NCBI GenBank assembly: GCA_001917585.1
Contig: MNEG01000071.1
Span: forward strand, 1 to 37,887
Origin: Candidatus Rokubacteria bacterium 13_1_40CM_68_15
Lineage (GTDB): Bacteria > Methylomirabilota > Methylomirabilia > Rokubacteriales > CSP1-6
Direction: 5' to 3'
Length of the DNA: 37,887 nucleotides
This document shows, piece after piece, positions 1 to 37,887 of this stretch. Both the position numbers and the translations under genes were made by a program. Within the stretch, counting starts at the first letter, position 1; every line of letters starts with the position of its first letter. The notes beneath the pieces are model-generated. The model made no database searches, was not told where the DNA came from, and saw nothing but the letters and a program-made list of their open reading frames with translations.

Positions 1-1
1 A

Positions 2-448
2 GTACGAGGACGATCCGTCGGGCGTGGCCGCGATCTTGGAGTAGGCCATGGTGAACTTGGCCGACTCGGCGGCGACCACGATGTCGCCGCACAGCGCGAA
101 CGACATGCCACCGCCCGCCGCCACGCCGTTGACGGCCATGATGACCGGCTTGTCGCTGCGGCACAGACGGGAGACGGCGCCGTGCAGATACGTCGTCAGC
201 TCCTTCACGAGCGCGCCGATGTGGTCGAGATTGTCGGCGAAGTCCTTGACGTCGCCTCCCGCGCAGAACGCCTTGCCGGCACCGGTGATCACGACGCAGC
301 GCACGTCGGGATCGTCGTCGACCTCGAGCACGGCGTGGAAGAGGTCCCGACCGAGCCCGCGATTGAGGGCGTTGTAGGCGTCGGGACGGTTGAGCGTGAT
401 CGTCGCGATCTGGTCCTGGCGGTCGAGGAGCAGGTGCTGGTACGCCAT
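2..448 (-). CDS. Enoyl-CoA hydratase/isomerase family protein (3' end cut by window edge)
   Basis: This ORF is not in the supplied track because it runs off the window. Translating the minus strand from ATG at 448 gives MAYQHLLLDRQDQIATITLN, then NRPDAYNAL, FCAGGDVKDF (the crotonase oxyanion-hole motif) and AVNGVAAGGGMSFAL (second oxyanion-hole glycine region), which together define the crotonase superfamily. About 149 of the usual 255-265 residues are present. The crotonase family hydrates or isomerises acyl-CoA substrates, so a role in acyl-CoA degradation is likely, but the specific substrate cannot be told and the residues that separate hydratase from isomerase lie partly beyond the edge. 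A good ribosome site, GGAGG, sits 8 nt before the ATG, right after the stop of the giant kinase (15-nt gap), so the two genes are probably co-transcribed. Confidence 0.9.
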   Translation of the reverse strand, partial: MAYQHLLLDRQDQIATITLNRPDAYNALNRGLGRDLFHAVLEVDDDPDVRCVVITGAGKAFCAGGDVKDFADNLDHIGALVKELTTYLHGAVSRLCRSDKPVIMAVNGVAAGGGMSFALCGDIVVAAESAKFTMAYSKIAATPDGSSSY

Positions 449-463
449 CGCGCGGGCCTCCGG

Positions 464-3400
464 TTACTGAGGTGACGCCCGCCGGCGGGCGACCCGCGCG
501 ACGGCGTCGATGATGTCCTCGATCTTGAGCGGCTTCGCGTAGACCCCCTCCACGTCGTGAGCGCCACGCTCTTCGCGTGAGAGCTCCACGCCGAAGCCGG
601 TGACGACGAACACGGGTACGGCCGGCGCGAGCTCCTTCACCGACCGGACGACTTGCCACCCCGAGACGCCGGGCATAGCCAGGTCCGTGAACACGACGTC
701 GAACGACTCGGCGCGGAAGCGCTCGATGGCGGCAGCCCCGCTCGTCACGACCACGGCATGGTGGCCGACGGCTTCCAATACGTCGCCGATGACACTGCCC
801 ACTGCCTCCTCGTCGTCCACCACCAGACAGCGCAGCGTGCCGGTGTCGGGCGTGGCCTCCACGGGCGCGGGCGGTTCTTCCAGGGTGACCGACCCCGCCG
901 GGAACGTGATCCGGAACGTCGAGCCACGGCCCTCGGCAGTCTCCACGACGATGCGAGCCCGATGCCGGGAGACGATCCCGTACGTCATCGAGAGACCGAG
1001 TCCGGTCCCCTGCGGACCCTTGGTCGTGAAGAACGGGTCGAAGATACGATCTCGGACGCTCTCCGGCATCCCCACTCCGGTGTCGCTGACGGTGAGCTCG
1101 ACACTATCGGACACCACGGCGGTGGCCAGCGAGAGTGTACCGCCGCTGGGCATCGCGTCGACGGCGTTGAGGATCAAGTTCGTCATCGCCTCACGCAGCT
1201 CGGCCGGATCGCCGACCACGCGCGGCGCCGTCGCCAGCGACGTCCGCACGTCGATGACGACGCCGCGGCGCAGCGATTCGTCACGCCAGCGCGACTGGGT
1301 CATGTCGAGGGCGTCGCGCACGACGTCGTTGAGGTCCAGCGGCACCCGCGGCTGGTCCTGGCGCACCCGGGCAAAGTCTTGAAGTCTCCGCACCGTCTGG
1401 GCGCCGTCGAGCGCCGAGCGCTCGATGACCTGCACCCACTGCCGCAGCTGGGGATCGGTGACCCGGCGGAGCGCGAGCTGGGCGCGGCCGAGAATGGCCG
1501 CCAGCAGGTTGTTGAAGTCATGGGCCACGCCCGACGCCATCTCGCCAAGCGCCCGGAGCTTCTCGGTGCGCACGAGGTGATCCTGGGTGGCGCCCAGCTC
1601 GCCGTAGGCGCGCGTGAGGTCCTCGTAGAGGCCGGCGCTGCGCAGGGCGAGCGCGGCCAGGTCGGCGACGTTGGCCACCAGTCTCTCGTCGCCGTCGGCG
1701 AATGGCGGATCGTCTCGGCTGACGGCGAGCACACCGAGCACGACCTGGCCGACCGTCAGCGGCGCGCCGAGCCAGCAGCGTGGGCCCTCGACCGGCGGCA
1801 ACGTCAAGCTCCGGCGCGCGCACTCGGCTGCGTAGTCGTCGGTGCGGAAGGGGCGGCCGGTCTCCATGACCACCGAGGTCAAGCCGACCGAACGCGCATA
1901 GCGCGAGTCGCGATCGTCGATCGCGCCGTCCACGACGCGCAAGACCACCTCGAGGTCGCCTCGCTGCTCGTCGGCCAGGATCACAACCAGCGTGCGCGCG
2001 CTCAGGAGGCGCGGCACGTGCATGCGCAGCGTCTCCAGCAGCGCCTCGCGATCGAGCTGGCCGGCCATGGCCCGCGCGAGCTCGTGCAGCACGGACAGCT
2101 CCTCGACCTGCCGGCGGTTCTGCTCGAACAGGCGCGCGTTCTCGACGGCGCTCCCGGCCTGGTTGGCCACCGCCTCCATGAGCGACATCTCTTCGGCCGA
2201 CAGCTCACGCTCGGCGTCGAACCAGACGGCGATGAAGCCGCCGATGAGCCGGTCCTTGGCCAGGACAGGGACGAAGAGCTGGCTGCGGTGAGGCAGCGTC
2301 TCCCGCACGACGTCGGGAATGCGCAGATCGTTGCGGACGTCGCGCGAGAACTGCGGTCGGCGCGTGCGCGCGGCCTCGGCGTAGAACGCGTGCTTGATGG
2401 TGGACAGTCGCAGCGCTCGCATCCCCGGCAGCAACCCGGGCGGCAGGCGGTAGCCGGCGCGCGCCGTGAGGAACTCACCGTCATCGTCGAGCAGGTAGAT
2501 GCCGACGCTGTCGGCCCCGAGCGCGGCCGCCGTCTGTCGCAAGAACTGCCGCAGTAGCGCGTCGAGGTCGAGCGTGGACGACAGCGTGCGGCTCACCGAC
2601 AGCAACGTCTCCGTCTCGCGCAGCTTGATCTCGCGCTGGCGGGTGAGCTCGGCGTTGTCGAGGGCCAGACCGACCTGCCGCGCCACGCCCTCCAGTAGCC
2701 GGATCTCCCGCGGCGAGCACTCGCGCCCTGGCGACCACCAGACGAGGCCCAGCACGCCCATGCTGGCGCCCCGGATGCGGAGCGGCGCCAGCAGCACGGC
2801 ATGGGCCGGCAGCCGGCGCGTCCATTCCGGGTCGAAGCGAGGATCGGCATGAACGTCGGCGCTGACGATCGCCTCGCCCGCCCGCCACGCTTCGACGAGG
2901 GCGGGCACACGGTCGAGCGCGATCGGAACGCCGCCGAGCGCGTGCCGGAGGTCCGGGGGCACGTGGTAGCCCGCCACCGGGACGAGACGCTCGCCACGCT
3001 CGTCCGCGATGTAGACCCCCGCCATGTCGGCCCCGAGCGCGCGGGCCGTCTCGCGGACCACGCGGCGCAAGCGCTCGGCGACCGGCAGCGCCTCCGACAG
3101 CACGTGACCGACGGACAGGAGCGTGGTCGTTTCGCTCAGCTGCTCCTGCACCTCGCCGTAGAGGCGCGTGTTCTCGAGTGACAGCGCGAGCTGGCTGGCG
3201 ATGGCCGACGCCAGCGCGACCTGCCACGGCTGGAAGGGCGTCACCCGCTCGGTGTAGTCGAGGGCGAGGCCGCCGATCACCTCGTCCTGACGGCAGAGCG
3301 GCACGACCATGTACGACTTGTGACCAAACGTTGTGATCCACTCCCGCGGAATCTGGTCGCTCTCGCTCACGTCGTCGATGACGACCGGCCGCCGCGTGGC

Positions 3401-6400
3401 CCGGGCCTGGGCGTGGGCGGGCACCGCGCGCGCCGGAAGGACCGGCGCTTGCTTGAAGGCTTCCCACATCGCCGTATCTTCGTGGCCGTCGGCGAACTGG
3501 GACATGACCGGGACGACACGATCGCCGTCCCAGCGCTCGATCGAGCATCGATCGACGCCGCACACCTGGGCGATCTTGATCGTCACGCGCTTGAGGAGCT
3601 GGGTGGCGTCGAGCGTGGACGTGAAGATCTCGGTGACGTCCAGCAGCGCGCGCGTTTCCTCGAGTCGCCGCGTCGTCTCCGTGTACAGGCGCGCGTGATC
3701 GAGCGCGACGGCGGCCTGCGCGGCCAGCGACGCCAGGATGAGCTGGCTCTCGGGCGTGACGACACCCGGCGAGCTGCGGTTCATCGCGAAGACGCCCAGC
3801 ACGCGGTCGCCGATGGCGATCGGATAGGCGAGAAGGTAGCGGAGGTCGTTGTCGATCAGCAGCTGGCGGGCCACGCAGCGCGCGTCGGTCGCCATGTCGG
3901 TCCAGAAGATCGGCTCGCGGTGTTCGGCGACCCAGCCGACGCCGCCCTCTCCCGGCTCGAGCGTCCGGTGGAGCCCGGCGTCGATGCCGGCCGGCGCGAG
4001 GCTCAACGATCGGCGCAGGCGCCGGGTGGCGGGATCGACGACCCAGACGTTGAGGACCGGGGCGTCGAAGAAGCGCGCCACCGCCGTGGTCACGTTACGC
4101 AGGACTTCCTCCATCTGCAGCGACGACGAGACGAGACGGTTGACCTCTTCCAGCGCTCGGAGCCGGTCGCCGAAGTCCCGGGACCGGGCGTACAGCCGAG
4201 CGTTCTGAATCGCGATGGCGGCGTGATCGGCCAGCCGCTGCAGCACCGCCTCGTCACGGTCCGTGAACGCCCGGGGCGTACGGTTGTTGACGCTGACGAG
4301 GCCCTCGACGCGGTCAGCGATGGTGATGGGCACCGCCAGCTCGCTCACGATGCCCTCGGTCCGGACCACCGCCACGAGCTCACGCGGCTTGCGGATGCGC
4401 GGATCCTCCAGCCAGTTCTCGGTGCGGAACGGGCGCCCCGTGCTGATGACGCGTCCCGAGACGCCCCGATCGGCCGTGAGCTGGAAGCCGCCCCAGTCCT
4501 CGTACCGCGTGCCGACCCAGTAGCGGAAGGCGAGCCGGTCCAGCTGGGGATCGCGCAACGCCACACGCGCCATGTCGCTGCTCGACAGCTCCTTGGCGCC
4601 CTCGGCCACGCGCTGGAGCACGGTGTCGATGTCGAGCGACTCGTTGATCGTGCGCGCCAGCACCGCCACCACCTCGGCTTCACGCCGGCGCTGCTCGGCC
4701 TCCTCGTGCAGGCGCGCATTGTCGAGCGCGAGCGCCGCCTGGTCGGCGAGGGCCTGCAAGCGCTCGGCGTCCGTCGACGAGAAGCCGCGCGCCGCGGGAT
4801 CGGCGAGCGTCAGCGTACCGATGATCTTCCCTTTGACCTTCAGGGGCACGGCGAGAATCGCGCGGATGCCCGACGTCTCCAGCCGCTGACGCAGCTCGTC
4901 GCTGATGGGCACGGCGGGATCCTCGAGAACATTCGCCGACCAGACGGCGCGGCCCTCGGCCACGGCGCGCCCGGCGACGCCGGTCCCCGCCGAAAGGACG
5001 TTGCCCGGCGCGAGCTGCTCCCAGCGGGTACCTCCGTAGGCGACGGCCTCGAGGCTGCCGTCGGTCCGCAGCAGCCTGAGCGTCGAGGCCGCGACGCCGA
5101 AGAGCGCCGGGACGTTCTCGACGATGCGGGCGCAGACCTCCCGCGAGTCGAGCGTCTCCGTCAACGCGCGCGCCAGCCGCGCCAGCTCCTCGGCGTAGCG
5201 CCGGCCGCCCTCGGCGTCTTCGTGCAGGCGCGCGTTGTCGAGCGCGAGTGCGGCCTGGTCGGCGAAGGCCTGGGCCAGGCGCACCTCGCGCTCCGAAAAC
5301 TCGTGGGCGACGGTGTCGGAGAGGAACAGGACACCAATCGTCCGGTCCTTGCTGCGGAGCGGCACGGCCAGGACGGACCCGTGCGCGCTCGGGTCGATAC
5401 GGTCCCGGAGGTCGTCGTCGAAGACCACATTTTCATCACGGAGGACTTCGCGGGACCAGACGGGTCCTCCGGCCTCGATGGCGCGAGCGGCCAGGCCCGT
5501 GCCCGGCGCCTGGACGTGGCCAGCCGGGTGCGCCCCGTGACCACCCCAGGCGATGGCGACGAGCCCACCGTCGGGCTGGATGAGGCGTAGACCGGCCGAG
5601 CGCACGCGGAAGAGGGTGAGCACGCTGTCGACGATGCGCTCACCGACCGCCGAGACTTCCAGGCGCTCGGTGAAGATCCGCGCCACCCGGGCCAGCTCCT
5701 CGGCCTCCCGACGGCCCTGCTCCGTCTCCTCGTAGAGGCGCGCATTCTCGAGGGCGATCGCGGCCTGGGTGGCGAAGTGGCCGAGGGCCGCGAGATCCTC
5801 CTCGCTGAACGCGGCGGCCGACTCCCCGAACCGGAACATGCCGATGACGCCGAGAAGCCGGTCGCGGATGACCAGCGGCTGGACGATGGCGTGCCGCGTC
5901 CCGACGCCGACGAGCTCCGGTCGCGCGTAGGGCGACGCCGCGTAGTCGTTGACGAGCCGGCCCTGCCGCTCGAGCGCGCAGGAGCCGACGAGACCGACAC
6001 CGAAGGTAATTCGCTGATCGAAGGAGGCACCCTCGCTCCACGCGCTCGGCGCCAGTGTCTGGCCGGCGGGCTCGACCAGGTAGATGGCGCCTTCGGCGCC
6101 GAAGAGGCGGCTGGCGCGCTCGACGATCAGCGCGAGCAGCCGATCGAGGTCCAGCTCGGCGGCCAGCTCGCGCTCGACCGCGGCCAGCGTTTCGATGTGG
6201 GCACGTCGCGCCGTCTCCAGCGCGAAGAGCCGCGCGTTCTCCAGCGCGAGCGCCGCCTGGTCGGCGAAGGCTTCGGTCAGCCGGATGTCCGCCTCGTCGA
6301 AGGTTCGCCCGGCCCGATCGCCGATGCCGAGGGCGCCGATGACCCGGTCGTGCACGATGAGCGGCACCGTCAGCACGGCGCGATAGCCGGCCGCCTCGAT

Positions 6401-9106
6401 GCGAGCACGGGCGTCGTCCCGCAGCTCGATGCGCGGGTCTTGCAGGATGTCCGGAGTGACGATCGGTCGGCGGTCGCGAATGGCCAGGCCACTGGCGCCG
6501 GTGCCCCGGGCGAAGACGATCCGATGGAACCGCGGGCCGACGTCGCCGGACACGGCCATCGCTTCGACGTCGCCCGTCTCTGGCAGCAGCCGATACACGG
6601 CGGCGGCGCGCGCTTCCAGAAGCGTGCACACGCTGTCGGCGATGCGCTGGGCGACGACGTCGGAATCGAGCGTGGCCGACAGCAGGCGCTCGACGTCGGC
6701 GAGCGCCGCCATGCGCTGGGCGTGCCGGCTGGCCTCCCGGTAGAGGCGCGCGTGCTCGAGGGCGATCGCCGCCTGCCCGGCAAAGGCTTCGGCGAGCTCC
6801 TGATCGCGAGGAGTGAAGCGGCGCCGGGCTCGGAATGCCAGGGCGCCGATCACGCGATCGCCGACGCGGAGCGGGACGCCCAGATAGTGGGTGTAGCCGA
6901 GCTGGCGCTCACGCTCTCGGTGCTCGGGCACCATGTCGCTGATGGTGCCGGCCTCGACCATCAGCGTCCGACCTTCGGCCACCACCTTGCCGCTGAAGCT
7001 CTCGCCGATCTTGACCCGGGGACGAACCATCGTCTCTTCCGCGGTGCCGGCGAGCCCGGCCAGGACGAGCGTGTCCCCCTCGACGAGCCGGAAGCCGGCG
7101 TTGTCCACGTCGAGCAGGCGCGCCGCCTCCTCGGCGATGGCGCCGAGGAGCGCGTCGGTCGGCTCTTCGGCGCCGATCTTGGTATTGATGTCGAGGAGCG
7201 CCGCCAGCTGATCGCGCCGCGCCTTCTCTTCCAGGAACAATCGCGCGTTGTCGATGGCGATCGCGGCGTAGTTGGCGAGCGATTGCAGGAGCTCGAGCTC
7301 TTCGGCGCCGTAGTCACGGCGCTCGCGCACGGCGGTGCTGAGCACACCCAGGACGCGATCACCGATCATCACCGGCACGCCCGCCACCGACACCGTGCCT
7401 TCGGCGCGCAGGCGCTCGGCGTTGCGGATGCGCGGATCGTTCGGCGCATCGAGGACGGTGAGCGGCCGCCGCGTGGCGGCCACCATGCCGACGAGCCCTT
7501 CGCCGAGCGCCAGCCGGGTCACGCCGACGACGGTCGAGGGGGCGCCGGCGCTGGCACGGAGGACGACGTGCCTGCCGTCGTCCTCGACCAGCCACAACCT
7601 CGCGGTGCTCGAGTGGAAGATCCACACGCCGGCGTCGACAACCCGCTGGAGCACCTCTTCGAGGGCCAGCGTACCCGTGAGGGTCTGGGCCAGCCGCGTC
7701 AGGCTCTCGAGGCGTCGACTCTTCTGTTCGGTCTCGGTGCGCAACGCGGCCTGCGCGACGGCGGCGTCGAAAAGAAGGGAGACCGTCTCCAGAGACCGCG
7801 CCGTGTCGCCGCCGGGGGCACGGTCCTCGGTGGAGAGCAGGAGCAGCGCTCCCCAGGCCGTGTCCCGCATGTGGATGGGCACCGCGATCTGCGTGCGATA
7901 GCCGAAGACCGAGTCCTCGACCTGGGTCGTGATGATCTGGCCACTGCGAATGGCCTCACCGAGGTCTGTGCCGTCGAGCGGCCGCGACGAGAAGGCCTCG
8001 ATGCGCTCGTTGAGCAGACCGCGCTGGGCGACGAGCATCAGTCGTCCGCCGTGGGCCTCCAGACGGTAGACGACGGCGGCAACGACACCCATGAGCTCCC
8101 GGATCACGTCGAGCGCCCCCGCGAGCCCGGCGGAAAGATCCTTCGCGCCGTCCATCGCGCGGGTGATGGCGTGGAACGCCTCACGGTCGCGGGCGCGCTC
8201 CGGGCGCATCCGCGACGCCTGTCGCACCCCCGCCTGGCCGCGCGAGAGCATCAACCCCACTCCCACCGCGGCCAACGCCGCCGCCGCCCACGAGCCGACG
8301 AGCCACGACATCAGACTGCGTCGCTCAGTGCGGAGAGCCCCCGACGAGACGAGCGTCCACAGTCCGTCCCGTTCGCTCAGCGGCCGCGTGATCCACGCCT
8401 CGCCGTTGATCTGGAGGCCGCCGCGCAGCGTGGCCGACGCCCAGCCGGCCGCGGGAAGGTGTGCCCGCGTGGCCGCGACCAGACGGTCGCCGGAGAGCGC
8501 GATGACGACAGGGCGCGAGGGCACGGCGGCCACGATCTGCTCGAGACGTTCGAAGCGCCGGCCGACGATGGCCACGCCCGATTGGCTGATCGGCGCAGCG
8601 GCGAGCAGATACGGCTTACCGCCGATCGCGCGGATGAGCGTGGTCGCCACCGGCGGCGCGGCCACTTCGACGGTCTTCAGACGCGGGAGCGCCGGTACCT
8701 GGACGAGGGGGGCGCCCGACGCGTCGGTGATGACGAGCAGATCGCCGACGCGATCGCTGGTCACCGAGAGGATTCGAGGCGAGGCGCCCCGGGCCAGCGT
8801 CGCCCAGTCGCCCTTGACGACGCCCTCGATCACCGCCGGATCAGTGGCGAGGAGGCGAGCTTCGCGGAGGAGCGCTTGCTGCGTCTCGCCGAGCAGGGCG
8901 CGGGTGGCGCCGATGGCATCGGCCACGCGCATTTCGTGGCGCGCCTCGGTCTGTTCGAGCAGCGCGACGCCGGCGAGGGTCCACAGGCCGGCGAGGACGG
9001 CCAGGGCGAGCCCGAGCCGTGGCGCGGGCCCCAGGCGCCGGCGACCCGTCAGCGGCGTTCCCCGACCCGATGCAGTTTGAGGAGGTTCGTCGTCCCGGTG
9101 ACCCAC
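464..9106 (-). CDS. Giant membrane-bound multi-GAF hybrid histidine kinase
   Basis: A 2880-residue sensor kinase. Visible order: TM helix at about 31-50, an extracytoplasmic sensing region about 52-263, a second TM about 264-287, then about 13 consecutive GAF domains from about 305 to 2490. Each GAF ends in a recognisable helix such as ADQAALALENARLF. Then come a HisKA domain with the phospho-accepting histidine in GVAHDFNNLL (H2529), a HATPase_c domain (N box NLILNAVDAM, G boxes DTGVGMP and GTGLGLSMTYG), and a C-terminal receiver domain about 2757-2870 with DDEE near its start and the phospho-acceptor D2808 in TDLAMPG. It should autophosphorylate and pass phosphate to its own receiver; no DNA-binding output is present, so a separate partner is expected. 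GAF domains bind small ligands, haem or bilins, or act as dimerisation spacers; no conserved bilin cysteine is obvious. The start is GTG at 9106, overlapping the pyruvate kinase 3' end by 58 nt. No better internal start with a clear ribosome site precedes the first TM, so the start is moderately certain. Confidence 0.93.
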   Translation of the reverse strand: MGHRDDEPPQTASGRGTPLTGRRRLGPAPRLGLALAVLAGLWTLAGVALLEQTEARHEMRVADAIGATRALLGETQQALLREARLLATDPAVIEGVVKGDWATLARGASPRILSVTSDRVGDLLVITDASGAPLVQVPALPRLKTVEVAAPPVATTLIRAIGGKPYLLAAAPISQSGVAIVGRRFERLEQIVAAVPSRPVVIALSGDRLVAATRAHLPAAGWASATLRGGLQINGEAWITRPLSERDGLWTLVSSGALRTERRSLMSWLVGSWAAAALAAVGVGLMLSRGQAGVRQASRMRPERARDREAFHAITRAMDGAKDLSAGLAGALDVIRELMGVVAAVVYRLEAHGGRLMLVAQRGLLNERIEAFSSRPLDGTDLGEAIRSGQIITTQVEDSVFGYRTQIAVPIHMRDTAWGALLLLSTEDRAPGGDTARSLETVSLLFDAAVAQAALRTETEQKSRRLESLTRLAQTLTGTLALEEVLQRVVDAGVWIFHSSTARLWLVEDDGRHVVLRASAGAPSTVVGVTRLALGEGLVGMVAATRRPLTVLDAPNDPRIRNAERLRAEGTVSVAGVPVMIGDRVLGVLSTAVRERRDYGAEELELLQSLANYAAIAIDNARLFLEEKARRDQLAALLDINTKIGAEEPTDALLGAIAEEAARLLDVDNAGFRLVEGDTLVLAGLAGTAEETMVRPRVKIGESFSGKVVAEGRTLMVEAGTISDMVPEHRERERQLGYTHYLGVPLRVGDRVIGALAFRARRRFTPRDQELAEAFAGQAAIALEHARLYREASRHAQRMAALADVERLLSATLDSDVVAQRIADSVCTLLEARAAAVYRLLPETGDVEAMAVSGDVGPRFHRIVFARGTGASGLAIRDRRPIVTPDILQDPRIELRDDARARIEAAGYRAVLTVPLIVHDRVIGALGIGDRAGRTFDEADIRLTEAFADQAALALENARLFALETARRAHIETLAAVERELAAELDLDRLLALIVERASRLFGAEGAIYLVEPAGQTLAPSAWSEGASFDQRITFGVGLVGSCALERQGRLVNDYAASPYARPELVGVGTRHAIVQPLVIRDRLLGVIGMFRFGESAAAFSEEDLAALGHFATQAAIALENARLYEETEQGRREAEELARVARIFTERLEVSAVGERIVDSVLTLFRVRSAGLRLIQPDGGLVAIAWGGHGAHPAGHVQAPGTGLAARAIEAGGPVWSREVLRDENVVFDDDLRDRIDPSAHGSVLAVPLRSKDRTIGVLFLSDTVAHEFSEREVRLAQAFADQAALALDNARLHEDAEGGRRYAEELARLARALTETLDSREVCARIVENVPALFGVAASTLRLLRTDGSLEAVAYGGTRWEQLAPGNVLSAGTGVAGRAVAEGRAVWSANVLEDPAVPISDELRQRLETSGIRAILAVPLKVKGKIIGTLTLADPAARGFSSTDAERLQALADQAALALDNARLHEEAEQRRREAEVVAVLARTINESLDIDTVLQRVAEGAKELSSSDMARVALRDPQLDRLAFRYWVGTRYEDWGGFQLTADRGVSGRVISTGRPFRTENWLEDPRIRKPRELVAVVRTEGIVSELAVPITIADRVEGLVSVNNRTPRAFTDRDEAVLQRLADHAAIAIQNARLYARSRDFGDRLRALEEVNRLVSSSLQMEEVLRNVTTAVARFFDAPVLNVWVVDPATRRLRRSLSLAPAGIDAGLHRTLEPGEGGVGWVAEHREPIFWTDMATDARCVARQLLIDNDLRYLLAYPIAIGDRVLGVFAMNRSSPGVVTPESQLILASLAAQAAVALDHARLYTETTRRLEETRALLDVTEIFTSTLDATQLLKRVTIKIAQVCGVDRCSIERWDGDRVVPVMSQFADGHEDTAMWEAFKQAPVLPARAVPAHAQARATRRPVVIDDVSESDQIPREWITTFGHKSYMVVPLCRQDEVIGGLALDYTERVTPFQPWQVALASAIASQLALSLENTRLYGEVQEQLSETTTLLSVGHVLSEALPVAERLRRVVRETARALGADMAGVYIADERGERLVPVAGYHVPPDLRHALGGVPIALDRVPALVEAWRAGEAIVSADVHADPRFDPEWTRRLPAHAVLLAPLRIRGASMGVLGLVWWSPGRECSPREIRLLEGVARQVGLALDNAELTRQREIKLRETETLLSVSRTLSSTLDLDALLRQFLRQTAAALGADSVGIYLLDDDGEFLTARAGYRLPPGLLPGMRALRLSTIKHAFYAEAARTRRPQFSRDVRNDLRIPDVVRETLPHRSQLFVPVLAKDRLIGGFIAVWFDAERELSAEEMSLMEAVANQAGSAVENARLFEQNRRQVEELSVLHELARAMAGQLDREALLETLRMHVPRLLSARTLVVILADEQRGDLEVVLRVVDGAIDDRDSRYARSVGLTSVVMETGRPFRTDDYAAECARRSLTLPPVEGPRCWLGAPLTVGQVVLGVLAVSRDDPPFADGDERLVANVADLAALALRSAGLYEDLTRAYGELGATQDHLVRTEKLRALGEMASGVAHDFNNLLAAILGRAQLALRRVTDPQLRQWVQVIERSALDGAQTVRRLQDFARVRQDQPRVPLDLNDVVRDALDMTQSRWRDESLRRGVVIDVRTSLATAPRVVGDPAELREAMTNLILNAVDAMPSGGTLSLATAVVSDSVELTVSDTGVGMPESVRDRIFDPFFTTKGPQGTGLGLSMTYGIVSRHRARIVVETAEGRGSTFRITFPAGSVTLEEPPAPVEATPDTGTLRCLVVDDEEAVGSVIGDVLEAVGHHAVVVTSGAAAIERFRAESFDVVFTDLAMPGVSGWQVVRSVKELAPAVPVFVVTGFGVELSREERGAHDVEGVYAKPLKIEDIIDAVARVARRRASPQ

Positions 9107-10482
9107 ATCGGCGAGCCCGAGATGATCACGAGCACGTCGTTCATCCGGACGGAGCCGTCACCCAGGAGCGTCGCCTCGACCTCTTCGATCATCTCGTCGG
9201 TGGTTTCCACCTTGCGGATCAGTCGTGACGAGACGCCCCAGGACAGCGCGAGGCGCCGCTGGACCTCGACGAACGGAGTCAGCGCGATGATCGCCACGTC
9301 GGGCCGCTCCTGGGAGATGAGGCGCGCCGAGAAGCCGGACTGGGTGAACGCCACGATCGCGCGGGCGCCGAGCACGCGGGCGGCCGACGCCGCGGCGTCG
9401 GAGACGGCTTCCGGAAAGCCCACGCCGACTCGCTCCTGCCGCCGCCAGCGTATCTCCGACTTCAGTGCTGCCTGCTCGGCGCGCTCGGCGATGCGGGCCA
9501 TCACGGCGACCGCCTCCACCGGGTAGCGGCCGGTGGCCGTCTCCGCCGAGAGCATGATTGCGTCGGCGCCGTCGAAGATGGCCGTCGAAACGTCCGAGAC
9601 TTCTGCTCGCGTAGGCCTCAAGTGCGTCACCATCGACTCGAGCATCTGCGTGGCCACGATCACCGGCACCTTGGCCGCTCGCGCCTGCCGGATGACTTCC
9701 TTCTGAATGTGGGGCACTTCCTCCAGCGGGACGTCGACGCCCAGGTCGCCGCGCGCCACCATCACCGCGTCGACCATCGTGAGGATCCCCGGAAGGTTGG
9801 CGACGATCTCCTGGCGCTCGAGCTTGGCGACGATCGGCAGATCGGCGCCCTGGTCGCGCAGGAATTTCCGCACCTCACCGATGTCGGCGGCCGAGCGGAC
9901 GAACGACACGGCGACGAAGTCGATACCCTGCCGGATGCCGAATCGGAGATCCTCGCGGTCCTTCTCGGTCAGGCACGAGACGGGCAACGGCACGCGCGGG
10001 AACGAGATGCCCTTGTGGTCGCTGATGCGCCCCCCGGCCACGATGCGGCAGCGCACGGCATCCGCGGTCGTCTCCTCCACGCGGAGCTGGATCATGCCGT
10101 CATCCATCCAGACCTCGTCGCCCGGCTTCAGCTCGGCCAGGTACTCGGGATGGGTGACGCTGGCGCCGTCGGCCGTTCCCACGATCGGGCGGGCGGACAG
10201 CGTGAAGAGCCGCCCCGGCTCGAGATCGACGCGCCCGCCCCCGGCCGGTCCGAACGTGCCGAGCCGGATCTTCGGGCCCTGCAGGTCCTGAAGGATGGCG
10301 ATGGGACGGCCCCAGCGTTCCTCGCCGAGCCGGATCTGACGAATGACCTCGGCGTGCTCGGCGTGGGTGCCGTGGGAGAAGTTCACGCGGGCCACGTCCA
10401 TGCCGGCGGCGACGAGCCGATCGAGGAGCGCGGCACTGCTGCTGGCGGGCCCGATGGTGCACACGATCTTCGTGCGACGCAT
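9049..10482 (-). CDS. pyk: Pyruvate kinase
   Basis: 477 residues, the usual length for bacterial pyruvate kinase, converting phosphoenolpyruvate and ADP to pyruvate and ATP in glycolysis. Diagnostic segments: the N-terminal RRTKIVCTIGPAS, ARVNFSHG, the catalytic-loop LQDLQGPKIRLG, VAKLERQE with the catalytic lysine, MVARGDLGVDVP, and ATQMLESM followed by PTRAEVSDV and IFDGADAIMLSAETA. A C-terminal allosteric-type domain (about residues 350-477) is present. ATG at 10482 is preceded by AAAGGA about 9 nt upstream and by a strong 12-bp hairpin and the 42-bp repeat array. The 3' end overlaps the GTG start of the giant kinase, suggesting translational coupling. Confidence 0.97.
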   Translation of the reverse strand: MRRTKIVCTIGPASSSAALLDRLVAAGMDVARVNFSHGTHAEHAEVIRQIRLGEERWGRPIAILQDLQGPKIRLGTFGPAGGGRVDLEPGRLFTLSARPIVGTADGASVTHPEYLAELKPGDEVWMDDGMIQLRVEETTADAVRCRIVAGGRISDHKGISFPRVPLPVSCLTEKDREDLRFGIRQGIDFVAVSFVRSAADIGEVRKFLRDQGADLPIVAKLERQEIVANLPGILTMVDAVMVARGDLGVDVPLEEVPHIQKEVIRQARAAKVPVIVATQMLESMVTHLRPTRAEVSDVSTAIFDGADAIMLSAETATGRYPVEAVAVMARIAERAEQAALKSEIRWRRQERVGVGFPEAVSDAAASAARVLGARAIVAFTQSGFSARLISQERPDVAIIALTPFVEVQRRLALSWGVSSRLIRKVETTDEMIEEVEATLLGDGSVRMNDVLVIISGSPMWVTGTTNLLKLHRVGERR

Positions 10483-10499
10483 GCTTCTCGTCCTTTAGA

Positions 10500-10526
10500 T
10501 CAGAGGGGGCGAGGCGCCCCCTCCGA
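10500..10526 (-). promoter_or_regulatory. 12-bp hairpin in the leader of pyk
   Basis: On the plus strand TCAGAGGGGGCG, loop AGG, CGCCCCCTCCGA; the arms pair over 12 bp with a single mismatch (the inner 8 bp are perfect). It begins about 18 nt upstream of the pyk ATG and is followed in the direction of transcription by the ribosome site AAAGGA. No T-tract follows on the minus strand, so it is not a classical intrinsic terminator; it could be a terminator of uvrA, an mRNA-stabilising leader or an attenuator. Its 3' arm and flank closely match the hairpin upstream of livG near 34.5 kb. Confidence 0.6.
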
Positions 10527-10673
10527 TACCTCCCCGTTTGCCCGGGGTGTCAACACGGTTTCTGCAATACCTCCCCGGTTTGCGCGGGGTGTCAACACGG
10601 TTCCGGCGATACCTCCCCGGTTTATCCGGGGTGTCAACACGGTTTCTGCAATACGTCCCTGTTCACGCGGGGG

Positions 10674-10690
<17 letters not shown>
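10526..10690. repeat. 42-bp tandem repeat array (about four units)
   Basis: Four head-to-tail units start at 10526, 10567, 10609 and 10651. Units 2 and 3 are 42 nt, unit 1 is 41 nt and unit 4 is a diverged partial copy running into the end of uvrA. Core plus-strand features are ATACCTCCCC at the start and GTGTCAACACGGTT in the middle. Each unit contains a small inverted repeat, CCCC(G)G ... C(G)GGG, whose loop differs between units (TTTGCC, TTTGCG, TTTAT) while the arms are kept. The array lies between the uvrA stop and the pyk leader hairpin. It is not CRISPR: there are no unique spacers. Confidence 0.85.
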
Positions 10691-13586
<2,896 letters not shown>

Positions 13587-13595
13587 ATCCTGCCT

Positions 13596-13624
13596 ATTGT
13601 GGCGAGATCGGACGAAGGGCGCAA
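13596..13624 (-). promoter_or_regulatory. uvrA: Possible sigma70-type promoter of uvrA
   Basis: On the minus strand TTGCGC (13624-13619), a 17-nt spacer, and CACAAT (13601-13596); each hexamer matches 4 of 6 consensus bases. A start of transcription about 7 nt further would fall almost at the uvrA ATG (13586), implying a very short or absent leader, which fits the lack of a clear ribosome site. No LexA-type operator was recognised. Weak evidence, based on hexamers only. Confidence 0.3.
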
Positions 13625-13667
13625 GTCTAAAGGAGTTTTCTGCGGCCCGGCTCCTACTTGCGGCGGC

Positions 13668-15881
13668 TCACGGCAGCGTGCAGACGCCCCGTGACAGCTC
13701 CTCGCGCATCGCGCGGATCGATGTCATGCGGATGTAGAAGATCAGGTCGCAGAGATTGCCGCCGGTGATCTCCGGGCGCTGAACTTCGCCGCCCATCCCC
13801 GCGTGGATGTAGTCGGCCAGCTGCGCGTCGCTCCAGTACGCCATCTCGTCGAAGTTCGGCAGCCCGAGCGCCCCCAAGCCGTTCAGTCCCCGGAGCAGCA
13901 CGAAGCTCGGGCGCGCCGGACCGCCGGCGATCGTGCCGCGCGTGTAGATGTTCTGGCCGTTGAGCCAGTACGAGTAGTCGTTGTTCAAGAAGCTTCGGTA
14001 TTTCGGATCCCCGGGCAGGAGGCGGCGCCACACGGTCACGCCGAGCGAGCCGAAGCCGGACGTGATCATCCGGGCCTCCGTGGACGACACGGCGATCGCC
14101 CAGGAGTAGTGACCACCTGCGTCGACGACGATCGAGAGCGGTCCCTGGTAGAGAGGTCCTGTCCCGCCGGCGTGCTGACGCACCGTCGTGCCGTCGGCTG
14201 ACAGTCGCCAGATCTCGGCGCGGCCCTGGCCGACCGAGAACGCCACGACAATGTCGCCGACCGGACCCATCGTCCCGACGCGGTCGACGTCGAGCCAGAT
14301 CCAGGAGTCCAGCGTCGCGCCAAACGAGGACCCGAGCTGGGTGTACGCGCCCGTGGTCTTGCTGAGCCGGTGCACCGTCTTGGTCGAGCTCTGCGCGATG
14401 ACGAGATCGCCTTGCGGATCGACGCGCACGACGAGCGGCTGGTTCACTGCGGGCGACGCCGGGAGCGTGCTCACGAGACCCGTATCGGGCTCGATCTCGC
14501 GCACGGCCCCCGGACGTCCGTTGTCCGTCACATAGAGGTCGCCGGTCGCCCCGAAGGCCACGCTCGTCGGCGTGTCGAACCGCGCCTGGAGACGCGGACC
14601 ATCGACACGGCCGGCCACATGCGGTGTCCCCGCGTACGTCGCCACCGAGACGGGCGTGGTCGAGAGATCCACTCTCGCGATGCGATGGTTGAGGCTGTCG
14701 GCCACGTAAAGAACACTGGCGTTCGTCGGGTCCACCGCGAGGTCGGTCGGCCCGTTGAACAGCAGGCCGCCCTCGAAGGTCCCGATCGTCACCTTGTTGG
14801 CGGCCACGATCTGAGCGGTGGAAACCGTCGTCGAGCCCACGCCACTGGCGCTGGGGGGATCCTGAAGCGGCACGCCGTCGCGGCGCGTGACCGGACCGGC
14901 TAGGGTCGTGACCGTGCCGTTGGCCTGGAGCAGGAAGAGCCGCCCGGCCACGTCGATCCCGTACCAGTCGTTCGTGCCGGGCTTCTGGGCGTAGGTCGAA
15001 TACGGGCTCACGAGGGCGTCATTGCGTGGCCCGTCGTAGTTCACGTGCCGCGTGACGCCGTCGACCGAGTCGACGACGTTCGAGTACACCTGATCGTACT
15101 TCCAGCCGACGACAACCGAGCCGTCGGCCTTCCGAACGAACATTGGCAGCTCTTCGTAGAGGTCGTGGACCTGGTGCTCGACCGGTTCGATGAACCACTG
15201 ATTCCAATCACGCCCGGTCACGGAACCCGCCCACGAGGGTGATAGCGTCGTCACCCACGGGACCGAAGTTGGTCGCGGCGCCGGATAGGGCACGGTGTCG
15301 CAGGCGGCCCCATAACCCCAGCCGCTTCCATCCGGGAAATGCGTGTACGGGCACACCTGCACGCGCGGTCCCGACGATGCTGGCGGCGGAGGCGCCGGCG
15401 GTGGTGGAGTCGGCGCCGGCGGCGGCGGTGGCGGAATTGGATCCGGCGGCGGCGGAGTCGGCGCCGGCGGCGGTGGTGGCGGTGGTGGTGGAGTTGGATC
15501 CGGCGGCGGAGGTGCCGGCGGTGGCGGCGTTGGAGGTTGTGGTGGCGGCGCGGGAGCCGGGTTCTGGACGGTGACCTGCCTGGTCTTCGTGCCGGTGACC
15601 GTGCCAGACGTCGACAGGCGCTGCGCCCGAACGCTGTGGCTTCCGTTCGCAACGGCTGTCGTGTCCCACGAGAACGTGCACGGAGTCTTCGGCGGCGTCG
15701 TGCAGCGCACCTGGATGACGCCGTCGATCACCACGCGCATCTCGCCCAGGTTTCTCAGATTGTCCGTGCGCGCCGTGGCAGTGACGATCCCGACCGCAGG
15801 TGATGGAACGTCGATGAAGACCGCCGCCCCTGCGGCCGAGGCGAGAGCGAGCACCAGTGCAGCAGCGAGAACGAACTTCAA
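13668..15881 (-). CDS. Secreted Ig-like / proline-rich / NHL-repeat protein
   Basis: 737 residues starting with TTG at 15881 (AGGG a few bases upstream). A signal peptide MKFVLAAALVLALASAAGAA predicts export. Residues about 22-106 look like a bacterial Ig-like fold (ending TKTRQVTVQ), followed by a proline-rich linker about 108-168 (PPPP alternating with A, T, D). After a segment with several Cys and Trp residues, a beta-propeller region follows at about 340-600 with NHL-type motifs such as LFNGPTDLAVDP, LYVADSLNHRIARVDL and FDTPTSVAFGATGDLYVTDN. The C-terminal 60 residues (YWSDAQLADYIHAGMGG) recall the last helix of c-type cytochromes, but no CXXCH is present. NHL propellers usually bind proteins, RNA or glycans; the substrate here is unknown. 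The gene stands between uvrA and a membrane protein gene. Confidence 0.85.
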   Translation of the reverse strand: MKFVLAAALVLALASAAGAAVFIDVPSPAVGIVTATARTDNLRNLGEMRVVIDGVIQVRCTTPPKTPCTFSWDTTAVANGSHSVRAQRLSTSGTVTGTKTRQVTVQNPAPAPPPQPPTPPPPAPPPPDPTPPPPPPPPPAPTPPPPDPIPPPPPPAPTPPPPAPPPPASSGPRVQVCPYTHFPDGSGWGYGAACDTVPYPAPRPTSVPWVTTLSPSWAGSVTGRDWNQWFIEPVEHQVHDLYEELPMFVRKADGSVVVGWKYDQVYSNVVDSVDGVTRHVNYDGPRNDALVSPYSTYAQKPGTNDWYGIDVAGRLFLLQANGTVTTLAGPVTRRDGVPLQDPPSASGVGSTTVSTAQIVAANKVTIGTFEGGLLFNGPTDLAVDPTNASVLYVADSLNHRIARVDLSTTPVSVATYAGTPHVAGRVDGPRLQARFDTPTSVAFGATGDLYVTDNGRPGAVREIEPDTGLVSTLPASPAVNQPLVVRVDPQGDLVIAQSSTKTVHRLSKTTGAYTQLGSSFGATLDSWIWLDVDRVGTMGPVGDIVVAFSVGQGRAEIWRLSADGTTVRQHAGGTGPLYQGPLSIVVDAGGHYSWAIAVSSTEARMITSGFGSLGVTVWRRLLPGDPKYRSFLNNDYSYWLNGQNIYTRGTIAGGPARPSFVLLRGLNGLGALGLPNFDEMAYWSDAQLADYIHAGMGGEVQRPEITGGNLCDLIFYIRMTSIRAMREELSRGVCTLP
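15375..15550 (-). repeat. Degenerate GGTGGCGGC-type repeats encoding the proline linker
   Basis: On the plus strand this stretch is an almost uninterrupted series of GGC/GGT/GGA triplets with GGATCC and GTCGGC interruptions, encoding the minus-strand PPPP(A/T/D) linker of the NHL protein. Near-identical blocks such as GGCGGCGGAGTCGGCGCCGG recur. Such G-runs could form quadruplexes on the non-coding strand and are prone to replication slippage, so linker length is expected to vary between strains. Confidence 0.7.
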
Positions 15882-15949
15882 CGCAACCCTGTGTGTTCGG
15901 CCACGCCTGCCCCCCGAGTCTTGCGGCGTTGTCCGATCGCTGTTCGCGT

Positions 15950-15964
15950 CGCGAAAGTTTCGCG
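15950..15964. promoter_or_regulatory. 15-bp palindrome upstream of the NHL protein gene
   Basis: CGCGAAA-G-TTTCGCG is a perfect palindrome with one central base, about 70 nt upstream of the TTG start. The position suits an operator or a hairpin in the leader, but no promoter hexamers were convincing nearby. The remainder of this 190-nt intergenic region (15882-16073) shows nothing else recognisable. Confidence 0.3.
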
Positions 15965-16073
15965 CTCAAATCGACTCTAGACGTCGTCACTCGACTTCCC
16001 CAAGGAATGCGTTTGTAGGAGGAATGCCCAAGTGTGTGTAGGCGAATGTCCGAGGACCTGAAAAGTTACGACG

Positions 16074-17696
16074 TCAGTGCCGCCGGCCGCCGGCAATCCA
16101 GCCGGCACCTGCGGCGAGCGGAACGGCGAGCAGCGCCGGATGGACGGACAGCACCGGCGCCGTGGGCGCCAGCCACGAGTCGGCGAGAGCCAGCGACACG
16201 ACTGCCAGCGAGCCAGTGACGGAAGCGATCAGCCGTACCGGCGGTGGTGCGTCGACGAGCGTCGGGCCGAGCCCGGCGGCGGCGAGCGCCAAGCCCAGCA
16301 TCAATACGTTCCACGCCGTCGCAGGAACGAGCGCGAGCACCGCCGCGACGATCACGACGCCCGCGCGCAACGCCCGTGCGTGATGAGTCGCGGCGCCGCC
16401 GGTCCACGCGCCCGCGGCTCGGTCGGCGAGCGTCGTGACCGCCGTCATCAGCAGTCCGATGATCGCCACCGCGGTAGCGACGGCAAGGGCCCCACCCCAC
16501 GCGCCGGAGATCGCAACCGACGGCAGCCGCACGAATGCCGCCGCGGCCGGGCCCCCGAGCGCGAGATCGGCGCCGACGTCGGCAGCGTAGACGCCCCAGC
16601 AGACAGCGATGAGGATGATGACGAGCACGCTCGCGGACAACAGGACGCGGGAGCGCGCCGGCGTCCTCGCGCTCGCCGGCGATGCCAGCAGCGCGACACC
16701 ACCACCCACGAGTGTGAAGACCGCGCCCGCGGCGGCAAGCAGACCACCGAGTGCACTGTGCGCCGTCGCGTCTGCCCACTCCACGCCCGAGAGTGGAGCA
16801 CCCGGCACGCGGCGTCCCGACTCGAAACGGACACCGGCGCCCGCGGGCAGCAGCACCTGATCACCCGATCGCAGAGCCAGCGAGTCGCCCGGAGCCAGTC
16901 GCCTCTCGAACTCCGCAGGCCCGCCGCCGTCACCGGCCACGACGCGCCAGATCGCCGTGTTCGTGGCCGTCATGCGTTGCGCCTCGGTCAATGTGACGCT
17001 CGTCGGCGTCGACAGCGTGCGCCCCTGTCTCACCCAGGCGCTGCTCTCGGCGAACGCCACGACTGGCCGGGAGGCGAGCCGACTCCACGCTCGCCACGGG
17101 GTGACGGTCGTCCCGACGGCGACCGCGACAACCGCGATGGCCAGCAGGCCGACCGATGCGAAGAGCACGGGCAGGCGCCACTCTGTATCGCCGCGCCACG
17201 CCAGGGCGAGTGCGATGGGTGCGGCCAGCGCAAGCCCGTGCCAGCGCTCCCCGCCCAGGCCACGGGCGGCGTCCGCCACAACCAGGAAATTCGCCCAGGC
17301 CACGAGCGCGACGACCCCCGTGAGGAGACCGGCGCCAAGCGGTCGCGGCAGAGACCTGGCGTCGCGTGCGCGAACGAGGCGGGCCATGATCGGCGCAAGC
17401 ATGGCCGCGAGAGCGACGAGTGGCGCGGCCGGTGTGGCGGTGAAGATCTGCGTGGCGACCGGTACGAACAGGGCTGGTGTGGCCCACAGCGCGACCGAGC
17501 GGACGCCGGCCGGTGCGCCACCGACAACCAGGCCGACGACCGTGGCGACCGCGGGAGCGAGGACGATCGCGTACCACCACGTGACGCTCACACCGGCGAG
17601 GCGAATGGCGCCGGCATCCGCGGGAAGGAGGGACAGCAGGGCGCCGATGGTGAGGAGAGCGAGCATGACCATGAGCCCGACACGGCGCCTCACCAT
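16074..17696 (-). CDS. Multi-pass membrane protein of unknown function
   Basis: 540 residues from ATG at 17696. I do not recognise the family. The N-terminal 205 residues hold about six or seven hydrophobic helices (for example LMVMLALLTIGALLSLL and WYAIVLAPAVATVVGLVVGG), the segment about 205-310 is soluble and beta-rich (EFERRLAPGDSLALRSGDQV, VLLPAGAGVRFESG), and about five or six more helices follow to the C-terminus (VLLSASVLVIILIAVCWGVY, AGVVIVAAVLALVPATAW). The pattern suits an inner-membrane protein with one extracytoplasmic domain. The plus-strand 546-aa ORF over the same bases is a composition shadow: it has no hydrophobic or domain structure. The gene is divergent from the PIG-L gene across a 105-nt gap. 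Confidence 0.75.
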   Translation of the reverse strand: MVRRRVGLMVMLALLTIGALLSLLPADAGAIRLAGVSVTWWYAIVLAPAVATVVGLVVGGAPAGVRSVALWATPALFVPVATQIFTATPAAPLVALAAMLAPIMARLVRARDARSLPRPLGAGLLTGVVALVAWANFLVVADAARGLGGERWHGLALAAPIALALAWRGDTEWRLPVLFASVGLLAIAVVAVAVGTTVTPWRAWSRLASRPVVAFAESSAWVRQGRTLSTPTSVTLTEAQRMTATNTAIWRVVAGDGGGPAEFERRLAPGDSLALRSGDQVLLPAGAGVRFESGRRVPGAPLSGVEWADATAHSALGGLLAAAGAVFTLVGGGVALLASPASARTPARSRVLLSASVLVIILIAVCWGVYAADVGADLALGGPAAAAFVRLPSVAISGAWGGALAVATAVAIIGLLMTAVTTLADRAAGAWTGGAATHHARALRAGVVIVAAVLALVPATAWNVLMLGLALAAAGLGPTLVDAPPPVRLIASVTGSLAVVSLALADSWLAPTAPVLSVHPALLAVPLAAGAGWIAGGRRH

Positions 17697-17801
17697 TGGG
17701 TCCGGCCGGGATTGTAGCAGTCGGTGCGGCGAACTCTGGAGTTTCGGCGGCGTCCTGTATGCTATGCCCGCATCGAGGACATCACTCCGTCAGGAGGAGG
17801 A

Positions 17802-18503
17802 ATGGCGGGTCAGAAGATCGACCGGGTGATGGTGATCACGGCGCATCCCGACGATTCCGAGTTCGGCGCCGGCGGCACCGTCGCCAAACACGTCAAGGAA
17901 GGCCGCGAGGTCACCTACGTCATCGCCACCAACGGCAACAAGGGCTCGAGCGACCGCACGATGACGCCCCAGCGCCTGGCTACGATCCGCGAGGCGGAGC
18001 AGCGAAACGCCGCCCGCGTGCTCGGCGTCGAGCGCGTCGAGTTCCTCGGGCACGAGGACGGCGAGCTTGAGGACACGCGCGACCTCCGCCGCGAGGTGAC
18101 CCGGCAGATCCGGAAGTGGCGGCCCGACCTGGTCATCACCATGCAGCCGCTGCGCACGAAGAACCTGTACGCGTCACATCGTGACCATCGGACGATCTCC
18201 GGCGTCGCGCTCGACTGCATCTATCCGCTCGCCCGCGACCACATGGCGTTTCCCGAGCTGCTGCCGGAGTGCGAGCCGCACAAGGTTCGCGAGGTCAATC
18301 TGATGCAATGGGACGATGCCGACATCGTCGTCGACATCTCCGAGGTGATGGATCTGAAGCTCAAGGCGCTCGCCTGTCACCAGAGCCAGTTCCAGGACTT
18401 CGCGGGCGTCGAAGAACGCGTCCGTGAACGGGCGGCCACCCTGGGCAAGACAAAGCGGTATGCATTCGCGGAGGCGTTCGATCGCATCGTCATGCCGCGC
18501 TGA
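17802..18503 (+). CDS. PIG-L/LmbE-family N-acetylglucosamine-type deacetylase
   Basis: 233 residues. The ORF track begins at 17724, but ATG at 17802 directly follows AGGAGGAGG and is the natural start. The zinc-binding signature TAHPDDSEFGAGGT lies at residues 13-26 (H15 and D18 as metal and catalytic residues), and a second histidine motif SHRDHR falls near residue 128. PIG-L enzymes remove acetyl groups from GlcNAc-containing substrates such as GlcNAc-phosphatidylinositol, GlcNAc-malate in bacillithiol synthesis or GlcNAc-inositol in mycothiol synthesis; the substrate here is unknown. A possible -10 element TATGCT lies at 17758-17763 with no good -35. The following genes on the same strand are a fatty acyl-AMP ligase-like gene (57-nt gap) and an LLM oxidoreductase gene. 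Confidence 0.92.
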   Translation: MAGQKIDRVMVITAHPDDSEFGAGGTVAKHVKEGREVTYVIATNGNKGSSDRTMTPQRLATIREAEQRNAARVLGVERVEFLGHEDGELEDTRDLRREVTRQIRKWRPDLVITMQPLRTKNLYASHRDHRTISGVALDCIYPLARDHMAFPELLPECEPHKVREVNLMQWDDADIVVDISEVMDLKLKALACHQSQFQDFAGVEERVRERAATLGKTKRYAFAEAFDRIVMPR

Positions 18504-18560
18504 CGGCACGACGGTTGCACGGATCGTCGATTCTGCTCTAGAACACTGACGAGGAGCGTC

Positions 18561-20222
18561 ATGGCTGAGCGCGACCCGATGACAGCAACGACGCTGACAG
18601 AGGTGCTGGGCAGGCGGACGGCCCTCGACCCGGCCCGGCCCTACTTTCACCTCTACGGCGAGACGGTGAGCTATGGTCGTCTCTGGGAGCAGAGCGCCCG
18701 GTACGCCGGCGCGCTGAGCGCCGCCGGGGTGAGCCCCGGCGACAAGGTCGCGCTCATCTACCCGACGTGCACGGAATTCTTCGCGACGTTCCTGGGCGCG
18801 CTGCGATTGGGCGCCGTCCCGGTACCGCTTTATCCGACGCTCGGCGTGGAGGCCACCGCCAACATCCTGAACGATTCCGAAAGTGTGGCGGTCGCGACGA
18901 TCGGGTGGTTCCGCAAGAGCGTCGACGAGAGCTTGACGTCAGCTCCCGGCGTCCGGGCCGTGCTCGAGCCGCCGGATCTCGAGACCGGAGCGCCGGCAAA
19001 CCATCTGCCCGAGAGCGGACCGGAGGACGTCGCGTTCCTGCAGTACACCTCGGGCTCGACGGGCCGCCCGCGCGGCGTCGTCCTGACTCACGAGAACGTC
19101 GTCACCACCTGTCATGCGATGGCCGAGGCCGCCGGCATCACCGCCGACGACCGCGTCGTGTCGTGGCTGCCGCTCTACCATGACATGGGGCTGATCGGCT
19201 GCGCGTTCACGCCGCCGCTAGCCGGCACGCCGATCTGGCTGCTGCCACCCGACCTGCGCAATCCACGCCAGTGGCTCGAGCTGATCACGGAAGTCCGGGC
19301 GACGTTCACGGTGTCGCCGGATTTCGGCTATCGCAACTGCATCCGCAACGTGCGCGACACGTCGGGCCTGGACCTGACCAGCCTGCGCGCCGCGCTGTCG
19401 GGCGCGGAACCCGTGCGCCTGTCCACCATCGAAGGGTTCGAGCGGCACTTCGGGCTCAAGCACATCATCGCGCCGTGCTACGGGCTCGCCGAGGCCACCC
19501 TGGCCGTCGCCATCTGGCCGATCGGCATGCCGGTGCGCACGGATCCTACGGGACGCTTCGTCTCCGTCGGCCGGCCGTGCCGCGGCGTCTCCGTCCAGAT
19601 CGCAACTCCACGGGAAGACACCAGGGATACGAACGGAGCCACGCCGCACCTCGAACAGGCCACCCACGATTCACTCCTGGCTCTACCTCCGATGAATATC
19701 GGCGAGATCTGCGTCAAGAGCCCGGGCGTGATGCGCGGCTACTACAACGACCCCGAAGCGACGGCCAGGGTCCTCACCGCCGACGGCTGGCTGCGCACGG
19801 GCGATCTCGGCTTCATCGACGCGGAGGGCTTTCTCTACATCTCGGGCCGGCTGAAGGATCTGATGATCCTGGGCGGCGCCAACGTCGTGCCCTCGGACAT
19901 CGAGGACGTCGTCGACGAGGTGCCCGGTGTGCGTTACTCGGCGGCGGTCGGCGTCGAGAGCCAGCGCACCGGAACGCAGCGGCTCCACGTGGTGGCAGAG
20001 GTTCGTGACGAGAACGCGGCGCCGGACGTGTACCGCGACCTCGTCGCCGAGATCGTCCGTCGCGTGCATCATCATGGCGGCCATCGTCCCGCTCGCGTGC
20101 TGCTGGTGCGGGCCGGCACGATTCCGAAGACGTCCAGCGGCAAGATCCAGCGCTCGCGCCTGGCCGCGATGGTCGAGGGCGGCGAGCTCAAGGACCGCCT
20201 CGTCCACGTCGCCGGCGATTGA
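18561..20222 (+). CDS. Fatty acyl-AMP ligase-like adenylate-forming enzyme
   Basis: 553 residues from ATG at 18561, with GAGGAG about 6 nt upstream. AMP-binding motifs: P-loop YTSGSTGRPRGVVLTHEN, PLYHDMGLIG, YGLAEATLAV, LRTGDLGFIDAEGFLYISGR and the C-terminal KTSSGKIQRSRL with the catalytic lysine. The combination of PLYHDMGLIG, LPPDLRNPRQWLELI, TVSPDFGYRNC and GLAEATLAV resembles fatty acyl-AMP ligases of the FadD32/FAAL class more than ordinary acyl-CoA synthetases; those enzymes hand acyl-adenylates to acyl carrier or PKS/NRPS domains. No PKS, NRPS or ACP gene is visible here, so a CoA ligase function remains possible. It probably shares a transcript with the PIG-L and LLM genes. Confidence 0.88.
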   Translation: MAERDPMTATTLTEVLGRRTALDPARPYFHLYGETVSYGRLWEQSARYAGALSAAGVSPGDKVALIYPTCTEFFATFLGALRLGAVPVPLYPTLGVEATANILNDSESVAVATIGWFRKSVDESLTSAPGVRAVLEPPDLETGAPANHLPESGPEDVAFLQYTSGSTGRPRGVVLTHENVVTTCHAMAEAAGITADDRVVSWLPLYHDMGLIGCAFTPPLAGTPIWLLPPDLRNPRQWLELITEVRATFTVSPDFGYRNCIRNVRDTSGLDLTSLRAALSGAEPVRLSTIEGFERHFGLKHIIAPCYGLAEATLAVAIWPIGMPVRTDPTGRFVSVGRPCRGVSVQIATPREDTRDTNGATPHLEQATHDSLLALPPMNIGEICVKSPGVMRGYYNDPEATARVLTADGWLRTGDLGFIDAEGFLYISGRLKDLMILGGANVVPSDIEDVVDEVPGVRYSAAVGVESQRTGTQRLHVVAEVRDENAAPDVYRDLVAEIVRRVHHHGGHRPARVLLVRAGTIPKTSSGKIQRSRLAAMVEGGELKDRLVHVAGD

Positions 20223-20232
20223 TGACCGACGG

Positions 20233-20880
20233 ATGAAGATCGGCTGCCACCTGCCGGTCTACGGGCCGGCAGCCACGCGGGCGACGATCCTCGGGTTCGC
20301 ACGGCGCATGGAGTCGCTCGGCTTCGACTCGCTCTGGGTGAGCGACCACGTCGTGATTCCGTGGACGATCCGCTCACGTTACCCGTACAGCCCCACTGGC
20401 GACTTCCCTCTGCCGCCAGCGACGCCGTTTCTCGAGCCGCTGACGACGCTCTCCGTCGTCGCCGGGGCGACCGAGCGCATCGCGCTCGGCACGACCGTGC
20501 TGGTGCTCGCCCACCGCCATCCGGTGTTGCTCGCCAAGATGCTGGCGACGCTCGACCAGCTGAGTGGCGGGCGCGTCATCGTCGGCGCCGGCGTCGGATG
20601 GATGAAGGAGGAGATCGAGCTGTTCGGTGTCGATTTCCGGAAGCGAGGCGCGTGGAGCGACGAGGCGCTGCGCGTGCTGCGCGCGTGCTGGCGAGACCCG
20701 CGGCCCAGCTTCACCGGCACGTTCTTCCGCTTCGACGAGCTCGGCGTGGAGCCCAAGCCCGTGCGTGGCGACATTCCGATCTGGATCGGGGGCGACACGC
20801 CGGCCGCGCTGCGCCGTGTCGCCGAGCTGGGCGACGGCTGGCACGCTGCGTTTCCCACACCGCAGTCGCTCGGCGAATAG
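20233..20880 (+). pseudogene. LLM-class flavin/F420-dependent oxidoreductase, interrupted by an in-frame TAG
   Basis: The ATG at 20233 lies 10 nt after the ligase stop. Its product begins MKIGCHLPVYGPAATRATIL and continues SLWVSDHVVIP, TTLSVVAGATERIALGTTVL, GGRVIVGAGVGWMKEEIELFG and PIWIGGDTPAALRRVAELGDGW, typical of the bacterial luciferase-like (LLM) TIM-barrel family with F420 or FMN. The frame ends at TAG (20878-20880) after 215 residues, whereas relatives have about 280-300. Reading on in the same frame gives LPALRDACRRAGRDMASVTL and SARVG, exactly what relatives carry at this point, before the similarity fades into DNA shared with the antisense doxX 3' end (next in-frame stop 21049-21051). 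This is best explained as a nonsense mutation plus loss of the C-terminus, i.e. a decaying gene; a sequencing error or stop-codon readthrough are alternatives. The longer 317-aa track ORF starting at 19927 is an overlap artefact. Confidence 0.75.
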
Positions 20881-20966
20881 CTGCCAGCTCTCCGTGACGC
20901 GTGCCGTCGGGCCGGGCGCGACATGGCGAGCGTCACCCTGAGCGCGCGCGTCGGGCGCGTGGGCGG

Positions 20967-21404
20967 CTACACGCCCTCGAACCTCGTCGCCAGTCGCGCC
21001 AGGGCGAGGGCGCCGAGCGACAGGCCGAAGTCGCGAAGGGCGATGTCGTAATAGCCCGGGATCAACAGCAAGTTGACGATGATCCCCCACAGCCAGGCCA
21101 TGACGAGATATCCACCGAACCGCGGCTTGAACGCCACGAACAGGCCGGCGATGACTTCGATGACGCCGACGCCCATCAGGAACGTGTGGGCGTCTACCGG
21201 CACGAGGCGGTTGACCATTGGGGCCAGGTACTGGTGCCAGGGCACCAACCGGTCGAAGAACTTGTCCAGGCCCGCGATGATCGGCAGGACCGTGAACCCC
21301 CAGCGGAGAATCTGGTAGGCCTCGTACCCTGCACCCCGGGCGACCACTGGAACCGGGCTCACCGGGTCAAAGGCGGAGACACGCGCACGCTCGAGTCTTG
21401 CCAT
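20967..21404 (-). CDS. DoxX-like small membrane protein
   Basis: 145 residues using ATG at 21404, which has GAGGG 8 nt upstream; the track start at 21437 lacks one. About four TM helices are visible: QILRWGFTVLPIIAGLDKFF, FLMGVGVIEVIAGLFVAF, YLVMAWLWGIIVNLLLIPGY and FGLSLGALALARLA. The helix arrangement and GLDKFFDR...HQYLAP near the first helix resemble the DoxX family of quinol-oxidase-associated and redox membrane proteins. Function is unknown. It is the last gene of the long minus-strand run (57 nt after the transaldolase gene) and its 3' end faces the interrupted LLM gene. Confidence 0.75.
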   Translation of the reverse strand: MARLERARVSAFDPVSPVPVVARGAGYEAYQILRWGFTVLPIIAGLDKFFDRLVPWHQYLAPMVNRLVPVDAHTFLMGVGVIEVIAGLFVAFKPRFGGYLVMAWLWGIIVNLLLIPGYYDIALRDFGLSLGALALARLATRFEGV

Positions 21405-21461
21405 AGCTACACCCTCCCTCGTCCGCGGGAGGGGCAAGGCTCGTGCCGGTGACTTTGGCCG

Positions 21462-22112
21462 CTAGATCTTCGCGCCGGACTTCTGCCAGTCGTCGAGGAA
21501 CTTCTTGAGGCCGATGTCGGTCAGCGGGTGCTTGATGAGCTGCTCGAGCACGCTGAACGGCATGGTCGCCACGTGAGCGCCCGCTTTGGCCGCATCGATC
21601 ACGTGCAAGGGATTTCGGATGGACGCAGCCAGCACTTGCGTCTTCAGGCCTTGCACCCGGTAGATCTCGCAGATGTCGCGGACGAGGTCCATGCCCACGA
21701 ACGAGATGTCGTCGAGGCGCCCGAGGAACGGGCTGATGTAGAAGGCTCCGGCCTTGGCGCTGAGCAGCGCCTGGTTCGCCGAGAAGCAGAGCGTCTGGTT
21801 CACGCGGATGCCCTTACCCGTGAGGTGCTTCACGGCCATGAGGCCGTCCTTCGTCATCGGGCACTTCACGACGACGTTGGGCGCGATCTGGGCCAGTTCC
21901 TCACCCTCCTTGACCATGCCCTCGAAATCGGTGGCGACCACCTCCAGGCTCACGTCGCCGGGCACGATGGCGCAGATCTCTTCGACGTGCGGGCGGAACG
22001 GCCGCTTCTCCTTGGCCACGAGCGTCGGGTTGGTGGTCACGCCGTCGACGACGCCGAGCGCCACGCCCTCCTTGATCTCGTTGATGTTCGCCGTATCGAG
22101 GAAGATCTTCAT
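21462..22112 (-). CDS. tal: Short transaldolase (transaldolase/fructose-6-phosphate aldolase family)
   Basis: 216 residues from ATG at 22112 ([13 protein letters not shown]), the usual length of the short MipB/TalC family. Class I aldolase residues are present: D6 in FLDTAN, N28 in VTTNPTL and the Schiff-base lysine K83 in NVVVKCPMT. Position 57 is glutamate (SLEVVATD). In this family Glu at this site is associated with transaldolase and Gln with fructose-6-phosphate aldolase (FsaA Q59), so transaldolase activity in the non-oxidative pentose phosphate pathway is predicted. The track ORF extends to 22214, but that extension overlaps the preceding cyclophilin-like gene and has no family similarity. 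Neighbours (a PfkB kinase and a cyclophilin-like protein) do not form an obvious pentose phosphate operon. Confidence 0.93.
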
Positions 22113-22128
22113 GCCCCCGTCTCCTCCC

Positions 22129-22518
22129 TCATGATGCCCGCTCGATGCGCACTGGCGTGCCGGCGCGGACCTTCTTGAACACCGCGGCGTCGCCGTCCAC
22201 GCGACCGAGCACATTCACCGGGCTGGCCGGCCGGATCTCGTCGCCCTCGCTGGCCGGCGTCGCTCCGAAGAAGATGCAGAACGCCTGCCCGGGCGGCCAG
22301 TACCCGAGATCGCCCATGTCCACCGTCGCCCGGGGCGACTCCGCTGCGATCGCGATCCCGATACCGAAGTAAATCTCGTCTCCCCACGTCTGCGCCTTCG
22401 CCTCGATCGGCAGCGCATCCCACAGCGACAACGCAGACCGCGACGCGTTCAACTGCGCCGTGGCCGACACCGCGCCCGCAGTGATGCGGATCGTGCGCGG
22501 ACCGGCGCCCGGCGTCAT
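22129..22518 (-). CDS. Cyclophilin-like fold protein (TM1367 type)
   Basis: 129 residues from ATG at 22518 ([12 protein letters not shown]). The centre carries [13 protein letters not shown] and [19 protein letters not shown], the hallmark of small beta-barrel proteins with a cyclophilin-like fold (TM1367/DUF369-type). The family has no firmly established enzymatic function, and the prolyl isomerase catalytic residues of true cyclophilins are not evident. The longer track start at 22632 would read into the PfkB gene and is not used. The gene lies 47 nt after pfkB and 16 nt before the transaldolase gene, in the same direction. Confidence 0.8.
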
Positions 22519-22565
22519 CTGAGGCCCAGCGTAGTCGTCGCTCCGAGGCGCGTCAAGCTGACGGC

Positions 22566-23408
22566 TCACTCGGCCTTGCGGTAGCGGTCGAGGACTGCAG
22601 TCATCGTCTCGCGGTCGGGAATGGTCGACCACCCCTGCCCTTCCACCGAGAGCGATGCGGCGCAGGTGGCCACGGCCGCGGCCTGCCAGGGATCGCCGTC
22701 CACGTGGTACCCGATGAGGAAGGCGGCGGCGAACACATCGCCCGCGCCGGTGGGATCGACCTCACGTGCCGGCCGGGGCCTGATCTCGTAGCGCTCGCCA
22801 TTCACGTAGAGGAGCGCGCCGGCCGCCCCCGCGGTGACGGCAGCGACGGGCAGACGCTGGAGCCACTCCAGCATCTGGGCCTCCTGCCCGAGGACGTCCT
22901 CGTCGGAGAGAAAGAGGCCCTGCAGGCGGCCGAGGAGGTCGCGCGACGGTACCCAGCGCTGGCTACGCACCTCGCCGTCGCGGCCGGCCGCGCGCAGCCA
23001 GCCCTGTCCGGCGGCCGCCAGCGTGGCGTCAGCGAACATGGCGCCGATCGCGGGATCGACGTCGTCGAGGACCGGCGCCAGCAGCACGAGGCGCGCATCG
23101 CGCCAATCGTCCGGGACGTCGGCCGGGGTCAGCGAGCGCGCGGCGATGGGACGCCGCATCGTGCGGTGGCTCCCATCGATGCGGTGCTCGAAGACCGTCG
23201 TGTGCGGCGCGTCGACCGTCACCACTTCGATCTGCGGCGGCAGGAGATCGAGCGGGAAATCGTCGCCGTGGCTGGTCAGGATCCCGGCCGTCAGGCCGAG
23301 CCGATGCGCGGTGACGGCGGCGAAGAGCGCGGCGCCGCCTGGTCGGACGTCATCACCGAAGTGGTCGAGGGTGACGTGGCCGACGGCGACGAAGTCGGGC
23401 GCGGCCAT
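22566..23408 (-). CDS. PfkB-family carbohydrate or nucleoside kinase
   Basis: 280 residues from ATG at 23408, with GAGGT just upstream; its start lies 2 nt after the stop of the lipoprotein hydrolase gene. The track start at 23852 is an overlap artefact. Family features: N-terminal FVAVGHVTLDHFG, the glycine-rich PGGAALFAAVTAHRLG, and the C-terminal PfkB signature DPTGAGDVFAAAFLIG, where the GAGD aspartate is the catalytic base and the glycines form the anion hole. The family phosphorylates sugars, nucleosides or inositol-type alcohols; the substrate cannot be fixed from sequence. The proximity of a transaldolase gene is compatible with a sugar substrate but is weak evidence. Confidence 0.88.
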   Translation of the reverse strand: MAAPDFVAVGHVTLDHFGDDVRPGGAALFAAVTAHRLGLTAGILTSHGDDFPLDLLPPQIEVVTVDAPHTTVFEHRIDGSHRTMRRPIAARSLTPADVPDDWRDARLVLLAPVLDDVDPAIGAMFADATLAAAGQGWLRAAGRDGEVRSQRWVPSRDLLGRLQGLFLSDEDVLGQEAQMLEWLQRLPVAAVTAGAAGALLYVNGERYEIRPRPAREVDPTGAGDVFAAAFLIGYHVDGDPWQAAAVATCAASLSVEGQGWSTIPDRETMTAVLDRYRKAE

Positions 23409-23410
23409 GC

Positions 23411-24310
23411 CTACCTCAAGAGCGTGGCGAGCTGGGCCAGAACGTTCTTTCGCGCCGCAGCGGTGGCGGCCGGGCTCCACCCCAGTGTCGCGCCCTTGCG
23501 GACGCACTCGGGAAGCCGGGAGACAGGCGGTGCGTCGAAGCTGGTGGCGTTGATGCGGCAGGCCGCTCCGCTGTCGACGTTGGGAAGATGAGTGATGGAA
23601 AGTCCAATGTTGTCGAAGCTGTGGTGAGCGCCGCGGTAGATCGTGATGTCGGCGTCGTTGCCGGCGGCTTTCATGTCCTTCACCAGCTCGGCGCAGGGCG
23701 CGGCCGGCGTCCAGTCGTCGAGCTCGCCGGAGTGGATGCGAACGGGCCCGGCCAGGCGCAGCAGCTCCGGATACCGGACGCTGCACAATGGGTAGAACGG
23801 CAGGAAGACCCGGAAACCCGGACCGCCGGCGCCGTAACGATCGCGGGCCCACGTCGTTGCGCTACGCAGCGTGACGATGCCTCCGTGCGAAAAGCCCATC
23901 AGCACGATCCGATCGCGATCGACGCGTGGATGCGTGGCGAGAAGCTTCAGCGCGGCGTAGGCGTCGGGAATGCGATCGTTCGCGGACAGCTTCAGCGCGT
24001 TGGTACACACTTCCCGCAGGCCTCGCCCGCTGAAGCTATCGACCACGAGCGTCGCGAAGCCGGCGTCACGGAGCGGCGGCACCCACCCAGCGTCGGCGTT
24101 CCCGACGCCGCCGCAGCCGTGCATCAGGATGACGGCCGCCACGCGCCCGGCACCGTTGGGAAAGCGAAGGACGCCGGAGAGGACGACGACGCCGTCGGGG
24201 GAGAAGTGAACGGTGCCGGCCTCACCCGCCCTCAGCGTGCGGGGGACCTCACTGGCGGAGGGCGCACAGCCGCTCAGCGCGACGAGAACGATCAGCCATC
24301 TCCCGCCCAT
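23411..24310 (-). CDS. Dienelactone-hydrolase-like alpha/beta-hydrolase lipoprotein
   Basis: 299 residues from ATG at 24310 (MGGRWLIVLVALSGC). The start gives a lipoprotein signal with a lipobox ending at C15, so the enzyme is probably lipid-anchored outside the cytoplasmic membrane. The hydrolase core shows the oxyanion segment LMHGCGGVG, the nucleophile elbow GFSHGG (S141), an acid in SGELDDWTP (D198 or D199) and a histidine in GAHHSFDN (H229 or H230). Classical dienelactone hydrolase uses Cys as nucleophile; this one has Ser, as in many esterase-like relatives. Several other Cys residues (PLCSV, APCAEL, AACRI) could form disulphides, consistent with export. It starts 4 nt after the acyl-CoA dehydrogenase stop. 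The track start at 24466 lies inside the dehydrogenase gene and is rejected. Confidence 0.87.
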   Translation of the reverse strand: MGGRWLIVLVALSGCAPSASEVPRTLRAGEAGTVHFSPDGVVVLSGVLRFPNGAGRVAAVILMHGCGGVGNADAGWVPPLRDAGFATLVVDSFSGRGLREVCTNALKLSANDRIPDAYAALKLLATHPRVDRDRIVLMGFSHGGIVTLRSATTWARDRYGAGGPGFRVFLPFYPLCSVRYPELLRLAGPVRIHSGELDDWTPAAPCAELVKDMKAAGNDADITIYRGAHHSFDNIGLSITHLPNVDSGAACRINATSFDAPPVSRLPECVRKGATLGWSPAATAAARKNVLAQLATLLR

Positions 24311-24314
24311 CAGG

Positions 24315-25463
24315 TCAGAGCGGCAGGTGCTTGGCGATGATCTCGCGCATGATCTCGCTGGTCCCGCCGCCGATGGGCAGCAGCCGCGCGTCGCGCGCGA
24401 AGCGCTCGATCGGATACTCGCGCATATATCCGTAGCCGCCGTGGAGCTGCACACAGTCGTAGGCAACGCGGTTCACCATCTCGGCCGTGAAGAGCTTGAC
24501 CATGGAGATCTCGCGGACGGCCTCCTCGCCCGCCTCGTACTTGAGGCACACCGAGTACGTGAGCGCCCGGGCCGCTTCGAGCTGCGTGGCGCAGTCGGCG
24601 AGCTTGTGGCGCACCACCTGCTTGTCGGACAGCGGGGCACCGAAGGCCTGGCGCTCGCGGACGTAGGCCATCGTGTCGTCGAGCGCCCGGTCGGCCATTC
24701 CGATGGCGTGCAGGCCGGCCACCAGCCGCTCGCGCTGGAAGACGCGCATCACCTCGTAAAAGCCCACGCCTTCGCGGCCGAGCAGGTTTTCGGCGGGCAC
24801 CCGCATGTCCTGAAAGGCGAGCTCGGCCGTGTCGGAGGCGCGCATGCCCATCTTGTCGAGCGTGCGGCTCACCGTAAATCCCGGCGTGTCGCGCTCGACG
24901 AGAAACATCGAGATGCCACGGTGGCGCTTGTCGGCGCTGCCCGCCTCGACGCGCGCGGCCACGAAGAAGACGTCGGCGGTGGCGCCGTTGGTGATGAACA
25001 TCTTGGAGCCGTTGAGCACGTACCGATCGCCGTCGCGCACCGCCCGCGTGCGGATCGCAGCGACGTCGCTGCCTCCGCCGGGCTCGGTCACCGCGATGGC
25101 GGTGAGCAGCTCCCCCCGACACATGCCCGGCAGGTACTTCGTCTTGAGCGCCTCGCTCCCCGTCCAGTAGAGATGGGGCGAGGCCATGTCACAGTGGACG
25201 CCGACGGCCATGGCAAAGGAGCCCGAGCGCGAGCGTGCACACTCTTCATGCAGCACCATCGTCGTGCGGAGGTCGGCGCCGCTCCCTCCGTACTTCTCGT
25301 CGTATTCGAGGCCGAGGAACCCGAGCTCGCCCAGGCGCGGCCAGATCGACCGCGGCATCCGGCCGGCCCCTTCCCACTCTTCGACGTGCGGCATGATCTC
25401 GCGCTCGACGAACTGCCGTACCGTCGCGCGAAACATCTCGTGCTGCTCGTTGAAAATCTTCAT
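24315..25463 (-). CDS. Acyl-CoA dehydrogenase
   Basis: 382 residues from ATG at 25463, the normal length for FAD-dependent acyl-CoA dehydrogenases, which introduce the alpha-beta double bond in acyl-CoAs. Family motifs: GLEYDEKYGGSGAD, AIAVTEPGGGSDVAAI, YVLNGSKMFITNG, DKMGMRASDTAELAF, QLHGGYGYMREYPIERFARD. The C-terminal segment is IGGGTSEIM, so the catalytic glutamate of the medium-chain type (YEGT) is glycine. The alternative base used by long-chain and isovaleryl-type enzymes is probably E245 in QRERLVAG. That points away from straight medium-chain substrates and toward long or branched acyl-CoAs, by analogy only. The PaaK-like gene lies just upstream (50-nt gap), so the acyl-CoA made there is a plausible substrate. 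Confidence 0.95.
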   Translation of the reverse strand: MKIFNEQHEMFRATVRQFVEREIMPHVEEWEGAGRMPRSIWPRLGELGFLGLEYDEKYGGSGADLRTTMVLHEECARSRSGSFAMAVGVHCDMASPHLYWTGSEALKTKYLPGMCRGELLTAIAVTEPGGGSDVAAIRTRAVRDGDRYVLNGSKMFITNGATADVFFVAARVEAGSADKRHRGISMFLVERDTPGFTVSRTLDKMGMRASDTAELAFQDMRVPAENLLGREGVGFYEVMRVFQRERLVAGLHAIGMADRALDDTMAYVRERQAFGAPLSDKQVVRHKLADCATQLEAARALTYSVCLKYEAGEEAVREISMVKLFTAEMVNRVAYDCVQLHGGYGYMREYPIERFARDARLLPIGGGTSEIMREIIAKHLPL

Positions 25464-25513
25464 TCAATCCACCCAGAACGCAACGCGATGCTGCTTGCCG
25501 AAGATCTTCACGC

Positions 25514-26776
25514 TCAGTCCCACTTTCGCTCGTCGCTGATCTTCTTGGCGCCGTCGGGAATGCTGCCGGCCGACACGACCTGCACGCTGCCGCGCAGCTT
25601 CATCACGTCGCGAATGGCCGCCTCCAGCCTGGGCGTGACGGCCTCGGCGCTGGCGCCGGGGGCCAGCTCCACGCAGAACTTCAGCGAGTCCTGATGGCCT
25701 TCGCGGCCGACGACCACCTGATACTTCGCGATGCCCGACGCCCGGGCGACGACCTCGTCGGCCTGACGAGGGTGGATGAACATCCCTCGGACCTTGGTGA
25801 CCTCGTCGGCGCGCCCGCGCCAGCCGAGCATCCGCGCCGAGGTGCGGCCGCAGGGACAGCGCGCGTCGTCGATGATCGTCAGGTCGCCGGTCCCGAAGCG
25901 GATCATCGGGTACGTCGTGTTGTGGACCGTCGCCACCAGCTCGCCGATCTGGCCGTAGGGCAGCGGCTCGCCGCTCTGAGGATCACAGACCTGGACGACC
26001 GCGTCCTCGACCAGATGCATGCCGGCCTTCTCCGGACACTCGTAGGCGACCAGCCCGAGATCGGCCGTGCCGAAGCCCTGGCGCGTCATGATGCCGTGCT
26101 CGTCCTCGAACTGCTTGCGCAGCGACTCGGGCAGCGGCTCGGCGCCGACCTGGGCGACCTCGAGGCCGAGACGGCCGACGCCCATCTCCTTGGCGCGCTG
26201 CAGGATCGTCATCAGGAAGCTCGGCGTTCCCACGTAGCCGGTGGCGTGGACGGCGCGGGCCACGGTGACCTGCGTGTCGGTGTTGCCGACGCCCGTGGGC
26301 ACCGCCGTGCAGCCGATGAGGTTGAGCGCCTCGTCGAGCTCGTGCGCGGCCGGCACCAGGTGATAGAGGAAGGTGTTGATGACGACGTCGCCGGGCCGGA
26401 AGCCGCCCGCGAAGAGACACGTCTCCGCGTGCCACTCGCTGATCTCGGGGCCCATCGGCTCGAGGATCGGCCCCGGCGACACGAAGATCCTCCGCACCCG
26501 ACGCATCGGGACGGTGCAGAAGCCGCCGAACGGGGGATCGGCCTTCTGCAGATCGGGCATCTCGCTCTTCTTGATGACCGGCAGCCGGGCCAGATCATCC
26601 GGGCCGCGCAAGTCCTTGGGCCCGAGACCGGCACGCTCGAGCCGCCGGCGCACGCCGGGCGCCTTCTCCCAGGCGAGCTCCAGCAGGTCGGCCAGCCACC
26701 GGGCCTGATACCGCTCGCGCGCCGCCGGCGGCATGGTCTCCTTCTCACGGTTCCAGTACCCGCTTCGCCGGTCCAT
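25514..26776 (-). CDS. PaaK-like (phenylacetate-CoA ligase family) adenylate-forming protein
   Basis: 420 residues from ATG at 26776, preceded by GGAGGAG; the track start at 27181 overlaps the haemoglobin gene and is rejected. PaaK-family features: the N-terminal LLELAWEKAPGVRRRLERAG, FGTADLGLVAYEC at the acyl/AMP site, MIRFGTGDLT, CPCGRTSARM with the zinc-type Cys pair, GWRGRADEVTKVRGMFIHPRQ and the C-terminal KISDERKWD. The phosphate-binding loop that is usually SSGTTGKP reads SPGPILEPMG here (about residues 100-109), a marked departure that may change ATP handling. PaaK enzymes make aryl- or acyl-CoA thioesters; the substrate here is unknown. It follows the truncated haemoglobin gene by 17 nt and precedes the acyl-CoA dehydrogenase gene. 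Confidence 0.88.
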   Translation of the reverse strand: MDRRSGYWNREKETMPPAARERYQARWLADLLELAWEKAPGVRRRLERAGLGPKDLRGPDDLARLPVIKKSEMPDLQKADPPFGGFCTVPMRRVRRIFVSPGPILEPMGPEISEWHAETCLFAGGFRPGDVVINTFLYHLVPAAHELDEALNLIGCTAVPTGVGNTDTQVTVARAVHATGYVGTPSFLMTILQRAKEMGVGRLGLEVAQVGAEPLPESLRKQFEDEHGIMTRQGFGTADLGLVAYECPEKAGMHLVEDAVVQVCDPQSGEPLPYGQIGELVATVHNTTYPMIRFGTGDLTIIDDARCPCGRTSARMLGWRGRADEVTKVRGMFIHPRQADEVVARASGIAKYQVVVGREGHQDSLKFCVELAPGASAEAVTPRLEAAIRDVMKLRGSVQVVSAGSIPDGAKKISDERKWD

Positions 26777-26793
26777 CTTCTCCTCCGACGGTC

Positions 26794-27240
26794 TCACTGC
26801 GCGACGATGTCCTTCTTCATGGGCGCGAGCAGCCCGATCAGCTCCTCCTGGTCCTTCTTCGCGACCTTGCGCTTGTCGAGCGCCTTGATCAGGTCTTCCA
26901 CGGTCGCATTCCAGTCGGCCTCGGTGATGGCCATCCCCTGGTGGGCGGCCTTCATGTCCTTGCCCAGGTACGAGCACGGCCCGCCCGTCGCCTCGCACAC
27001 CTGATCGGAGGCGTTGGTCTTCAGCTTCTCGACCTGCGCCGGCGTCAGCTTGGTGAACCGGGCGTTGACGCGCGGATCGGCCACGAGGAACGCCACGAAG
27101 TCGTCGACGACTCCTCGGATGCCGTCGCGCCCGCCCAGCCGCTTGTACAGTGTCGGCTCCGGCTCGCCCATCGTTGCGCACGCGCCCAGCGTGACCACCA
27201 ACACGGCCAGCAACACGATCCCACCGAGGACTCTCTTCAC
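26794..27240 (-). CDS. Lipid-anchored group I truncated haemoglobin
   Basis: 148 residues from GTG at 27240, with AGGAGGG upstream. The N-terminus is a lipoprotein signal, VLLAVLVVTLGAC (lipobox cysteine C21). The mature part is a truncated globin of the group I type: LYKRLGGRDGIRGVVDDFV, VNARFTKL, GGPCSYLGKDMKAAHQGMAIT with the proximal haem-ligand histidine H100, and ADWNATVEDL. At the B10 position, usually Tyr (VDDFY) in this family, Val appears to be present, so oxygen or NO stabilisation should differ. Truncated haemoglobins bind O2, NO or CO and are mostly cytoplasmic, so export with a lipid anchor is unusual. The gene is embedded between livF1 (11-nt gap) and the PaaK-like gene (17-nt gap). 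Role unknown; NO/O2 protection or electron transfer at the membrane are guesses. Confidence 0.88.
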   Translation of the reverse strand: MKRVLGGIVLLAVLVVTLGACATMGEPEPTLYKRLGGRDGIRGVVDDFVAFLVADPRVNARFTKLTPAQVEKLKTNASDQVCEATGGPCSYLGKDMKAAHQGMAITEADWNATVEDLIKALDKRKVAKKDQEELIGLLAPMKKDIVAQ

Positions 27241-27251
27241 GCCCCGCCCTC

Positions 27252-28046
27252 CTAGCTCAGCCAGCGCTTGCGGCGCTTGTAGTGCTTCACGTCCCGGTAC
27301 GACTTCCGAGCCCCCACTTCGGTGAGGCCCAGGTAGAACTCCTTGATGTCGGCGTTCGCGCGCAGCGCCTCGGCCGTGCCCTCAAGGACGATTCGGCCAT
27401 TTTCTATCACGTACCCGTGCTCCGCGATCGTCAGCGCCAGCGTCGCGTTCTGCTCGACCAGCAGCACGGTCAGCTGCTCCTGGCGATTGAGGCGCTGGAC
27501 GATGGCGAAAATCTCCTCGACCAGCATCGGCGCCAGTCCGAGCGATGGCTCGTCGAGCAGCATCACGCGCGGAGTCGACATGAGTGCGCGGCCGATGACG
27601 AGCATCTGCTGCTCGCCGCCGGAAAGATACCCCGCCTGCACGGCGCGGCGCTCGCGCAGCCGCGGGAAATACTCGTACACGCGATCGATGCCCTGGCGCA
27701 CGCGCTGGCGGTCGCCCTGCACGTGGGCGCCCGCGATCAGATTCTCCTCGGTCGTCAGGTGCTCGAAGACGCGGCGTCCCTCGAAGACCTGCACGACGCC
27801 CTGCTTGACCACCACGTGCGGCGGCAGCCGGTCGATGCGCGTGCCATGGAGCTCGATCGAGCCCTTGGTCACCTCGCCGCGCTCGGCGCGGAGCAGGCCG
27901 GAGATGGCCTTGAGGGTCGTCGTCTTGCCGGCGCCGTTGGCGCCGAGCAGCGTGGTGATGCCGCCCTCAGGGACGTTGAGCGACACCCCCTTGAGGACGA
28001 GGATGACGCCGTCGTAGATGACCTCGATGTTGTTGAGCGTGAGCAT
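27252..28046 (-). CDS. livF: Branched-chain amino acid-type ABC transporter ATPase LivF (copy 1)
   Basis: 264 residues from ATG at 28046. ABC ATPase motifs: Walker A GANGAGKT (35-42), Q-loop region VVQVFEGRRVFEHLT, signature LSGGEQQ (141-147), Walker B VMLLDEPSLGL and the switch histidine replaced by the LivF-type LLVEQNA. It powers uptake with LivG and the LivH/LivM permeases. The C-terminus carries a basic tail KSYRDVKHYKRRKRWLS almost identical to that of livF2. No ribosome site is visible: the 30 nt before the ATG are a 26-bp GC palindrome, so expression may depend on that structure or on coupling to livK1. Confidence 0.95.
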   Translation of the reverse strand: MLTLNNIEVIYDGVILVLKGVSLNVPEGGITTLLGANGAGKTTTLKAISGLLRAERGEVTKGSIELHGTRIDRLPPHVVVKQGVVQVFEGRRVFEHLTTEENLIAGAHVQGDRQRVRQGIDRVYEYFPRLRERRAVQAGYLSGGEQQMLVIGRALMSTPRVMLLDEPSLGLAPMLVEEIFAIVQRLNRQEQLTVLLVEQNATLALTIAEHGYVIENGRIVLEGTAEALRANADIKEFYLGLTEVGARKSYRDVKHYKRRKRWLS

Positions 28047-28052
28047 GGGTGC

Positions 28053-28078
28053 GGCGGGCGGGGGCGCCCCCGCCCGCC
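28053..28078. promoter_or_regulatory. 26-bp perfect GC palindrome between livK1 and livF1
   Basis: The plus-strand arm GGCGGGCGGGGGC is followed immediately by its exact reverse complement, 13 bp per arm with no spacer; as RNA it would fold into a hairpin of about 11 bp with a 4-nt loop. It fills the 38-nt gap between the livK1 stop (28085) and the livF1 ATG (28046). In liv and other ABC operons such a hairpin after the binding-protein gene stabilises the upstream mRNA or damps downstream expression. No U-tract follows on the minus strand, so full termination is unlikely. Confidence 0.75.
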
Positions 28079-28084
28079 CTCCAA

Positions 28085-29320
28085 CTACTTCTTGGCCGCG
28101 TCCTTCACGTGCTTGGCGACGACGTCGCCGTACGCGTGGAACCAGTCCGTCTGCTTCTCGAACTTCCCACCCTTGACCTGCCAGATCTGGACCAGGCCGC
28201 CGCCCTCGTGGTCAGTCGCCGTGATCTTCAGCGGCGGCACCAGTCCGCCGAGCGTGAAGTTGTTGATCTGCTCGAAGCCCTTCTTCACGTCCTCGCCCGT
28301 GATCTTGCCGTCGGGCTTGCCCTTCACCGCGTTGCGGATGGCCTCGACGTGGAGCGCCGCGATGAGGACGCCCCGGTTGTAGTACACCGTGGACGCCATC
28401 TCCTTCGGCGCCTCCTTGCCCTCCTTCTTGTACATCTCGCGGATCTCGTTCAGCACCGGGTAGTCGGTGCCGACGCCCGCGAACTGCATGACGTTGTAGC
28501 CCTCGGCGACCGACCAGCCGCCGGCCGCCTCGATGTCGGCCTCGGCCGAGCCCCATACGAACGAGACGACCTTGCGCAGCGGATAGCCCACGCGCTTCAG
28601 CTCCTTGATGGAGACCGACGGCGATCGGCCGAACAGGTGAGCGATCACGAAGTCGGCGTGGTAACGCTGGGCGATGTCCAGCACCTGGGCGCCCATCTCC
28701 ACGCCGGGCGGTGGCACCGCGAACGTCTTGAGCTGGAAGCCTTCCTTGGCCGACAGGTCCTCGATCACAGGGATCGGCTCACGCCCGGCGGGGTTGTCGA
28801 AAAAGAGATATGCGATCTTCTTGCCCTTCAGCGAGCCGCCGAGCTGCTTCTTGGTGAAATCGACCGCGGCCGCGCCCTGCGACCAGTACGTCGCGGCGAT
28901 GGGAAAGATGTACGGATAGCGCTGGCCGTCGGCGGCTGCGGCCGAGCCGAAGCCGGGCGACGTCCCGGGGATGCGGTCTTCAGTGAGCTTCTGAGTCATC
29001 GCGTAGATGTGCGGCGTGCCGTATACGCCAATCACCACCGCGCCTTCCTTCTTGTGCCGTTCGTAGGCTTCCATCCCCTGCGGCACCTTGTATTCGTGGT
29101 CGATCTCAACGGCCCGGATCTTGTGGCCGTCCACCCCGCCCTTGGCGTTCACCAGCCTGATGTAGTCGTGATAGCCGGGGCACAGGTTGACGCCCACAGT
29201 CTGCGTGGCGCCCGTGCGGTCGCACTGCAGGCCGATGACGATCTCGTGGTTCGCCGCGGCCGGCATCGCCGAGCCCGCGGCGAGCGCGACTCCGATCAGG
29301 ATCGCGAGGATCTGTCTCAT
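28085..29320 (-). CDS. livK: ABC transporter substrate-binding protein, Liv/PBP1 type (copy 1)
   Basis: 411 residues from ATG at 29320 with AGGAGAG upstream; the 837-aa track ORF starts inside livM1 and is not the gene. The signal peptide MRQILAILIGVALAAGSAMP ends near AAA-NHEIVIG. The mature chain opens with the PBP1 pattern IVIGLQCDRTGATQTVGVNL and continues LVNAKGGVDGHKIRAVEID, VIGVYGTPHIYAMTQKLTED and GKKIAYLFFDNPAGREP, typical of two-lobed type I periplasmic binding proteins for branched-chain amino acids, amides or aromatic acids. The classical amino-acid-binding residues of LivJ are not evident, so a non-amino-acid ligand is plausible, in keeping with adjacent acyl-CoA ligases. Confidence 0.92.
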   Translation of the reverse strand: MRQILAILIGVALAAGSAMPAAANHEIVIGLQCDRTGATQTVGVNLCPGYHDYIRLVNAKGGVDGHKIRAVEIDHEYKVPQGMEAYERHKKEGAVVIGVYGTPHIYAMTQKLTEDRIPGTSPGFGSAAAADGQRYPYIFPIAATYWSQGAAAVDFTKKQLGGSLKGKKIAYLFFDNPAGREPIPVIEDLSAKEGFQLKTFAVPPPGVEMGAQVLDIAQRYHADFVIAHLFGRSPSVSIKELKRVGYPLRKVVSFVWGSAEADIEAAGGWSVAEGYNVMQFAGVGTDYPVLNEIREMYKKEGKEAPKEMASTVYYNRGVLIAALHVEAIRNAVKGKPDGKITGEDVKKGFEQINNFTLGGLVPPLKITATDHEGGGLVQIWQVKGGKFEKQTDWFHAYGDVVAKHVKDAAKK

Positions 29321-29346
29321 GATGACTCTCCTTTTGCGCATGACGG

Positions 29347-30414
29347 TCAGTACGCGAACGGCCAGACACGGAAGTAGCTGCGGATGTTCCGCCACAGCCG
29401 GTTCAGCCCCTCGGGTTCGACGACGAGGAAGACGATGATGAGGGCCCCGAAGAGGATGAGCCGGAGGTTGGGGATGATGTTGAGCACCGACGCCTCGGAA
29501 AAGAACAACCCGCCGAACGCTTCCATCGCGTAACGGATCACGATGGGCAGCAGCGTGACGAAGATCGCCCCGAAGACCGAGCCCTGGACGGACCCGAGCC
29601 CCCCGATGATGATCATCGCGAGGTAATCGATCGACACGTTGATCTGGAACTGCTCGTAGTTCGCCACCCCGAGATAGTACGTGTAGAGGACGCCGGCCAC
29701 GCCGGCGTAGAACGACGACACGGCGAAGGCCAGGAGCTTGTAGCGGAAGATGTTGATGCCGATGAGCTCGGCGGCGATGTCGTGGTCGCGGATCGCGATG
29801 AAGGCGCGGCCGATGCGACTCCGCATGAGGTTCATCGTTCCCACCAGCGCGAGCACGACGAAGACGAGCAGGAAGAAGTACATCTGCACCTGGGAGGCGA
29901 TGCGGTATCCGAAGATCTCCGGGCGCGGCACCTCGATCGACGCCTGCACGCCGCCGCTGATGAAGGTGACGTGGTTGATCGTCCACTCGATGATGAGCTG
30001 GCCGGCCAGGGTGGCGATGGCCAGGTACAGGCCCTTGATGCGCAGCGACGGCATGCCGACCACGGCGCCCACCGCCGCCGCCATCAGGCCGCCGGCCAGG
30101 AGGTTGACGGGCCACGGCGCGCCGAGCCGCACCGCGAAGTTCGCCGCCGTGTAGGCGCCCACCGACATGAAGGCGCCGTGGCCGACCGAGATCTGGCCGG
30201 TGTAGCCCACCAGGATGTTGAGGCCGAGCGCGCCGATGATGGCGATCGAGCAGAGATTGACGACCGAGAGGTAATACTCGTGGACGCTGAGCGGAAGCAC
30301 GACGAAGAAGAACACGGCGAGCGCGGCCACCGTCCACTTTGCGATCGGCAGCGGATAGAGCGCCATGTCCGCCTCGTACGTCGTCTTGAGCACGCCGCAC
30401 TCGCGATGAATCAT
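29347..30414 (-). CDS. livM: Branched-chain amino acid-type ABC permease LivM (copy 1)
   Basis: 355 residues from ATG at 30414; the start is supported by alignment with livM2 (MIHRECGVLKTTYEAD against MIYREAGQFKTSYAAD). About nine or ten TM helices are visible, with the LivM core NILVGYTGQISVGHGAFMSVGAYTAA, VGMPSLRIKGLYLAIATLA, the EAA-like cytoplasmic loop FIAIRDHDIAAELIGIN and IGGLGSVQGSVFGA. It forms the membrane channel with LivH. Its start ATG shares ATGA with the stop of a 71-codon ORF lying between it and livH. Confidence 0.95.
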   Translation of the reverse strand: MIHRECGVLKTTYEADMALYPLPIAKWTVAALAVFFFVVLPLSVHEYYLSVVNLCSIAIIGALGLNILVGYTGQISVGHGAFMSVGAYTAANFAVRLGAPWPVNLLAGGLMAAAVGAVVGMPSLRIKGLYLAIATLAGQLIIEWTINHVTFISGGVQASIEVPRPEIFGYRIASQVQMYFFLLVFVVLALVGTMNLMRSRIGRAFIAIRDHDIAAELIGINIFRYKLLAFAVSSFYAGVAGVLYTYYLGVANYEQFQINVSIDYLAMIIIGGLGSVQGSVFGAIFVTLLPIVIRYAMEAFGGLFFSEASVLNIIPNLRLILFGALIIVFLVVEPEGLNRLWRNIRSYFRVWPFAY

Positions 30415-30626
30415 GGTGTACTTCCACCGATCGTGGTGGAGGATCGGAGGGTCCCGGGCTGGGCGGCACCCCTGTGAGACCCGTATCTTCTGGGTACCGC
30501 GTCGGCCCCGGCTGCGAATCGTGGCCCGAATACGTCGCGCAACGCAGCGTCGATTTGCGTGGTCGAACAGGGGCGCCGTCCGGCCCGGGACCCTGCATTG
30601 CTCGAGCGCGTCAGGTTGATGTTCAT
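30411..30626 (-). CDS. Possible small ORF coupled at both ends by ATGA overlaps (71 aa)
   Basis: Between livH and livM1 the reading frame opened by ATG at 30626 shares its first bases with the livH stop (ATGA), and its TGA stop (30411-30413) shares bases with the livM1 ATG (ATGA). It encodes MNINLTRSSNAGSRAGRRPC and continues to TTIGGSTP, 71 residues, basic and Gly/Ser/Arg-rich without TM segments. AAAGGA precedes the start. Against it, third positions are only about 70% G or C and rare AGA AGA codons occur, unlike the flanking genes, and no family is recognised. It may be a real small protein, a translational-coupling leader, or chance. Confidence 0.35.
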   Translation of the reverse strand: MNINLTRSSNAGSRAGRRPCSTTQIDAALRDVFGPRFAAGADAVPRRYGSHRGAAQPGTLRSSTTIGGSTP

Positions 30627-31516
30627 ATCCTTTCGATGATGCGCTTGCCGAAGATGCCATACGGTCGAATCATCAGCGCCAGGATCATTAGCACGTACGG
30701 CGCGAAGTCCTTGGTCCCGCCGCCCACGTAGGGGTCGACGTAGCCGGCGGCGACGTTCTCGACGATCCCCACGATGAGGCCGCCGACGATCGCGCCCGGG
30801 ATCGAGTCGAGCCCGCCCAGGATCACGACCGGGAAGACCTTGAAGCCGACGAGCGCGAGATGCACGTCCACGCCGAGGAGGCTCCCCCACACCACACCGC
30901 CCAGGGCGGAGACGACGCCGGTCATCGCCCACGCCAGCGCGAAGTAGCGCTCGACGTTGATACCCATGGCCATGGCCACCTGCTGGCTGTCGGCGACGGC
31001 ACGCATCGCGATGCCCTTGCGCGACTTGAGGAAGAACCAGCCGAACCCGGCGAGGAAGGCGAGGCTCACGACCGCGCCGACGATCTGGATGGGCGGGATG
31101 AAGAGCGGCCCCAGCACGAACGGCTCGTCGCTGATCGGTAGGGCCAGGTTCTTGGTGTCGGCGCCCCAGGTGAGCGGCCCGATGCCGCGCAGCACCGCGG
31201 CCAGCCCGATCGTCGCCATGACGACGGCGATGACCGGGCGGCCGATGAGCTTGCGCAAGACCGCGCGCTCGAGGCCGAAGCCGAACGCGATCATGGCGGC
31301 GAGTCCGCACACGACCGAGAGCCAGAGCGGCGCCTTGTAGGACAGCAGGAAGGCGACGACCACGAAGCCGGCGATCATCACGAACTCGCCCTGGGCGAAG
31401 TTGATGGCGTCGGTCGCCTTGTAGACGAGGACGAAGCCGAGCGCGATCAGCGCGTACATCAGGCCGATGAGCACGCCGTTCGAGAGCAGGAGGAGCGAGA
31501 ACTGCCAGTCAAGCAT
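30623..31516 (-). CDS. livH: Branched-chain amino acid-type ABC permease LivH
   Basis: 297 residues from ATG at 31516, overlapping the acyl-CoA synthetase stop by 8 nt. About eight TM helices. LivH core motifs: NGVLIGLMYALIALGFVLVY, ATDAINFAQGEFVMIAGF, the cytoplasmic loop SRKGIAMRAVADSQQVAMAMGIN (the coupling segment contacting the ATPase), GVDVHLALVGFKVFPVVILGGLDSIPGA and the C-terminal MIRPYGIFGK. Partner of LivM in the permease pore. Only one livH is visible; a second livH for module 2 may lie beyond 37887. Confidence 0.95.
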   Translation of the reverse strand: MLDWQFSLLLLSNGVLIGLMYALIALGFVLVYKATDAINFAQGEFVMIAGFVVVAFLLSYKAPLWLSVVCGLAAMIAFGFGLERAVLRKLIGRPVIAVVMATIGLAAVLRGIGPLTWGADTKNLALPISDEPFVLGPLFIPPIQIVGAVVSLAFLAGFGWFFLKSRKGIAMRAVADSQQVAMAMGINVERYFALAWAMTGVVSALGGVVWGSLLGVDVHLALVGFKVFPVVILGGLDSIPGAIVGGLIVGIVENVAAGYVDPYVGGGTKDFAPYVLMILALMIRPYGIFGKRIIERI

Positions 31517-33446
31517 GGGCGGGGCTCCCCTCGACGTCCTCGAGGTGCACGCGCGACTGGATCGTCCCCTGCCGGCCGTCCTCGTACGTGATGGTGGTCG
31601 TCATCGCCACCTCGGCCTTGCCCGAGTAGAAGGCGTCGACGACGGCGGCGTACTTCTCGGCCACGAAGCGCCGGCGGACCTTGCGCGTCCGGGTGATCTC
31701 GGCGTCGTCGGCATCGAGATCCTTGCTGAGTAGCAGGAAGCGCCGGATCTTCGTGGCGTCGGGCAGCGTGGCGTTGCACTTGGCGATCTCGTCGCGGAGG
31801 AGCCCGCGGATCTCCGGCTTCTGCGAGAGGTCGGCGTACGACGTGTAGGCGAGACCACGGCGCTCGGCCCAGTTGCCGACGGTCGAGAGATCGATAGCGA
31901 TCATCGCCGTCACGAAGGCCCGATCGTGGCCGAAGGCGACGGCCTCCCGGATGTAGGGGCTGAACTTCAGCTTGTTCTCGATGAACTGGGGCGCGAACGG
32001 CGTGCCCTCACTGAGGGTGCCCACGTCCTTGGCGCGGTCGATGATGACCAGGTGGCCGCGGGGATCGATGAAGCCGGCGTCGCCGGTGCGATACCAGCCG
32101 TCGTGGTCGACGACCTCGCGCGTGGCCTCGTCGTTCCTGTAGTAGCCCTTGAAGATGCCGGCGCCGCGCACCAGGACCTCGCCCTTGTCGGCGATGCGGA
32201 CCTCGATGCCGCGGCACGGCCGTCCCGCCGAGTCCGGATTGGCCTCACGATCGGGCTGCAGTGACACGAGGCCGGTCGTCTCCGTGGAGCCATACACTTG
32301 CTTGAGATTGATGCCGAACCCGCGGAAGAAGCGAAACGTGTCGGGGCCGAGCGGCGCGCCGCCCGTCAGCGCCCACCGCGTGCGACGGAGGCCGAGCTGG
32401 TCGCGTACCGGCCCGTAGACGAAGAAGTCGCCGAGCGCATAGCCGAGCCGCAGCCCGAGAGGGACCGGCTTGCCGTCGGCGCGCAGGATCTCGACGCGCT
32501 CGGCGACCGCCCGGCTGCGCTCGAAGATCCAGCGCTTGAGCGGCGAGGCGTCCGCCGCCCGCACGAGGACGCCGGTCAGCATGTTCTCCCAGATTCGCGG
32601 CGGCGCCAGCAGCGTCGTCGGTCCCAGCTCGCGGAGATCGCGCTGCACGGTCTCGGGGCTCTCCGGGCAGTTGACGGTGAACGCGGCGGCGAGGCTCGAG
32701 AAGAGCGTGTAGACGGCATCGCCGGCCCACGCCATCGGAAGATACGCGAGGTAGTCGTCGCTGAGCCGGACGTCCTCCTCTCTCATGAACGTCTCGGCGA
32801 AGGCGATGGCGTTGGCGTGGGTGAGCATCGCGCCCTTGGGATTGCCGGTCGTGCCCGACGTATAGCAGATGTTGGCGACGTCGTCGCGCCGCCCCCTGGC
32901 GATCTCTTCCGCGAAGAAGGCGGGATGCTGCCGGCCGTACTCGCGCCCGAGCTCCTGGACCTCGGTGTAGGACTTGAGCCACTCGTGGCGGTAGGTGAGC
33001 ATGCCCCGCGGATCGTCGTAGACGACCAGACGGACCATCGGGAGCTCGGCCTTCAGCGCGACGACCTTGTCGACCTGCTCCTGGTCCTCGGCGATGATCA
33101 CCGACACCTCGGCGTGGTTCCAGACGTAGGCCAGCTCCTTGGCGATGGAATCCTGGTACGCCGGGACCGAGACCCCGCCCAGGCACTGCGCCGCCACCTG
33201 GGCCCAGTACAGACGCGGGCGGTTGTCGCCGATCACGGACAGCCGGTCGCCGCGCCTGAAGCCGAGAGCGGCCAGCCCGAGCGCCAGATCGCGGACCTGA
33301 TCTCGGTACTGAGTCCACGTGTGCGTCTGCCAGATCCCGCGATCCTTCTCGCGCATCGCCGGTCGGGCGCCGTATTGCTCGGCGTTGCGCAGCATGAGCT
33401 TGGGCAATGTGTCGACGGTCGTCGAAATCATTTCACCGCTCGCCAT
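31509..33446 (-). CDS. Long-chain-type acyl-CoA synthetase (AMP-forming)
   Basis: 645 residues from ATG at 33446; an alternative ATG at 33431 (giving MISTTVDTLPKLM) follows GCGGTGA and is equally likely because the first 15 nt lie in the 56-bp repeat array. Motifs: P-loop ICYTSGTTGNPKGAMLTHAN, YLPMAWAGD, VYGSTETTGLVSLQ, GWYRTGDAGFIDPRG, then DRAKDVGTLSEGTPFAPQ where most homologues have a GGKNIAPQ-type loop. It activates a carboxylic acid to its CoA thioester. Long-chain-type synthetases encoded inside liv clusters are thought to trap imported acids. It sits between livG and livH, the stop overlaps the livH start, and it should be made together with the transporter. Confidence 0.94.
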   Translation of the reverse strand: MASGEMISTTVDTLPKLMLRNAEQYGARPAMREKDRGIWQTHTWTQYRDQVRDLALGLAALGFRRGDRLSVIGDNRPRLYWAQVAAQCLGGVSVPAYQDSIAKELAYVWNHAEVSVIIAEDQEQVDKVVALKAELPMVRLVVYDDPRGMLTYRHEWLKSYTEVQELGREYGRQHPAFFAEEIARGRRDDVANICYTSGTTGNPKGAMLTHANAIAFAETFMREEDVRLSDDYLAYLPMAWAGDAVYTLFSSLAAAFTVNCPESPETVQRDLRELGPTTLLAPPRIWENMLTGVLVRAADASPLKRWIFERSRAVAERVEILRADGKPVPLGLRLGYALGDFFVYGPVRDQLGLRRTRWALTGGAPLGPDTFRFFRGFGINLKQVYGSTETTGLVSLQPDREANPDSAGRPCRGIEVRIADKGEVLVRGAGIFKGYYRNDEATREVVDHDGWYRTGDAGFIDPRGHLVIIDRAKDVGTLSEGTPFAPQFIENKLKFSPYIREAVAFGHDRAFVTAMIAIDLSTVGNWAERRGLAYTSYADLSQKPEIRGLLRDEIAKCNATLPDATKIRRFLLLSKDLDADDAEITRTRKVRRRFVAEKYAAVVDAFYSGKAEVAMTTTITYEDGRQGTIQSRVHLEDVEGSPAHA

Positions 33447-33725
33447 TTTTGGTCATTTCACCGCTCGGCTCGCCCGTCGGACGGTCTCACCTCGCACATT
33501 CCGGTCATTTCACCGCTCGTCGTTTTCGGTCATTTCACCGCTCGGCTCGCCCGTCGAACGGTCTCACCTCGCACTGCCATTCCGGTCATTTCACCGCTCG
33601 GCTCGCCCGTCGAACGGTCTCACCTCGCACTGCCATTCCGGTCATTTCACCGCTCGGCTCGTCCGTCGGACGGTCTCGCCTCGCACTGCCACGCTCGACG
33701 CGGCTCACCTCGCACTGCCATCACG
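33427..33725. repeat. 56-bp tandem repeat array between livG and the acyl-CoA synthetase gene
   Basis: Full units of 56 nt start at 33528 and 33584, a near-full unit at 33640, a 52-nt unit at 33451 and truncated units at 33427, 33503 and about 33701. Each begins (plus strand) GGTCATTTCACCGCTCGGCT and ends near CTCGCACTGCCATTCC. The outer edges are coding: the 3' edge contains the last codons and stop of livG (GSAR-stop), and the 5' edge contains the first codons of the synthetase, so the unit looks like a copied gene junction. Each unit read on the minus strand carries GAGGTGA and GGTGAAATG, resembling a ribosome site and a start codon. The 11-mer TCGCACTGCCA recurs at 36770-36780 in front of livK2. 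Confidence 0.9.
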
Positions 33726-34487
33726 TTTCTCGCCCAGATAGGCGCGGATGACGGCCGGGTTGCTGCGCACCTCGTCGGGCTTGCCCTCGGCGATCTTCTG
33801 CCCCATGTCGAGAACGGCCACCCGGTCGGAGATGTCCATCACCACGCCCATGTCGTGCTCGATGAGGGCGATCGTCGTGCCCCACTCCTCGTTGACGTCG
33901 AGGATGAAGCGCGCCATGTCCTCTTTCTCCTCCTGGTTCATGCCGCCCATCGGCTCGTCGAGCAGGAGGATCTTGGGATCCAGCGCGAGCGCGCGGCCGA
34001 GCTCCACCCGCTTCTGCAGCCCGTAGGGCAGCGAGCCGGTGGGCCGCCGTCTCAGATCCTGGATCTTCAGGAAGTCGATCAGGTCCTCCACCCGTTTGCG
34101 GTGCGCGACCTCCTCCTTCTGGGCCAACCCCCAGTACACGAACGAGCTCAGCACGCCCGCCTTCATGTGCACGTGACGACCCAGCATGAGGTTGTCGAGC
34201 ACGGTCATGCCGCGGAAGAGCGCGATGTTCTGGAACGTGCGCGCCACGCCCAGCGTGGCGATGGCGCTCGGGTGGTGCTCGGTGATATCGACGCCGTCGA
34301 GGACGATGCGGCCGCTGTTCGGGTGGTAGAAGCCGTTCACCATGTTGAGCAGCGTCGTCTTGCCGGCGCCGTTGGGGCCGATGACGGACAGCATCTCGCC
34401 GCGCGGCACGTCGAGGCTCACGCGCGTGACCGCCTGCACGCCGCCGAAGGCCTTCGACACCTCGCGGATCTCGAGCTGCGCGCTCAC
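33705..34487 (-). CDS. livG: Branched-chain amino acid-type ABC transporter ATPase LivG
   Basis: 260 residues from GTG at 34487, chosen over the track start at 34496 because AGAGG then lies 8 nt upstream instead of overlapping the start. Walker A GPNGAGKTTLLNM, LivG-type VARTFQNIALFRGMTVLDNL, a signature region degenerate at SLPYGLQKRVELGRAL (LPYGLQK in place of LSGGQQ, normal for LivG), Walker B ILLLDEPMGGMN and switch LIEHDMGVVMDISD. The C-terminal codons lie in the 56-bp repeat. Pairs with LivF to drive import. Confidence 0.95.
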   Translation of the reverse strand: MSAQLEIREVSKAFGGVQAVTRVSLDVPRGEMLSVIGPNGAGKTTLLNMVNGFYHPNSGRIVLDGVDITEHHPSAIATLGVARTFQNIALFRGMTVLDNLMLGRHVHMKAGVLSSFVYWGLAQKEEVAHRKRVEDLIDFLKIQDLRRRPTGSLPYGLQKRVELGRALALDPKILLLDEPMGGMNQEEKEDMARFILDVNEEWGTTIALIEHDMGVVMDISDRVAVLDMGQKIAEGKPDEVRSNPAVIRAYLGEKRDGSAR

Positions 34488-34505
34488 GACAGCCACCTCT
34501 TTTTG

Positions 34506-34534
34506 TCGGATGGGGCCTCGACGGCCCCCTCCGA
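34506..34534 (-). promoter_or_regulatory. 12-bp hairpin in the leader of livG
   Basis: Plus-strand arms TCGGATGGGGCC and GGCCCCCTCCGA pair over 12 bp with one mismatch around a 5-nt loop. It ends about 18 nt before the livG GTG and is followed on the minus strand by CAAAAAGAGG, the livG ribosome site. The sequence GCCCCCTCCGANNCCTCCCC (34524-34543) matches the pyk leader hairpin region at 10516-10535 in 18 of 20 bases, at nearly the same distance from the start codon (37 against 34 nt). It may act as attenuator, stabiliser or a terminator-like element. Confidence 0.6.
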
Positions 34535-34554
34535 GGCCTCCCCCAGAACAGGTT

Positions 34555-34573
34555 GCGCCGGCAAAGCCGGCGC
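34555..34573. terminator. 8-bp perfect hairpin downstream of livF2
   Basis: GCGCCGGC-AAA-GCCGGCGC forms a perfect 8-bp stem with a 3-nt loop, about 60 nt after the livF2 stop and before the livG leader hairpin. No T-tract follows on the minus strand, so it would be an intermediate or Rho-assisted terminator, or a processing site, at most. It separates the LivM2-LivK2-LivF2 block from the LivG-led block. The rest of the 145-nt gap (34488-34632) shows no other recognisable feature. Confidence 0.4.
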
Positions 34574-34632
34574 TCGCACCCGCCGATGTCCCGGTTCGTG
34601 GCTCGACGCCGCGCGCCGGCGCACCATCGCGC

Positions 34633-35433
34633 TCACGACAGCCACCGTTTGCGGCGACGGTAGTGCTTCACGTCTCGGTAGCTCTTGCGCTGCCCGACGC
34701 CCGACAGCCCGAGGTAGAACTCCTTGATGTCCTCGTTGTCGATGATCGTCCTCGCGTCGCCGTCGAGCACGATGCGCCCGTTCTCCATCACGTAGCCATA
34801 CTGGGCGAACTTGAGCGCCATCGTCGCGTTCTGCTCGGCGAGCAGGACGGCCACGCCTTCCTCGCGATTGAGCCGGCTGACGATGTCGAAGATCTCGGCC
34901 ACCAGCAGCGGGGCCAGCCCCATCGAGGGCTCGTCGAGCAGCATCAACCGGGGATGGGCCATGAGCGCGCGTCCGATCGCCAGCATTTGTTGCTCGCCGC
35001 CGGAAATATAGCCGGCCATGACGGTGCGCCGCTGCGTGAGGCGCGGAAAGTATTCATATACGCGGGCGAGATCGGTCTTGAGTGAATCGCCGTTGCGCCG
35101 GCTGTAGGCGCCGGTGAGGAGATTCTCTTCGACGGTGAGATGCTCGAAAACGTGCCGTCCCTCCATCACCTGCACGATGCCGCGCCGCACCACCTCGTCG
35201 GGATTGCGGCGATGGGTGGCCTCACCCTGAAACTCGATCGAGCCTTTGGTGACGTCGCCCCGCTCGGTCCGCAGCAACCCCGAGATGGCCTTGAGCGTGG
35301 TCGATTTGCCGGCGCCGTTGGCCCCGAGGAGGGCGACGATGCCCCCCTCGGGAACCTGCAGCGACACGCCTTTCAACACGAGGATCACGTGATCGTAGAT
35401 CACCTCGATGTTGTTGACGGACAGAAGCGCCAC
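34633..35433 (-). CDS. livF: Branched-chain amino acid-type ABC transporter ATPase LivF (copy 2)
   Basis: 266 residues from GTG at 35433 (MALLSVNNIEVIYDHVILVL), with GGAG a few bases upstream and TAGTG overlap with the livK2 stop; the 308-aa track ORF extends into livK2 and is rejected. Walker A GANGAGKSTT, signature ISGGEQQM, Walker B LMLLDEPSMGLAP and LLAEQNA. Strongly similar to copy 1 over its whole length, including the basic tail KSYRDVKHYRRRKRWLS, so the two are clear paralogues. Works with livK2, livM2 and probably the shared LivG. Confidence 0.95.
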   Translation of the reverse strand: MALLSVNNIEVIYDHVILVLKGVSLQVPEGGIVALLGANGAGKSTTLKAISGLLRTERGDVTKGSIEFQGEATHRRNPDEVVRRGIVQVMEGRHVFEHLTVEENLLTGAYSRRNGDSLKTDLARVYEYFPRLTQRRTVMAGYISGGEQQMLAIGRALMAHPRLMLLDEPSMGLAPLLVAEIFDIVSRLNREEGVAVLLAEQNATMALKFAQYGYVMENGRIVLDGDARTIIDNEDIKEFYLGLSGVGQRKSYRDVKHYRRRKRWLS

Positions 35434-36755
35434 TACTTCTCCTTGGCGCAATCTCGCATGGTGTAACCGAGCTTCTTGCCTTCCTCCACCGCCGCCGCCT
35501 CGATCTTCGGGCGGACCACCTCGCGCATCGGCTGGATCCAGTCGGAGACGACGCTCCACTTCTTACCGTCCCACTGCTGGACGAGGATGGGGCCGCTCGA
35601 CTCGTGGTCCTCGCAGCTCACCTTCACCGGGTGGGTGAAGCCCTTCATCCCCAACTCCTCGAGCCGCTTGTCGGTGAGGGTGAGGTGCTCGAAGCCCCAG
35701 CGCACCTGCTCGCCGGTCATCGGCTTGTTGCCGTACTGCGCCATCGCGGTACGGACGGCCTCGACGGCGAACATCGCGTTGACGATGCCGCGATTGTAGA
35801 GCGGCTCGCCCATGCTCTCTTTCTTGCCGGCCCCCTTGCCCTTGTCGTAGACGTGCTTGGCGATCTCCTGGAACACCTTGAAGTTCGTGCCGGGAGCGTG
35901 GAACGTCGCGCCCTTGTAACCCTTGGCGCCGTCACCGGCCGGCACCACGTCGGAGTCGTTGGCCGACCACCAGTTGCCGATGAAGTGGTCCATCTTGAAG
36001 TTGATGGAGGCCGCTTCCTTGATGCCGACCTGGTTCATCACGCCCCAGCCCGACATGAAGACCCAGTCGGGATTGAGACGGCGCACCTGCAGCCACGTCG
36101 ACTTCTGCTCCTGGCCGGGATGATCGACCGGCAGCAGGGTCAGCTCGAACCCGAACTGGCGCGCCAGCGTCTCCAGCGTGGGGTTCGCTTCCTTCCCGTA
36201 GGGACTGTTGTGGTGGACGTGGACGATCTTCTTGCCTTTGAGCTTGTCGAGCCCGCCCTCTTGAGTACCGATGTAGCGGATGACGGCGGAGGCCTGGCTC
36301 CAGTAGTTGGTCGGGAAGTTGAACACCCACGGGAACCAGCGCCCGTCCGACGAGGCACTCATGCCATAACCCATCGACAGGATCGGCGCCTTGTCCACCG
36401 GCGCCTTGGGAATGAGCTGATAGGTGATCCCGGTCGAGTACGGGTTGACCACGACGGCGCCGGTCGGGCCCTTGCCCTTGAGACGCTCATAGCATTCCAC
36501 GCCCTGCTTGGTGTCGTATTGCGTCTCGCACTCTTCCCAGGCGAGCTTGACGCCGTTGATACCCCCGTCGCGCTCGTTCACGAGCGTGAAGTAGTCGACG
36601 AAGCCGTTGGCGATGGGGATCCCGCTCGGCGCGTAGGGACCGGTGCGGTAGACCAGCAGCGGGACGAAGACTTCCTTGGCCTGCGCGAACACGGCGGGAG
36701 CCGCGGGGCCCGCCATCACGGCCAGCGCCAGCACGGCGATCAGGATTTTGCTCAT
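35433..36755 (-). CDS. livK: ABC transporter substrate-binding protein, Liv/PBP1 type (copy 2)
   Basis: 440 residues from ATG at 36755, with GAGGAGG upstream. Signal peptide MSKILIAVLALAVMAGPAAP, cleavage near FAQA-KEVFVP. The mature protein shows VPLLVYRTGPYAPSGIPIAN, NERDGGINGVKLAWEECETQ, KGKKIVHVHHNSPYGKEANP and GFTHPVKVSCEDHESSGPIL. Only distantly similar to copy 1, so the two binding proteins probably carry different ligands. Related binding proteins are reported to bind aromatic acids such as p-coumarate or benzoates as well as amino acids; the ligand here is not determinable. The leader 36756-36780 carries TGGCAGTGCGA, shared with the 56-bp repeats. Confidence 0.92.
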   Translation of the reverse strand: MSKILIAVLALAVMAGPAAPAVFAQAKEVFVPLLVYRTGPYAPSGIPIANGFVDYFTLVNERDGGINGVKLAWEECETQYDTKQGVECYERLKGKGPTGAVVVNPYSTGITYQLIPKAPVDKAPILSMGYGMSASSDGRWFPWVFNFPTNYWSQASAVIRYIGTQEGGLDKLKGKKIVHVHHNSPYGKEANPTLETLARQFGFELTLLPVDHPGQEQKSTWLQVRRLNPDWVFMSGWGVMNQVGIKEAASINFKMDHFIGNWWSANDSDVVPAGDGAKGYKGATFHAPGTNFKVFQEIAKHVYDKGKGAGKKESMGEPLYNRGIVNAMFAVEAVRTAMAQYGNKPMTGEQVRWGFEHLTLTDKRLEELGMKGFTHPVKVSCEDHESSGPILVQQWDGKKWSVVSDWIQPMREVVRPKIEAAAVEEGKKLGYTMRDCAKEK

Positions 36756-36780
36756 GACATCCTCCTCTTTCGCACTGCCA

Positions 36781-37857
36781 CTAGTGTGGGAACGGCCAGA
36801 GTCGCAACTTTTCCTTGGTGATCTGCCAGAGACGCGCGAGCCCCTGGGGCTCCACGATCAGAAAGAAGATGATGAGAGCCCCGAAGACCATCAGCTCGAT
36901 CTGTTTCTGCAGCGCCACCGGCAGCCCGATGCCGATGAGATGGGGCGCGTTGGTCAGGAAGATGGGCACCAGCACGATGAAGCCGGCGCCGAGGAACGAG
37001 CCCAGGATACTGCCGAGGCCGCCGATGATGACCATGAACAGCACGAGGAAGGAAAGCGCGATGTCGAACGCGAGCGTCTCTGCGCTGCCGAGATAGAGGA
37101 ACACGAACTCGGCGCCGGCCACCCCGCAGTAGAACGACGAGATGGCGAAGGCGAGCAGCTTGGTGCGGAGTGGGCGCACGCCGATGATCTCGGCGGCGAT
37201 GTCGCGGTCGCGGATGGCCATCCACGAGCGGCCCACGCGCCCGCGCACGAGGTTCTTGGCCACCCACGCGAAGACGACGACGAGGCCGAGGGCGACGACG
37301 TAGCGGACGGCCGCGGTCGCCTCCGGTCCGGTCACCATCACGCCGGCCACGGTGCGCGGCGGCGCGGTGATCGTGCCCGACGGCGCATAGTTGACGAACC
37401 ACGCGACCTTGTTGAACAGCCAGAGGAGAAAGAACTGGGCGGCCAGCGTGGCCACGGCCAGGTAGAAGCCCTTGATGCGCAGGCTCGGAATGCCGAACAC
37501 GATCCCGACGCCGGCGGCGACGAGGCCGGACAACACGAAGACGAGGACCACGTTGAGCGACGGAAACGCGGTCGTGAGCTTGAACGCGCTGTAGGCGCCG
37601 ACGGCCATGAAGCCGCCGGTGCCCAGCGAGAGCTGGCCGGCGTACCCCGTCAGGAGATTGAGCCCGAGCGCCGCGAGCGCGTAGATGAGAAACGGGATGA
37701 GGACTGCCTGCAGCCAGTACTCGTTGGCGACGAGCGACGGCACCAGGAACGCAGCCGTGAGCAGCACGGCGACGAAGATGCGGTCCTGGACGATCGGAAA
37801 GATCGCTTGATCTGCGGCGTAACTCGTCTTGAACTGTCCCGCCTCGCGGTAGATCAC
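36781..37857 (-). CDS. livM: Branched-chain amino acid-type ABC permease LivM (copy 2)
   Basis: 358 residues from GTG at 37857 with GGAG about 9 nt upstream. LivM core motifs NLLTGYAGQLSLGTGGFMAVGAYSAF, FGIPSLRIKGFYLAVATLAAQ, the coupling loop WMAIRDRDIAAEIIGVRPL and IGGLGSILGSFLGA. About ten TM helices. The N-terminal cytoplasmic extension MIYREAGQFKTSYAADQAIF matches that of livM1. A livH partner would be expected upstream, beyond the window; the last 30 nt of the window (37858-37887) hold only the leader. Confidence 0.95.
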   Translation of the reverse strand: MIYREAGQFKTSYAADQAIFPIVQDRIFVAVLLTAAFLVPSLVANEYWLQAVLIPFLIYALAALGLNLLTGYAGQLSLGTGGFMAVGAYSAFKLTTAFPSLNVVLVFVLSGLVAAGVGIVFGIPSLRIKGFYLAVATLAAQFFLLWLFNKVAWFVNYAPSGTITAPPRTVAGVMVTGPEATAAVRYVVALGLVVVFAWVAKNLVRGRVGRSWMAIRDRDIAAEIIGVRPLRTKLLAFAISSFYCGVAGAEFVFLYLGSAETLAFDIALSFLVLFMVIIGGLGSILGSFLGAGFIVLVPIFLTNAPHLIGIGLPVALQKQIELMVFGALIIFFLIVEPQGLARLWQITKEKLRLWPFPH

Positions 37858-37887
37858 CGTGCGACTCCGATCGCCGTCGCGATCACG

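Follow-up and report, generated by a model that had tools for sequence, protein, structure and literature searches.

Truncated haemoglobins (trHbs) have mostly been studied as soluble cytoplasmic proteins, and their function is uncertain. One of the described proteins closest to the globin analyzed here is the TrHbN-2 type protein SbHbN of S. benthica (PDB 8UGZ, 8TLS; PMC11904497): It has the same group-1 2-on-2 fold that is predicted for our protein, and both have hydrophobic residues at B10, E7, and E11, a Cys at E16, and the proximal His. However, the solved SbHbN chain carries no signal sequence, has Phe at B10, Tyr at CD1, and His at B13, lacks a second Cys, and has not been described in connection with an operon. 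The M. tuberculosis protein HbN (PDB 1IDR, 1S56), Foldseek's top match by E-value, differs in its pocket, which has Tyr B10 and Gln E11 as in NO dioxygenases, and in having no lipobox; according to work cited in PMC9536834, it is found at the cell surface by another route. A trHb located at the surface is also described for B. subtilis, where YjbI shows a protein-hydroperoxide peroxidase-like activity (PMC9536834). YjbI shares with our protein the action outside the cytoplasm (predicted here) and a possible antioxidant role, but it belongs to group II, has no signal sequence and another pocket, and is not encoded in a transporter operon. The pentahaem cytochromes lPHCtX of cable bacteria (PMC11976967) contain a trHb domain for which an action in the periplasm is proposed, but this domain is fused to a multihaem cytochrome and is not a stand-alone lipoprotein. 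With respect to gene neighborhood, operons for ABC transporters of the LIV-I branched-chain amino-acid type have the same livH, livM, livG, livF, and substrate-binding protein genes, whereas the operon described here has acyl-CoA ligases, an acyl-CoA dehydrogenase, and a globin embedded in it, and its ATPases score under the LivF and LivG equivalog cut-offs.

Rokuibacteriota are abundant uncultured soil bacteria. In the window, the whole stretch of 37,887 nt analyzed here from Candidatus Rokubacteria bacterium 13_1_40CM_68_15, all genes of the operon including that of the trHb lie on the minus strand (table 1), in the order livM2, SBP2, livF2, livG, FadD11-like synthetase, livH, livM1, SBP1, livF1, globin, PaaK-like ligase, and acyl-CoA dehydrogenase from the window edge. 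The preliminary description of this DNA had placed the trHb between genes for an ABC ATPase and an acyl-CoA-forming enzyme with gaps of 11 and 17 nt, and profiles identify both neighbors as such: 11 nt separate the livF1 stop (27252) from the trHb start, the AGGAGGG ribosome-binding site of the trHb overlaps this stop, and 17 nt lie between the trHb gene and the PaaK-like start (26776). The Liv-type set is complete, with LivF, LivG, and the binding protein recognized by profile, and livH and livM assigned solely from their place in the operon and its conservation. SBP2 is close to PDB 4ru0, and the PDB relatives of the PaaK-like ligase are phenylacetate-CoA and 2-hydroxyisobutyryl-CoA ligases. 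From this gene content, the operon looks like one for the uptake of a carboxylic acid, the formation of its CoA ester, and a first oxidation. A naming of the acid from PDB relatives was dropped, the matches being distant and mostly to unannotated liv binding proteins and PaaK-type ligases. Neither reductase or oxygenase genes nor oxidase genes were identified in the operon.

Table 1. Features of the globin gene and of the surrounding operon, with positions in the window.
Feature	Position	Strand	Basis or remark
Second liv set (livF2, SBP2, livM2)	34633..37857	-	Conserved in relatives; upstream end of the operon, reaches the window edge
livG, LivG-type ABC ATPase	33705..34496	-	Profile match
Long-chain acyl-CoA synthetase-like (FadD11-like)	31509..33446	-	Profile matches
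livH-type permease	30623..31516	-	ORF and conserved position
livM1, livM-type permease, start uncertain	29347..30559	-	ORF and conserved position
SBP1, Liv-type substrate-binding protein	28085..29320	-	PF13458, E 5.7e-44; distant to PDB 4ru0
livF1, LivF-type ABC ATPase, upstream neighbor of trHb	27252..28046	-	Profile matches
trHb lipoprotein gene	26794..27240	-	148 aa, GTG start at 27240; group-1 truncated haemoglobin
trHb protein layout			Signal peptide 1-20, predicted lipidated Cys21, globin domain about 30-146
trHb signal peptide with lipobox LGA-C	27181..27240	-	Codons 1-20; Cys21 codon 27178-27180
C82-x6-C89 pair (QVCEATGGPCSY)	26972..26997	-	Proposed disulfide, end of helix E to EF loop
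Codon of proximal His F8 (His100)	26939..26941	-	Invariant in 52/52 aligned exported relatives
PaaK-like acyl-CoA ligase (AMP-forming), downstream of trHb	25514..26776	-	NCBIfam PaaK models, Pfam AMP-binding
Acyl-CoA dehydrogenase, last conserved operon gene	24315..25463	-	Profiles; orthologues 73-95% identical in relatives

Direct repeats were also observed in the window: four copies of a 56-nt repeat occupy the intergenic region between livG and the acyl-CoA synthetase gene, within the operon (33447-33691), and three copies of a 44-nt intergenic repeat lie at 10532-10659. A single reading frame of 2880 aa (464-9106, minus strand) encodes some twelve GAF domains together with a histidine kinase and a receiver domain.

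The globin matches the Pfam family PF01152 (Bac_globin) with an E-value of 1.9e-13 and 51.1 bits against a cut-off of 21, and it is the only PF01152 gene found in the source genome (84% complete); the NCBIfam profiles assigned no family to it. Its nearest relatives of solved structure are group-1 trHbs, namely SbHbN (E 4e-16) and HbN (E about 3e-13). AlphaFold modeling of the mature protein with 54 relatives gave a mean pLDDT of 94 and a pTM of 0.85, and group-1 trHbs are the best Foldseek matches of the model, with TM 0.87 and rmsd 1.0-1.2 for HbN and a target TM of 0.96 and rmsd of about 1.1 for SbHbN; a 2-on-2 globin fold is confidently predicted. The lipobox and the proximal His claimed in the preliminary description are both present, the former as LGA before Cys21 (MKRVLGGIVLLAVLVVTLGA followed by C21, read by rule from the translation) and the latter as His100. 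A lipobox is seen in most operon-type relatives, and the source genome encodes LspA and Lgt of the export machinery; the trHb is predicted to be a lipoprotein-type protein located outside the inner membrane. One operon-type globin (L057:8207-8713) has a longer N-terminal region with extra Cys residues in place of the usual short lipoprotein signal. Haem binding, the disulfide, lipid anchoring, and every chemical function of the trHb are properties that we infer.

Alignment to SbHbN places Val49 at B10, where SbHbN has Phe, Leu52 at B13, Phe62 at CD1, Leu73 at E7, Asn76 at E10, Ala77 at E11 (Leu in most relatives), and His100 at F8. The TrHbN-2 subgroup is defined by hydrophobic residues at B10, E7, E11, and G8 (PMC11904497), and Val49, Leu73, and Ala77 agree with this at the first three positions. 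The position aligned with G8, so named from the alignment and not from a structure, is Thr113 in the operon-type proteins and Leu in the others; Thr113 may occupy this place in the pocket. By its pocket residues, the protein would be classed as a TrHbN-2-like group-1 truncated globin. The preliminary description had pointed to a Val in place of Tyr B10 as unusual. The residue is indeed Val, but it is no oddity: among the 52 aligned exported relatives, 43 have Val at B10, 5 have Ile, 2 have Thr, and 1 each has Ala or Arg, whereas Phe CD1, the two Cys, Tyr91, and His F8 are shared by all 52 without exception. This group norm, together with the purifying selection on the mature part described below, rules out a reading of Val B10 as decay or as special chemistry. 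The combination typical of NO dioxygenases, a Tyr at B10 and a Gln at either E7 or E11, is absent (Val49, Leu73, Ala77), and a low O2 affinity is predicted for pockets of this kind (PMC11904497, PMC4720485), which disfavors NO dioxygenase chemistry.

The globin search gave matches in 49 of 99 related genomes, and also in 49 when run across the 95 genomes of the phylum. The conservation of the neighborhood, which the preliminary description had proposed as a check, holds well beyond this genome: the order livF-trHb-(ligase)-acyl-CoA dehydrogenase recurs in 37 genomes of 16 genera, all from one family of the Rokuibacteriota, ruling out a neighborhood unique to this genome. Wherever an operon-type case has its upstream flank on the contig, livF lies immediately before the trHb and on its strand (G023, whose contig ends there, was left out). 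Downstream, where the flank is readable, a PaaK-type or other AMP-forming ligase usually follows, with the acyl-CoA dehydrogenase directly after the trHb in three loci; the next reading frame overlaps the globin gene by 4 nt in 11/37 loci, when a script sets its start to the earliest one possible in a long frame. Judged by this gene order, the trHb is a genuine member of the operon. It should be noted that the globin is missing from six related operons with liv genes and downstream enzymes (G003, G009, G010, G012, G029, and, from a sister family, G058), which rules out that it is always part of the operon, and no globin remnants were seen in the frames read at the globin-less junctions L152, L154, and L156. 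As these six operons are otherwise conserved, the globin is not needed for transport and is dispensable, though frequent. The Rokuibacteriota genomes additionally carry unlinked exported trHb paralogues. A second, more distant type of liv operon has globins with an insert replacing LGG near the domain start (L058, L060-L065, L045:9687-10163).

Phylogenetic analysis of 78 proteins, based on 119 columns with a bootstrap not fully settled and with SbHbN as the sole outgroup on a very long branch, separated the operon-type trHbs from the others by a single branch supported at 100/99. Their distances track those of their operon partners, with Mantel r ranging from 0.32 (SBP1) to 0.68 (PaaK, 8 loci); such a pattern agrees with joint inheritance of globin and operon, although a common species history would by itself produce a degree of correlation. 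A signature in helix G also sets the operon type apart, with Trp110/Thr113 in 22/22 sequences against Phe/Leu in 30/30 other exported trHbs. Two operon-located globins on a very long branch, L067 (G044) and L068 (G035), are without Trp110/Thr113 and keep both Cys and the proximal His. Comparison with a congener gave a dN of 0.051 and a dS of 0.299 for the mature trHb (dN/dS about 0.17) and a dN of 0.47 and a dS of 0.48 for the signal peptide, which is free to vary; purifying selection acts on the mature protein only. The globin evolves faster than its neighbors, with a mean identity of 66% versus 80% for livF1. The predicted fold (pLDDT 94), the conserved mature domain, and the recurrence of the junction in 37 genomes argue that this trHb is not a product of chance.

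A scan of genome contigs returned 329 relatives of the exported trHb. The best 80 of these are mostly from Nitrospira, with others from the Pseudomonadota, Acidobacteriota, Chloroflexota, and further groups, and none of these 80 has a comparable liv operon beside it; nor was a liv link outside the phylum found in eight strong matches from 369 genomes of the class to which a Thiobacillus locus belongs. The exported trHbs of Nitrospira and others, for which we found no published name, share with the operon type the signal peptide or lipobox, the CxxxxGGPC pair, the invariant His and Phe, and Val or Ile at B10, but they have no adjoining liv genes and carry Phe/Leu in place of Trp110/Thr113. Exported trHbs with CxxxxGGPC are widespread beyond this operon. 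Among the distinct relatives, a signal-like N-terminus and the second Cys occur together in 117, the signal alone in 1, the Cys alone in 5, and neither in 12 (Fisher p about 2e-12, a value that overstates independence because the sequences are kin). The lone signal-only case (L034) is an artefact of the pattern, its sequence reading CDATGGPC, and most of the 12 with neither are paralogues that look cytoplasmic and come from the same phylum. That the export signal and the second Cys travel together suggests a disulfide between Cys82 and Cys89, formed outside the cytoplasm.

The neighbor genes of the non-operon loci, identified via one representative per cluster, include an ECF sigma-factor gene in 20 loci (upstream and divergent in 18, within 300 nt in 17), an anti-sigma gene in 17, the representative of which has a ChrR cupin domain, and a LysR-type gene in 10. 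At L095:8166-9128, L103:4658-5485, and similar Nitrospira loci, the exported trHb is divergent from the ECF sigma gene, and a gene for a ChrR-cupin anti-sigma factor lies close by. Two Nitrospira, one of them Nitrospira moscoviensis, encode an exported trHb that carries a cytochrome P460 domain (PF16694) fused to its C-terminus (L084:9941-10861 and L100:9968-10885). Some proteins of the Nitrospira group thus differ from the operon type in a P460 fusion or a divergent ECF/ChrR pair. Oxidative stress and NO/hydroxylamine chemistry are settings in which ChrR/ECF pairs and P460 proteins are known, and their presence beside or within these relatives is a lead pointing to redox or nitrogen-oxide stress.

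Our preferred reading, to which we give somewhat less than even confidence, is that of an anchored TrHbN-2-like globin, inherited with its operon, that handles NO, peroxide, or O2 at the envelope during the import of an organic acid and its activation to the CoA ester. A group-1 globin would have joined the liv/acyl-CoA-ligase operon in the ancestor of one Rokuibacteriota family and then been passed on with it. The protein would be expressed along with the transporter and matured by Lgt and LspA, and the Cys82-Cys89 disulfide would most likely stiffen it; haem b would be bound via His100, in a pocket that is largely hydrophobic and lies outside the cytoplasmic membrane. There the protein would most likely deal with these small redox-active molecules and so shield the machinery of acid uptake and activation, or its respiratory output. 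Such an envelope redox role is supported by the invariance of the haem ligands, by the stress contexts in which relatives occur, and by YjbI as a surface-located precedent among the trHbs (PMC9536834); it is weakened by the origin of these contexts, which come from relatives in another phylum and not from this operon, by the Phe found here in place of the peroxide-linked Tyr CD1 of SbHbN, by the globin-less operons, and by the lack of any identified reductase or oxygenase gene in the operon. It is from gene order only that we infer a functional tie to acid uptake and activation, and we consider it unlikely that the haem lipoprotein is a working accessory of the transporter and the acyl-CoA ligase, sensing or removing NO, peroxide, or O2 to protect or gate these steps.

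The six operons without the gene make it nearly as likely as any single chemical role that the trHb is a bystander, a general envelope-stress globin that shares a promoter with a highly expressed transporter and has no functional tie to the acid. We regard this as doubtful: the globin has been kept at the exact junction over 16 genera, with overlapping frames in 11 loci and despite the unlinked exported paralogues, and Trp110/Thr113 (22/22) distinguishes it from the Phe/Leu of the others (30/30), even if its faster evolution (66% against 80% for livF1) and the homologues in unrelated places elsewhere, like the globin-less operons, would suit a bystander. A low-affinity carrier or store, with the anchored globin as an O2 buffer at the membrane for the respiration driven by acid catabolism, would match the low O2 affinity published as a prediction for the subgroup, given Val49 (B10), Leu73 (E7), and Ala77 (E11), and would agree with the acyl-CoA dehydrogenase in the same operon. 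A monomeric lipoprotein is an improbable bulk store, however, the operon holds no identified oxygenase or oxidase, and the operons of six relatives work without the globin; the O2 carrier is in our estimate rather unlikely. Least probable, and very unlikely, is a repurposed globin that has given up haem chemistry and acts in the periplasm as a binder or chaperone, passing a probably hydrophobic acid to the substrate-binding protein: without haem, the invariance of the proximal His and of the CD1 Phe would be difficult to account for, and one or two dedicated binding proteins are already part of the liv system, although the predicted lipoprotein, its gene beside that of a substrate-binding protein, the hydrophobic pocket, and the Thr for Leu in helix G of the operon type would all be compatible with such a function.

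In the literature searched, of which coverage is thin for subscription journals, we found no description of a lipoprotein trHb within a transporter/acyl-CoA operon, in agreement with the claim of the preliminary description that this arrangement had not been described, and no paper on trHb-P460 fusions. The fold and the subgroup are known; what is new is the location and the conserved operon, a pairing that is real and apparently undescribed. With a fixed genomic partner, the function of a trHb becomes testable, and the reading as a transporter accessory would, if true, link a globin to the import of carboxylic acids, a connection not previously described. The analysis also brings to attention the exported trHbs with an export-linked Cys pair as a broad and little-studied group, in which the Cys pair and, in Nitrospira, the P460 fusion and the divergent ECF/ChrR regulators offer concrete hypotheses for the roles that group-1 trHbs may have outside the cytoplasm.
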